A stretch of DNA of 47,452 nt from a virus. Below are positions 1-47,452 of this stretch, in pieces. Where the stretch lies: positions 1-47,452 of IMG/VR virus record IMGVR_UViG_3300042314_000634. The stretch is one strand, 5' to 3'. Positions within the stretch are counted from its first letter, which is position 1. Each line of letters opens with the position of its first letter. Under the pieces are notes generated by a model. It was not told where the DNA came from and ran no database searches. It was given only the letters and a program-made list of their open reading frames with translations. Position numbers and translations under genes: made by a program.

Positions 1-722
1 TCTCCCCATATTATACAATTATCAGGTTTGTTTTCCATCAACGGTCCCCAATAGAATTGGAAGTTACCAGCTTGATTTCCTACAAAATGAAACTTTACTT
101 TATAGTTTTCTTCTTCACATAACCTTGCTAACTCAAATATATCACCCTGATTTTTACCATCTGTAAATAAACCAACGTGAAGAATGTGTTTGTATTCTTT
201 ATCAAATCCTACAATTTTCTTTGCTTCATCTTTATCACCATCCCAATACTCAATTGGATATTCCCAAATATCACAATCAATGTGAGTAAAGTATTTGGCA
301 AATTTCTTTCTACTCCATTCACTTACTAATACGAATTTATCAGCCGTATAAAGTAAATCTTTTGGTTCTGTGTAAGATGAGTGAGTTGTTATTACTATGT
401 TGTAATTTCTACCATTATCAAAAATCTCATTTAGATATTGTTTATCTACAAAGGTTTCTGGTATTTCTTGAAAGTGAATAATATGTGGTTGCTCTTTACG
501 GATAATACCAACAACATCACTTTTATGCTCGCCAATAGTTATTACTTCACATAATTCCTTTATTTTGTTTCTTTGAACTACAAAATCCATAGATACACAA
601 TTATACTCTACAACAACTATTTCAAACTCATCCTTAAATGTTTGGATTTGCTTTAATAGGTATTGTGGCATACCACCCGTTGAAAGGTGAGGAACTATAT
701 ATAATAACTTTTTCTTATCCAT
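1..722 (-). CDS. GT-B type glycosyltransferase, 3' end outside window
   Basis: About 240 codons are visible from an ATG at 720-722, and the frame stays open to the window edge, so the C-terminus is missing. The N-terminus (MDKKKLLYIVPHLSTGGMPQ) has the beta-strand plus glycine-rich turn typical of GT4-like GT-B glycosyltransferases. Later come HIIHFQEIPE, an SEWSRKKF segment, and HILHVGLFTDGKNQGD, which looks like the start of the nucleotide-sugar-binding second Rossmann domain. These enzymes move a sugar from a nucleotide donor to a glycan or protein. The start overlaps the end of the upstream glycosyltransferase gene by 8 nt, so the two are probably translated together. The acceptor is unknown. 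Confidence 0.75.
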   Translation of the reverse strand, partial: MDKKKLLYIVPHLSTGGMPQYLLKQIQTFKDEFEIVVVEYNCVSMDFVVQRNKIKELCEVITIGEHKSDVVGIIRKEQPHIIHFQEIPETFVDKQYLNEIFDNGRNYNIVITTHSSYTEPKDLLYTADKFVLVSEWSRKKFAKYFTHIDCDIWEYPIEYWDGDKDEAKKIVGFDKEYKHILHVGLFTDGKNQGDIFELARLCEEENYKVKFHFVGNQAGNFQFYWGPLMENKPDNCIIWG

Positions 723-1359
723 TTTGTAAATTTCGTATTACCTCATCAAAATATGGTAATTCTACTTGTATTTCATCGTTGTAATCTTTGCTAGTCAAAC
801 TCAATTCACCTAATGCTTTTAGATTATCTATAATGTATATTGGTCTTTTGTTTTTATCTCTGTTCCACCAATACAATAAATCATCTCCAAAGAATATGCG
901 TAATCTTTCATCTATTTTTATATAGTTTTCTTTACGAATAAACATCATACAACCAAATCCTAAATACCTACATTCCGCTTCTTTAAATTCAAATACATCT
1001 ACATTTGTATTAAACTCTGTACCTAAATTTCTATTCGAATCAAAACCAATTATTCCAAAATCTAAATTGTTTATTGCTTCTAAATTGTGTTTTATTGTTT
1101 GAAAGTTTATTTCTATATCATCATTTAATAAACAAACAATATTATTTTTAGCAAGTTCAACACCAATATTCCAAGCTTTATTTACAAATAAGTTTTCTTT
1201 TGGAATTAAAATTGTTAGTTCTGGGTCTAAATAGCAACCATGTGAATTATCAATTAAAATAAATTCAGCATTTGGAATGTTTGCTCGTTTGTAATCATCA
1301 ATGATATTACATAATCGTTTTGCATCTTTCCACATTGTGGGTACTATAAAACTTATCAT
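715..1359 (-). CDS. GT-A (family 2-like) glycosyltransferase
   Basis: A 214-residue protein with one GT-A fold. It has an N-terminal strand (MISFIVPTM), a VNKAWNIGVELAKNN helix and a metal-binding LLNDDIEI motif with the acidic pair near residues 80-81, as in family 2 glycosyltransferases. A DDLLYWWNRD segment near residue 160 may contribute the catalytic acidic residue. It is short for the family and has no membrane segment, so it should be a soluble transferase. Its ATG overlaps the upstream stop as ATGA, and its own end overlaps the next glycosyltransferase by 8 nt. This puts it in the middle of a tightly coupled glycosylation operon. Donor and acceptor cannot be read from the sequence. 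Confidence 0.75.
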   Translation of the reverse strand: MISFIVPTMWKDAKRLCNIIDDYKRANIPNAEFILIDNSHGCYLDPELTILIPKENLFVNKAWNIGVELAKNNIVCLLNDDIEINFQTIKHNLEAINNLDFGIIGFDSNRNLGTEFNTNVDVFEFKEAECRYLGFGCMMFIRKENYIKIDERLRIFFGDDLLYWWNRDKNKRPIYIIDNLKALGELSLTSKDYNDEIQVELPYFDEVIRNLQNG

Positions 1360-3179
1360 ATTTTAAATGTTTTGTTTGCGTTATTCTCATCTGCACCAAT
1401 TCTTGATACAACATCTATTGGATTATTTGGATTTTCTTTATAGCAATAATCATCCAATCCCAATTCTTCAAATCGTTTAGCAATTCTTTCGTTGTAGTGA
1501 TACATAATGGTTCTTACTCTTCTTTGAATATCTGCTCTACTTAAATCATGTGTATTTCTACCAGTTGTATTATTATAGATAAACTGAATATAACACATTC
1601 TAGGTATTCGCATCATTAGTGTTCCCAAAAATGTTCTTACTAATAATTCATAATCATCTGCAATTGCTAAATCTCTGTTATGTCCACCAATTTGGAAATA
1701 GATTTCTCTTCTCCAAGCTCTAATATGATTTGGAACACCCACAATATGACGAATTGTTTTTGGATTTATGTTTGGTGCAATGCAAGAATCAAATTTCATC
1801 CCACCTACATTAACACTTTCATATTTACCATAACCAAATGCAAACCCATCAGGATAGTGTAGTGAAGTCCAATTCTCATCACATTCAGCATTATCGGTAT
1901 AAAAGAAACCAATTTCCGGGTGAGTTTGTGATGCGGAAAAAAGATAATCAGTACAATCAGTAGTAAGGTAGTCATCGTGGTCTAATTCTGCTAATAAATA
2001 TCCTCTACATAAACTTGCGGCTCTATATTTACTTTCACCAATTATACCGCCACTCTTTTCTCTAAAATCATATACCTTAACTCTTGCATCGTTTTTAGCA
2101 ATTTCTTCTGCAATTTTAAGTGTTTTACCACCATCCGTTGAATCATTCACCAATACCCATTCCCAATTAGTATAAGTTTGGTTTTGTAAAGATTGATATG
2201 TTTTTAATAATTTTTCACCAGTATTATATATTGGAGTAAAATACGAAATCAATTGTGAAACATCGTTTTTTAAAATGTTTTCCATAGCACAATGATATGC
2301 ATACTCACCGGTATTTCCATCAATGGCAGGAATAGTAATCCATTTATTACGAATTTGTAAGGGTTGATTTGCCAAATTAGGAAAATTTCTCCAATCGTCT
2401 GAAATGGTTACAATAGAATCTGGCTTTAACGATGCAATTGTTTTTTCAATATCTACATCATTTTGCAATTGTAATGTAATTAAACTATCATCTTCGTAAT
2501 CACCTATTTTGTACGATTTTAGTTGTACTTGTTCTCCTTTATTTATAAGTAAAACTTTTGGAACTTTTGCAGTTGGTGTAGTTTCTAACTGATTGTAATA
2601 AGAAAGTTCTTTTGGAATGTAACTAAACCATTGTGGATTTTCTGCATAGATTTTATCTATTAAAATACCATCACCCGCGTAATCTCCTGTGAAACTATAC
2701 TCATTAAATACACTATGGTGAAAAATTAGTTGGGCAATATCCACACCCTGATATTTCATATTTTCAGGTTTAGCTTCTCTTACATCTAAACCAGTAAAAT
2801 CTTTACCATATACACTTTGATTTACTACAAATATTTTTTGTGTATTATTACTTGTTTCGATTGCTTTTACAACCTCTATAAAAAAATGGGGATGAACTAT
2901 ATTATCATCATCCACTACTACCACAAAACCATCATCAAATGTTTTTGCTAAATCACTTATTTGTGGATATAAATAATCCGTACCATTGCCAGTTACAAAA
3001 TGTAGTTGGATTTTTGGATTATTTAATCTAGCTAATAGTTCAGCTGATATATCTTTTAATCTTGTAGTATCAAATAAAATATGCCATTTAACATCTCCGT
3101 TATAATTATCAAATATAGATACTCTTACTTTATCTAAATTATTTACTCTACTGCAACGTGTTATTATGTTAAATTTCAT
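1356..3179 (-). CDS. Two-domain glycosyltransferase (tandem GT-A domains)
   Basis: A 607-residue protein with two glycosyltransferase-like halves. The N-terminal half begins MKFNIITRCSRVNNL and carries a VVVVDDDNIVHPHF motif, with the acidic cluster at residues 90-92. The C-terminal half, from about residue 305, is a clear family 2 domain: LISYFTPIYNTGEKLL, then WEWVLVNDSTDGG, then LLAELDHDDYLT. It also has an ADDYELLVRTF segment typical of the acceptor-side catalytic region. Two catalytic domains in one chain could add two sugars in turn or build a repeat. The start overlaps the preceding stop as TAATG and the stop overlaps the next start as ATGA, so translation is coupled on both sides. Confidence 0.8.
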   Translation of the reverse strand: MKFNIITRCSRVNNLDKVRVSIFDNYNGDVKWHILFDTTRLKDISAELLARLNNPKIQLHFVTGNGTDYLYPQISDLAKTFDDGFVVVVDDDNIVHPHFFIEVVKAIETSNNTQKIFVVNQSVYGKDFTGLDVREAKPENMKYQGVDIAQLIFHHSVFNEYSFTGDYAGDGILIDKIYAENPQWFSYIPKELSYYNQLETTPTAKVPKVLLINKGEQVQLKSYKIGDYEDDSLITLQLQNDVDIEKTIASLKPDSIVTISDDWRNFPNLANQPLQIRNKWITIPAIDGNTGEYAYHCAMENILKNDVSQLISYFTPIYNTGEKLLKTYQSLQNQTYTNWEWVLVNDSTDGGKTLKIAEEIAKNDARVKVYDFREKSGGIIGESKYRAASLCRGYLLAELDHDDYLTTDCTDYLFSASQTHPEIGFFYTDNAECDENWTSLHYPDGFAFGYGKYESVNVGGMKFDSCIAPNINPKTIRHIVGVPNHIRAWRREIYFQIGGHNRDLAIADDYELLVRTFLGTLMMRIPRMCYIQFIYNNTTGRNTHDLSRADIQRRVRTIMYHYNERIAKRFEELGLDDYCYKENPNNPIDVVSRIGADENNANKTFKI

Positions 3180-4093
3180 TATCTTAAACTAGCTTCAAAT
3201 CTGGAATTATGTTCTTCTAAATCTTTAAAATCTTTTGTACTATCACAAAACTTACAAAAGGCTTCTCTTGGAAAAGTAAATCCATATTTACAATTTATAG
3301 CACAATTTGTTTCGTATCCACACCCGCGTATATCTTCAACTACTTTATCAAAATTATCATCATAATGCCAATGGTCACAATGTACCATAATACCATTTTT
3401 TAACCAAGCTGATTTTAGTTGCTTACCCAATGCTTCTGCTTGTATTTCAGCTTGTCCCCATTGTGTAGATGTTTTTAATTCTGTTGGATTTCCGCTTTCA
3501 TCGTAAAATTCCTTTAATGGTAATATACCCAAATTGTAGTATGCTGAATTTTTTCGTATATGCGGATTATTGGTATAATCTCTTTCTTTTAAGAATACAA
3601 ACTCATCGGTTACACTTTCTACATTTCTATCAACAACCCAATATGCAAATCCAAATTGCCTGTTATCAATATCATGTTGATATTTTCGTAATTGTATTTG
3701 TTCAATACCGTTGGCTTCCATCATTTCTAATGAACGATTTAACCACTCACTATCAAAACCAGCAATATTTTTGGGTAAAGTAATCCAATCTCCTTCTAAA
3801 AAAAGAGTATATTTGTAATCTCTACAATAATGATTTAATCTATTTATACCAGCACCAACTCCCATATTGATATTGGATTGAATTGGAATAATATCTACCT
3901 TATCTTTCCATTTAGTACGAAGAGTATCACATACATCAAATATGATTTCACTTTCACCATTTATAAAAATAAACCATTTTACAAACGGAATATTCGTATT
4001 TTCTAAAAATGTATTTATTGTAAGTTCTAACTGCGTATCACGTTTTACACCGTTATGAGTTAAAGTTACTATACAAAAATGTAGTTTATTCAT
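3179..4093 (-). CDS. Glycosyltransferase-like protein (GT-A, EGD motif)
   Basis: I place the start at the ATG at 4091-4093 (MNKLHFCIV). It forms the TAATATG junction seen elsewhere in this genome and gives 304 residues. A start seven codons earlier would overlap the upstream gene by 20 nt. The protein opens with a GT-A-like strand (FCIVTLTHNG), then FIFINGESE, then SNINMGVGAGINRL, and a probable metal-binding FLEGDW motif with Asp near residue 102. Near the C-terminus it has several cysteines (CGYETNCAINC and FCKFCDS) that could bind a metal. It is less canonical than its neighbours, so the activity is inferred from the fold-level pattern and the operon. Confidence 0.6.
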   Translation of the reverse strand: MNKLHFCIVTLTHNGVKRDTQLELTINTFLENTNIPFVKWFIFINGESEIIFDVCDTLRTKWKDKVDIIPIQSNINMGVGAGINRLNHYCRDYKYTLFLEGDWITLPKNIAGFDSEWLNRSLEMMEANGIEQIQLRKYQHDIDNRQFGFAYWVVDRNVESVTDEFVFLKERDYTNNPHIRKNSAYYNLGILPLKEFYDESGNPTELKTSTQWGQAEIQAEALGKQLKSAWLKNGIMVHCDHWHYDDNFDKVVEDIRGCGYETNCAINCKYGFTFPREAFCKFCDSTKDFKDLEEHNSRFEASLR

Positions 4094-4094
4094 A

Positions 4095-4679
4095 TTATTT
4101 ATAAGGAGAACCACCTACCCAAAGTACTAAACTTTTACGAGTTCCTTTTGTTACAGGTGTTACTCTATGTAATAAAAATGATGGGAATAAAACTGCTACT
4201 CCTTTTTGTTTTGGCATTGTTTGAAAATCACCATCGGACCACATTTCTAAATCACCACCTTCATACTCATTTGGGTCTGATAATTGAATTGTAATACTTA
4301 TTTTTCTATGGTTTATTGAACCTGGTCCAATATCCGTGTGCCAACCATAGTGCCCACCACCCTCATAATATTCAGTATATTGTATTGAATCTATAATAGA
4401 ATGCAAGTTAAATTTCCATATTGCATTATTTGCTTCTATTGATAAATCACGTATTCTATCATATACCCAAGCAGATTGACCATCATGATGCATCCATTTT
4501 ATTTTGGATTTTCTATATTCAGTCTCATCACCTGCAATTGTACTTGCAGTTTCAAAACTATAACATTTTTGTAAATTATGTATCCATTCTAATTCCTGCG
4601 AATTAAATGCAGAATCAAATGAATAATAATTGGTTTGGTCTATTGTATTATCAATACCATATATTGGATATGATTCCAT
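4095..4679 (-). CDS. 2-oxoglutarate/Fe(II)-dependent oxygenase (copy B)
   Basis: A 194-residue protein with the full iron-binding facial triad of the double-stranded beta-helix oxygenases. His114 and Asp116 lie in YGWHTDIG, the distal His171 is in FLLHRVTPV, and Arg181 in GTRKSLVLW is placed to bind 2-oxoglutarate. NHRKISITIQLSD and YEGGDLEMW are typical of the PKHD-type/prolyl-hydroxylase-like group common in T4-like phages. Such enzymes hydroxylate a protein or small-molecule substrate using oxygen and 2-oxoglutarate. It is a close paralogue of the gene just upstream, which points to tandem duplication. The substrate is not known. Fibre proteins or glycans are plausible from context. Confidence 0.85.
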   Translation of the reverse strand: MESYPIYGIDNTIDQTNYYSFDSAFNSQELEWIHNLQKCYSFETASTIAGDETEYRKSKIKWMHHDGQSAWVYDRIRDLSIEANNAIWKFNLHSIIDSIQYTEYYEGGGHYGWHTDIGPGSINHRKISITIQLSDPNEYEGGDLEMWSDGDFQTMPKQKGVAVLFPSFLLHRVTPVTKGTRKSLVLWVGGSPYK

Positions 4680-4684
4680 ATTTT

Positions 4685-5305
4685 TTATTTAAAAGTGTTT
4701 CCACCAACCCACAATACTAAACTTTTACGAACTCCTTTAGTTACAGGTGTTATTCTGTGCATTAAATAACTTGGAAACATCACTACTGCTCCTTTTTGTT
4801 TTGGTGCTTTAATTGGTTCTTTACCACCTGCCCATATTTCTAAATCACCACCCTCGTAATCATCAGGGTCAGATAATTGAACTGTAATACTTATTTTACG
4901 ATGATTTAGTGGGGCTGGTCCTACATCCAAATGCCAATCATACCCACCTCCTTCTTCACCATTATATTCCGTATATTGAATAGCATCTTTTACACATGAT
5001 AAATCAAATTTCCAATAGTTAAAGTTTGCTTCTAATGCTTGTTGCATTAATTTATAATAAAGCCATTCGGTTTTATCTGCTTCAGGTGCCATCCATTTAA
5101 TATTAGATTTTCTAATTGGATTTTCTTCTTTTTTACTATCATTAAATTCAATTTCACTTTGTGTAAGTGCTTCTTGAAAATCATATAATTTTGAAATGCG
5201 TAATACATTACGAATTTCTACATTACTAAAACCTTTTTCAAACCAATAATAATCTATTTGATTTAATTGATTGTTTTGTGGAAAAACTGGATAAAATTCT
5301 AACAT
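4685..5305 (-). CDS. 2-oxoglutarate/Fe(II)-dependent oxygenase (copy A)
   Basis: A 206-residue paralogue of the next gene downstream, with the same architecture. His125 and Asp127 lie in YDWHLDVG, His183 in YLMHRITPV, and Arg193 in GVRKSLVLW. All residues needed for iron and 2-oxoglutarate binding are present, so neither copy looks dead. The N-terminal third differs most between the copies: this one has an extra acidic/lysine-rich insertion around residues 52-64. The C-terminal catalytic halves are nearly superimposable. That pattern suggests shared chemistry with different substrate recognition. The gene sits five bases from its paralogue and six from the sulfotransferase, in one modification operon. 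Confidence 0.85.
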   Translation of the reverse strand: MLEFYPVFPQNNQLNQIDYYWFEKGFSNVEIRNVLRISKLYDFQEALTQSEIEFNDSKKEENPIRKSNIKWMAPEADKTEWLYYKLMQQALEANFNYWKFDLSCVKDAIQYTEYNGEEGGGYDWHLDVGPAPLNHRKISITVQLSDPDDYEGGDLEIWAGGKEPIKAPKQKGAVVMFPSYLMHRITPVTKGVRKSLVLWVGGNTFK

Positions 5306-5311
5306 AATTTA

Positions 5312-6133
5312 TTATTTTGAGTAATTGAAATATTTATAAAACCATTGATATTTTTCATATATATAATTTGATGCATGTTCACCAATAACATCAATATAAT
5401 CTTCTCTAGGTGGGGTAAAGTTTTTTCTTATTGTATGGTCCGCATATGGTCCATATACTTGGTCATTTTCGTGTGTAATTTGTTCAATATTATTAAAATC
5501 ATGTTCATAGTAAGGTAGTTCTAAATATTCATATAATTCTTCCATTGCTTCTGTTGGAAATTTACAGAAATCTTCAAACTTTATAAAATGAATATGTTTA
5601 TCATTTCCATCTATAATACATTGCCATAAATTTTCCAATGGCAAATCAAGCATTGGCTTTTGTGCCATATCATCAATTCTAGTAATAACAGAATTTCCTT
5701 TGGGGAATTTATAATCAGTTACATTAAAATCCTTTAATGGGTTTGCTCTATATTTTTTTTCCATAGATGAAAATATACTACGCAAATCCCTAACCATAAC
5801 TACTATTTTTGGATTTGGGTCATAGGCATTAACAAAATTATATTCACCATGCCAACCTCTAAACTTATCTATTGCATATGGTTTATCTGTTAAACCGCTA
5901 TAATACCCATTTATTCCATTCTTTAAAAAAGAACTGAATCCTGGTAATAATTCATCTTGATTTTGAGCTTGAAAGAGTATGTGATTTGTAAATAAATTTC
6001 TACATTCCAACATCATAGTAAACATACCAGATGTTGGAGATGGAAATATATCAGGATTTTGTCCCAACACATTTTGCAATAAAGTAGAACCACTTCTTGG
6101 AAAAGAAGCATTATAAAAAACTCTTTTTATCAT
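5312..6133 (-). CDS. PAPS-dependent sulfotransferase
   Basis: A 273-residue protein. Its N-terminal SFPRSGSTLLQNVLG (residues 10-24) is the 5'-phosphosulfate-binding loop of the sulfotransferase superfamily. MVRDLRSIFSS (113-123) matches the 3'-phosphate-binding segment, with Arg115 and Ser122/Ser123 in the expected places. It should move a sulfate group from PAPS to a hydroxyl or amine on a sugar, tyrosine or lipid. There is no membrane anchor. It has its own TATATTTGTA promoter 21 nt upstream and leads the operon containing the oxygenases and glycosyltransferases. A CysC-like kinase that could make PAPS is encoded about 1.5 kb upstream. Confidence 0.8.
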   Translation of the reverse strand: MIKRVFYNASFPRSGSTLLQNVLGQNPDIFPSPTSGMFTMMLECRNLFTNHILFQAQNQDELLPGFSSFLKNGINGYYSGLTDKPYAIDKFRGWHGEYNFVNAYDPNPKIVVMVRDLRSIFSSMEKKYRANPLKDFNVTDYKFPKGNSVITRIDDMAQKPMLDLPLENLWQCIIDGNDKHIHFIKFEDFCKFPTEAMEELYEYLELPYYEHDFNNIEQITHENDQVYGPYADHTIRKNFTPPREDYIDVIGEHASNYIYEKYQWFYKYFNYSK

Positions 6134-6154
6134 TATAACTTTGATATATTATCT

Positions 6155-6164
6155 TACAAATATA
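6155..6164 (-). promoter_or_regulatory. Putative late promoter, variant TATATTTGTA
   Basis: Reads TATATTTGTA on the minus strand, 21 nt before the sulfotransferase ATG. Its first eight bases fit the Bacteroidota -7 consensus TAnnTTTG exactly. It is one of 13 related sites in the window. Confidence 0.55.
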
Positions 6165-6193
6165 CCACTTTTTTATTTAATAACCAAATTATT

Positions 6194-6670
6194 TTATGGA
6201 TTGTTTTCTTCCGTTGGATTTAAACTTTCATCAATTGGTGGATATTCACCTGGCTCTTCATATATCCATTTACGTCTTTTTTCGGCCCATATCCAATAAT
6301 CATGTCCACCAACAGGTACTTCTGGTTTTGCATATTCGGGTTTTAATTCCCACTTAAATGTTGTTCTGTTTAATATCCAAGCTGGTTCGGTTGAGCCTTC
6401 AATAACCTCTTCTGGAGTAGCCATTCTTGGTTCTTTTGCATAAAACGCATCTGCTTCCGCATCATAGTAACCACCAATGGTTGCAAAGTTATATCGTAAT
6501 GGTGCTTTGTATGAACCACTTTCTGGAGTAAAATATTGACCACCAAATGTATTATACGATGTCTGTATCCATAAAGAAGGTTCTCCATGTCTTCCAGAAT
6601 CAATATCAGCTTGTTCTGCTCTAATTACATCTACTACTATACCGTCTTCTACTTTTGCAAAATGTCCCAT
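6194..6670 (-). CDS. Fibre-associated hypothetical protein of marine-phage type
   Basis: A 158-residue protein starting MGHFAKVEDGIVVDVIRAEQ, with SYNTFGGQYFTPESG, LRYNFATIGGYYDAEADAFYA and a tryptophan/proline-rich C-terminal half (PAWILNRTTFKWELKPEY). From memory, proteins with this GHFAKV...YNT.GG...RYN.A.IG.YD order are common among tail-fibre genes of marine T4-like phages, but their function is not established. It lies 24 nt after the glycine-rich adhesin gene and probably shares its transcript. A role as fibre tip, fibre chaperone or accessory structural protein is inferred from position only. Confidence 0.6.
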   Translation of the reverse strand: MGHFAKVEDGIVVDVIRAEQADIDSGRHGEPSLWIQTSYNTFGGQYFTPESGSYKAPLRYNFATIGGYYDAEADAFYAKEPRMATPEEVIEGSTEPAWILNRTTFKWELKPEYAKPEVPVGGHDYWIWAEKRRKWIYEEPGEYPPIDESLNPTEENNP

Positions 6671-6694
6671 ATTATATTTTTACTTTTAATTTTA

Positions 6695-7642
6695 TTATGT
6701 CCATCTAATAACAACTTTTCCATGACCACCATTTGCGGCACGTCTATCACCGGGTGTATTTGCCCATTTATTAACTGCCCCACCACCGGCTCCTCCGCCG
6801 CGGCCACCTTCACCATCTGATGCATTCTTTCCACCTGGATTATTTCCAGTACATCCTTGACCACCTCCACCATTTCCACCATATCCGGAGGCTCCATTAT
6901 TATAGCCCGAACCTCCACCTCCTCCACCGGCTTGGTATCCAGTTGGACCTCCGTATGGGAAATATGAACCACCATTTCCACCTGGTCCTCCACCATCACC
7001 TTGTCTACCGTTACCAGAACTACCACGTCCTCCACCACCGCCTGAACCAGAGCCACCCCCGCCACCTGGCCCACCGGGGTTTCCTTGTGTTCCATTACCA
7101 GCTGCTCCACCATAGTTACCACGAGAACCTCCGCCACCTGAACCACCTTGTCCAGCTGCTCCCCAACCCCAAGTACCACCGCCACCACCAGTAGCTCCTA
7201 CGTTTCCAATTGCCGAACCACCACCGTTTCCAGCAGTTCCATCTACACCACCACCTCCGCCACCAACGGTTACACTAACAGGTGATGCTATATAATAATT
7301 AGTTTCAACTACACCACCAGCTCCACCGCCTCCGCCTGTATTTGCATCATTTCCTCCGCCGCCGCCGCCACCAGCAATTACTAATGTACCAAAGGCCTTT
7401 CCACCACCAGTTAAAAATGTACCAGGTGAGTTCCACTCTGCAAAGTTATGTCCACCAGAGTTAAATGTATATGCACCTTGTGCGTTAGCAAAGAATGCTG
7501 AATATCCGTGAAATTCACTCATAGAGTCTGGAGAAGACCTTCCAATAGCAGCTGATAATGTTCGTAGTGAACTATTACTATTACTTCTAGATAACTCTGC
7601 GTTTATCTGTGAAATTGATATTGTTCCCGATGGTAATGCCAT
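6695..7642 (-). CDS. Glycine-rich tail adhesin (polyglycine-helix type)
   Basis: A 315-residue protein. Residues 1-50 (MALPSGTISISQINAEL..., ending SEFHGYS) form a short N-terminal module. A related module opens the threonine-rich protein at 45999. From about residue 90 to 300 the chain is built of glycine runs broken by short polar or aromatic stretches. This is the pattern of polyglycine type II helical sandwich domains in phage adhesins such as the gp38 adhesin of phage S16. The variable loops between the glycine runs would be the receptor-contacting surface. It has its own promoter, 20 nt upstream and overlapping the end of the kinase gene. The role as receptor-binding protein is inferred from composition. 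Confidence 0.7.
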   Translation of the reverse strand: MALPSGTISISQINAELSRSNSNSSLRTLSAAIGRSSPDSMSEFHGYSAFFANAQGAYTFNSGGHNFAEWNSPGTFLTGGGKAFGTLVIAGGGGGGGNDANTGGGGGAGGVVETNYYIASPVSVTVGGGGGGVDGTAGNGGGSAIGNVGATGGGGGTWGWGAAGQGGSGGGGSRGNYGGAAGNGTQGNPGGPGGGGGSGSGGGGGRGSSGNGRQGDGGGPGGNGGSYFPYGGPTGYQAGGGGGGSGYNNGASGYGGNGGGGQGCTGNNPGGKNASDGEGGRGGGAGGGAVNKWANTPGDRRAANGGHGKVVIRWT

Positions 7643-7661
7643 ATTATATTACTTTATTTAA

Positions 7662-8090
7662 CTATAAATATAAAACTTTTTTAATTTCTCTAAATGTTTC
7701 TCTCGGTTCACCATCTGTGCAAATTGAAATAAAGTCCTCTAATGGTTCTTCATAATTATCTACAAAGTATGTTTCCCTTCCTCTTTCTTTTGTAGTGTAA
7801 AGATATATTTCTTTTACATTACAATCTTTTTTTAATGCTTCACGAAGTTCTCTGTAAGGTGCTACCATTGATATGATTACACCTTTATTTTCAGAGTCCA
7901 AATATCGAACTATATCAAATGATTTTTCAATATTTTTTAATCTTCCTTCTTTTGTATAATCGGTATTTGGAAATAACTTTCGCATCGTATCACCATCTAT
8001 ATGAAACATATGGTTTCCAAGATACATTTGTAACATTTTTGCTAATGTAGTTTTTCCACTACCCGGCTGTCCTATGAATAAATAAATCAT
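7662..8090 (-). CDS. CysC-like P-loop kinase (probable adenylylsulfate kinase)
   Basis: A 142-residue P-loop kinase. GQPGSGKT (residues 7-14) is Walker A. HIDGDTMR (30-37) matches the DGDxxR APS-binding motif of APS kinases. Arg50 and Asn53 lie in the GRLKNIEKS helix, APYR is at 77-80, and the C-terminal DNYEEPLEDFISICTDG aligns with the xPYExPxxxxIxxxT end of CysC. The usual lid segment (KGLYxKA) is missing, which explains the short length compared with about 200 residues in bacteria. CysC phosphorylates adenylylsulfate to PAPS, the sulfate donor used by the sulfotransferase nearby. A related small nucleotide or polynucleotide kinase is the alternative. The last three codons overlap the promoter of the next gene. 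Confidence 0.6.
   Translation of the reverse strand: MIYLFIGQPGSGKTTLAKMLQMYLGNHMFHIDGDTMRKLFPNTDYTKEGRLKNIEKSFDIVRYLDSENKGVIISMVAPYRELREALKKDCNVKEIYLYTTKERGRETYFVDNYEEPLEDFISICTDGEPRETFREIKKVLYL
7663..7672 (-). promoter_or_regulatory. Putative late promoter TATATTTATA inside kinase gene end
   Basis: An exact TATATTTATA on the minus strand, 20 nt before the glycine-rich adhesin ATG. The motif overlaps the last sense codons and the TAG stop of the CysC-like gene, so coding and promoter functions share these bases. Confidence 0.6.
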
Positions 8091-8107
8091 AACTCTATAA
8101 TTTTAAT

Positions 8108-8117
8108 TATAAACATA
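8108..8117 (-). promoter_or_regulatory. Putative late promoter, variant TATGTTTATA
   Basis: Reads TATGTTTATA on the minus strand, 17 nt before the CysC-like kinase ATG and just after the end of the upstream fibre gene. It differs from the consensus at one base and keeps the TAnnTTT core. Confidence 0.5.
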
Positions 8118-8147
8118 AAGTTACGATTTATTTTTCACAATTCCAAA

Positions 8148-10316
8148 TTATTTATTCTTTAATTCGTCTAATTCAGCTTTCAATTCTTTGATTGCTTCTA
8201 TAATAAGTGGAACAATCTTTTCGTATTTAACCGTTAAGTAGTTCTCACCTGATTTAGATATAATTTCACCACTTTCTAATACTAATCTATCTATTGGTGC
8301 TAATACTACTACCTCTGGTAATACTTCTTGTACCTCTTGTGCCGATACTCCGACTTGTTGCTCATCTGTTGTATAACCCAATGATTTAGCCACATCACTA
8401 TTTGTGTAGTGGAAACCATTTAATTGTTGTACTTTTGATAATGCGTTTTCAATATTACCAATTCTTACTTTCAATCTATCGTCAGATGAATATGCCGTAA
8501 TATCACCAGTTGCAGTAATTGCTCCTTGTACTGCTATACCTCCGGTGAATGTACCACCACCAAATGGGTTTCCAGTTGGACCAGTTGGTCCAGTTGGTCC
8601 AGTTCCACCATTTGGTCCAGTTGGTCCTTGTCTACCTTGTGGACCAGTTGGTCCAGTTCCACCAGTTGGTCCAGTTCCACCAGTTGGTCCTTGATTACCT
8701 TGCGGTCCAGTTCCACCAGTTGGTCCAGTTCCACCAGTTGGTCCTTGATTACCTTGCGGTCCAGTTCCACCAGTTGGTCCTTGATTACCTTGTGGTCCGT
8801 TTGCTCCATTAGAACCATTTGGTCCTTGATTTCCTTGTGCTCCGGCCGTACCTGATGTAGCTGCACTATATGATGTTCCGTTTATAGTTAAATCACCAAC
8901 TACACCAATTGAACCAGTTACTCCAAGAGAGCCAGTTATTTGAGTTGCTGATACTATTGTTACTAATGTACCATTATCTGTAATGTTTGAGTTAGCAACG
9001 TGCTCTCTACCACCACCTTTTAATAATTTGTTAGTTGTAGGGTATGTTTCATTACCTAAATCGTTATATGTTTCTGGTCCTACCAAAAATACAGATGATG
9101 TTACAGTAGTACCATCTCCTCTGTGTACAAATATAAATTCATCTAAAACTGAATCATAAAGGAATGAACCAGAACCACCCGTTGAACCACTATCTACTGA
9201 AACTACACCTGAAAATCTAACTGCTGGTGTATCAGTATTTAATATTACTGTGTTTGTCCCAATACTTACTGCCGAAGCGGTAATGTTTTGTACCGATGAT
9301 GAACCTTGTACAACTAAATTAGCACTAACAAAAAGTGAACCAGTAATTACTTGTGTTCCAGTAAATATATTATCACCACTTAATTTAGCGTAAGTTGTTA
9401 CTGCACTACCACTATATGCAGATGCTGATGCAAATGCTCCAGCTGCTGCTTGCGTAGCAGTTGTGATATTATCAGTTTGAGTATTGTTTGTTGTTGCTAA
9501 ACTTGCTGATAAACCAACTTGAGAAGCTAAACTAGCACTAAATGATGTTGCTGCTGAACCACTATATGCAGATGCTGATGCAAATGCTCCAGCTGCTGAA
9601 GCAGAGTTGGTAGTGATGTTACCAATATTTGTGTTTATCGTTGTATAGAAACTACCACTATAAGCAGATGCAGAAGCGAATGCTCCAGCTGCTGAAGCAG
9701 AGTTGGTAGTAATATTGGTATTGGCCGATTGTGTGTAAGAGTTGAATGAACCAGTAGTTGTATAGATTTCCGCTACACCAGCTGATGATGAATTTGCTAC
9801 TTGTTGAGTAACAGTTCCATTATTATCTACCACATTGATTGAACCGGTTGTGATTTGGATATTACCAATTTGGATACCACCACCTGCAATACCAGTAATT
9901 GTAGTTACTACTTGGTTATTACCCGGATTAACCATTTTGATTGAACCAGTAGAAATGTAAAGGTCTCTCCACATTTTTGCTGCACTACCCAAATCAAATG
10001 TATTATCATTTGAAGGGATAAGAGATGAACTTAAACTAGCTACAACATTTACACTGTCGGATGTATTATCACCAATTGTAATGTTTCCACCTAATGTTAA
10101 ATTACCACCAATTTTTGCGTTTCCAGTAATATCTAATCCTGAACCTGAAATAGGTCCAAAATTTCCAGTACTTCCAGTTCCTCCTGCTGATAATACGATG
10201 TCTCCATTTGGACCACCAATTACTAAAGTTCCTAGTGTGGAGTTTACGAATGGTTCTCCGAATTGGAGTGAACCTGATTGTTGTGCGGTTGTACCGCGTC
10301 TAAATTTAAGTGCCAT
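8148..10316 (-). CDS. Tail fibre with collagen-like repeats and S74 chaperone domain
   Basis: A 722-residue fibre. Residues 1-35 ([21 protein letters not shown]) resemble the short N-terminal docking domain of Mtd-like phage proteins. A repetitive region with [17 protein letters not shown] units follows. Residues about 486-584 are uninterrupted collagen-like Gly-X-Y triplets, mostly GPT, GGT, GPQ and GNQ. The C-terminal 110 residues are an intramolecular chaperone (peptidase S74): [13 protein letters not shown] near residue 610, followed by [18 protein letters not shown]74 domains trimerise the fibre and then usually cut themselves off before the SD-D/E-R-L-K serine. The GPT triplets are candidate sites for threonine O-glycosylation. 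A TATATTTATA promoter lies 31 nt upstream. Confidence 0.85.
8565..8860 (-). repeat. Collagen-like Gly-X-Y triplet repeat DNA
   Basis: Nine-base-scale tandem repetition within the 8148-10316 fibre gene, encoding [12 protein letters not shown] and related triplets. The near-identical copies make this stretch prone to repeat-number change by recombination. Confidence 0.85.
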
Positions 10317-10347
10317 TTAGTTTACCTTTTTTTTAGTTATGTACGCT

Positions 10348-10357
10348 TATAAATATA
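10348..10357 (-). promoter_or_regulatory. Putative late promoter TATATTTATA
   Basis: An exact motif on the minus strand, 31 nt before the ATG of the collagen-like fibre gene, with a poly-A/T stretch upstream and no recognisable -33 element. Confidence 0.6.
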
Positions 10358-10370
10358 AAGTTTTTTTTTA

Positions 10371-11138
10371 TTAAACATTAAAATCCAAATCTCCGCTATT
10401 ATTTATATATTTAGCAAGATGCATATAGTTGGCAGTGATACTACCAGTTGTTATATTCATTGTATCTGCACTCATAGATAAATAAGTTGTACTTGCAATT
10501 ATTACTTGCATCGAGTCTGTTTGTGCAACTACTTGAGTATTTGATGATATATCTTCTATAAAACCAACTTGCCCAGCTACTGATGGTTCTAAATTAAAAT
10601 CAAATGTATTATTACCACCTGCAGATGCACTAACTATTCTAGCATCTAGTGATGAACTGAAATCGGTTAGATTACCAACTCCGGTAAATGTTGATGCAGA
10701 TACTGAACCAGTTACATTTATAGAACCTGTAAATTGGTGTGTATCATCTTGTGTATCACCAAACTTTGTTGAACCTGATTGAAATATTACAGATGATGAA
10801 ACTACCGATATATTGAATTGTCTTGCATTAATTGCTCCTAATACCGTCAATTCATCCGTTACTAATTGAGAGCCACTAATGATGGTTGTTCCGTGATTGA
10901 CGGTAAGAGTATCATTAACTTTTAGTGATGAGAATGAACCAGTCCCATTTAGAGTTAGGGAGCCAGTAATTGTTGAATTTGTTGTTAGTATTTCTTGTAT
11001 TGACTCAACGGAACCTGAACGTTTGAAGAATACTTTACCATCGTAAGTATTGATTGCTACCTCTCCCAAGTTCAAAGAACCTGTATCCGGTACTTTTCCA
11101 GCTAAACCGGAACGCTTTAGTATAATGTTTTGAGCCAT
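10371..11138 (-). CDS. Fibre/neck structural protein with Mtd-like N-terminus
   Basis: A 255-residue protein. The N-terminus (AQNIILKRSGLAGKVPDTGSLNLGEVAINTYDGKVFFKRSGS) is a 45-residue module shared, with variations, by four fibre genes here. It resembles the docking domain of Mtd-like phage fibres. The middle is made of beta-rich serine/threonine repeats with many TGS and SGS turns (TGSLTLNGTGSFSS, TGSINVTGSVSAS), as in triple-beta-helix fibres. The C-terminal 80 residues (FDFNLEPSVAGQVGFIED...) resemble the end of its neighbour at 11273-11905. It carries no collagen or S74 domain. It has its own promoter just after a terminator, so it starts a separate transcript. A fibre or whisker role is inferred. 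Confidence 0.6.
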   Translation of the reverse strand: MAQNIILKRSGLAGKVPDTGSLNLGEVAINTYDGKVFFKRSGSVESIQEILTTNSTITGSLTLNGTGSFSSLKVNDTLTVNHGTTIISGSQLVTDELTVLGAINARQFNISVVSSSVIFQSGSTKFGDTQDDTHQFTGSINVTGSVSASTFTGVGNLTDFSSSLDARIVSASAGGNNTFDFNLEPSVAGQVGFIEDISSNTQVVAQTDSMQVIIASTTYLSMSADTMNITTGSITANYMHLAKYINNSGDLDFNV

Positions 11139-11193
11139 ATGTATGGAACGTATTGGTGTTATTTAACAAGAAATATGTAGTATATACTACCTA

Positions 11194-11203
11194 TATAAAT
11201 ATA
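11194..11203 (-). promoter_or_regulatory. Putative late promoter TATATTTATA
   Basis: An exact motif on the minus strand, 55 nt before the ATG at 11138. It lies immediately after the terminator that ends the preceding fibre transcript, which is what a restart site would look like. Confidence 0.6.
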
Positions 11204-11204
11204 T

Positions 11205-11238
11205 AATAAAAAAATAAAACCCTCCAAAATTTGGAAGG
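11205..11238 (-). terminator. Rho-independent terminator
   Basis: On the minus strand, a hairpin with arms CCTTCC/GGAGG extended by AAA/TTT pairs (11221-11238, one bulge) is followed by a T-rich run (GTTTTATTTTTTT). It follows the 11273-11905 gene and precedes the promoter of the next gene. Confidence 0.8.
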
Positions 11239-11272
11239 TCCTATCTCACTTTACCTTTTAATAAATTATTTT

Positions 11273-11905
11273 TTAGAATGTTCCAGCATCTATACCCTCT
11301 TCTAATGCTTGCAATCTACTTGCTACTGAACCAGAGTATGCCAATACATCACCAATACCATATAATGAGCCACTAAAACCATAAGTATCTGTTAGTTCTG
11401 CGAACTTTGTACCATTTTTTCTAAACTCAATTGATGCAGTAGTTGGTGTAATATTATATATTGTACTACCACTATTTTCTAAATAACCAACATAACCCGC
11501 CGTTGGGTCTGTGTTGAAGTCATAATTGTTAGCTGCTGATATAACAACATTTGTTAATTTACTACCATCTCCAACGAATGCTGAAGCGGTAACAGAACCA
11601 CCAAAATCTATATCACCTAGACCAACTATATCACCATTTACATAGATACTACCTGTTACATCCAAATCTTGTCTTACAACAAGCTCACTAAATGAACCAG
11701 TACCTATTATGTTTATATTACCAACAGTATCACTATTAGTAACAACTAACTGCTCTATGCTTTCAGCCGAGCCTGATTTATGAATATACGCTTTACCATC
11801 GTAGGTGTTTAATCCAATCTCACCAACAAAAAGTGTTGATGTAGTTGGTAAACTGCCTGATACGGCGGAGCGTCTTTGTAATATTTTTTGATTTGGTACA
11901 GCCAT
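11273..11905 (-). CDS. Fibre/neck structural protein, paralogue of 10371-11138
   Basis: A 210-residue protein sharing its layout with the next gene downstream. It has a docking-like N-terminus (ILQRRSAVSGSLPTTSTLFVGEIGLNTYDGKAYIHKSGSAESI), then serine/threonine-rich beta repeats (TGSIYVNGDIVGLGDIDFGGSVTAS), then the same kind of C-terminal segment (NNYDFNTDPTAGYVGYLENSG). The pairing of N- and C-terminal similarity suggests that the two genes arose by duplication. No TATATTTATA motif precedes it. It follows a possible terminator and is probably expressed by read-through from the long fibre gene or from a promoter I cannot see. Likely a virion structural protein. The exact position is unknown. 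Confidence 0.6.
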   Translation of the reverse strand: MAVPNQKILQRRSAVSGSLPTTSTLFVGEIGLNTYDGKAYIHKSGSAESIEQLVVTNSDTVGNINIIGTGSFSELVVRQDLDVTGSIYVNGDIVGLGDIDFGGSVTASAFVGDGSKLTNVVISAANNYDFNTDPTAGYVGYLENSGSTIYNITPTTASIEFRKNGTKFAELTDTYGFSGSLYGIGDVLAYSGSVASRLQALEEGIDAGTF

Positions 11906-11935
11906 TTTATTTTTTATTTTATCAGTTCATTTATT

Positions 11936-11970
11936 TACTAAAAATAACCCCCCATTTCTGGGAGGTTATT
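11936..11970 (-). terminator. Possible terminator after the long fibre gene
   Basis: On the minus strand, an 11-bp stem AATAACCTCCC/GGGGGGTTATT (11943-11970, one G-T pair) is followed by TTTTTAGTAAA. The T-run is short, so termination may be partial and feed the next gene. Confidence 0.65.
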
Positions 11971-11975
11971 TGTTA

Positions 11976-14900
11976 TTAGAATGAACCACCATCTATGGTA
12001 TTACTCATTACGAAATCAGTACCATTCCATTGTGCTATATCACCAGCCGTTGTAGGTGCTGCTATAAACTCAATGTTATCAGTTAAACCTCTAAATGCTA
12101 ATCGTTTAGTTGAAGCACCTCCCGGTACATTTAGTGAAGCTGTTACACTACTGAATGATACATTGTTTGCCGTACCAACTCCTTGTATTGAACCACTACC
12201 TTCTAATGTATCTAGTCTACTATCTACTGAAGAAGATAAAGCGGTTACACTTGCTGCACTTGCGGAGAATGATGTTGCTACCGAAGAACTAAATGTACCA
12301 GTTACACTTGCTACCGAAGAACTTAATTGTGCTATTTGGTATGCACTAGAACTAAATGAAGTTGAAATTGCGGTGTCAAAAGTTGCGTAACCAAATGTTC
12401 CACTTAATGCAGTTTGGATTGAAGATGTAAATACATTATCACCAGTTGCTAAAAGAACTTTATATTCACTATCTTTTACACCAGCTTTCCAGTAATCATT
12501 AGTTGAATCCCAAATTAAAGAACCAGTTGCCAAATTAGGTGATGTTACATCTTTAACATATAAACCACCATTAGATGCACCCGAACCATTTAATTCGATA
12601 ATATTATCACCTAATTCAATTGTAGTTGAATTAACCGAAGTTGTTGTACCTCTTACTAATAAATCACCTTGAATTGTTACAGATGAACCAGTTAGTTCAA
12701 TTGCGGTTTTTAAAGATGATGAATATGTTTCTAATGCACCAATTCTATCAGTTTGTGCGTTATCCGTAGTTGCAATTGAAGCACTTAATGCGGTTTGTGA
12801 AGCTAAACTTGCAGAGAATGAAGTAGCTGCCGATGCACTATTAGCCGTTGCAGTTGCTGCACTTGCACTAAATTGAGTGTAAGCAGAGCCAGATAAGGTA
12901 TTGAAATCCGATGCTGCTGATGCACTATTAGCAGTTGCAGTAAATGCACTTGCAGAGAATTGAGTATAAATTGAACCACTAAACTCACCAGTTGTACTTG
13001 CTACCGATGCAGATACTGCAGTAATACTAGCGTTACTTGCAGAGATTGAAGTAGCCGCACTCGCAGAGTTTGCAGTTGCAGTAAATACACTTGCAGAGAA
13101 TTGTGTATAAGCCGAACCAGATAATGTATTAAAATCCGTAGCCGCACTTGCAGAGTTTATAGTTGCAGTAAATGCACTTGCAGAGAACGATGTTGCTGCC
13201 GATGAACTATTTGCAGTTGCAGTAGCTGCACTTGCAGAGAATTGTGTATAAGTAGAACCACTTAATGTGTTAAAGTCAGATGCCGCACTTGCAGAGTTTG
13301 CAGTTATTGTAGCTAAACTTGCAGAGAACGATGTTGCTGAACTTGCTGAATTAGCCGTTACACTTGCCGCACTTGCAGAGAATTGTGTATAAGCCGAACC
13401 AGATAATGTATTAAAATCAGATGCTACACTTGCAGATAGAGCCGTTTGAGAAGCTAAACTTGCAGAGAATGAAGTTGCTGCCGATGCAGAGTTTGCAGTA
13501 TATCCAGCAACACTTGCACTAATTCTTGTATCAAACGATGCAGAATCTATGTAGTATGATTGTGTAAATGCTAAATAAGAACCAGAAATAGTTTCCAAAT
13601 TAGAAACTCTTGTTCCTAATGAACCACCACCACCGATTGAACTTTCAATTGTATCTAATCTAGTATCAACCGATGTAGAGTATGCAGTTACATTACCTAA
13701 ACCAGTTATTGTAGATGAACTAATGTTACCACTTACATCCAAATCACCAGTTAAAGTAATTTTACCTGCTGATTGGCTCATTATTGAATCACCAATATGG
13801 TCATCACCCGTTGCAACCATTATTCTACCAGGAGTCAAATGAACTTCATCACCCAAAGAACCAGAGTTTTTTGGACCAGAAATTAACATTGCACTCATAT
13901 TGGCTTCATCACCTACATTTGGATGTTGGTAAATCCAATGATTATTTAATGAATCCCAAAATAATGAACCAGATACACCTGCATTAGAACCAGAATCTTG
14001 TACACTTATACCACCAAATCTAACGGCAGGAGTTGCGTTGTTTAATACAATTGTATTATCACCAATATCTAAAACCGATGCAGTTACATTAAATAGTGAT
14101 GAAGAACCATAAACAATTAAATCGTTTGTGATGTACATCGAACCAGTAATGACCTGATTTCCTTGGAATATGTTTGAACCAGTAGTTGCTAATCTTGTAT
14201 CGTTAAATTCAAGTGCATCTAATCTAGTATCTACCGAAGTTGATAATGCTAATACCGATGCTGCCGATGCGGAGAATGAAGTTGCTACTGAAGAACTAAA
14301 GTTACCCGTTACACTAGCTACCGAAGAAGATAATGCAGTTACTTCTGCTGCACTTGCACTAAATCTAGTATCTACTGATTGTGAGAACAAAGTTACATTA
14401 CCAATACCACTTATTGTTGATGCACTAATGTTACCACTAGCACTTAAACTACCAGTAAAATCAATTCCATTTACAGCAGTAATTGTTACCGTTCCTGCAC
14501 TATCATTTATTGCTACATAGTTAGTATCATCACCTAAAAAGGTTAATCCACCCGTAGCTTTAATATGAACATCCGTAGCTGCAGTATTATAAATTTCAAG
14601 TTGTCTTGCATCACCAACATTAGGTTGTAAGAAAATTGAACCAGTACCTTGTATTGGACCGGTAACAAGTAATGAACCTGTTATAGTTTGGTCACCATTA
14701 AATCTATTTGAACCAGTTGTTGCGTATGAACCAGTTAAGGCTTCTAAATTACCAACACGAGTTGCAATTGAACCGCCACCGCCTAAAGAAGCTTCAACCG
14801 AACCTAATCTACTATCAACTGATTGTGAGAATGGTTGGATGTTACCTACTAAATTGATTGCTTCGTTTCCATCACTACCTAATAAGAATAAGGTAGAACT

Positions 14901-15164
14901 ACCACTTGCGTAGTAAGGAACTCCTTTAAGCATTCCATTGTAAGTAGATGCAGAAAAGATATTAGGGTTAGATGAACCCATCAAGAATCTGTTGGTAGCT
15001 TGTACCGAACCTGATTCAGGAACAATGAACGACAATGCCGTTCCGTTGGTTGTGGTTAGGTTAGCGGAGCCAGTAGCTAATACTATCTCACCTTTTTGTA
15101 GTGAGCCAGTTACCTCACTTAATTTTTCTAGACTACCACGTCTGTGTTTGATTATTTGTGCCAT
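11976..15164 (-). CDS. Long repetitive tail fibre protein
   Basis: A 1062-residue protein. It starts with a docking-like N-terminus (AQIIKHRRGSLEKLSEVTGSLQKGEIVLATG), followed by beta-rich modules with repeated TGSN(R/I)F-(N/Q)G-(D/N)Q-(T/V)ITGS segments. Roughly residues 550-800 consist of tandem units combining [12 protein letters not shown] and DFNTLSGSAYTQFSAS. These are alanine/serine-rich, of regular spacing and probably a long fibrous shaft. Later residues return to beta modules (GDLLVRGTTTSVNSTTIELGDNIIELNGSG). The protein ends without an S74 domain. Length and repetition fit a long tail fibre or whisker, comparable in role to T4 gp34/gp37. The shaft DNA is internally repetitive and may vary in length between relatives. 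Confidence 0.75.
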   Translation of the reverse strand: MAQIIKHRRGSLEKLSEVTGSLQKGEIVLATGSANLTTTNGTALSFIVPESGSVQATNRFLMGSSNPNIFSASTYNGMLKGVPYYASGSSTLFLLGSDGNEAINLVGNIQPFSQSVDSRLGSVEASLGGGGSIATRVGNLEALTGSYATTGSNRFNGDQTITGSLLVTGPIQGTGSIFLQPNVGDARQLEIYNTAATDVHIKATGGLTFLGDDTNYVAINDSAGTVTITAVNGIDFTGSLSASGNISASTISGIGNVTLFSQSVDTRFSASAAEVTALSSSVASVTGNFSSSVATSFSASAASVLALSTSVDTRLDALEFNDTRLATTGSNIFQGNQVITGSMYITNDLIVYGSSSLFNVTASVLDIGDNTIVLNNATPAVRFGGISVQDSGSNAGVSGSLFWDSLNNHWIYQHPNVGDEANMSAMLISGPKNSGSLGDEVHLTPGRIMVATGDDHIGDSIMSQSAGKITLTGDLDVSGNISSSTITGLGNVTAYSTSVDTRLDTIESSIGGGGSLGTRVSNLETISGSYLAFTQSYYIDSASFDTRISASVAGYTANSASAATSFSASLASQTALSASVASDFNTLSGSAYTQFSASAASVTANSASSATSFSASLATITANSASAASDFNTLSGSTYTQFSASAATATANSSSAATSFSASAFTATINSASAATDFNTLSGSAYTQFSASVFTATANSASAATSISASNASITAVSASVASTTGEFSGSIYTQFSASAFTATANSASAASDFNTLSGSAYTQFSASAATATANSASAATSFSASLASQTALSASIATTDNAQTDRIGALETYSSSLKTAIELTGSSVTIQGDLLVRGTTTSVNSTTIELGDNIIELNGSGASNGGLYVKDVTSPNLATGSLIWDSTNDYWKAGVKDSEYKVLLATGDNVFTSSIQTALSGTFGYATFDTAISTSFSSSAYQIAQLSSSVASVTGTFSSSVATSFSASAASVTALSSSVDSRLDTLEGSGSIQGVGTANNVSFSSVTASLNVPGGASTKRLAFRGLTDNIEFIAAPTTAGDIAQWNGTDFVMSNTIDGGSF

Positions 15165-15200
15165 TTGTTTGAGTTATTCCCCTTTTGTTTTTTATCTTTA

Positions 15201-15210
15201 TATAAATATA
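15201..15210 (-). promoter_or_regulatory. Putative late promoter TATATTTATA
   Basis: An exact motif on the minus strand, 36 nt before the ATG of the 1062-residue fibre gene. Confidence 0.6.
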
Positions 15211-15251
15211 CCAAAACCTTTTAATCAACTGTTTTTTTTTGTATTATATTT

Positions 15252-15611
15252 TTACCACTCACCCTGGTCTATCACATTACTTTGTGGTTGGTTATTTACA
15301 AATGGGTCAGCAGGTGCAATAGAACCCGTCTGTCCACTTATCCATAGTTGTGCAGGCACTGAAGTATCTAATTCTAAATTTAAAGAACCAGTTAAATTTG
15401 TAGCATCTACTACCGCAACTGCTCCACTTATTATTAAAGAATAACTATCCGCATCTGTTGGTACGATTGTTAAACCTTCCATCGTAACATTTTTTAATGT
15501 CATCCCATCTACGGTTTCGTAAATAGCATTTGCTAAATCAGTTCCAACCAATGAAGCTGATAATAGTGCATCTGCGTTTTCTAATTGTTTTAATGCTATA
15601 AATGTTGCCAT
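15252..15611 (-). CDS. Small structural hypothetical protein
   Basis: A 119-residue protein (MATFIALKQLENADALLSASLVGTD...) with a beta-rich middle (NVTMEGLTIVPTDADSYSLIISGAVAVVDATNLTGS cut by short turns) and a C-terminus rich in proline and asparagine. I do not recognise the family. It is the last gene of the gp13-gp15 transcript and precedes the long fibre gene. The TGS-type turns are like those of the fibre proteins, so it is probably a virion component, perhaps joining neck or tail completion proteins to fibres. It starts three bases after the upstream stop. Confidence 0.5.
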   Translation of the reverse strand: MATFIALKQLENADALLSASLVGTDLANAIYETVDGMTLKNVTMEGLTIVPTDADSYSLIISGAVAVVDATNLTGSLNLELDTSVPAQLWISGQTGSIAPADPFVNNQPQSNVIDQGEW

Positions 15612-15614
15612 ATC

Positions 15615-16115
15615 CTATATTATATTCTTAAATGCTCCACAAATTAAAAAACTATCCTCATTCAAATTATCAGGAATTGTTGTTTTTTGCATTGTAAAAA
15701 CTATGTTTCCTATATTATTAAATGAAACTATATAATCGGGTACATCCAATCTAATTCCGTTTATATAAATATCAAAATCTTTACTAGTTAAACTATCGTA
15801 TCCCTGCATTGGTGCATATGATGTTATAGTTGCTACATAATATGTTGGATATTCTATTAAAAGATTTGGATTTAGTTTAACATCACTTGCTATATAATCA
15901 AACATATCCAATTTGTAATCCAACACCTTATCTAAATAATTTGGTTGAATTGTTTTAATTGGTGCTGATTTTGTTTTTGATGGAGTTGGTAATGTTTTTT
16001 CAGCCAATATAGAACCGGTCATATCATTCAAAACTAAATTGGACAGAGTTTCCATCTTATCTAAAAATAGATTTTTTCTATTAGATATTGCCGATATATT
16101 TGGTCTATTTTTCAT
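15615..16115 (-). CDS. Hypothetical structural protein near gp15
   Basis: A 166-residue protein with a polar, asparagine-rich N-terminus (MKNRPNISAISNRKNLFLDKMETL), a proline-rich linker (PTPSKTKSAPIKTIQP) and a C-terminal beta-rich domain (YPTYYVATITSYAPM, FDIYINGIRLDVPDYIVSF, NIGNIVFTM). The FDIYING...DYIVSF...ENSFL-like ending also occurs in the 109-residue protein just upstream (NGQTILPMDYILENNEGNSVLVKF). The two may share a small beta domain found in phage tail or neck proteins. Its start overlaps the upstream stop as TAATG. Function unknown. A structural role is inferred from position between gp15 and the fibres. Confidence 0.5.
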   Translation of the reverse strand: MKNRPNISAISNRKNLFLDKMETLSNLVLNDMTGSILAEKTLPTPSKTKSAPIKTIQPNYLDKVLDYKLDMFDYIASDVKLNPNLLIEYPTYYVATITSYAPMQGYDSLTSKDFDIYINGIRLDVPDYIVSFNNIGNIVFTMQKTTIPDNLNEDSFLICGAFKNII

Positions 16116-16444
16116 TAGTGTGGTATATGTTTGAACATTCCAGTTACTCTTATATCATCCGTTGCATCTAATGTATATGGAAAGTTTGCTTTAATAAACT
16201 TCACTAATACTGAATTACCTTCATTATTTTCCAAAATGTAATCCATTGGTAGAATTGTTTGTCCGTTTACATCTATTCTTTCTTTTTCTTGCACCGAAGT
16301 TAAAGTTCCCATTAAACTATTGGGAGCTAAAATAAATCCTTCAATTATGAATATAAAATAAGTTGGATTACTTAAATCATATACATCTACTTTATGTGTG
16401 CTAGTAGTAACAAATGGTTTTACTAGCTTTTGGAAATTGCTCAT
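16115..16444 (-). CDS. Hypothetical structural protein near gp15
   Basis: A 109-residue protein with a beta-rich sequence: YFIFIIEGFILAPNSLMG, then VNGQTILPMDYILEN, then NSVLVKFIKANF. It has no membrane segment or catalytic motif. The IEGFILAPNSL...DYIL pattern resembles the C-terminal domain of the protein encoded directly downstream, which suggests a duplicated small domain. Junctions are tight on both sides: TAATATG with gp15 upstream and TAATG downstream. It therefore belongs to the neck/tail-completion operon. Function unknown. Confidence 0.5.
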   Translation of the reverse strand: MSNFQKLVKPFVTTSTHKVDVYDLSNPTYFIFIIEGFILAPNSLMGTLTSVQEKERIDVNGQTILPMDYILENNEGNSVLVKFIKANFPYTLDATDDIRVTGMFKHIPH

Positions 16445-16445
16445 A

Positions 16446-17540
16446 TTAAACTATTATTTTACCAACAATAGAAACCTCATCCGTTAAAGGATTTAATCCA
16501 CCGGCAAAAATTGAACTATCAAAATTAACAACATAGTTGTTTCCAACTTGTAATGATGTAGGCCAATATGCTTTTGAATACTTTACACCATTTATATAAA
16601 CTTTAATACCATCCGTTGCCGTTACTGAAAGTTCTGCTGGTGGTGTTACTAATTTTGTATTACTAAATGTAATTTGGTATGTTCCCGTAATTACACCAAT
16701 TTTACTATTATATAAGTTGATATAATCAAATAGTATTTTATTATCGTTGTAATCATTCATTGTAATTCCAGCAGTTAAAGCATCTCCTGCTGATTTGTTT
16801 ATATCAGTTTCTAATGTAGTAACAACTGCTCTCGTTGATATTGATTTTTTGATTGTACTTTCGTTGTTTGCAGATTCAGGTAAAAGATATGCATAAGTTG
16901 TTAGTGAAAAATTACTACGAACCAATCTTTCTTGATTATCTGTAACTTCAGTTACACCTTCAAACCCATCTATTGTAGTTCTAAACTTAAAGCCATCACG
17001 TTCTCCCCAATACTCTTGACTAGCCCATTGGAATTGTTCAACTATACTATTCATATGCTCTGTATAGTTTGTCCAAATCATAATATCATATGTAACATTT
17101 ACATAATCAGGCATCGTAATATCAATGATTTCTTTTCTAGGTTTGAAATTGTTTAACAAAGAAAACTTATCATATCTATTTTTATTGGAATATCCAACGT
17201 AAGATTGATAATGTAATTGACGATTGGGCATTGCCATCGTTTCATTTGGGGTTTGGCCGGTACGTTTGAACATAACCAATGGTAATTGTATCTTACCCCT
17301 TTGGTCTCTATATACACCATCTATTTGTGCCGATTTCCATCTTTCAGCATTTCCGTAGATTACTGGAACTGTTATTTCTTTACCATCCAATTTTAATTTT
17401 GGAACAATAATATCTCTCATATACGAAAAGATTGCCTCATCCACATCGTATATACTAATACCACGTTTGTATGTAATACCTTCTCTCGGCATTTGCTCTG
17501 CACGATTGATTGGTTTTTGTAGTGGATTATTTGTTGCCAT
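16446..17540 (-). CDS. gp15: Tail sheath stabiliser / tail completion protein, gp15-like
   Basis: A 364-residue protein. The segment IYDVDEAIFSYMRDIIVPKLKLDGKEITVPVIYGNAERWKS is cut by no gaps and follows the pattern of T4 gp15 and its marine-phage relatives. So do LPLVMFKRTG, the VNVTYDIMIWTNYTEHMNSIVEQF helix, the FKFRTTIDGF strand and RLVRSNFSLTTYAYLLPE. T4 gp15 caps the tail tube and sheath and joins the tail to the neck. At 364 residues it is longer than T4 gp15 (about 270), with an extra C-terminal domain from about residue 240 that may bind local partners. Gene order gp13-gp14-gp15 is as in T4 and supports the call. Confidence 0.75.
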   Translation of the reverse strand: MATNNPLQKPINRAEQMPREGITYKRGISIYDVDEAIFSYMRDIIVPKLKLDGKEITVPVIYGNAERWKSAQIDGVYRDQRGKIQLPLVMFKRTGQTPNETMAMPNRQLHYQSYVGYSNKNRYDKFSLLNNFKPRKEIIDITMPDYVNVTYDIMIWTNYTEHMNSIVEQFQWASQEYWGERDGFKFRTTIDGFEGVTEVTDNQERLVRSNFSLTTYAYLLPESANNESTIKKSISTRAVVTTLETDINKSAGDALTAGITMNDYNDNKILFDYINLYNSKIGVITGTYQITFSNTKLVTPPAELSVTATDGIKVYINGVKYSKAYWPTSLQVGNNYVVNFDSSIFAGGLNPLTDEVSIVGKIIV

Positions 17541-17541
17541 A

Positions 17542-17997
17542 TTATTCTACTCTTGGTTTAATATTCAATTGTGATAATCTAGTCAAACGAGTTGTACATT
17601 CAATACCAAAATTGTTTTCCGATTGCATACCTACCAATTGTGATTGATTGGTATTTGTAATTTCATAAAAACTATCATTGAAATAAAAGAAATCACCAAC
17701 TTCTGGTAATATATCTTTGACAATACAAGTGTCTTGATTTACTCTTACAATTACTTCTTGTTCTGTATCTTGTCCAAATCCATCATATTGTTGAGTTTCA
17801 TCACCGTATTGTAAAACTGCAAATACAGATACACCATCATAGTACGATTTGTCTAATGACTCACCATATAGATTTACTTTTGTTTCACCCACTATAAGTT
17901 TATAAAAGAACACTTGAGTTTGGATTACAGAATCCACAAGCTCTCTACTTATATTTTGGAAAAAATTGTAATCTCTTGTACCTATAAAACGTGGCAT
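17542..17997 (-). CDS. gp14: Neck protein, gp14-like
   Basis: A 151-residue protein. The N-terminal FFQNISRELVDSVIQTQVFFYKLIVGETKVNLYGES and the late GDFFYFNDSFYEITNTN segment match the layout of T4 gp14, which has a GDLIYFPMDNSLFEI-type stretch at the same place. gp14 and gp13 form the head-completion complex that seals the portal after DNA packaging and provides the surface for tail joining. The protein is somewhat shorter than T4 gp14. It lies between the gp13-like and gp15-like genes with four- and one-base gaps, the same order as in T4. Confidence 0.7.
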   Translation of the reverse strand: MPRFIGTRDYNFFQNISRELVDSVIQTQVFFYKLIVGETKVNLYGESLDKSYYDGVSVFAVLQYGDETQQYDGFGQDTEQEVIVRVNQDTCIVKDILPEVGDFFYFNDSFYEITNTNQSQLVGMQSENNFGIECTTRLTRLSQLNIKPRVE

Positions 17998-18001
17998 ACT
18001 A

Positions 18002-19168
18002 TTATCCTATATAAAATGGCATTGGTATTTTATTCAACATCTTTTGTACATTATCTGCTTCTTGCATTCTGTATTCCATTTGTTTTGGTCTACTCAATTC
18101 TTCCAAATTCTGTCTCAATTGCTCGTACAATCTATCTTTATCGTTTTGTGCTTCTGCTCTCAATGCTGCACCATCCAATGAAACCTCACCCTCTGGAATT
18201 GGAATAGTTGCGTATTTCTCTCTAATAGCACCTAATAGTTCCTTTGCTAATGCTAATGTATATTTCCAAATCCATTGCTTACCAACTGAATTGATTGTTC
18301 TATATGGAATAAAATCGTAATTTACATTTGAGTAAGATGATACTGCACCTGCTTTCTTTTGAATTGCATTTTCATCTCTATCATCCACTACAATATATTC
18401 AAACCACATTTGCGCCGGTGTTTTATCCGTAGGAGCAGGAAAAATGTGTAGTTCATTATTTACTATGTTAAATGTATATGCACTTCTACGAACCTGGTCA
18501 TTAAATTCAATTGCCTGAATACGAAGTAAATCTTCATATATTGGCATCATTACAAATTGTGCCGCTGGTGAGAATGAACTAAATCCAAATTCATCCATAA
18601 GGTTTAGAGTACCTTTTGCAGAAACTGCATATGGGTCAAAGAAACGAGAGATTGCGGGTGTGTTTTCATAAAACACCTTTTTAATTTCAATTCTTTTTCC
18701 ACTTTCACTTACATCTGCCCATAGGTGGTTCAAATCATATTTACTTACACCAATTTGAGTTTGGAATGAACCTGATTTTTGTGATGTATAACCACCAACT
18801 TCTGCTTCTTGTCCATAAGAATTTGCAATACGGATTAAAGAACCGATATTAGTTCCCTCTACATATGTGTTTGTAAAGTTAGAACCAGTAGATTGCCCCA
18901 TCAAATTAGATAGGTTATTACGGATGTTGAATTGATTTACTTGTGCAGAGTATTCACTAATTGATTCCTCAAAACAAGCATATATGTTTACGGGTAGTAA
19001 TTCAATGTTTTGAATTGGATAACCTAATCGTTTTGCAACCCAATCGCCCACACGAGGTCCGTCTGCTTGGAAGTTTATATCTGTATCATAAATTCCGAAA
19101 GGAGTTGAACCGGAGATTGCAGAACCACTTCCCGGCCAGTTTATACTAGTTACTAAATCTGCTGCCAT
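18002..19168 (-). CDS. gp13: Neck protein, gp13-like
   Basis: A 388-residue protein. The N-terminal region DTDINFQADGPRVGDWVAKRLGYPIQNIELLP, then IYACFEESISEYSAQVNQFNIRNNLSNLMG, is typical of gp13 neck proteins in marine T4-like phages. Further on, SGKRIEIKKVFYEN, a hydrophobic EDLLRIQAIEFNDQVRRSAYTF and a C-terminal helical tail rich in Arg/Glu/Gln follow. In T4, gp13 joins gp14 to close the head and form the neck. It leads an operon with a TATATTTATA promoter 21 nt upstream and a terminator just before that. It is the first gene after the small-gene island. Confidence 0.8.
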   Translation of the reverse strand: MAADLVTSINWPGSGSAISGSTPFGIYDTDINFQADGPRVGDWVAKRLGYPIQNIELLPVNIYACFEESISEYSAQVNQFNIRNNLSNLMGQSTGSNFTNTYVEGTNIGSLIRIANSYGQEAEVGGYTSQKSGSFQTQIGVSKYDLNHLWADVSESGKRIEIKKVFYENTPAISRFFDPYAVSAKGTLNLMDEFGFSSFSPAAQFVMMPIYEDLLRIQAIEFNDQVRRSAYTFNIVNNELHIFPAPTDKTPAQMWFEYIVVDDRDENAIQKKAGAVSSYSNVNYDFIPYRTINSVGKQWIWKYTLALAKELLGAIREKYATIPIPEGEVSLDGAALRAEAQNDKDRLYEQLRQNLEELSRPKQMEYRMQEADNVQKMLNKIPMPFYIG

Positions 19169-19189
19169 AATTTGTTGTTATATACCTAA

Positions 19190-19199
19190 TATAAATATA
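19190..19199 (-). promoter_or_regulatory. Putative late promoter TATATTTATA
   Basis: An exact motif on the minus strand, 21 nt before the gp13 ATG and just after the island's terminator. It restarts structural-gene transcription after the small-gene island. Confidence 0.65.
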
Positions 19200-19221
19200 C
19201 GATTTCTAAAATAGGATATAA

Positions 19222-19249
19222 CAAAAAAACTACCCACAAAGTGAGTAGT
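19222..19249 (-). terminator. Rho-independent terminator closing the small-gene island
   Basis: On the minus strand, a 9-bp stem ACTACTCAC/GTGGGTAGT (one T-G pair) with a TTT loop is followed by TTTTTTTG. It separates the 19301-19660 gene from gp13. Confidence 0.85.
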
Positions 19250-19300
19250 CTTTAACACAATCAAAATGAAAAATCAAAAAAAGAAACCTAATCTATATTT

Positions 19301-19660
19301 TTACAAACCTTGCTCCCTTCGAAGTTGTTGGTTGTCATATTCAGCTTCCGAATACTCTACCACTTTTAAGTAAGGGTCAAACTTTGTTTCGTAGTAACCA
19401 TTTAGGTTAGCAATTGAAATCATTGTATCAATGAATGACTTACGAACATAAGTCATATCAGATGAACCAAAACCCTGGTCTTCAGGCCAATCAGAGTAAT
19501 CTTCAGCTACCTCATTTAATGCATCGTAAACTGCATCCATATAGGTAATAACTCTATTAGTAAAACGTCCCTCAACAGGAAAAGTATTTTTAATAGTATC
19601 AAACCCCTCGATTAAAGAAGCGGTGGCTAAAACTGAATTAAGATTAAATGGAAGACTCAT
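19301..19660 (-). CDS. Small hypothetical protein, island gene 1
   Basis: A 119-residue acidic protein (MSLPFNLNSVLATASLIEGFDTI...) with a mostly helical middle (NRVITYMDAVYDALNEVAEDYSDWPEDQGFG), a second helical stretch (YVRKSFIDTMISIANLNGYYETKFDP) and a charged end (EAEYDNQQLRREQGL). No known motif or membrane segment is visible. It is driven by a host-type promoter 38 nt upstream and ends in a strong terminator, unlike the structural genes around it. I infer that it is made early in infection, possibly to act on a host protein. The function is unknown. Confidence 0.55.
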   Translation of the reverse strand: MSLPFNLNSVLATASLIEGFDTIKNTFPVEGRFTNRVITYMDAVYDALNEVAEDYSDWPEDQGFGSSDMTYVRKSFIDTMISIANLNGYYETKFDPYLKVVEYSEAEYDNQQLRREQGL

Positions 19661-19698
19661 AGTAGATATATTTAAAATGTTTAACTCTTATTACTCTA

Positions 19699-19729
19699 TA
19701 AAGGTAAGCATAATAAATGGGAAAGTCAA
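19699..19729 (-). promoter_or_regulatory. Host-type promoter, island copy A
   Basis: On the minus strand, TTGAC (19725-19729), an 18-nt spacer, then TACCTTTA (19699-19706). This fits the Bacteroidota -33 TTG / -7 TAnnTTTG promoter. The -33 sits inside a GGGAAAG...CTTTCCC inverted repeat. A GTTAAACAT element follows in the leader. Confidence 0.8.
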
Positions 19730-19748
19730 GTCTTTCCCAAATTATTTT

Positions 19749-20327
19749 TTAAATATTTTGTAATGCTTTTTGAATAACATTTTCAGTATAAGAATAACCT
19801 CTCAACTTCTCAATCGCTTTCTCCAAAGTTAATACTCCCCATACATACTCACCGGCCATCATAGCTTTCAAGCTACGTTTTGCTTCTGGCCAAGTACCAT
19901 AGGGTGCTTTACCATTGAAACTCACATACTTTGCACCAAACTCTAATTCAGTTCCGTTATCAGTCTTACCATTATCTCCGTATTCGTAGATGTCATGCAT
20001 CCCGTCATAATGTCCACCTTTGAACATATTACAGAACGAAGCGATTTCACGATAATCATCAGTACCATATTCTAACTCCGAACCATCAGCGTAACAAGCA
20101 TAAAGGTCAGATGAACAACCATTAGCAAAGGTTTCTGATTTACCCCATACTAACATATTAGGATATTTAACTTTCATCCATTGTTTGAACATCAAAGGAA
20201 CTTCTTTTCGTCCAATAGAAATAACTGGATTAAGTAACGCAACTCCTGAATAAGAGTGAGTACGAAGACAATTTACAGGTAACTCAAAACGGATACCCAA
20301 GTAATCAAATTTCGTTGTATTTTTCAT
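19749..20327 (-). CDS. Hypothetical protein, island gene 2
   Basis: A 192-residue soluble protein (MKNTTKFDYLGIRFELPVNCLRTHSY...). It is rich in aromatic residues and glycine in the middle: ADGSELEYGTDDYREIASFCNMFKGGHYDGMHDIYEYGDNGKT. Its C-terminal helical stretch is LTLEKAIEKLRGYSYTENVIQKAL. YADGSELEYG and DNGTELEFG look like an internal repeat of a short beta hairpin. It contains five cysteines and no clear catalytic signature. Its own TTGAC-N18-TACCTTTA promoter lies 36 nt upstream. The composition and codon use look like the neighbouring genes. Function unknown. Early expression is inferred from the promoter. Confidence 0.55.
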   Translation of the reverse strand: MKNTTKFDYLGIRFELPVNCLRTHSYSGVALLNPVISIGRKEVPLMFKQWMKVKYPNMLVWGKSETFANGCSSDLYACYADGSELEYGTDDYREIASFCNMFKGGHYDGMHDIYEYGDNGKTDNGTELEFGAKYVSFNGKAPYGTWPEAKRSLKAMMAGEYVWGVLTLEKAIEKLRGYSYTENVIQKALQNI

Positions 20328-20363
20328 AATTTTATGTTTAATGTTTAACCCTCATTGGTTTAA

Positions 20364-20394
20364 TAAAGGTACAAAGAATAATTGAGAATGTCAA
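20364..20394 (-). promoter_or_regulatory. Host-type promoter, island copy B
   Basis: On the minus strand, TTGAC (20390-20394), 18-nt spacer, TACCTTTA (20364-20371), 36 nt before the 20327 ATG. The most diverged spacer of the four copies, yet spacing and both elements are unchanged. Confidence 0.8.
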
Positions 20395-20413
20395 GCTTTT
20401 AGCAAAATATTTT

Positions 20414-20668
20414 TCAATTATTTTCATCTTTTTTTGCAATAATTTCCAAGTCACCTTGAACCATTACTTTCCTTCCATACACATCATCAAATACAATACC
20501 ACGACCATAAACTCTAAATGAATTTGCATAATATCGTTTTCCATTTTCCGATGTAATTTCATACTTTGCTTTATCCGTTTTACCAGGTATTGCAAATGCA
20601 AGTGCCGCTGCCATTGACATAATCACCAATGCTCCAAAAATTGCTAATCCGCTTTTAAATGTTGCCAT
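20414..20668 (-). CDS. Small membrane or secreted protein, island gene 3
   Basis: With the ATG at 20666-20668 it encodes 84 residues starting MATFKSGLAIFGALVIMSMAAALAFA. This is a short positively charged start followed by about 20 hydrophobic residues, so it is a signal anchor or a signal peptide with possible cleavage after AFA. The remaining 55 residues are charged and beta-like (YEITSENGKRYYANSF, RVYGRGIVFDDVYGRKVMV). A start three codons earlier is possible but would deepen the overlap with the 45-aa ORF upstream. A periplasmic or membrane action during early infection, for example on envelope functions or superinfection, is a guess from topology. Confidence 0.55.
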   Translation of the reverse strand: MATFKSGLAIFGALVIMSMAAALAFAIPGKTDKAKYEITSENGKRYYANSFRVYGRGIVFDDVYGRKVMVQGDLEIIAKKDENN

Positions 20669-20792
20669 CTTTATCAAAATTTTTAAAATCGTTAATTAAA
20701 TAAACCAAACCACCAACAAATAGTGATGCTAATAAGACGAGATATACCCCATCTACTACATAATCCATTGTTTTATAAATGTATCCTAACAT
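20655..20792 (-). CDS. 45-aa single-pass membrane protein, island gene 4
   Basis: A short ORF starting MLGYIYKTMDYVVDGVYLVL and ending NFDKDGNI. Residues about 14-34 form one hydrophobic membrane span. It fills an otherwise empty stretch in the operon, 18 nt after the upstream stop, and overlaps the next gene by 14 nt, the compact spacing typical of real genes here. It and its neighbour are two membrane proteins in a row, so they may work together. Function unknown. Confidence 0.5.
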   Translation of the reverse strand: MLGYIYKTMDYVVDGVYLVLLASLFVGGLVYLINDFKNFDKDGNI

Positions 20793-20810
20793 AGTTTTAT
20801 TATTTTAAGT

Positions 20811-21053
20811 TTAAAAGAAAAATGCATTCCATACACACTCAACAGGCCTTTGATACCTCTCACCAGCTCTATGGTTATGTTGGGCAGAGAATGAATGAGA
20901 TGGATAAATGGATTTAACTACCTCCATTGTACACGTCCCAGCGTACTCATTAATACCTATCAGTTTTGCTCGTAAGGTTGGAGAGAAGTTCTCTGGTGTA
21001 TCCTCACCTATTACCTTAACTAAATCCGTAATCTTACTATCTGAATATTTCAT
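20811..21053 (-). CDS. Small hypothetical protein, island gene 5
   Basis: An 80-residue protein starting MKYSDSKITDLVKVIGEDTPENFSPTLRAKL when joined in two halves. The C-terminal part contains GTCTMEVVKSIYPSHSFSAQ and HNHRAGERYQ, and ends in the aromatic WNAFFF. Two cysteines and three histidines could bind metal but do not form a known motif. Start and stop spacing (7 nt after the upstream stop) fits the operon. I do not recognise it. Function unknown. Confidence 0.45.
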   Translation of the reverse strand: MKYSDSKITDLVKVIGEDTPENFSPTLRAKLIGINEYAGTCTMEVVKSIYPSHSFSAQHNHRAGERYQRPVECVWNAFFF

Positions 21054-21060
21054 AGTTTTA

Positions 21061-21249
21061 TTATTTAAAAGATTTTAAGTTCATTATAAGAAATGCGTTG
21101 GTTTTTTTGTAAACCGATTCGGCAACTAAATTGTTGGCAAACATAACATCATTTTTTGTGATAGTATTTATGATGTGGGATTTACTTAAAAAATCAAAAC
21201 CACCGGTCAATGCCGCAATGTAAAAATGAAAATCTGTGAATCGTTTCAT
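21061..21249 (-). CDS. Small hypothetical protein, island gene 6
   Basis: A 62-residue protein (MKRFTDFHFYIAALTGGFDF...) with a basic start, a mildly hydrophobic N-terminal third and a lysine/asparagine-rich end. No motif is recognised. It begins 31 nt after promoter copy C and is the first gene of that transcript. The leader has the same GTTAAACAT element as the other island leaders, which supports this ATG as the real start. Confidence 0.45.
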   Translation of the reverse strand: MKRFTDFHFYIAALTGGFDFLSKSHIINTITKNDVMFANNLVAESVYKKTNAFLIMNLKSFK

Positions 21250-21280
21250 ATTGAATTATTTATGTTTAACTGATGTTTAG

Positions 21281-21311
21281 TAAAGGTAAGCAAAATAAAT
21301 GAGAAAGTCAA
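21281..21311 (-). promoter_or_regulatory. Host-type promoter, island copy C
   Basis: On the minus strand, TTGAC (21307-21311), 18-nt spacer, TACCTTTA (21281-21288), 31 nt before the 21249 ATG. Closest in spacer sequence to copy A. Confidence 0.8.
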
Positions 21312-21328
21312 GTCTTTTCTTAATTATT

Positions 21329-21511
21329 TTACAAACTATGTCCTAATTTATTATGTATGGAAACCATATGTTTGCAAGGTGTGTATCTACGGAAACTTCT
21401 TGCTTCACAATTACAATCTACAATTTTCCAATCTTCAACTGAAACTTTGTAGTATTTTAACTTTTGGGTCTTTTTATCTCTACTACCCATTTCTTTGTAA
21501 AACCACTTCAT
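21329..21511 (-). CDS. Small SWIM-type zinc-finger protein, island gene 7
   Basis: With the ATG at 21509-21511 it encodes 60 residues. Cys33, Cys35, Cys46 and His48 make CxC-x10-CxH (CNC...CKH), the signature of SWIM zinc fingers. In SWIM proteins this binds zinc and mediates contacts with DNA or protein. The rest is basic (MGSRDKKTQKLKYYKVS), and almost the whole protein is the finger plus a short arm. An upstream TTG start at 21562 would add 17 residues but has weaker context. A host-takeover or DNA-binding role is plausible. The target is unknown. Confidence 0.6.
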   Translation of the reverse strand: MKWFYKEMGSRDKKTQKLKYYKVSVEDWKIVDCNCEARSFRRYTPCKHMVSIHNKLGHSL

Positions 21512-21522
21512 ATCTTTGTTGT

Positions 21523-21582
21523 TTAGTAACCTAACATTTTTAAAACTCGCAATCCAAACCAAATAAAATCTAAAATTTTCAT
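21523..21582 (-). CDS. Possible 19-aa leader ORF before the SWIM gene
   Basis: An ATG at 21580-21582 directly follows the conserved GTTAAA leader element and promoter copy D, exactly where the other island genes start. It encodes MKILDFIWFGLRVLKMLGY and stops 11 nt before the SWIM ATG. It could be a real micropeptide, a coupling leader, or the start of a longer gene now split by a frameshift. Confidence 0.3.
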   Translation of the reverse strand: MKILDFIWFGLRVLKMLGY

Positions 21583-21604
21583 ATCTTTAACTCTTATTAC
21601 ATAG

Positions 21605-21635
21605 TAAAGGTAAGTAAAAATAATGAGAATGTCAA
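21605..21635 (-). promoter_or_regulatory. Host-type promoter, island copy D (first in the island)
   Basis: On the minus strand, TTGAC (21631-21635), 18-nt spacer, TACCTTTA (21605-21612). It lies just after the terminator of the preceding structural transcript and opens the island. Confidence 0.8.
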
Positions 21636-21660
21636 GTCTTTTCTTAATTATTTTTTAGAC

Positions 21661-21686
21661 ATAAAAAAACCCACCGAAGTGGGTTT
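21661..21686 (-). terminator. Strong rho-independent terminator opening the island
   Basis: On the minus strand, a perfect 8-bp stem AAACCCAC/GTGGGTTT with a TTCG tetraloop, followed by TTTTTTTAT (some shared with the stem). It ends the 22500-21708 transcript. Confidence 0.9.
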
Positions 21687-21707
21687 AGATATTTTTGTAA
21701 ATTTATA

Positions 21708-21944
21708 TTATTCCAAAATAATCATTGCACCTGATGAAATTGTTAAATATATCGGGTAGCAAGGAAATATTTGATGATTATCAATTGATGTTAAATTTAT
21801 AACACCACCACCTGCTAATGCTACACTACCACTTGGGTTTCCTTCACCTCGCATAACTCCCCAAACATTTGGATATGCCGTTCCTTTTCCTAATGCAACC
21901 GAACCACTTACGGTTGATACTTTATATGCTCTATATTCTGCCAT
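21708..21944 (-). CDS. Small head- or fibre-associated structural protein
   Basis: A 78-residue beta-rich protein with alternating small and hydrophobic residues: VSTVSGSVALGKG, PSGSVALAGGGVINLTSIDNHQ and YPIYLTISSGAMIILE. The two SGSVAL segments look like a repeated strand. Its position directly after the fibre-like 21964-22500 gene, in a late transcript next to the major capsid gene, suggests a virion component such as a head decoration or fibre part. No family is recognised. Confidence 0.5.
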   Translation of the reverse strand: MAEYRAYKVSTVSGSVALGKGTAYPNVWGVMRGEGNPSGSVALAGGGVINLTSIDNHQIFPCYPIYLTISSGAMIILE

Positions 21945-21963
21945 TTTATTTTTATTTATAATT

Positions 21964-22500
21964 TTAATGAACTATTGCTAAAAAATCACTTGCAGTATAG
22001 ATATAAATATCACCTGCTACTAACCCGCCTGCTAATGCAGCTGCATTATTAGCATATGTTGGGATATTTGCAATGTTTAAACGATTTGCACCATTCGAAC
22101 CAATTACAGGTGTATTAGAACCACTTGCAAATTTAATATATCCAGTTGCTGCATTTTGTACACCTGATACTTGCATTGTATTTGAACGATTTACATCACC
22201 AATCCAAGCATCATCACCAACTTTAAAGTTTTGTCCACCACCATTGTTGGTTGCGAAGAATTTATCTTGTGTAGAATAACTACCACTTACACCAATCGAA
22301 CCACTTAATGCGGCTATTGATGCGCTTAAAGATGTAATATCAGCATCGGTTGCTAATCCAGCCACATCCAATGGTGATTGGATTGCTTCTACTGTTGAAT
22401 ATGCAAATTGAAATCCATCTTCCGTTACTACCATCACTTTGGTACTACCACTCGGTGCTATAATATCTAAATCGTATGCTCTATGTAATGAGTTTGCCAT
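21964..22500 (-). CDS. Head-fibre-like structural protein
   Basis: A 178-residue protein. The N-terminus (ANSLHRAYDLDIIAPSG) is followed by a short serine/alanine coiled section (ITSLSASIAALSGSIGVSGS), a beta-rich body and the C-terminal segment LNIANIPTYANNAAALAGGLVAGDIYIY. The last pattern (LPTYxxxAAAxAGGLxxGDxY) is, from memory, common at the C-terminus of phage head-fibre or decoration proteins, where it forms a trimer tip. It starts a transcript with a TATATTTATA promoter between the capsid gene's terminator and the ATG. A short AGGA in the leader, 7 nt upstream of the ATG, may act as a weak ribosome-binding site. Confidence 0.6.
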   Translation of the reverse strand: MANSLHRAYDLDIIAPSGSTKVMVVTEDGFQFAYSTVEAIQSPLDVAGLATDADITSLSASIAALSGSIGVSGSYSTQDKFFATNNGGGQNFKVGDDAWIGDVNRSNTMQVSGVQNAATGYIKFASGSNTPVIGSNGANRLNIANIPTYANNAAALAGGLVAGDIYIYTASDFLAIVH

Positions 22501-22524
22501 TTTAATCCTATTGTTTTTATATTA

Positions 22525-22534
22525 TATAAATATA
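22525..22534 (-). promoter_or_regulatory. Putative late promoter TATATTTATA
   Basis: An exact motif on the minus strand, 24 nt before the ATG at 22500 and 20 nt after the capsid-gene terminator. Confidence 0.65.
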
Positions 22535-22550
22535 TAGTTTTCATATAAAC

Positions 22551-22580
22551 AAAAAAAAGAGAGGATTTCTCCTCTCTCTT
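22551..22580 (-). terminator. Rho-independent terminator after the major capsid gene
   Basis: On the minus strand, a perfect 11-bp stem AAAAGAGAGGA/TCCTCTCTTTT with a four-base loop and a T-run continuing to TTTTTTTTG. Separates gp23 from the head-fibre gene. Confidence 0.9.
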
Positions 22581-22604
22581 TTCACTTTACTTTTGATTGT
22601 TGGA

Positions 22605-24251
22605 TTAGATATTAGCCAAACCTTCAACCAATACTTTACCGTAAAATTCTGGACGAACCAATTTTTTAGCGTAACGAGTCATAACACCTCTACGTGGAGT
22701 GAAGTTATCTGGGTCGTACACCAATGGAGTCAAGATTAAAGGTACATATGGAGCATAAACCGCACCAGTCTCAAGGAAGTTATTTCCTTTGTAACCCAAT
22801 AAGATTTCGTTAGAAGTCATGTAAGGGTTTTTGTAAACTGTGTAACGATTAGCCAAAGAACCAACTTGAGTTACACCAGCTGCGAATTGTTTAGCATCTT
22901 TATCAGCGTTTACAGAGAAAGCTGGGATTGATTCTAAAATAGTACAAACGTCTGGAGAAGCAACGATAAAGTTAGCTCCACCACGCATTGTCAATTGGTG
23001 AATCTTGTTAGATACTTTGTTTAATTTAGTTCCTAAAGTCTGGAACCAAGTGTTTTTAGTGTAAGCACTTGCGTTAGATGAATCTGCATCAATTGCAAAT
23101 TCTGAACCATTCCACTCATTACCAATCTTTGTAGACCAGTATTCAGTAGTTAATGCGTTTCCTTTCAATAAATCCAAGATTTCCAAGTCAATCTCTAATG
23201 AGATATATTCAGATAACATAGCAGTCAATTCAGCTTCTGCATCAATTGAGTGGTAAGCGTTCAAATCTTGTGCCAATTCTGGAGTCCAAACTGCTTTCAA
23301 CTTACGAGTTTTAGCAACGATTGCCTCTGATTTCAATTCTAAATCTACTTGAGGAATGTTCAAGTTAGTTCCACCTGATGGGTTGTTGATAGGGTCTCTA
23401 TCTTCGAAATCACCACGAGATGTTGCAGTTGGCTGTACAGAATATACTAAACCAATAGTTGCAGCAGTTGAACCTGAAGCCAATACTGATGAACTTACGA
23501 TTAATGATACAGTACCATTAGAAGAGTAAGTAGTCAATGCTGGGTAGTAAGTGTTGATTGAACCAGAAGTTCCACCTTGTAATGAACCAGATACATAGAA
23601 TGAACGTACTGCGTTAGTGTCAGCAGATAATGCTGCAACTGAAGCAGATGTTAAAGTAATTTTGTACAAGTTACCAGCAGCAACTGAAGCCGATAAAGAT
23701 GAATCAAAATTGATGTCAGATAAAGCAGTAACTTTAGCTGCAGTAGCGAAAGATACGATAGCAGAATTATCATTTACTGAATATGCATAACGTCCTTCAC
23801 CGTAAAGACCATTTTGAGCTACGTTAGTTGAACCTAACTTCGCTGCAGATGTTCCACCATATAATGATGTGCTAGATGCATCACCATATCCTTTTCCAGT
23901 TGTACCATATTTGAAATCCATGTAGAAAATCAAACCTGATGGTAAGTTCATTGGTTGTACCGAAACAAATTCCTTTGCTGCGATTTCACCGAATATACGG
24001 CGAACCAATGGTAAAGCTACACCAGACCATTCTTCAGAACCACCTGAAAAACCTGTCTTTGTAGTCTCATCTAATAATTGTTTTGCTTGGTTTTCTAAAA
24101 TTACAGCCATTCCGTGCTCTTCAGTTGCACCAGTTAAGCCTTCTAATAAACCAGTTTTTTCCCACTTGTTTTTCAACCCGCGAGTTTGCTCAAGCATAAC
24201 CGCAGTTGGGTTTTTGCCTTCCATTAATTTGTTTAAATTAAATTGTGCCAT
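22605..24251 (-). CDS. gp23: Major capsid protein, gp23-like
   Basis: A 548-residue protein with the T4 gp23 layout. The N-terminal 65 residues (LMEGKNPTAVMLEQTRGLKNKWEKTGLLEGL...) are helical and contain ENQAKQLLDE, a likely prohead-protease cut region. The HK97-fold body follows: WSGVALPLVRRIFGEIAAKEFVSVQPMNLPSGLIFYMDFKYG, then LKSEAIVAKTRKLKAVWTPELAQDLNAYHSIDAEAELT, cut here only by commas in my reading. The end is TRYAKKLVRPEFYGKVLVEGL. It forms the icosahedral shell after scaffold removal. It sits 19 nt after the scaffold gene on the same transcript, and an AAGGA 10 nt before the ATG is one of the better ribosome-binding sites in the window. Confidence 0.95.
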   Translation of the reverse strand: MAQFNLNKLMEGKNPTAVMLEQTRGLKNKWEKTGLLEGLTGATEEHGMAVILENQAKQLLDETTKTGFSGGSEEWSGVALPLVRRIFGEIAAKEFVSVQPMNLPSGLIFYMDFKYGTTGKGYGDASSTSLYGGTSAAKLGSTNVAQNGLYGEGRYAYSVNDNSAIVSFATAAKVTALSDINFDSSLSASVAAGNLYKITLTSASVAALSADTNAVRSFYVSGSLQGGTSGSINTYYPALTTYSSNGTVSLIVSSSVLASGSTAATIGLVYSVQPTATSRGDFEDRDPINNPSGGTNLNIPQVDLELKSEAIVAKTRKLKAVWTPELAQDLNAYHSIDAEAELTAMLSEYISLEIDLEILDLLKGNALTTEYWSTKIGNEWNGSEFAIDADSSNASAYTKNTWFQTLGTKLNKVSNKIHQLTMRGGANFIVASPDVCTILESIPAFSVNADKDAKQFAAGVTQVGSLANRYTVYKNPYMTSNEILLGYKGNNFLETGAVYAPYVPLILTPLVYDPDNFTPRRGVMTRYAKKLVRPEFYGKVLVEGLANI

Positions 24252-24270
24252 TTGTTTTGTTCCTTATTTG

Positions 24271-25443
24271 TTATTTAATTAATCCTGCTAATTGTTTAAA
24301 TCTATCAGAGTAAGCAGAATTTTCGCTGATGATTTGTTTTTTTACACCTGTACTCTTTTGTGGTTTAGAAGCTCCTTCAGTAATTCTCTTTACAGATTGT
24401 ACTTTCTTAACACTTCCACCCATCTTCATAGATTCGGCGATTGTTGAGTAAACCAATTTCACTTCACGAATTGTTCCAGTTCTATCGAATGAATCAATAA
24501 CTTTTGTTTTTTGTTCGTTAGTCAAATTGTATCCTCTAAATAATTTGTTAGAATATAAAAGTTTAGCGTTCAATAAGTTAATCTCATTGATTGTAGACTT
24601 CAAAGTTCTGATTACAGATATTGCTTGTCTCAATTCATTTTTCAATGATTTTGATTCTTCTACTGCTTTCTTCTCTTCTTCTTCCGCTGCTTCTTCATCT
24701 TCTAATTCTTTGATGATAGATTCGATGTTTAATTCTTCTTCACCATCTTCTTCTTCACCTTCTTCCATTTCAGGAGCTTCTTCTTCGCCGTTTTCACCTT
24801 CTAATTCAGCTATTTGCTTTCTTAATTCAGCAATTTTTTCTGCGTTAGGGTTTTCGTCTTCGTATTCACCTTCTTCCATTTCTTCTTCACCATACTCACC
24901 TTCTTCCATTTCATCTTCTCCTTCTGCGCCCAATTCGTCTTCTAATTCACGAATGATTGCTTCCAAATCTAAATCATCTTCCGATGGAGCTTCCATAGAA
25001 TCATCTTCCATATCTTCACCTTCTTCCATTTCAGCTGCATCTTCCGCTGCATCTTCCATTGAATCTTCATCTTCTTCTTCTGTGATTGATTTAGCGAAAT
25101 CGTAATCTTCTAACTCATCTTCTGGCTTACCAGAAGTTTTAGTTACGTCTGCTGCACCTAACTCATCTTCAGCTTCTGCTGAATCTAATGTTGGTTGTGC
25201 ACCACCCCCAATGTTAGAAGAACTTAATTCTTCTTCCATTTTATCTTCTTCTTCCTCTTCTCCCTCATGCATTTCGTCTTCAGCTTCCATATCTTCAGCT
25301 TCTGCACGTAATTTTTGAGAAAGAATTGACTTCAAACGAGGAGTAAATGCTTCCTCTAATTGAAGTTTTGCGTTTGCTAATGCAGTTTCTCTTACAGCTT
25401 TAGCATCGGCGATTGCTTCTTTTAACAATTTTGAACTTGCCAT
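24271..25443 (-). CDS. gp22: Prohead core scaffolding protein, gp22-like
   Basis: A 390-residue, extremely acidic protein. The N-terminus (SSKLLKEAIADAKAVRETALANAKLQLEEAF) is the helical start seen in gp22-like scaffolds of marine T4-like phages. Residues about 70-260 are long Glu/Asp runs with EMEEGE repeats. A C-terminal helical domain (LKNELRQAISVIRTLKSTINEINLLNAKLLYSNKLF) ends in basic residues. The scaffold fills the prohead core and is degraded by the gp21 protease. The acidic linker contains many possible cut sites. A TATATCTATA promoter lies 136 nt upstream, an unusually long leader for this genome. Confidence 0.9.
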   Translation of the reverse strand: MASSKLLKEAIADAKAVRETALANAKLQLEEAFTPRLKSILSQKLRAEAEDMEAEDEMHEGEEEEEDKMEEELSSSNIGGGAQPTLDSAEAEDELGAADVTKTSGKPEDELEDYDFAKSITEEEDEDSMEDAAEDAAEMEEGEDMEDDSMEAPSEDDLDLEAIIRELEDELGAEGEDEMEEGEYGEEEMEEGEYEDENPNAEKIAELRKQIAELEGENGEEEAPEMEEGEEEDGEEELNIESIIKELEDEEAAEEEEKKAVEESKSLKNELRQAISVIRTLKSTINEINLLNAKLLYSNKLFRGYNLTNEQKTKVIDSFDRTGTIREVKLVYSTIAESMKMGGSVKKVQSVKRITEGASKPQKSTGVKKQIISENSAYSDRFKQLAGLIK

Positions 25444-25579
25444 TTTTTATACTTGATTTTTTCTAAACCCATTGATTTCGGGTCTAATAGAATTTTGTTA
25501 GATTTTCGGTGAGTTTATATAAGGATAAACTATTCATCAACTAACAGGATATTAACCAAATGATATTGGTATTACATTA

Positions 25580-25589
25580 TATAGATATA
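25580..25589 (-). promoter_or_regulatory. Putative late promoter, variant TATATCTATA
   Basis: One mismatch from the consensus, located between the bS21 gene and gp22. The 136-nt leader to the gp22 ATG contains a GTTTAT/ATAAAC hairpin (25513-25530) and no convincing ORF. Confidence 0.45.
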
Positions 25590-25611
25590 TACTTTTTAAA
25601 AAAAAAGTAAA

Positions 25612-25854
25612 TTATTTATATAAACTACGAAATTTTTTTGGTATTTCTTTTAATTTTTTACCTCTGTAAAGGTCTTTTTGCTGAACTAATTGTTTTCTTT
25701 CAGCTTTTTCCATCATTTCTCTTTTAGTAACGGATGGTTTTGTAAATTGTTGTCTATCTCTTAATTCTTTAACAACACCAATTGCATCAAACTTTTTCTT
25801 TAATTTCTTTAATGCTCCAGCTATATTGCCGTCTTTTACTTCAATGTTAATCAT
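25612..25854 (-). CDS. rpsU: Phage-encoded ribosomal protein bS21 homologue
   Basis: An 80-residue basic protein. MINIEVKDGNIAGALKKLKK, then FDAIGVVKELRDRQQF and TKPSVTKREMMEKAERK, follows the bS21 pattern. That pattern is a short N-terminal strand, the ALKRFKRK helix, the G-V/T-xxELRxRxxFxKPSxxKR turn and a basic C-terminal helix. Bacteroidota bS21 keeps the same KPSVxKR stretch. bS21 sits on the 30S platform beside the 3' end of 16S rRNA. The C-terminus (DLYRGKKLKEIPKKFRSLYK) is longer than in Bacteroidota bS21. It lies between internal-protein genes and the scaffold gene. It could replace host bS21 to favour phage messages. The start context has no Shine-Dalgarno. Confidence 0.8.
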   Translation of the reverse strand: MINIEVKDGNIAGALKKLKKKFDAIGVVKELRDRQQFTKPSVTKREMMEKAERKQLVQQKDLYRGKKLKEIPKKFRSLYK

Positions 25855-25858
25855 AACT

Positions 25859-26221
25859 TTACTTTTGTTCTACTTTAGTATAACGTTGATTTTTATCGTT
25901 TTGTATTCTTTTCTTTGTTGATTTTACTTTATCATAAGATGGAGCACCATTGATATATCCACCAGGTAGGGATAAACCTACACCTGCACCACCAGGAAAC
26001 CCATCTTCTTTAACCATAGATTCTGAACAACCGATTGCATCATAGAACTTACTATAATCAAACTTTATTCCTTCGTCTTTAAATTGTCTTACCATATTAT
26101 CAGCAATAGATTTACGATTTTCTACATCTAATACTTGATTTAGAATATCAACAATCCCATCTACCATTTGGTATTCGTTATTATCTAACTTTTCTTTTAA
26201 TATGGTTTTTAACTTTATCAT
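25859..26221 (-). CDS. Probable internal head protein with targeting N-terminus (a)
   Basis: A 120-residue protein starting MIKLKTILKEKLDNNEYQ. The first ten residues match the MIKLKxLLxE pattern shared by five consecutive genes, with a gp21-style cut site (L-x-E) after Glu10. The body is helical (MVDGIVDILNQVLDVENRK, IADNMVRQFKDEGIKFDYSKFYDAIG), then a glycine/proline-rich tail (DGFPGGAGVGLSLPGG). It is coupled to the upstream gene by TAATG. By analogy with T4 internal proteins it may be packaged in the prohead and processed. What it does inside the head or the cell is unknown. Confidence 0.55.
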   Translation of the reverse strand: MIKLKTILKEKLDNNEYQMVDGIVDILNQVLDVENRKSIADNMVRQFKDEGIKFDYSKFYDAIGCSESMVKEDGFPGGAGVGLSLPGGYINGAPSYDKVKSTKKRIQNDKNQRYTKVEQK

Positions 26222-26616
26222 TATAGTTTCTTTAATAAAGTATCCATATCAATTTCAAATGCGTAACCTGCACCACTATATCTTTTATCTGCAATAACTT
26301 TCAATCCTAATTTCTTTTCTAAACGGATTTGAACTAATGATAAGAAATCATCTTCTCCACCATTACCTAATTTAGATATTACATTTTCAATTTTTGATTT
26401 ATCTTTTATAGATTTTGGAATTAAAACAATTTTACCATTATTTGAGGATGCCATAAACTCAACACCACTTGCTTGCGCAAAATCTAACTTTGTAGTTGCT
26501 TCTTCTATTACCTCTTCTTTGACCTGTGATTTGAATGCAGTATGGTATGGATTAGAATAAACAACTCCTTGCTCAAACTTACCATATCCTTTAACCAAAT
26601 CCGTTAGCTTTATCAT
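26221..26616 (-). CDS. Probable internal head protein with targeting N-terminus (b)
   Basis: I start this at the ATG at 26614-26616, which overlaps the upstream stop as TAATG and restores the shared N-terminus MIKLTDLVKGYGKFEQGVVY, giving 131 residues. The targeting pattern is weaker here: there is no Glu at position 10. The body has NPYHTAFKSQVKEEVIEEAT, then a small alpha/beta domain with ASSNNGKIVLIPKSIKDKSKIENVIS and RYSGAGYAFEIDMDTLL. No catalytic signature is visible. It belongs to the head-assembly operon and is probably prohead-associated. Function unknown. Confidence 0.5.
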   Translation of the reverse strand: MIKLTDLVKGYGKFEQGVVYSNPYHTAFKSQVKEEVIEEATTKLDFAQASGVEFMASSNNGKIVLIPKSIKDKSKIENVISKLGNGGEDDFLSLVQIRLEKKLGLKVIADKRYSGAGYAFEIDMDTLLKKL

Positions 26617-27170
26617 TATCCTATATAGCAATTAAGTTCGTATCCGTTTTTCATTCCGTATACCTGAATATGTAATTGTTTGTTTGATGGTTTTCCACCT
26701 TTAGTCAATTCAACCGATACTTTATTAGTCTTTCCTTCCGATGGTTTACGAGGTCCCATTCCTATCTTTCTAAATGAGTCATCATCATCTACCATATATC
26801 CTCTCTTCAAAGCGTATTCTTTTGCAGTTTGGATTGCTTCAGTATAAGATTTGTGATATACTTTTAAATCGTTTGCTTCGTTCAAAGACTCTACTACAAT
26901 TACCATTTGGTCTTTTTGTGGAATTGTATATTTTTTATTTCTTTTCCACGGAGTTAAAATTGCGTTACCTTCTGCATCTTTACCTACTACTTTTGATAAA
27001 TACGATTGTCCGATATTTTTAAAATCATTAGCGTTCTTTCCTACCCAAACATAATCTCCGTTTTTGGCGTTTTTCTCAAAATCAGAAACATTGTTGTATT
27101 GTTTTTTGATTTTCATTTGACCATTGGAGTCAAACTTTATTTCGCTTAATAATTCTTTTAGCTTTATCAT
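26616..27170 (-). CDS. Probable internal head protein with targeting N-terminus (c)
   Basis: A 184-residue protein starting MIKLKELLSEIKFDSNGQMK. LLSE at residues 7-10 is a good gp21-type cleavage site. A second candidate, SLNE, lies near residue 97, dividing the protein into a lysine-rich N-terminal half and a compact C-terminal domain. That domain has YTEAIQTAKEYALKRGYMVDDDD, IGMGPRKPSEGKTNKVS, and KQLHIQVYGM then ELNCYIG. It looks like a conserved small domain seen, from memory, in prohead regions of other marine T4-like phages. Function unknown. Confidence 0.55.
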   Translation of the reverse strand: MIKLKELLSEIKFDSNGQMKIKKQYNNVSDFEKNAKNGDYVWVGKNANDFKNIGQSYLSKVVGKDAEGNAILTPWKRNKKYTIPQKDQMVIVVESLNEANDLKVYHKSYTEAIQTAKEYALKRGYMVDDDDSFRKIGMGPRKPSEGKTNKVSVELTKGGKPSNKQLHIQVYGMKNGYELNCYIG

Positions 27171-27171
27171 C

Positions 27172-27681
27172 TTATTTTTGTGCTCTTAAATCTGCTAAAT
27201 CATCTGAACCAATATCACCATCTTTATCAACATCTAATTTGTGTTGATTTCCAACTAACTTTTCGTTACGGATACCTAATCTTTGATTTACTTCTTCTTC
27301 ACTTAATTCACTAACACCATAGTATCTACCTATAATGTGTCCCATATCTTCGTATAGGTTTTCCATTTGTGAATGTAATGATTTTGCTTCGTTAGCAATC
27401 TTTTCGAATTGAGATGATAGTTTCCCTAGCTCATTCATATTTCGTTTGACTGTGCTCTCGTCAAAGTGATTACCAGCTTCTTTATTAGCGAACTCACTAG
27501 CTGCATCTGTGATTGCACCCAATGTTTCAGCGATTTGTGCCAAATCATTTTCATTCTTTAACTTTGGTCCAAATGAACCATAAGTAGAAATGATTTCTAA
27601 AAAGTGTCTTCTTGCTTCGTTGCTTAAAGTTTGTTTAGATGCACCCACACCTTCACCTAATAATTTCTTTAACTTTATCAT
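27172..27681 (-). CDS. Probable internal head protein with EF-hand-like end (d)
   Basis: Starting at the ATG at 27679-27681 gives 169 residues beginning MIKLKKLLGEGVGASKQ, again with an LxE site (LLGE) at residues 7-10. The upstream in-frame start would add eight residues and hide the shared N-terminus. The body is a helical, coiled-coil-like domain (TVKRNMNELGKLSSQFEKI, NEAKSLHSQMENLYEDMG). The C-terminus DVDKDGDIGSDDL has ligands at loop positions 1, 3, 5 and 12 plus Gly6 and Ile8, so it fits a calcium-binding EF-hand loop. It is probably packaged in the head. The calcium role is inferred. Confidence 0.6.
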   Translation of the reverse strand: MIKLKKLLGEGVGASKQTLSNEARRHFLEIISTYGSFGPKLKNENDLAQIAETLGAITDAASEFANKEAGNHFDESTVKRNMNELGKLSSQFEKIANEAKSLHSQMENLYEDMGHIIGRYYGVSELSEEEVNQRLGIRNEKLVGNQHKLDVDKDGDIGSDDLADLRAQK

Positions 27682-27705
27682 ATTATTTTTTATTAAATAT
27701 TTCAA

Positions 27706-28224
27706 TTACATATCTAATTTAACTTTAGACTTAACCATATCTAAATTTTTCATAAATATTTGTACAGCTTCTCCAGCATCTTTAGTTTTTCCAAAAGATT
27801 TTATTATTTCACCTTCTTCAGTACCTAATGTTACATAATATTTATCACCTTCTTTAGCTATACCATATTTTATAGCACCATCTTTTGTAGATAAATAATC
27901 CATTTCGCCAGCATCACTATCTTCATTATCCATTTTAGCATAAATTTCTTTTGGAAGTGCATCCGATATATGGTTTACTTTTTTAGCTGGAGTGGATGTT
28001 GAAGTTGATTTAGGTTCTAATTTTTTTGGTTTACCAAAAATATTTCCGTTTGAAGAACTTCCAGTAGATTTTGTAGATTGCGATTTATCTTTTATAGCAG
28101 TATGTGTACCTGCTTTAATTGCAGAATCTCTATGTTCTTTTGATTTAAATACCGACGTGTTACCTGTTTTCTTATTAGTAGCAGTAAACGTTTCTTCGTT
28201 CAATAATTTCTTTAACTTTATCAT
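27706..28224 (-). CDS. Probable internal head protein with targeting N-terminus (e)
   Basis: With the ATG at 28222-28224 (TAATATG junction with the upstream gene) the protein has 172 residues and begins MIKLKKLLNEETFTATNKK. LLNE at residues 7-10 is a candidate gp21 cut site. The middle is a low-complexity, basic, serine/threonine/lysine-rich stretch (KSQSTKSTGSSSNGN, LEPKSTSTSTPAKK), as expected for a DNA-associated internal protein. The C-terminal part (DGAIKYGIAKEGDKYYVTLGTEEGEII) is a small beta-rich domain. The call as internal protein rests on the N-terminus and operon. Function unknown. Confidence 0.55.
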   Translation of the reverse strand: MIKLKKLLNEETFTATNKKTGNTSVFKSKEHRDSAIKAGTHTAIKDKSQSTKSTGSSSNGNIFGKPKKLEPKSTSTSTPAKKVNHISDALPKEIYAKMDNEDSDAGEMDYLSTKDGAIKYGIAKEGDKYYVTLGTEEGEIIKSFGKTKDAGEAVQIFMKNLDMVKSKVKLDM

Positions 28225-28225
28225 A

Positions 28226-28450
28226 TTATTTTGCTTCAAATTGTTCTATAAGTTTGATTGCCATATCAATATGTTTGATAGCTTCTTTGCTATAAGGTGC
28301 AATGTTATGCTTAACCTCTTTCAATCTATCTAATGATTTTTCACGAGTCATTGCGTGCATTGCTGCTTCTAACAAATCTCTTCTTTCTTGCTCATTAGAT
28401 TTGGCTTTAATCTTATTAGAAGCCATATATTGCGTTATATTAAATGCCAT
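28226..28450 (-). CDS. Small helical prohead-region protein
   Basis: A 74-residue, almost wholly helical protein (MAFNITQYMASNKIKAKSNEQERR, LLEAAMHAMTREKSLDRLKEV, AIKHIDMAIKLIEQFEAK). It lacks the MIKLK N-terminus of the genes that follow. Its location directly after the prohead protease resembles that of small core proteins such as T4 gp67 and gp68, which flank gp21 and gp22, but there is no clear sequence match. A role in the prohead core is inferred from size, charge and position. Confidence 0.5.
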   Translation of the reverse strand: MAFNITQYMASNKIKAKSNEQERRDLLEAAMHAMTREKSLDRLKEVKHNIAPYSKEAIKHIDMAIKLIEQFEAK

Positions 28451-28457
28451 ATTTTTA

Positions 28458-29042
28458 TTAGTTTAATTCTTCTATTATTTGTCTCATTAAATCTTGTGAT
28501 TTACACCACTTTCCACACTCTTCGATTTCTCTTTTCACACTTTCGTTCATAGAAGTTGGTGATAAAAATGCACCATGTGTAGATGGATTAGATACAAAAT
28601 CCCAACCAATTAGTTCAAAATCTTCTTGTACCATTACAGTATTATCTCTCATAGGTTTAACTGAACCCATACCTCTACTGCTAATACCCAAACGGATATT
28701 GTGTTTGAATAATTCTTTTAAGATGTTACCAGATGGAGTTGAAAGAACTTCTACTGTCCCACATAAATCACTACCATCCCACCAAATTTCTTTAATGTTA
28801 TGTGATACATTCTTTAAGTTAATAACGGTTGATTCTGGATGGTCTAATTCACCCAATGCTCTACGCTCTTGTATTAGGGTTTCGTATTTCTTTGCTTCCC
28901 TCTGTAATATGTTAAGAGGATAGATACGATGATTTTGGTTAGGAGCATCTGCTCTTTGCAAAACACCTTTAACCAAAAACTTGCCGTTTTCATCTTCTTG
29001 TAGCCTACCTTCAAAAAGGTTGTGTTCTATTAATAATCCCAT
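28458..29042 (-). CDS. gp21: Prohead core protease, gp21-like
   Basis: A 194-residue serine protease of the herpesvirus-assemblin/gp21 type. GELDHPE supplies His68 and GISSRGMGSV supplies Ser121/Ser122. The strand WWDGSDLCGTVEVLSTPSG and the IGWDFVSNPSTHGAFL segment complete the usual order. T4 gp21 sits in the prohead core, cuts scaffold, capsid and internal proteins after an (I/L)-x-E-type site, then degrades itself. The likely substrates are encoded around it: gp22, gp23 and the MIKLKxLLxE proteins. It starts three bases after the endolysin stop. Confidence 0.9.
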   Translation of the reverse strand: MGLLIEHNLFEGRLQEDENGKFLVKGVLQRADAPNQNHRIYPLNILQREAKKYETLIQERRALGELDHPESTVINLKNVSHNIKEIWWDGSDLCGTVEVLSTPSGNILKELFKHNIRLGISSRGMGSVKPMRDNTVMVQEDFELIGWDFVSNPSTHGAFLSPTSMNESVKREIEECGKWCKSQDLMRQIIEELN

Positions 29043-29045
29043 ATC

Positions 29046-29924
29046 TTATGCTAGTAAGTAGTAATACTCTTTAAAATGTTTGATTCGGTCAGCCAATCCA
29101 ATTGTACCACCATTTACTCTTTTTGTTATTTGTGTAACTACCGCATCGGAAGACCCACCATCAGCTAACTTATGTAATCCGTTTTTAGAGAAAAACCAAG
29201 CGGCCGAGAGTAAAGCGTACTTTGAAGCAACCACATCTGGGTTTGCACAAACATCTTCACCGATGGACTTACCGAATGCGGTATAGTTTTCCTTTCCAGT
29301 TAATTGAATATACCCACGCCCTCTGAATTTGTAGCCCTCACGAGTTGCTTCAACTCCATTTCCCATACGTCCACCATATACTCTACTTGCAATCATCTCC
29401 GGCTTTCTTTGATATGCCGTTGCCATTGCTACCGTTGGAAAGTATTTCTTAAATATACCCATCAATCCTTTTGCAGAATAGTTTAGGTTTTCTTGTGTTG
29501 CTTTGAAACCACCACTTTCATGTCCACATTGTGCCAAAAAGTGTGCTAATCTTAAAGGAGTGTTTATACCAAACTTCGCTGCCGTATCTGGAATCATAGC
29601 AATTACATTGGCAGGAATATGTCCTTTTAATTTATCTAATTTTAAACCAGGAAAAGATGGTGATGCTACTACTACTGGTGCAGGTGCTACAACGGGTGCT
29701 GGAGTTGGTGTTGCTACTACTACTGGTTTAGGAACTGGGGTTAAACCCATAATCTTATTCCAAGTATTAGGTCCAACAATACCATCAGCAGTCAAACCAT
29801 TTTTGGCTTGCCATGCTTTTACTGCATCTTCCGTTTTTGGTCCGAAATTACCAACTGGGTCTAGTCCCAATTTAACCTGTAATTTCTTTACATCTTCGTT
29901 ATTATCACCTCTCTTCAATAACAT
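29046..29924 (-). CDS. Endolysin: peptidoglycan-binding plus GH19 domain
   Basis: I start at the ATG at 29922-29924 (TAATTATG junction), giving 292 residues. A start ten codons earlier would overlap the upstream gene by 28 nt. Residues 1-58 are a PG_binding_1 domain with LKRGDNNEDVKKLQVKLGL and GNFGPKTEDAVKAWQAKNGL, then ADGIVGPNTW. A valine/proline/alanine linker follows. The rest is a family 19 glycoside hydrolase: AHFLAQCGHESGGF holds the likely catalytic Glu, followed by YGGRMGNG and FRGRGYIQLTGKENY. It hydrolyses peptidoglycan at lysis. No signal peptide is seen, so it needs a holin or other release. Confidence 0.9.
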   Translation of the reverse strand: MLLKRGDNNEDVKKLQVKLGLDPVGNFGPKTEDAVKAWQAKNGLTADGIVGPNTWNKIMGLTPVPKPVVVATPTPAPVVAPAPVVVASPSFPGLKLDKLKGHIPANVIAMIPDTAAKFGINTPLRLAHFLAQCGHESGGFKATQENLNYSAKGLMGIFKKYFPTVAMATAYQRKPEMIASRVYGGRMGNGVEATREGYKFRGRGYIQLTGKENYTAFGKSIGEDVCANPDVVASKYALLSAAWFFSKNGLHKLADGGSSDAVVTQITKRVNGGTIGLADRIKHFKEYYYLLA

Positions 29925-29926
29925 AA

Positions 29927-30517
29927 TTAATCCCTCTCTTGTTTTGCTTTCCAAGCTGCATCTACTTTATTAAAAAATGCTTTCTTTTCATCATCACTCA
30001 TAGATGGAATAGATTTACCAGCTTTATCCATTACTTTTTGGAAAAACTTTTGGTATTCTGCTTCCTCTTGCATTACCTCTCTTACGATTGATTTTAATGC
30101 TTCTCTCTTTAATGATTTTTGCTTACCCATAGTTTGTGGCAATCCGTTTGCTACATTTTCGATACCTTCTTTTACTACTTCTTCTTTAATTTTTTTAGAT
30201 GCTAATTTAGAATCGTGTTTTGATTTATTAGATGTATATGAACCATCACCCCACCACGCTACAATTGCATCAGTATCGGCAGTTGAATGAAATCCAGAAC
30301 CTGCATTAAATACATCTACAAATTGTAATCCTTTTTTAGATTTGATTAGGTCTTTAGCAAATTGAATTGCCTGTCTTTCATTACTAAACTTTTTAGCAGC
30401 TCTTATACCATCTGAATAATGAACTTCATATGCTTCTTGAACTTGTGCAGTTCTTGAACCAATTGGTCCACCTAATGCTTTAAGAGTAATGATACCCGAT
30501 TTTTGTAAATGTCTCAT
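29927..30517 (-). CDS. Hypothetical protein of the head block
   Basis: A 196-residue protein (MRHLQKSGIITLKALGGPIG...). Its middle part (AYEVHYSDGIRAAKKFSNERQAIQFAKDLI) is an alpha/beta unit. FHSTADTDAIVAWWGDGSY and a helical charged C-terminus (KREALKSIVREVMQEEAEYQKFFQKVMDK) follow. The REVMQEE region and the alternating Lys/Glu helices resemble small prohead-associated proteins, but there is no assignable family. It is linked to the upstream gene by TAATATG and lies just before the endolysin. Function unknown. Confidence 0.5.
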   Translation of the reverse strand: MRHLQKSGIITLKALGGPIGSRTAQVQEAYEVHYSDGIRAAKKFSNERQAIQFAKDLIKSKKGLQFVDVFNAGSGFHSTADTDAIVAWWGDGSYTSNKSKHDSKLASKKIKEEVVKEGIENVANGLPQTMGKQKSLKREALKSIVREVMQEEAEYQKFFQKVMDKAGKSIPSMSDDEKKAFFNKVDAAWKAKQERD

Positions 30518-30518
30518 A

Positions 30519-30950
30519 TTAAAAATCTATAATTGTTCTTGCTATTTTATTTAATCTTTCTTTTATACGAAAGATACTTGTGTTTGTTCTTTTGTAAAAA
30601 TCTTCGTTCTTTACTCCGTTTTCCATTTTAAGTTTGTTGTACCAACCTAAAAATCTTTCTACCTCTGCTAATTGGTTTTTGATTTCCCTAACACCTAAAT
30701 TGATTTTTTGTTCTGGTGAACGAGTTTCATCTCTTTTAAGTGCTAACCAACGATTTTCAGCTAATTCATATCCAGTTCCAGATGATTTAGCTTTACGCTC
30801 TTTATCAGCCTGTGTATTTCTACCAAACGCAAATGGAGTTTGATACCCGTCTACCGAAGCAGTTGTAGTTTCTTCGTTAGTTGGTGTGTTCCTTTCACGA
30901 AGTTTTTTACGAACTATTTCTTTTAATCTATCTCTACTAGATAATTCCAT
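30519..30950 (-). CDS. Hypothetical head-region protein (SVDGYQTPFAF type)
   Basis: A 143-residue, basic, largely helical protein. MELSSRDRLKEIVRKKLRER at the start is followed by TTTASVDGYQTPFAFG, a short motif that I recall from proteins next to portal and protease genes in other T4-like phages. The C-terminal part (IKNQLAEVERFLGWYNKLK...FKRIKERLNKIARTI-like helices) is probably a coiled coil. It overlaps the upstream gene by 14 nt. It is likely a conserved but uncharacterised head-assembly protein. Confidence 0.5.
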   Translation of the reverse strand: MELSSRDRLKEIVRKKLRERNTPTNEETTTASVDGYQTPFAFGRNTQADKERKAKSSGTGYELAENRWLALKRDETRSPEQKINLGVREIKNQLAEVERFLGWYNKLKMENGVKNEDFYKRTNTSIFRIKERLNKIARTIIDF

Positions 30951-31812
30951 TTTGAGTTCCCTTTAATACTTTATCCAACTCATATCCCATAATAACAGAT
31001 GTAATGTGTGTATCTGTAATTTTAGATGCAGTTTTGATTTTATTCAACTGATTGATTGTTTCAGCTAACTTTATTTTGGTAACTTTATCTTTGATTTCTT
31101 TACCAGTTTTAGTTAGTTCTTTGTTTAATTGAACAACTTCGTTTGTAATAAATGCTTTAAGATTATCAGAGTTAGTAAATGAGTTGATGTATTCTTTTAA
31201 AATACCCTTTTGTTTCTCATTTAAGGATTTGTATTTTTTATTAAAGTTCTCCACCAACATTTTGTATGTTAGTAAACGAATTTCTTTATCTTCTTTTTTA
31301 AGAGCTTCGTTGATTTTATCTACTGCCTTTAAGTTTGTAGATGGTTTAGATATAAGATGCTCTACGATTGCAAATTTAGTATTTACAAAATCTTTTGGGT
31401 CATAAGAATTTTCAGTATTCAAATTAAATTCAAATATCTTATATACCGAAGCAAGAACTTTATAGTTTGGAACTTGTGATTTTAAAAAATCATCTATTTG
31501 ATAATTTTCTTTTATTTCTTTGATAAGATTATACTTTTCTTTAAGTATTTTTTTCTCATCTAATTTTTTACGATTATCAATTACTGCATCAATAAATCTT
31601 TCTGCACGATTTTCTGAATTATATTTTTCATTTACGATGAATTGATATAATTTTAATTCGTTTGCCAGTTCTGTTTTAGAGTTAAAATACTTCTTTAACA
31701 ATCCCTCCGCAATACTTTTACGATTTGAGAGAATATCAGAGGTTACTTGACGAACCAATAGTTCGAAAAGAAAACCCGTATTTCTAAACTTTGAGTGTTT
31801 TATCTGTTTCAT
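30937..31812 (-). CDS. Hypothetical helical protein downstream of portal
   Basis: A 291-residue, lysine-rich, almost all-helical protein. It opens MKQIKHSKFRNTGFLFELLV and contains RQVTSDILSNRKSIAEGLLKKYF and several long charged helices. The RNTGFLFELLVRQVT-type opening is, from memory, shared by a family found next to the portal gene in marine T4-like phages, without known function. It starts a transcript from a TATATTTATA promoter 17 nt upstream and runs into the head-assembly genes. A role in prohead assembly or DNA packaging is inferred from synteny. Confidence 0.55.
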   Translation of the reverse strand: MKQIKHSKFRNTGFLFELLVRQVTSDILSNRKSIAEGLLKKYFNSKTELANELKLYQFIVNEKYNSENRAERFIDAVIDNRKKLDEKKILKEKYNLIKEIKENYQIDDFLKSQVPNYKVLASVYKIFEFNLNTENSYDPKDFVNTKFAIVEHLISKPSTNLKAVDKINEALKKEDKEIRLLTYKMLVENFNKKYKSLNEKQKGILKEYINSFTNSDNLKAFITNEVVQLNKELTKTGKEIKDKVTKIKLAETINQLNKIKTASKITDTHITSVIMGYELDKVLKGTQNGII

Positions 31813-31829
31813 TTATTCTTTATTCCAAA

Positions 31830-31839
31830 TATAAATATA
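31830..31839 (-). promoter_or_regulatory. Putative late promoter TATATTTATA
   Basis: An exact motif on the minus strand in the gap between the portal stop and the ATG at 31812, 17 nt from that ATG. Confidence 0.65.
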
Positions 31840-31861
31840 TAATATCTATTTAATAATAATT

Positions 31862-33700
31862 TTATTCGATTATATTTTGCTCATCCATCATACTCTTACC
31901 TTCCATTATCACTTTTGCTCCACCGGATTTTAGAGATTTTTTGATTGATTTGATGAAACTTTCATTGCTTCTACTTAATTTTCTCAACTCTTTATCGCCA
32001 AAAGCATCTCTACCATACATATGGTCATCTTTACCCATACGATTTACATCACGCGGTCTACCCGATGCTTTTGCTTCATTTGGTGATTGACCTAACTTTG
32101 ATTTTAAATCTTGTATAGTTTTTTCAACATCCAATGGCTCTCCTGTTGGGAACTCTTCTTCTGGTTGTTCTTCTTCAGGTTGTTCTTCACCACCTTGTTG
32201 TGGTTGTCCAGCCATCATACCACCTTGCTCTTGCTGTCCTTCTGGTTTACCGGTTGTTTCTAAATTAGTTAATACAAATGTATTTTTAGCATCTTTAACT
32301 AAACCTTTTTTCATATCTTCAACATCATCATCGCTGAAATTGAATACATTCTTATACATCCAATCTTTTGAGATAAGTTTTAAATCACCCATTGTTCTAG
32401 CTAAATCTACTTTAGATGCCCATAATTCAATTTTAGATTGTTCGTAGATTGTATATGGGATAGTTAATGATAATTCAAAATCAGCTAATGTTTCATCCTC
32501 AATACCTTGTGAGTATAAGTGAATGATTGCAATCTTTTCTAATTCAGATGTTACTATTCTTTGAACTCTTTCAATTGTTTTAGCAAATCTCATATCCATA
32601 GCTGCTAATGTAGCTTTTGAATTACCATCTTCTAAAAATCCTAAATGTTGTTTTGGTATTTTTAATGCCGCAAACATTTTATCTTTTAAGTAGTTTATAT
32701 CATCAATAGGAGCATACTCTAAACCATCCAAATTTTCAATAGATGTTCCACTATCATTACCACGAACTGGCAGATAGAAATCTTCCATCAAGTTTTGAAT
32801 GTTATACTTTAAGTTGTACTCACCAGTATCTGCATTAATAATTGGTGCTTTCTTTGATTTGTTGATAATACGTTGAATGTAATTATCAATCTCATTTGTA
32901 GGAATGTTACCCACATCAATTTTGTAGATACGCTTTTGTGGTGCTCTTGATATACGATGTATAATCATTGCATCTTCCATCAATGTAATTTGTTTCCACA
33001 ATCTTCTTGCACTTTCTAACATAGATTTACCATAAGGTAAAAAGTTAGTATCAGTCAACATACGAAAGTGAGCAATCTCATAGTTTTCGTATTCTGTTTT
33101 TTGTCCAGCTACATAAAGTGATTTAGTTGCTAATGGAGTATGAACGAATTTAACTGCTTGCCAATTGTTTGGGTCAAATCCTTCAACACGAGTAATCTCA
33201 TAAACTGAAAGTGGTTGGATACCAACTACACCTAACTCTTCTGCAATCTCAATATGTAAAAAGTGGTCACCATATTTAACCAAACTTCTTACCCAAGGGA
33301 ATAAATTAAATTCAACATTTATAATATCGTAGAATAAGTTTTCTAATATGGATTTTATTTGTTCGTTATTTGTTCTAACTTCTAATACCTTTCCGTATTC
33401 GTTTTTAGATGTAGACTCTTCTGCGTAAATATCCAATGCAGCACCAATGATTGGGTCAGCATCCATAGCATCATAATCTCTAAAAAGTTCTTGTCGTATT
33501 TGTTGGTAAGCAAGATAGTTCTCATAGGTATTATTCATAGCCGATGAGTGTAATCTCATATATCTATCACGTAGATTGGTAGCAATTGCTTGCGTTTCAT
33601 CGTAATCAATTACCTTTAACTTATTCCCTTGCTTTCTTACGATTACCGATGTGGAGAATAGTTTGTTTAACCTACCAAAAAATGATTTATCTGTTGCCAT
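31862..33700 (-). CDS. gp20: Portal vertex protein, gp20-like
   Basis: A 612-residue protein that follows T4 gp20 closely in its core: FLPYGKSMLESARRLWKQ, LMEDAMIIHRISRAPQKRIYKIDVGNIP, AKKAPIINADTGEYN-like stretch, then MEDFYLPVRGNDSGTSIENLDG and DDINYLKDKMFAALKIPKQHLGF. Portals form a dodecamer at one vertex. They start prohead assembly, dock the terminase and pass DNA. The C-terminal 110 residues are a low-complexity Gln/Glu/Gly region (GQQEQGGMMAGQPQQGG, then EEQPEEEFP) followed by a basic helix, an extension relative to the T4 core. No clear promoter motif lies directly upstream. Confidence 0.95.
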   Translation of the reverse strand: MATDKSFFGRLNKLFSTSVIVRKQGNKLKVIDYDETQAIATNLRDRYMRLHSSAMNNTYENYLAYQQIRQELFRDYDAMDADPIIGAALDIYAEESTSKNEYGKVLEVRTNNEQIKSILENLFYDIINVEFNLFPWVRSLVKYGDHFLHIEIAEELGVVGIQPLSVYEITRVEGFDPNNWQAVKFVHTPLATKSLYVAGQKTEYENYEIAHFRMLTDTNFLPYGKSMLESARRLWKQITLMEDAMIIHRISRAPQKRIYKIDVGNIPTNEIDNYIQRIINKSKKAPIINADTGEYNLKYNIQNLMEDFYLPVRGNDSGTSIENLDGLEYAPIDDINYLKDKMFAALKIPKQHLGFLEDGNSKATLAAMDMRFAKTIERVQRIVTSELEKIAIIHLYSQGIEDETLADFELSLTIPYTIYEQSKIELWASKVDLARTMGDLKLISKDWMYKNVFNFSDDDVEDMKKGLVKDAKNTFVLTNLETTGKPEGQQEQGGMMAGQPQQGGEEQPEEEQPEEEFPTGEPLDVEKTIQDLKSKLGQSPNEAKASGRPRDVNRMGKDDHMYGRDAFGDKELRKLSRSNESFIKSIKKSLKSGGAKVIMEGKSMMDEQNIIE

Positions 33701-33735
33701 TTACTTCTGTTTGTTTAATTATATAACCTTTATTT

Positions 33736-33803
33736 TTTTACTCATTTTTACCACTTTTAGGTGTTTAGTGGTAATTTATAGTTTTACTCAATTTTACCAC
33801 TTT
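33736..33803. repeat. Short direct repeat with inverted repeat before portal gene
   Basis: The sequence around TTTTACTCA(t/a)TTTTACCACTTT occurs at 33736-33757 and again at 33781-33803, where it overlaps the 3' end of the upstream gene. An 8-bp inverted repeat (TTACCACT at 33748-33755, AGTGGTAA at 33767-33774) lies within. No T-run follows on the minus strand, so I do not call it a terminator. The intergenic gap here holds no ORF. Confidence 0.6.
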
Positions 33804-34870
33804 CTACAAGACCAATATCTTGCTTTGTGTCTTGGACCAGGTTGGTCACAATTATGTCTAGCTCTAAACGATTTTCTTGCGTTAGGATTAGATTTTCTTA
33901 TTCGCATTGTTTTTTCACCTTTGGATGCTGCAGATGTACCACCATGTCCAAAGTTTACTTTAACAATATTACCTGCTGGATTTTTAACATATACTTTGAA
34001 CTTTTTAACATCCCCACGCGTTGGTTTACCCAATTTCACTTCTCTACCCTGATATTCTGCTTCAAATACACAATTACAATTATCTTCTTTTAATTCGTTT
34101 GTATATCCTTTTAGATATTTGATGAAATCTTCCATGTCATCATCTTCAACATCTAACTCATCATAATCATCTGTGTTATCGTGTCCACATTTATGACAAA
34201 CATATGGAGTTTTTCCACCATCTTCTAAATCCCATTCCCATCCACATTTTTCACATTCTACTGATTGAGTTTCATTTTCATTAACGGGAACACAATTTGG
34301 AACTTGATTTCCACCTTTATCCTTCATTCCCACTTGCTTATATCCATCCCAACAATCTTCACATAATGCATTAGCTTCTCCTTCGTTACAAGTCTTCCAA
34401 CCACCACCTTTTGATTTATAGTTCTTTGCAGCCCAGCCATTCGCATACGCAGATGGATAAACATCAAACTTTGATTTAGCTGCCGATTTAGATGCGGACC
34501 ATTTTGCCGGGTCAGTTGGACAATTTTTTTCTAAAAAAAGATTTAATTTTTCGTAGATATTCATACTTTCCTTTTTTGGTTTTGTAGAAACATATATTGG
34601 TGTTTTACCCTGTCCACTACTACTCTTACCACCTCTATCTGCATCATTTTGTGCTGCTCTTTTTCTTCTAGTTGCACTTTCTTTTTCTTTTTTACTCATT
34701 CCGGCAGCTTTTGATGCTGGAACACATTTTGCATATCCTTTCTTCTCACCCGAAGTGCCGCATGGAGGATGTTTCCCATCAACTTTCTTGCCGATGTTTA
34801 CCCACTTTTCCTTAAACCACTTGCGTAGGTCTTCTTTTACTATATTACGCAATTTTATATTACCATTCAT
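33794..34870 (-). CDS. Multidomain head-region protein with zinc ribbon
   Basis: Starting at the ATG at 34868-34870 gives 358 residues (MNGNIKLRNIVKEDLRKWFK). The N-terminal WVNIGKKVDGKHPPCGTS...CVPASKA...SKKEKESATRRKR block and the later YPSAYANGWAAKNYKSKGGGW segment are short motifs I recall from uncharacterised phage proteins. CEKCGWEW...CHKCGHD (about residues 208-233) is a four-cysteine zinc ribbon. The C-terminus, VKKFKVYVKNPAGNIVKVNFG...RKSFRARHNC...KARYWSCRKW, is a compact basic domain widespread in T4-like phages. Several modules are thus fused in one chain. Placement between terminase and portal suggests a role in packaging or the head. Function unknown. Confidence 0.6.
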   Translation of the reverse strand: MNGNIKLRNIVKEDLRKWFKEKWVNIGKKVDGKHPPCGTSGEKKGYAKCVPASKAAGMSKKEKESATRRKRAAQNDADRGGKSSSGQGKTPIYVSTKPKKESMNIYEKLNLFLEKNCPTDPAKWSASKSAAKSKFDVYPSAYANGWAAKNYKSKGGGWKTCNEGEANALCEDCWDGYKQVGMKDKGGNQVPNCVPVNENETQSVECEKCGWEWDLEDGGKTPYVCHKCGHDNTDDYDELDVEDDDMEDFIKYLKGYTNELKEDNCNCVFEAEYQGREVKLGKPTRGDVKKFKVYVKNPAGNIVKVNFGHGGTSAASKGEKTMRIRKSNPNARKSFRARHNCDQPGPRHKARYWSCRKW

Positions 34871-34878
34871 ATACAATA

Positions 34879-34888
34879 TATAAATATA
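34879..34888 (-). promoter_or_regulatory. Putative late promoter TATATTTATA
   Basis: An exact motif on the minus strand, only 8 nt before the ATG at 34870, so a transcript starting from it would have a leader of a few bases at most. Confidence 0.6.
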
Positions 34889-34905
34889 AAGAAATTCAGT
34901 TTAAC

Positions 34906-36501
34906 CTATCGTAGTAACCAACGCAAGTCTTCAAACTCATCATTTTTACCCGTTTGCATTTTGTATGGGTCATCACCAAATTGGCCGGGTGTGTATAAAG
35001 TATCATAAGATGTTTGTACGAAACCATCAATAGAACGTCTTGTCAAATCAATACCTTCTTGTCTTAAACGGAGTGCAGTATCTCTAATCCACAATCCCAT
35101 TCCTAATGCCATTACCAAGTCATCATTGTATCCTCTTGCTGCTTCGGCTCTACCATTGTGCCAAATAAAGGTAAAGAACTCATCTATCGTTCTTTTACTA
35201 TGGATAATAACACTCATATCTCGCATATAAGTGTCTATCTTTGATATTACTAACGGACGAGTTTTAGATGATATACTAAATCCTGGTACCATTTGCTTTT
35301 CATCTCTGTAAAACTTATTAGTAAATTGAGTATCAATATCTACATACTTAACATCTCTGTTAGACCAGAATAGATTTTTGTAGTTTCTATCTAAACATTG
35401 TTGAATTGTTGTCCAACCAATTGATGCATTATCAATGATTAGTAAAGCATCGTTATATTCGGTTGCCAAATTAATTAGAAAATTACCAAAATCTTTTGGT
35501 TCAATCTTTCCTTTATATTCTGCAACTTGTTCACAGCTTTCAGCATCTATTACGTGGCAGGTAGAATAATCTTCTCCATCACCACGAGCAACGTCAGCAG
35601 TTACTATATAACTTTTTGAATAATTAGGGTCTTCCCAAACCCATAAGTTATTATCAAACCCACGCTTATACATTGGGTCTTTTACATATGCTTCGGTATA
35701 TTTAACTAATAACTCCGGTGCGATTACCGTTGCTCCAGAACTGATAAAGTCACAATCACATTCTTGTGCTGCTCCTTTTTGTCCTAATTGTTTTTCTTGT
35801 TCCTCTCTCCAACTTATATCTCTTTCAGGGTGAACTGTCCAATGGAGTTTAATTGGGTGAAATAAGTTTTCACCATTTTCTGCACCTACCCATATTTGAT
35901 GAAACCAGTTACCAATACCATTTGGTGTAGATAATGCTATACAACTACCACCCGTTGATAAAGTAGATTGTGCCGATGTCCAAATATCTTCAATATAATC
36001 AATAAAAGCTGCTTCATCAAACACCAATAGGGATAGTGCTTCCGAACGTCCTGCATCTGGTTTAGATGAAATTGCTTTGATTTGAGAACCATTCTTTAAT
36101 CGTAGAGATAGTTTATTATCTTCCGATTCTTGTACTCTTAACCATACTGGTAAGAATTGGTTCATTACTCTAACCTTTAATACCAAGTTCTTTGCAACTT
36201 CTTGTTTTGTTGCAATAACCAACACGTTAAAGTCATCGTTGAATATCATTTTCCACAAAGAATATCCAGCTACTAATGTAGATATACCTAATTGACGTGA
36301 TTTTAAAACAACATTAAAGCGATTATCTTTAAAATCATTTAAAACTCCTTCTTGAAAATCGTATAAATCAAATGGAATTTTCCCACGAGTTGGGTGTTGA
36401 ATTTTGCAATACTTGCGCATAAAATAGACAGGGTCTTGTGCACATTTTCTGTATTGCTCTTTTACTGCATCTTGCAGTGATTTTGTTTGATTTGCGGCCA
36501 T
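34906..36501 (-). CDS. gp17: Terminase large subunit, gp17-like
   Basis: A 531-residue packaging motor. Walker A is KSRQLGIST (residues 67-75), Walker B is LLVFDEAAF with Asp162 and Glu163, and the STPNG coupling motif is at 191-195. The RNase H-like nuclease domain starts near residue 298 with IVTADVARGDGEDYS (Asp303), and has LLIIDNASIGWTT and a late DDLVMALGM acidic motif. It cuts concatemeric DNA and drives it into the prohead through the portal. An AAGG about 6 nt before the ATG may help ribosome binding. No recognisable small terminase lies directly upstream, although two unassigned genes do. Confidence 0.95.
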   Translation of the reverse strand: MAANQTKSLQDAVKEQYRKCAQDPVYFMRKYCKIQHPTRGKIPFDLYDFQEGVLNDFKDNRFNVVLKSRQLGISTLVAGYSLWKMIFNDDFNVLVIATKQEVAKNLVLKVRVMNQFLPVWLRVQESEDNKLSLRLKNGSQIKAISSKPDAGRSEALSLLVFDEAAFIDYIEDIWTSAQSTLSTGGSCIALSTPNGIGNWFHQIWVGAENGENLFHPIKLHWTVHPERDISWREEQEKQLGQKGAAQECDCDFISSGATVIAPELLVKYTEAYVKDPMYKRGFDNNLWVWEDPNYSKSYIVTADVARGDGEDYSTCHVIDAESCEQVAEYKGKIEPKDFGNFLINLATEYNDALLIIDNASIGWTTIQQCLDRNYKNLFWSNRDVKYVDIDTQFTNKFYRDEKQMVPGFSISSKTRPLVISKIDTYMRDMSVIIHSKRTIDEFFTFIWHNGRAEAARGYNDDLVMALGMGLWIRDTALRLRQEGIDLTRRSIDGFVQTSYDTLYTPGQFGDDPYKMQTGKNDEFEDLRWLLR

Positions 36502-36511
36502 AATGCCTTAC

Positions 36512-37174
36512 CTATTTTTTAATACGGATTTTCCAATATACACCACCACCTACATATGGAATTACTTGATTTCCACCAGTAGGTGATTGTTGATTGGATA
36601 TACCAAGATTTAATTGGTATAATTTATCTGTTTTTGTTTTTAGGATTACACCTGCACCAATTGAATTGCCGAAATTTACTTTATCCAATGCTCCGTTTAT
36701 ACCAACATATACTTGATTTTTAGGTAGTTCTTTTACTATCTTTGTATCAGTAATAGTTCGTTCTTTAATCGTAGCATTCCACTTTCTACCTAATATTTTA
36801 TTTTGGTATAAAGTATCTGTAAGTTCTATTGTTCCCAAATTATTATCTAAAACTAATTTATCTTTATATAACACCTTTTGGTTATACGATTGAACTATTC
36901 TAACCGTATCTCCTTTTGTATATACAGGAACTTCTATTCTTTTTTCTTTTTCAACAATTGTTTCGTGGTAAATATCTTTACCTCTAACATATTTTATTTT
37001 GGTGTGGTCTATTATTACAGTATCAATCTTGTGTTTTAACAACTCGTAGTTTTTTCCATCTACATTTATAGTTTCACCTACTTTACCATCATCTTTGGTA
37101 CATTTGTACCATACAATTCCGGCAGTTGCAAAAATCACAATCCATTTGATATTACTCTGTAAAAACTTTAGCAT
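36512..37174 (-). CDS. Membrane-anchored protein, possible spanin
   Basis: A 220-residue protein with one N-terminal membrane anchor (residues about 8-24, IKWIVIFATAGIVWYKC). A long polar and charged middle follows (VEKEKRIEVPVYTKGDTVRI, LYKDKLVLDNNLGTIELTD). The C-terminal 70 residues are beta-rich, with NQVYVGINGALDKVNFG, GAGVILKTKTDKLYQLNLGI and PYVGGGVYWKIRIKK resembling outer-membrane beta strands. An inner-membrane anchor joined to an outer-membrane-like end is the layout expected of a unimolecular spanin, which would fuse the two membranes at lysis. That is inference from topology. It overlaps the upstream gene by 23 nt. Confidence 0.5.
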   Translation of the reverse strand: MLKFLQSNIKWIVIFATAGIVWYKCTKDDGKVGETINVDGKNYELLKHKIDTVIIDHTKIKYVRGKDIYHETIVEKEKRIEVPVYTKGDTVRIVQSYNQKVLYKDKLVLDNNLGTIELTDTLYQNKILGRKWNATIKERTITDTKIVKELPKNQVYVGINGALDKVNFGNSIGAGVILKTKTDKLYQLNLGISNQQSPTGGNQVIPYVGGGVYWKIRIKK

Positions 37175-37790
37175 AATCTTCTTTTATTATTTCCCAACTA
37201 TCATCTTTTATTTGCTGATAACCGGATATGTTTTCTTCTGCTTCAGCTATATCATTTTTGATATTAGCTTTTAACTCTTCTAAATCACCATCGTAATTCC
37301 ACTTTTCAGTAGTACCATCTGAATTGGCGAATATATGTTCCTTACTTGCATCTACTAATGCCTCTTGGAACTTTTTAACTAAATCTTTTAAAAACTCAAT
37401 TTCAAAACTAGCAATCTTCCACTTTTCGTATTCGTTCCAATTACCTTTTACTCTAAATAATTGTTCTTTTTCAGCCAAACAATCTATACAATAACCAGTT
37501 TTACGAATAAATTGTAAATGCTTTTGAGTTTTTTTAACTGTTTTACAACTTTTACTTTTACAAGTAGATAATGATTGTATGTATTCTCTAATTCCATCGA
37601 ACTTTGATTTAACAATCTTATACCCCTTCTCTTGTACCCAAGTTACACCATCACTATCCGTCCACTCTTCACCAAGTACTCTATCCTGCTTTGTAGCGGA
37701 CCAACCATGTGTATTTGTTCCACTATTATCTCTGTTAAAAGCTACATCCAAAATCTTTTTTCTGGATGGGTGCATGTATTTCTTACTCAT
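37152..37790 (-). CDS. Hypothetical protein with four-cysteine motif
   Basis: A 212-residue protein. The N-terminal half starts MSKKYMHPSRKKILDVAF and carries CKSKSC...GYCIDC (Cys76/81 and 102/105 approximately), a likely zinc site separated by a basic helix. The C-terminal half is a charged coiled coil (WKIASFEIEFLKDLVKKFQEAL, LEELKANIKNDIAEAEENIS). Size, coiled coil and position two genes before gp17 would suit a small terminase subunit, but there is no sequence match that I can state. It has a TATATTTATA promoter 25 nt upstream and shares a transcript with the packaging genes. Function unknown. Confidence 0.45.
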   Translation of the reverse strand: MSKKYMHPSRKKILDVAFNRDNSGTNTHGWSATKQDRVLGEEWTDSDGVTWVQEKGYKIVKSKFDGIREYIQSLSTCKSKSCKTVKKTQKHLQFIRKTGYCIDCLAEKEQLFRVKGNWNEYEKWKIASFEIEFLKDLVKKFQEALVDASKEHIFANSDGTTEKWNYDGDLEELKANIKNDIAEAEENISGYQQIKDDSWEIIKEDYAKVFTE

Positions 37791-37815
37791 ATAACTTATT
37801 ATTTTGTTTTATATA

Positions 37816-37825
37816 TATAAATATA
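37816..37825 (-). promoter_or_regulatory. Putative late promoter TATATTTATA
   Basis: An exact motif on the minus strand, 25 nt before the ATG at 37790, in the short gap after the 1333-residue gene. Confidence 0.6.
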
Positions 37826-37838
37826 TAGTTTTTATATT

Positions 37839-40800
37839 TTAGTAAAATATTCCTAACAATTGATTTAACGATGCAAATGCTCCAGTCATCTTAAATACAT
37901 TACCTTTGTATGTAAATATAATTCCTTCGTTTGGAACTATCTTATCAAATCCACCGATTGAATTTAATCTTTCTAATTCCAATTTCATCTTTTCAATTTG
38001 TGCAGGTGTACCTTCTGCTTTTATTTTATCTATTGTTGTATCTAATCTTTTACGGATTGTTTGTAGTGCTTCGTTTGGAGATGCTGTCAACACCGATTGC
38101 ATGAATTGTAAAACTTCTGCTCCTACACCTAAAAAGATTTCCTCAAATTTCATTAGGTTTTCTTTTGCAATCTTATCTTTACTTTGTTTCTCAATACCAT
38201 CGGCCCATGCTCTTGCTTTCTCATCACCAATCAAATTTATACGGAATGATTTATCACCAAAGGCCCATCTTTTTGTTAAACCTTCAATTTCCAATGATGT
38301 TAAACCTTTAGAACCTTTTTGTATATAAGCTTTCCACCAAGCTTGATGGTAATCAGCTACACCAGCATTATCCGGTAAACTAAACTCACTTTGTAGTTTA
38401 GAAATCTTTGTAAGGAATTTACCTTTTTGTGAACTTAAATTTTCACTTTTTGGTAATTTTACAATTGGAGGTCCTTGTATTACATATTTAGATTGTATAT
38501 GTGCATTTACTTGCTTAATCATACCAGCCAATACACTTTCTGCTCCTTTGATTTGTCCTACTGCGTTTCCAGCTTCATTATATTCTACCGCGTTGTGGAA
38601 TACTAATAAAGCTTGTCCGTATGGAATAACATTTACAGATGTTGGATAAATAACCTCTAAATTCATAAATGCTTTACCATTCATAAATATCTTATCTTTT
38701 TGTGCTTGGGATAATCCTCTAATAGCACTTTCCAAATCCTTCATAGCAAAGTTGTAAGCATCACTTAATGCTCCCCTACCAGCAAACTTTGAAGCCATAC
38801 CAGAAGCATCTAATGCATTTGCTCCTCCGTTTGCCAAATGTCCTTTGTTTCTTGCTGCAATTAATCTACCATTTTTCCAGCTAATTGCTAGAGCTTGTCC
38901 ATCGGTTTTTTCTCTAACAACACCCAATGAACCATCCAATGCTTTACTTACAATGGTTTTTAAATCTTTGAATGTTAGGTTTATATCAGTATCAAATGGA
39001 TGGTTCATATGTCCATAAGCACCACCTTCCATTATTAAACTTTCTTTTACGGATTTTTTAATAGGTTCGTATCCACGATTTTGAGTATCTTTTGTATCAG
39101 TTTGATGACCAGGTTCTTTTTTTCTATTATCATCATCAAAATCTATTGTATCCAATTCAGGTTCATACCCATAATCTGGTGCATATGTTGATGTTTTGTG
39201 ATGGTGATTAAAGTTATTATCGGCAGTTCCGTGAGGTTCGTGGTTTTTTGTATTTATAGCTTCAAACGCACTATGTTTTACTTTGTACCAACCACCACCC
39301 GGTGTTGTAAATAATCTTGCTGGTATTCTAAATGTAGAACCTATTGGTAATTTACTGAAATACTTACTATCTATGTGAACCACTTTTGTAACGAACTCTC
39401 TTGTCTTATTATCTGCACCAATCAATTCAACTTCAATCTTTACAGGTTGTCCACCAATTTTAATTGTTCCACCAAATATACCTTTTGATATTTCATTAAG
39501 TTTAGTTTCAGTTGTATAAACAGGTGTTGATGATTTGAAATCATCTTTTCTCATTATAGTTTTAGCAATCAATTTGTTTGCTTGAACCATAAATGGAATG
39601 TTGATACCTGTTCTTTTATCTTTTACTACAAATTCATTGTATTGTTTTACAAATTCTAAAAACTTTTTCTTATTTTTTGCTAATCTTTTAAAGAAACCAG
39701 TTAGTTCTGCTGGTGATATTTCTTTACCATTACGAGGGTCATTTAATCTTTGGAAAAAATGGTCTGTTTCTTTTCCTAAAACAACATCTTCTGGAGATAA
39801 TTGAGAATCTGCATATTTCTCAACTTTATCCATATCAACCTTTGCCATTTCTTTTAGCTCATTTGGACCTTCCCAATCTTTTTCACTAACCTTACCACTT
39901 TCCTTATCTTTGTTATACCCATCAACTACCTTTGCCCAAACGGTAGCTGGTATAGCACCATTCATTATGTTATCGGCAAGTTGTAATGTAAAGTATTCGA
40001 TGTAAGTTTCATCTGTAATAGTTTCTACACCGGCATTTAATGCTGCTTTTATAACTCCACCAGCTAATACCTCACCCATCATATGTTCAGCAAGGTGTAA
40101 ACCTACACCTGCCATTAGTTTTGTAGGTCCTACTGCAAGTGCGCTGATACCACCCGTCAATAACATACTACCAACAGTCAAACCTACTGTTTTAGCAACA
40201 CCAATCATTGCTTTCTTTTGTTTTTCATCTGGTTTTTTACCAGAGAAAACTGCTTTAAATCCTTCCCCAGCTTCTTTTATTTCGTGTCCTAAATGCTTTG
40301 CTTCTCTAACTACACCTTTTACAATACCATTTGCCTTATCTCCAATCCATTGTCCAACACTACGTCTTTCTTTTGATTGTGGTGCATGTGCTCCTTTGAA
40401 AAATTCTTTTTCTTTTTCACTCCACTTTTTTATTTTTTGACCTATTGCTCTAACTACTGCTTTTGGATTAGATACTGCGGTTTTAGCAACTTTTCCAACC
40501 GATGCTTTATTATCTGTTTCTCCACTTTTTGCAACAGATGGAGATTGTGCTTTTTGTTTAACCTTTTGTAGTTTTTGTCTATCCGAGCCACCCATTTTAG
40601 CAACCAACATCATTGCTGCTTTGTAAGCCGGGTGGTCTCTATCGTAGTTTAATGCAGAACTTACTTTAATATCTTCACCTGTATCTGGATTCTTTACTAA
40701 TTGGTTTAAGATTTGTGGTGAATATCCACTACCTTTTACAGATGCTTCTTTTACAATACCTTCACCATATGAATTATATAATGCTAGATTGACCTGATTT

Positions 40801-41840
40801 ACTTTATCACTCTTTGGGGATTTTTGTCCTTTCTCTATGTTTCCTGGAACTTGTCTTTTATCCATCAAAGCATGAACACGAAGAACTCGCATTGCTTCTT
40901 GTCTTGCAAACTCTACTCTATCCAATTTAAGAGCATCTTTGATACGATATTTCTTACCAGTTGCCGGGTCAGCAATTTCCATATTCATTATGTTGTCCCA
41001 ATCTACCGAGTCTGGTTCATAATCAATATCGCCCTCAATTGTCATTAACTTATCGTAGTATTTAGGGTCTTCAAATATATGGTCTTTTGCAATCTCCGAT
41101 GCTATTCTAATATCAGTAGTGTGTTCCATTTCTGTATTTACACCCTTTTTAAACTCTTTCTTTATAGTATCTAAATCTACTTTATGTTTATCAGCAATTT
41201 GAGCCAACGTCATACCTTTGGATAATCCACCAGGTATAAATTCCTTTTCTTCATTCAATCCTTTATTTAACATTTGGAATACATCTTTATTGTATTTGCC
41301 AAAGAACTTTTGGAATTGTTTTTCTTTTTCATCTGCTGAAAGATTACTACGGAACATATTTCTAACATCCGTTGCTCCAAATGAATTTGATGGTGTTTTA
41401 GAATACACATATCCCTTTGTCATATAACCTTCCATATCCTTATCGTTTTTATAAGGTTTGAAATATTGTCCACCTAAACGCATTGCATCTTTTTCACCTA
41501 ATGCTATAATAAGTGCAGTTGTTGTTTGATTAAAATCACGTAATATTTCTACTGGTTGATATGGGGATTTTACTTGAATGAATTTTGATGGTGAAACACC
41601 AAATACTTTAACTGCAATATCGCGTTTCTCATTAAAAGAAAGTGGTGATTTATTTGAGTCTTGCACATTTGATGTTGCAATATATACATTCTTTGCTCCA
41701 AATACAGAACAAAGATGTTTGTATGTTTTGTAGTGTCCTGCATGAAATGGTTGAAATCTACCCCCAAATATAACTACCTTTTCCTTTACCGATTCAGTCA
41801 GTAAGAAAGTTTCCACTAAATAGTTTGATAATTCATTCAT
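37839..41840 (-). CDS. Giant protein: HxGH nucleotidyltransferase plus ligase-like domain
   Basis: A 1333-residue protein. Residues 21-165 are a cytidylyltransferase/NMN-adenylyltransferase-like domain with GRFQPFHAGH (27-36) and GATDVR (155-160). Next comes a TTDIRIASEIAKDHIFEDPKYY helix region (about 240-265). A glycine-rich hydrophobic region lies near 560-620 (VGLTVGSMLLTGGISALAVG). The last 370 residues carry EKTDGQAL (Lys978), NLEVIYP (Glu1062), NEGIIFTYKG (Glu1305) and VFKMTG (Lys1317), in the order of motifs I, III, IV and V of ATP/NAD-dependent ligases. The N-terminus MNELSNYLVETFLLTE ends in an LxE site. It may be a packaged, ejected enzyme like T4 Alt. Substrates unknown. Confidence 0.65.
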   Translation of the reverse strand: MNELSNYLVETFLLTESVKEKVVIFGGRFQPFHAGHYKTYKHLCSVFGAKNVYIATSNVQDSNKSPLSFNEKRDIAVKVFGVSPSKFIQVKSPYQPVEILRDFNQTTTALIIALGEKDAMRLGGQYFKPYKNDKDMEGYMTKGYVYSKTPSNSFGATDVRNMFRSNLSADEKEKQFQKFFGKYNKDVFQMLNKGLNEEKEFIPGGLSKGMTLAQIADKHKVDLDTIKKEFKKGVNTEMEHTTDIRIASEIAKDHIFEDPKYYDKLMTIEGDIDYEPDSVDWDNIMNMEIADPATGKKYRIKDALKLDRVEFARQEAMRVLRVHALMDKRQVPGNIEKGQKSPKSDKVNQVNLALYNSYGEGIVKEASVKGSGYSPQILNQLVKNPDTGEDIKVSSALNYDRDHPAYKAAMMLVAKMGGSDRQKLQKVKQKAQSPSVAKSGETDNKASVGKVAKTAVSNPKAVVRAIGQKIKKWSEKEKEFFKGAHAPQSKERRSVGQWIGDKANGIVKGVVREAKHLGHEIKEAGEGFKAVFSGKKPDEKQKKAMIGVAKTVGLTVGSMLLTGGISALAVGPTKLMAGVGLHLAEHMMGEVLAGGVIKAALNAGVETITDETYIEYFTLQLADNIMNGAIPATVWAKVVDGYNKDKESGKVSEKDWEGPNELKEMAKVDMDKVEKYADSQLSPEDVVLGKETDHFFQRLNDPRNGKEISPAELTGFFKRLAKNKKKFLEFVKQYNEFVVKDKRTGINIPFMVQANKLIAKTIMRKDDFKSSTPVYTTETKLNEISKGIFGGTIKIGGQPVKIEVELIGADNKTREFVTKVVHIDSKYFSKLPIGSTFRIPARLFTTPGGGWYKVKHSAFEAINTKNHEPHGTADNNFNHHHKTSTYAPDYGYEPELDTIDFDDDNRKKEPGHQTDTKDTQNRGYEPIKKSVKESLIMEGGAYGHMNHPFDTDINLTFKDLKTIVSKALDGSLGVVREKTDGQALAISWKNGRLIAARNKGHLANGGANALDASGMASKFAGRGALSDAYNFAMKDLESAIRGLSQAQKDKIFMNGKAFMNLEVIYPTSVNVIPYGQALLVFHNAVEYNEAGNAVGQIKGAESVLAGMIKQVNAHIQSKYVIQGPPIVKLPKSENLSSQKGKFLTKISKLQSEFSLPDNAGVADYHQAWWKAYIQKGSKGLTSLEIEGLTKRWAFGDKSFRINLIGDEKARAWADGIEKQSKDKIAKENLMKFEEIFLGVGAEVLQFMQSVLTASPNEALQTIRKRLDTTIDKIKAEGTPAQIEKMKLELERLNSIGGFDKIVPNEGIIFTYKGNVFKMTGAFASLNQLLGIFY

Positions 41841-41844
41841 ATAC

Positions 41845-41854
41845 TATAAATATA
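41845..41854 (-). promoter_or_regulatory. Putative late promoter TATATTTATA, nearly touching the ATG
   Basis: An exact motif on the minus strand, only 4 nt before the ATG at 41840. If it is a -7-type element, the message would be leaderless or nearly so. Confidence 0.6.
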
Positions 41855-41913
41855 TACTTTTTTATTAAATAAGTTTTCTGTACAAAGTATAAGCGGGGGC
41901 ATCGTACTTATGA

Positions 41914-42948
41914 TTATTCAAAAATTGCAGAAGCACACGTTCTACATATGGTTTCATAAGATTTTTTTACTAATTCCACATGCTCTTCGTTACCCCAAAA
42001 ATCTGATAATTCTTGGCTTTTAAAATCACCAATTACGATTTCCATATCATAATCATTACAACATAAAAATGCCTTTCCTGCTGCATTTACATGAATCCAA
42101 CCAACAGGTCTACCACCAACTTCTCTACCATTTCCACAACTAACTACTTTTTTAGTTTCATCTCCACTTTGTAAATTACGAATTATAGATGATTTATTAC
42201 TCATTATACTATCTAATTCACCTGCTCTATCTACTAACGATGGAACTGAAAATATTTGCATAGTTGGAAATAATTCTCTTGCTAACTTTTCCTGTGTTGC
42301 CAATTCACCAGTTATTGGGTCTAAATCCATATCCGATGGAAAATCAGGACCTTTTGTTAGCCAACCACCTTTTTCTTCAAAAGAATATTCATTTGCACCG
42401 TTTATTTGAATTGACATTGTTTTATATTGAACCATTAATGGTAAATTATCAATAGCATATTCAATATTTGATATTAATTTATCAAATAATTTAGGATTTA
42501 CTCCTGCTCTTTTACTCCATAATTCTCTTTCAAATGCGGGAACATTTAAGCATATACCGTTTACTACACCTTTATATTTGTTTATTAAATCAACTTTTTC
42601 AGGAGTAAGTGTTGCACCATTTGATAAAACCATAAAACATAATTTGTATTTTTGACATATTTGTAATAATTCTTCAAAATGTGGATACAATAAAATTTCA
42701 TTATAATGTGCAGTATAAAAACCACCAAAACTTTTAGTTACCAAACCATTATCCTTTTCCCTTTCATCTATTAGATTTTTAATGATTTTTTCCAATAGTT
42801 CCGGACTCATTACTTCTCTTCCCTCTTTTGGATTTCCTTTTAAAACAACTGGACAAAACCAACATTTTGCATTACAAACTCCAAATGGGTCTAATTGCAA
42901 CTGATTAATTTTGTATTGTTGAAACTGATTTTGTATGTGTTCTATCAT
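41914..42948 (-). CDS. Radical SAM/SPASM-like enzyme
   Basis: A 344-residue protein. Cys25, Cys29 and Cys32 in VCNAKCWFC form the CxxxCxxC [4Fe-4S] cluster site of radical SAM enzymes. TARHYN-like GFYTAHYNEILLYP and VLSNGATLTPEKV follow the usual barrel order. A C-terminal cysteine-rich region (CGNG...FLCCNDYD...ICRTC) matches a SPASM or twitch domain holding a further cluster. Such enzymes use S-adenosylmethionine radicals to modify peptides or sugars. The location, after two glycosyltransferases in the fibre block, suggests modification of a virion protein or glycan. The substrate is unknown. The start region is duplicated upstream as a decayed repeat. Confidence 0.8.
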   Translation of the reverse strand: MIEHIQNQFQQYKINQLQLDPFGVCNAKCWFCPVVLKGNPKEGREVMSPELLEKIIKNLIDEREKDNGLVTKSFGGFYTAHYNEILLYPHFEELLQICQKYKLCFMVLSNGATLTPEKVDLINKYKGVVNGICLNVPAFERELWSKRAGVNPKLFDKLISNIEYAIDNLPLMVQYKTMSIQINGANEYSFEEKGGWLTKGPDFPSDMDLDPITGELATQEKLARELFPTMQIFSVPSLVDRAGELDSIMSNKSSIIRNLQSGDETKKVVSCGNGREVGGRPVGWIHVNAAGKAFLCCNDYDMEIVIGDFKSQELSDFWGNEEHVELVKKSYETICRTCASAIFE

Positions 42949-43008
42949 AGCTTATTTATTTTGTATTGTTGAAACTTATTTTTTATGTATCCTATTATAA
43001 TTTATTTA
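42909..43008. repeat. 50-bp imperfect tandem duplication at gene start
   Basis: Bases 42909-42958 (including the start codon and first codons of the radical SAM gene) are repeated at 42959-43008 with about nine changes. In the second unit the start codon has become ATA. The duplicated copy lies in the gap between the glycosyltransferase and radical SAM genes, which otherwise holds nothing. Confidence 0.8.
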
Positions 43009-43980
43009 TTAAAAACCTTTATTGTAAAAAAATTCATATAATAACAATACAGGTGTCTGGTGTATTTCGTACCATAATTTTTCAACATCTTCTCTTTTAA
43101 ATTTTATTTCACGTGGTTCGTTATTATATAATTGATGTGGTCTACATGAATATGGTAATTGTTGCTCTCCGTATGGCATTCCAATTCCCCCCGTAAAATG
43201 GTAAAAATTTATTCTATTACTATTTTCATTATATAAAGTCAATTTTCCATCATCTACTTTTATTATTTTTTTAGGGTTTTTATGACTATCCCAAGTATTC
43301 ATCCATTCACTATATGGTAATCCTACCACTTCTTCATTGTATAACGCTATTAAAAAATTAACCATATATTGTTCATTGTCAAATATTGGATTGCGTATAT
43401 CTTTAAATTCATCTGATAACAATTTTATAGTTTTTTCCAAAAGATGTGAATGTTTTATTTTATTAAATCCTAAAAATCCACCATTATAAATTTTATGTTC
43501 AAAATCCAAAGAATAATTATCTATAACATTTCCTAATGTTTTTCTTAATTCATTTTTAATAGTTGTATTTGCAATTTCCAATTCTTCTTCTGTTTTATAA
43601 TAGACTCTATGAATAAAATCACAATCATTTTCAACCGAACCAATTATTTTTCCGTCTTCTATATAATCAAACAAATAATCCATATTTGATAAAAATATAG
43701 TATCCGCATCTAATACTATTTCACAATCGGACATATGTTTTAATAATCCAACATATTTGAATAAACATTTACCATTCCAATCCGTATCATTAAATTCGCC
43801 ACATTCTATTTCAATTACTTCACAATATTTTTTAATAGTGTTTAATTTTTTATTATCAATACCACGATGTAAATATACTTTTAAAGGTATTTTATTTTCA
43901 TAATATTTCCAACTATTATATAATGCTATAAAATCACAATAATACATATCATCAACAAATACACTATAACTTTTACTCAT
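43009..43980 (-). CDS. GT-A glycosyltransferase (DxD type)
   Basis: The ATG at 43978-43980 overlaps the upstream stop as ATGA and gives 323 residues. A start 17 codons earlier would overlap much more. The sequence begins MSKSYSVFVDDMYYCDFIAL and contains IPLKVYLHRGIDN and FKYVGLLKHM. The metal-binding DxD is in VLDADTIFLSNM (Asp91, Asp93), and YNGGFLGFNK near residue 155 is typical of family 8-like acceptor loops. NFYHFTGG near the C-terminus supplies a late His. It should use a nucleotide-sugar donor. It directly follows another glycosyltransferase and a threonine-rich protein in one operon. Confidence 0.75.
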   Translation of the reverse strand: MSKSYSVFVDDMYYCDFIALYNSWKYYENKIPLKVYLHRGIDNKKLNTIKKYCEVIEIECGEFNDTDWNGKCLFKYVGLLKHMSDCEIVLDADTIFLSNMDYLFDYIEDGKIIGSVENDCDFIHRVYYKTEEELEIANTTIKNELRKTLGNVIDNYSLDFEHKIYNGGFLGFNKIKHSHLLEKTIKLLSDEFKDIRNPIFDNEQYMVNFLIALYNEEVVGLPYSEWMNTWDSHKNPKKIIKVDDGKLTLYNENSNRINFYHFTGGIGMPYGEQQLPYSCRPHQLYNNEPREIKFKREDVEKLWYEIHQTPVLLLYEFFYNKGF

Positions 43981-44948
43981 AATAAAACTGATTTTTGTTT
44001 TGTTTTTCGTATCCAATTCCAATAATGCCAACTTGCTGTATTGGGTGTTATTTTTAATTCTTCATTATATGGTAATGAATTAATATAATTTGCTTTGTAA
44101 AATTTACCATGCTCATTTGATGTTACTCCGGCGTTGTGAAATATATTCATCTTAAAGTAATCATCTTCATTAGATGTTGCCCAACTAAAATCAAAATTAG
44201 AATGGCAATTTGTAGTGTATCCTAATCTCCACCCACCCCATAATACTGCCCACATATCTGCACACCATATTTGTAAAGGGTGATATGGGGCTCTTTCTTC
44301 GCCGGGTGACATTGTTCTTCTATCCTCAATAACTTTTTCAGTATTTAAATCTGTAATATTTTTATATAATAATTCGGAATCTATTTCAACTCTATTCCAA
44401 AAATTATAATCTATACCTTTCATTAGATATTGTGCTCCAATAGAATTTAACTCATTATGTTCAATTAAAGATTCAGGTAAATCCATTATCTTACACATCG
44501 CATCTATTACATCTTGTCCTTTGGATTTAATGTATGAGTGTGCAATGTACCAACGCGTATCTGAACCATACCAACTATTATCATTTATCATTTCATATGT
44601 AATCCAATCTTTAATTGGTTTAGTAAAGATAATATCTGAATCGTGGTAGAATATTGATTCTTCTTTTAAATACGGATGTTGTAAAAAATGTTGCTTTAAG
44701 ATGTTCGGTCTGATTGATGAAATATAATGTTTCGTCTGTCTTGTATCATCATAGAAAAAGAAACGTGCTGCATATCCATTTGCCAATTTACTCCATTCTT
44801 CCGGTATTACACCTTTTTCTTTCCAACATACAATATCTATGTTATTCGGATTTATTCCCATTTCGATAAAGTTGGTAAGCATTGTTTCAACCTGCCAAGT
44901 ATAGTATAAATTAGCAGGTTGCGCACATATAAATCTTAAATTTTTCAT
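43977..44948 (-). CDS. GT-A glycosyltransferase-like protein (DSD type)
   Basis: A 323-residue protein with an N-terminal strand (LRFICAQPANLYYTWQVETM), then NNIDIVCWKEKG, and a DxD-like motif YHDSDIIFTKP (Asp103, Asp105). GAQYLMKGID, a DRRTMSPGEERAPYHPLQIWCADMWAVLWG block and a late FHNAGV follow, consistent with a sugar-transfer site. The tryptophan-rich middle (WCADMWAVLWGGWRLGY) is unusual and could bind a glycan acceptor. It lies just after the mucin-like protein and a 27-aa ORF. Glycosylation of the threonine-rich repeats is plausible but inferred. No membrane segment is seen. Confidence 0.65.
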   Translation of the reverse strand: MKNLRFICAQPANLYYTWQVETMLTNFIEMGINPNNIDIVCWKEKGVIPEEWSKLANGYAARFFFYDDTRQTKHYISSIRPNILKQHFLQHPYLKEESIFYHDSDIIFTKPIKDWITYEMINDNSWYGSDTRWYIAHSYIKSKGQDVIDAMCKIMDLPESLIEHNELNSIGAQYLMKGIDYNFWNRVEIDSELLYKNITDLNTEKVIEDRRTMSPGEERAPYHPLQIWCADMWAVLWGGWRLGYTTNCHSNFDFSWATSNEDDYFKMNIFHNAGVTSNEHGKFYKANYINSLPYNEELKITPNTASWHYWNWIRKTKQKSVLL

Positions 44949-44960
44949 AACTTTTTTATT

Positions 44961-45044
44961 TTATGGATAAGTTCTTACAACTATTGTAGAACTATTAATG
45001 TTTGTAACATATACTTTTGATGGTTGATAGTAGATGTATCTCAT
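44961..45044 (-). CDS. 27-aa small ORF between mucin-like protein and glycosyltransferase
   Basis: Its ATG (45042-45044) forms the same TAATATG junction with the upstream stop that links other neighbouring genes here. It ends 12 nt before the next start. It encodes MRYIYYQPSKVYVTNINSST and then IVVRTYP, a compact beta-hairpin-like sequence. It fills the whole gap, which supports it as a real micro-gene, possibly a fibre-associated beta module. Function unknown. Confidence 0.5.
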   Translation of the reverse strand: MRYIYYQPSKVYVTNINSSTIVVRTYP

Positions 45045-45045
45045 A

Positions 45046-45999
45046 TTATGAACAACTTCCTTGTGGCCCATTAACCGTTATTGCTCCCCCCGCACTTACC
45101 GTTCCAATTCTTGCACAAATTGTTAGGCTACCTCCTCCTTGTAGTTCTACACCATAATTCCAAGTACCATCGCAAGATTGATAATCATAATAATCTGCAA
45201 ATTCATCACTATTAGACAAGAAATAAAACTGGCAATCAGGACCAGCAGTTGTTGTTGTAGTTGTTGTAGTAGTTGTTGGTGCTGCCGTAGTTGTTGTAGT
45301 AGTTGTCGTTGGTGCCGCTGTTGTTGTAGTTGTTGTAGTGGTAGTCGTAGTTGTTGTAGTAGTTGTTGGTTCTACTGCACAATTAATATTTCTAATTTCA
45401 ACCACATATATTAAATATGAACTATCATATACAGCAACATAATAATTTCCATTTGCTAATCCAAATTGACTCTGGGTTAAACTATATTCATTAGGATTAC
45501 TAAAATCAATCACCGAATTACCGATATGATAAACATAATTACCAGACCCATTATTTACACCCGTTATATTAATAAATCCAGTTCCCAAATATCCAGTACA
45601 TCCTTGTGATATTGTCATATTCAATGGAGGTAAAGTTGTAGTTGTAGTTGTAGTAGTTGTTGGTGCAGCCGTTGTTGTCGTTGTAGTTGGTGCAGCCGTT
45701 GTTGTCGTTGTAGTTGGTGCAGCCGTTGTTGTAGTAGTGGTTGGTCCCGCCGTTGTTGTAGTTGTTGTTGGTGCAGCCGTTGTTGTAGTAGTTGTTGGTG
45801 CTGCCGTAGTTGTTGTTGTAGTACCACCTGCGCTTTTACCATAAAACTCATCCATTCTTAAATCATTACTACCATTGGTTACATATGATACCCCATATAC
45901 AGTACCAGCACTTGCCATATCAATTTCCGTATTGAATGCAATTCCCCTATCAGTATTAAACAAAGCAAATGATATTTCGCCGGATGCTGGTAATGCCAT
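45046..45999 (-). CDS. Threonine-rich (mucin-like) virion protein
   Basis: A 317-residue protein. The N-terminal module (MALPASGEISFALFNTDRGI, ending RMDEFYGKSAGG) resembles the start of the glycine-rich adhesin at 7642. Two long threonine blocks with AAP or AGP spacers follow: about residues 57-121 and 208-254 (TTTTTTAAP units). They separate two small beta-rich domains: LNMTISQGCTGYLGTGFINI and CQFYFLSNSDEFADYYDYQ. Threonine/proline/alanine blocks like these are extended linkers and classic O-glycosylation targets. Two glycosyltransferases are encoded right after it. It starts with a TAATG overlap with the preceding fibre gene. Probably a surface-exposed fibre or adhesin. Confidence 0.7.
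   Translation of the reverse strand: MALPASGEISFALFNTDRGIAFNTEIDMASAGTVYGVSYVTNGSNDLRMDEFYGKSAGGTTTTTTAAPTTTTTTAAPTTTTTTAGPTTTTTTAAPTTTTTTAAPTTTTTTAAPTTTTTTTTTLPPLNMTISQGCTGYLGTGFINITGVNNGSGNYVYHIGNSVIDFSNPNEYSLTQSQFGLANGNYYVAVYDSSYLIYVVEIRNINCAVEPTTTTTTTTTTTTTTTTAAPTTTTTTTTAAPTTTTTTTTTTAGPDCQFYFLSNSDEFADYYDYQSCDGTWNYGVELQGGGSLTICARIGTVSAGGAITVNGPQGSCS
45237..45830 (-). repeat. Threonine-codon simple repeats (two blocks)
   Basis: Two blocks, 45237-45376 and about 45637-45830, of repeated ACA/ACT/ACG threonine codons (seen on the plus strand as GTTGTTGTAGTTG-like runs) with GCTGCACCA spacers. The second block shows a unit of about 33 bp. Low-complexity DNA of this type is prone to length variation. 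Confidence 0.85.
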
Positions 46000-47452
46000 T
46001 ACTTATTCTTTAATTTTTCTTCTAAATTTTCTACTTTATTTGATAATTCTTTTATAGCTTCTATTAATATTGGAACTAATCTATCGTACTGAACTGTCAT
46101 ATAGTTTTCACCACTTTTTGATTTTTCAGTTCGAGTGTCTTCATCAAATTCAATATCAAATGGTGCAAGTGAAATCACTTCGGGCATTATCTCGTTTACT
46201 TCTTGTGCAGATACCCCAACCTGTATTTTATCATCACTATAACCAACCGATTTAGCTAATTCATTGTTAGTATAATAAAATCCATTTAATTTATTTACCT
46301 TATCCAATGCATTTGGTATATTACCTATTATATTCTTTAGTCTTTCATCGGAATAAAAAGCTATAATGTTATTGGTACAAGTTAAATTACCACCGGAAAA
46401 TGCACCAGACCTAGCACCACTACCATTCGCATCACCAAATACGGCATATGCTGTACTATAACCAATTCCGGCAGTAATTTGATTGGGGGTTTCAGTTCTT
46501 TGTACATATATACCAAAATTAGTATTTTGTATATTAATACCTCCTCCATTATTTCCTGCGGGGGAATTGAAACTAATAAATCCGTCACCAGTAAATTCTA
46601 TTGAACCATCTCCAGCAAATAAAAGTTTTCTATTATTGGCTTGTAATTCAACACTGCCGGCTCCGGATGGCGATGATGCGTATATTTTAGTGGTATCAAT
46701 TAACCACCCACCAATTGTACCAGATGTGGCTTTTAATATACCCCCAGCGGTTACACTAAATGGTGCAGAAGCAAATGATGCATTACCCAAATATATACCG
46801 GTAGTATCTGCTTTAAAAATACTATCACCAGTTCCAATACTTAATGTTCCGGTAAATGTTCCACCACCAACTATATTTAAACTACTACCATTCCATAGTA
46901 GGGAGTTTGTAGAACTTTTTAGGGAAAGTTTTCCACTCGTACCATCACTACCTATAAATACACCTGTATTATCATATCCTTTGGTCCCTTGTCCAATTGA
47001 AATATATGGAGAGTTTGTACCACCTGCAATAGCAATATTTGAGTCACCACTTGTATTTGTTCCAACGTTTATTGTGTTTTGTACAAATGATTCTTTAGAT
47101 ATAATTATTTCAGCAGCTACAAAAAATGAATCAGTACCCAATGATTCCCAAAACGTAGTTTCAGTATTGGGTTGTTTATTTAAGTTGGCACTTGCATTTG
47201 TTTTTGTTGCATAATAAGTTCCACTATACAATACCGCATCTCTACGTGTTGGGTCTTGACTAATACTATTGTAAGTTATTGAAGAACTCCACGGGCCTCT
47301 AAATACTATACCCGGACCATCACCTCCCCTTGCTCCAGCCGTACCACTCGTTCCGTTTGCACCACCTGCACCACTTGTTCCGCTTGTTCCACCCGCACCA
47401 TCAGCACCTGTTGGTACTTTTGTTGCCCTTACTATTATTGTTTTAGTTTGAC
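45999..47452 (-). CDS. Tail fibre with collagen-like and S74 domains, 5' end outside window
   Basis: The frame is open to the window edge, so the N-terminus is missing and at least 484 residues are present. Near the edge there are collagen-like triplets (GADGAGGTSGTSGAGGANG) followed by GPGIVFRGPWSSSITYN, a pattern frequent in phage fibres. A beta-rich shaft with GGTFTGTLSIG, IYLGNASF and SVELQANNRKLLF leads to a C-terminal S74 intramolecular chaperone: FYSDERLKNIIGNIPNALDKV and [16 protein letters not shown]. The S74 domain is a close relative of that in the 8148-10316 fibre. Autocleavage before SDERLK is expected from the family. The ATG-like position at 47231 is an internal TTG and not the start. 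Confidence 0.8.
   Translation of the reverse strand, partial: QTKTIIVRATKVPTGADGAGGTSGTSGAGGANGTSGTAGARGGDGPGIVFRGPWSSSITYNSISQDPTRRDAVLYSGTYYATKTNASANLNKQPNTETTFWESLGTDSFFVAAEIIISKESFVQNTINVGTNTSGDSNIAIAGGTNSPYISIGQGTKGYDNTGVFIGSDGTSGKLSLKSSTNSLLWNGSSLNIVGGGTFTGTLSIGTGDSIFKADTTGIYLGNASFASAPFSVTAGGILKATSGTIGGWLIDTTKIYASSPSGAGSVELQANNRKLLFAGDGSIEFTGDGFISFNSPAGNNGGGINIQNTNFGIYVQRTETPNQITAGIGYSTAYAVFGDANGSGARSGAFSGGNLTCTNNIIAFYSDERLKNIIGNIPNALDKVNKLNGFYYTNNELAKSVGYSDDKIQVGVSAQEVNEIMPEVISLAPFDIEFDEDTRTEKSKSGENYMTVQYDRLVPILIEAIKELSNKVENLEEKLKNK

Follow-up and report, generated by a model that had tools for sequence, protein, structure and literature searches.

What a phage might do with a protein whose two ends are an NMNAT-like and a ligase-like enzyme is the question raised by a gene in IMG/VR record IMGVR_UViG_3300042314_000634 (47,452 nucleotides, all of it analysed here as the window), whose source is a T4-like water phage. 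The gene is an uninterrupted ORF on the minus strand, running from an ATG at 41840 to a stop at 37839. All of the motifs listed in an earlier note on the sequence lie in this one intact frame of 1333 aa: LLTE at residues 13-16, GRFQPFHAGH at 27-36, and GATDVR at 155-160 near the N-terminus, and KTDG at 978-981, NLE at 1060-1062, EGIIF at 1305-1309, and FKMTG at 1316-1320 near the C-terminus. That note suggested a fused virion enzyme; the two-domain chain stands, but a polyprotein with protease-type sites fits it better than a single fused enzyme (Table 1). Taking sequence, structure models, and analogy together, we consider its product probably to be an effector polyprotein packaged in the head, which would be cut there and its pieces injected with the DNA.

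Constant ends and an exchangeable middle

Purifying selection acts on the ORF (dN/dS 0.05-0.11 in the NMNAT-like and 0.04-0.19 in the ligase-like domain). The ligase-like domain is encoded in at least 573 IMG/VR stretches and is fused to an NMNAT-like domain at 120 loci. Relatives of the polyprotein range between 644 and 1980 aa in length; their end domains are constant, while the middle modules shuffle.

The NMNAT-like call made for one end was borne out by a Pfam CTP_transf_like match above cut-off (E 5.8e-5, 23.7 bits against a cut-off of 21), by a profile of this end that retrieves NadM/NMNAT structures (2qjt, 3e-6; 1f9a, 1.3e-5), and by a Foldseek match of its AF2 model to NadD/NadM (E 8.7e-6). 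The GRFxPxHxGH and (S/A)TxxR motifs and the Rossmann-like fold of NMNATs are present, with G27-P31, H36, T157, and R160 invariant. This piece would move AMP to NMN, NaMN, or a similar nucleotide, in support of the NAD or nucleotide balance. Given the NMNAT fold, known NAD salvage in phages (PMC9503650), and published descriptions of NAD restoration as counter-defence, the protein might be read as a salvage or anti-NAD-depletion enzyme of the phage NadV-NadM type, its ligase-like domain being incidental. We regard this as unlikely. All NadM-bearing phages are reported to have NadV as well (PMC9503650), and the absence of NadV-type phosphoribosyltransferase (PF04095) from the seven large relatives (0/7, in contigs that may be incomplete) lowers the classical salvage reading. 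The window protein shows no fusion to a Nudix or kinase domain, and conservation is about equal at its two enzyme ends.

The middle of the protein is an exchangeable cassette. Module m1 occurs at 15 loci, with pLDDT about 80-90 at its repeats, and the module at residues 431-650 occurs at 30 loci, is absent from many relatives, and has a dN/dS of 0.22-0.36. The glycine-rich hydrophobic stretch in the latter, for which membrane entry had been suggested, does exist (Kyte-Doolittle 19-residue maximum 1.75, at residues 552-570), but membrane entry is unsupported as a general trait because the module is optional. An AF2 model of residues 1-938 was built from an alignment of the full N-terminal parts of relatives; its middle is of low confidence, so no fold was assigned to the hydrophobic or phrog_14518 modules. 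One relative (L040) has a REGB_T4 match below cut-off (E 0.0057), and the phrog_14518 module is possibly, as a weak sequence-level suggestion, a RegB/RelE-like endoribonuclease. Other domains in relatives include CCA-adding/poly(A) polymerase (E 2.9e-29) or GNAT, the GNAT-like domain being in L104, and a zincin-like HEMVH motif was seen by eye in L021.

Table 1 Features of the polyprotein gene and of other genes in the window.
Feature	Coordinates	Strand	Evidence or remark
Whole ORF, 1333-aa polyprotein (P0001)	37839..41840	(-)	ORF; relatives; purifying selection
Predicted capsid-targeting sequence (CTS), residues 1-16, MNELSNYLVETFLLTE / SV	41793..41840	(-)	(L/I)xE site after E16
NMNAT-like (HIGH-superfamily) nucleotidyltransferase, residues 17-200	41241..41792	(-)	Pfam CTP_transf_like, phrog_395, PDB profile, AF2 and Foldseek
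DUF5661 module, residues 214-269	41034..41201	(-)	PF18905 E 3.3e-13; changes place among relatives
Module m1, residues 276-430	40551..41015	(-)	Two short repeats that resemble each other, about 281-320 and 375-415
Fast-evolving helical module, residues 431-650	39891..40550	(-)	Glycine-rich hydrophobic stretch about 544-570
phrog_14518 module, residues 654-790	39471..39881	(-)	phrog_14518; [LI]xE at start in 22/29 contexts
Small beta module, residues 790-868	39237..39473	(-)	AF2 pLDDT about 89; 26 loci
Linker-type module, residues 868-932, predicted disordered	39045..39239	(-)	pLDDT mostly <50 over 880-938
Predicted prohead-protease site I936-M937-E938 / G939-G940	39027..39035	(-)	[LI]xE conserved there
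RNA-ligase-like covalent nucleotidyltransferase domain, residues 939-1333	37842..39026	(-)	AF2, Foldseek, PF09414 in relatives
Motif I KTDG	38898..38909	(-)	K, D, G invariant in 87 sequences
Motifs IV (EGIIF) and V (FKMTG)	37881..37928	(-)	E, G, K, T, G invariant
Prohead protease, T4 gp21 family (Peptidase_S77)	28458..29042	(-)	PF03420 E 5.6e-26; proposed processing enzyme
Five consecutive small genes, MIKLK-/MIKLT-type starts	25859..28239	(-)	LxE at expected place in four
360-aa protein, CTS-like start NIKLRNIVKE, DUF5872 and zinc-ribbon-like modules	33794..34876	(-)

The ligase-like domain

When the C-terminal domain was searched as a single sequence against Pfam, PHROGs, and PDB, either no matches or chance ones came back, and RNA_ligase (PF09414) did not match it; assignment to a family by sequence alone was therefore dropped and the fold was used instead. 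The AF2 model of residues 939-1333 has a pLDDT of 90.4 and a pTM of 0.85, and nearly all of its best Foldseek PDB matches are to RNA ligases (T4 Rnl2, an archaeal ligase, T4 Rnl1), followed by capping enzymes and other ligases, at modest E values from 6.7e-3 (none at or below 1e-3), probability to 0.97, and TM about 0.25. The ligase-like call of the earlier note, against which a C-terminal fold unlike that of ligases would have spoken, thus agrees with the fold that was found.

Motifs I (KxDG), III, IV, and V follow one another in order within this fold, and E-K-x-D-G, R997, E1062, E1305-G1306, and K1317 are the same in all of 87 sequences that go down to 25% identity. Because of this invariance and the RNA-ligase-like fold, the ligase motifs are, as judged from alignment and model, beyond chance. 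Of all Pfam families, PF09414 matches the largest number of ligase-like family members, although these profile matches are weak (34 of 87 at E<=1, best 9e-4); a single member matches DNA_ligase_aden (NAD-dependent), at E 0.033. K978 is the predicted AMP-accepting lysine: going by family and motifs, it would attack ATP or NAD to give lysyl-AMP, which would then be used to join or repair nucleic-acid ends, RNA being the likeliest target.

The domain shares with T4 Rnl2 and PF09414 the fold, motifs I, III, and IV, and the first lysine of motif V. Unlike them, it falls below the Pfam cut-off, has a helical insert of about 170 residues between motifs III and IV, carries K-x-T rather than K-x-K in motif V, where an invariant threonine replaces the second lysine, and is without the C-terminal domain, with neither an OB nor a helical domain downstream of motif V in residues 939-1333. 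Since motif V has one lysine and the C-terminal ligase domain is missing, full strand joining is uncertain. The threonine, the large insert, and the lack of anything past motif V would also suit a catalytically reduced nucleotide-binding or scaffold domain for packaging or core assembly; we hold this to be rather unlikely, as the remaining catalytic motifs stay invariant to 25% identity and a split intein in relative L021 lies within motif I, between its K and T. Active sites are typical intein positions.

The single motif V lysine can be read in yet another way, along with the DNA_ligase_aden match and the repeated linkage of the two domains, in both orders and as neighbours: an NAD-dependent ligase-like domain would release NMN and the NMNAT-like domain would remake NAD with ATP, so that the cofactor is recycled, which would be the strict form of the make-and-use idea in the earlier note. 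Such a coupled pair appears quite improbable, given that fold and profile point to ATP-type RNA ligases, that an NMN-binding domain Ia was not recognised, and that physical coupling would be lost once the chain is cut apart. KptA, an NAD-using RNA-repair partner, was not found in seven relatives. Counting against our main reading, a separate RNA-ligase-like gene is present in four of the seven large relatives, in two of them above the family cut-off.

Protease-type sites and proposed packaging into the head

The L/I-X-E processing motif and the CTS have been described for T4 (PMC9026906). The window protein starts in the manner of a T4-type propeptide, which has 10-20 residues and an L/I-x-E end, with LLTE/SV after residue 16 (slashes mark putative cuts). 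Among 60 distinct complete N-termini from relatives, 52 have [LI]xE ahead of the NMNAT core, where shuffles predict 41%, and 115 of 120 distinct contexts have it just ahead of the ligase-like domain (background 10%), irrespective of the upstream module; [LIVMF]xE is found there in 180 of 191 ORFs. The motif also occurs at the starts of two other modules, and its frequency relative to expectation is 0.41x within the ligase-like domain and 1.44x in the middle regions. Standalone ligase-like genes begin with MIRLRKILNEILLKE or MKFLKSYEEFLNENLILE followed by GG, relative L102 retains an internal copy of such a start, and CTS-like N-termini occur on both standalone and fused forms. Separate NMNAT-like and ligase-like genes adjoin in L188 and L191/L192. 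The polyprotein gene and that of the S77 protease belong to one operon of head and packaging genes, and a gp21-family protease is likewise encoded in 7/7 large relatives.

From the conserved sites, the depletion and enrichment statistics, and the standalone homologues, we infer cleavage. Residues 1-16 would act as a T4-type CTS that brings the chain into the prohead core, where the S77 protease would cut after E16 (LLTE/SV) and E938 (IME/GG), and probably also after E664 (LKE/MAK) and E783 (LNE/ISK), freeing the NMNAT-like enzyme, the middle modules, and the RNA-ligase-like enzyme from G939. By the precedent of T4 internal proteins and cyanophage virion proteomes, the pieces would be injected together with the DNA and be active ahead of phage gene expression; the constant end enzymes and shuffling middle suggest a cassette for delivering host-takeover modules.

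The site is missing from 11 of the 191 members, most of which have LLLM or LLLC where LxE is expected, and LLL ahead of GGAYG could alternatively be a structural strand. These replacements would be in keeping with an auxiliary metabolic enzyme that is made late and stays in the cytoplasm, unpackaged and uncleaved, its (L/I)xE motifs being structural. That is very unlikely in view of the CTS-like N-termini, the (L/I)xE depletion and enrichment, the head and packaging operon with its S77 protease, and the CTS-bearing cyanophage counterparts in virions. The packaging that the earlier note had proposed gains support, by sequence and analogy, from the CTS-like N-terminus, the S77 protease of the operon, and an NMNAT-like counterpart in T4-like cyanophage virion proteomes.

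Cyanophage counterparts and known systems

CTS-bearing NMNAT-like proteins of S-CREM2 (MKNFSSFLTE/A) and S-SCSM1 (MKSFLQFLKE/A) are present in virions (PMC10665884, PMC9602691), and the NMNAT-like protein of S-SZBM1 (S-SZBM1_140) was likewise detected (PMC9146016); the authors mention possible contamination of the CsCl preparations. These virion NMNAT/cytidylyltransferases (S-CREM2 gp154, S-SCSM1 gp91, S-SZBM1_140; phrog_395) belong to the HIGH superfamily, as does the window domain, and have a CTS-like start in the two members checked, but they are separate proteins of 286-409 aa without a ligase-like end and are distant from the window domain in sequence.

DUF6267 (PF19782; S-PM2d138, P-HM1 gp161, Melnitz-1 gp15), annotated as of unknown function, resembles the window domain in its motif order (KWDG...QGD...EGFV...K), in its linkage to an NMNAT-like domain, and in the CTS of Melnitz-1. 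It adjoins NMNAT-like genes in P-HM1 and S-8S53 and is fused to an NMNAT-like domain in S-PM2, in the order opposite to that of the window protein; motif III is QGD rather than NLE. The window ligase-like domain matches S-PM2 A0A0M6VVW4 in structure (E 1.1e-4). PF19782 had no match in the window protein or the listed ligase-like members, and the sequence profiles of the ligase-like family and DUF6267 barely align, with a borderline P of 0.022, so homology is called probable; DUF6267 is probably ligase-like. We somewhat favour the view that phages of this group use true head polyproteins, in which one CTS and portable (L/I)xE cuts would yield separate injected effectors and the NMNAT-like and RNA-ligase-like enzymes would be the conserved pair; DUF6267 would then be a second, independent form of this injected ligase-like enzyme.

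Like T4 internal head proteins (IPI-III, Alt; gp21-processed; PMC9026906), the window protein has a short targeting-like N-terminus ending in (L/I)xE, a gp21-family protease, here in the same operon, and predicted ejection with DNA. T4 has single small proteins or one enzyme, whereas here a multi-module chain of 640-1980 aa bears protease-type sites between several modules and a ligase-like end. Polyvalent proteins (Iyer et al. 2017, PMC5512222), which belong to phages and conjugative elements, are similarly very large and multidomain, with shuffled, conflict-related domains and predicted co-delivery with DNA. The window protein shares the shuffling, and DNA-linked delivery is a prediction for it; the characteristic polyvalent domains (ArdC-N, ART, MPTase, PBECR, others) were not clearly found in it, and its family differs in having two conserved end enzymes, a T4-type CTS, and prohead-protease-type sites. 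Most likely, the polyprotein combines traits of both groups.

Protease-cut, head-packaged internal proteins were already known in T4, as were the previously unexplained NMNAT-like proteins of cyanophage virions. What is new is that the NMNAT-like protein gains a conserved partner, a ligase-like enzyme unnamed in all libraries searched, and that hundreds of uncultured aquatic phages carry the two together, whether fused, fused in reverse, or as neighbouring genes. DUF6267, present in hundreds of cyanophage records, gains a predicted fold. These results suggest that, in many aquatic phages, nucleotide and RNA enzymes are injected before any gene is transcribed, and L/I-x-E junctions may offer a simple rule by which other large phage proteins could be recognised as cargo chains. 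The central claims are testable in isolates such as Microcystis phage Mel-JY01, a cultivated relative with the fused gene (WWT39297.1), in which the predicted cut before the ligase-like domain is IIAE/GGLGGHMNHPF.

Elsewhere in the window, the five small MIKLK/MIKLT genes are predicted to encode further head-packaged proteins, and the first of them has a module in common with 17 polyprotein ORFs. By eye, the 360-aa protein resembles S-CREM2 gp160, which was detected in virions.

Domain composition and genomic setting

The gene of the proposed polyprotein is a single minus-strand ORF of 1333 aa, with its ATG at 41840, in a 47-kb IMG/VR virus record of 33% GC, and it sits within a T4-like phage head/packaging operon. 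Every motif listed in an earlier note that proposed a fusion of an NMNAT-like and a ligase-like nucleotidyltransferase (GRFQPFHAGH, GATDVR, KTDG, NLE, EGIIF, FKMTG, and LLTE) was located in this ORF by a motif position check.

Residues 17–200 were modelled with high confidence, with NadD and NadM as top PDB matches. The domain contains a CTP_transf_like match exceeding the cut-off (residues 24–76) and a match to phrog_395 ‘cytidyltransferase’ (residues 18–141), and its eleven-member profile recovered NadM and NMNAT structures. The catalytic-type residues G27-P31, H36, T157, and R160 are invariant across 59 sequences.

Residues 939–1333 were named by no library searched. An 87-sequence alignment reaching down to 25% identity contains a conserved E-K-x-D-G, the motif III glutamate, the motif IV E-G, and the motif V lysine, as well as an arginine 19 residues past the motif I lysine. 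The first 17 PDB matches of the AlphaFold2 model (pLDDT 90.4, pTM 0.85) are RNA ligases, apart from a putative ATP-dependent DNA ligase, 3qwu, that appears twice; the next matches are capping enzymes, DNA ligases, and more RNA ligases. The modest E-values are probably due to the ~170-residue helical insert between motifs III and IV. The most frequent sequence-level family is PF09414 RNA_ligase (34/87 members, best E 9e-4). Motif V departs from that of textbook ligases in reading K-x-T and in lying almost at the C-terminus. We infer lysyl-AMP chemistry for this domain, with RNA as its likely substrate.

Elsewhere in the window, a Radical SAM/SPASM protein is encoded immediately upstream of the polyprotein gene. 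Five consecutive small genes, whose products begin with MIKLK- or MIKLT-type sequences, probably encode more head-packaged proteins. A mutually close sulfotransferase and adenylylsulfate-kinase-like pair suggests phage-encoded sulfation.

Coordinates of features in the window and in relative loci
Feature	Locus	Coordinates	Context
Glycosyltransferase family 2 genes, one 2OG-Fe(II) oxygenase	window	715-4679	past tail genes
Sulfotransferase	window	5312-6133	near tail fibre genes
Adenylylsulfate-kinase-like gene	window	7662-8090	near tail fibre genes
T4-type major capsid protein	window	22605-24251	head/packaging operon
Five small genes	window	25859-28239	
S77 prohead protease	window	28458-29042	head/packaging operon
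Portal	window	31862-33700	head/packaging operon
Terminase large subunit	window	34906-36501	head/packaging operon
Polyprotein	window	37839-41840 (-)	head/packaging operon
Radical SAM/SPASM protein	window	41914-42948	
908-aa protein	L004	1875-4598	Flavobacterium phage immuto
ORFs carrying the split intein	L021	6831-10934, 10994-12169	adjacent ORFs
ORF with polymerase head domain	L097	1663-7212	
P-loop kinase	L192	7235-8149	

Fixed ends and a variable middle

A patterned scan found the C-terminal domain encoded in at least 573 IMG/VR stretches. Among the loci fetched, 120 carry both domains in one ORF, with the NMNAT-like domain towards the N-terminus and the ligase-like domain closing the chain, while six encode them as separate neighbouring genes. 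Between these fixed ends, DUF5661, phrog_14518, a small beta module, a linker module, and others vary in order and presence, and polyprotein length ranges from 644 to 1980 aa. One relative, L097, contains a CCA-adding/poly(A) polymerase head domain mid-polyprotein (residues 1041–1250, E 2.9e-29), and another, L104, carries a GNAT domain. Between the window and the relative L008, dS is 0.03 in the linker and 0.98 in the ligase-like domain with a sharp boundary near the E/GG junction, as if modules had been exchanged there by recombination.

The immuto protein, annotated as NMNAT NadR, contains two zincin-like HExxH-type motifs (HEMIHH, HEIEHL) and looks like a multi-module protein. In L021, a split intein, both halves of which match Intein_splicing, lies exactly between the motif I lysine and TDG; the enzyme could be restored only by trans-splicing.

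Protease-type sites and probable packaging

In T4, gp21 cleaves on the C-terminal side of L/I-x-E, a site that also closes the short targeting propeptides of the internal proteins (PMC9026906). Comparable sites, together with the starts of standalone genes and disordered linkers, favour reading the present chain as a polyprotein. Here, [LI]xE stands ahead of the NMNAT core in 52/60 distinct N-termini (41% expected) and immediately ahead of GGAYG, where the ligase-like domain starts, in 115/120 distinct upstream contexts (10% background), and is also enriched ahead of phrog_14518 (22/29) and DUF5661 (14/30). Its observed/expected ratio is 0.41 within the ligase-like domain and 1.44 in the middle regions, against 0.93 and 1.03 for [LI]xD and 1.22 and 0.95 for [VF]xE; for all these site statistics, the sequences are mutually related and p-values are indicative only. 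Since the reversed motif is elevated in both regions and [LI]xxE reaches 1.35 in the middle regions, the depletion is the more specific signal of the two. The site before the ligase-like domain is missing in 11/191 members, most of which have LLLM or LLLC there.

Linkers are predicted to be disordered in the structure model. Standalone ligase-like genes begin with a targeting-like sequence (MIRLRKILNEILLKE/GG; MKFLKSYEEFLNENLILE/GG), and the relative L102 retains such a start internally. Mass spectrometry found an NMNAT/cytidylyltransferase in virions of S-CREM2 (gp154), S-SCSM1 (gp91), and S-SZBM1 (140) (PMC10665884, PMC9602691, PMC9146016), with the cyanophage proteome authors cautioning of possible carry-over in CsCl preparations. 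The N-termini are MKNFSSFLTE/AD for S-CREM2 gp154 and MKSFLQFLKE/AA for S-SCSM1 gp91. Computation supplies the architecture, selection, site statistics, conservation, and fold predictions; we infer that the polyprotein is packaged, cleaved, and injected. Virion NMNATs, polyvalent proteins, and the internal proteins of T4 are each known already, but none of the literature searched was found to describe them combined in a single chain that bears protease sites and finishes in an unrecognised RNA-ligase-like domain.

NAD, RNA, and separately encoded partners

The NMNAT fold may point to an NAD theme for the polyprotein, and the ligase class together with the L097 polymerase domain to an RNA theme. 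NadV is absent from all seven large relatives examined, whose contigs may be incomplete, contradicting the NadM-NadV rule of PMC9503650. Strict NAD coupling of the two domains is possible.

The DUF6267 gene, of which no mention was found in the literature searched, lies ahead of the cytidyltransferase gene in P-HM1 and S-8S53, and in S-PM2d138 DUF6267 (PF19782, E 1.6e-111) is joined to the NMNAT-like domain in reversed order. In Methylophilales phage Melnitz-1, the NMNAT-like and DUF6267 genes are two apart, both with targeting-like starts. The ligase-like model from the window matches the S-PM2 protein in BFVD (E 1.1e-4), and profile similarity between the ligase-like domain and DUF6267 is borderline, although collinear. 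Linkage is not universal, because NMNAT-like and DUF6267 matches lie far apart in many other cyanophages.

In a 429-kb phage (L188), 31 bases separate a standalone ligase-like gene from the gene after it, whose product has an NMNAT-like domain at its end. The relative L192 encodes the two separately, each with its own targeting-like start, and a P-loop kinase gene with a targeting-like start lies between them.
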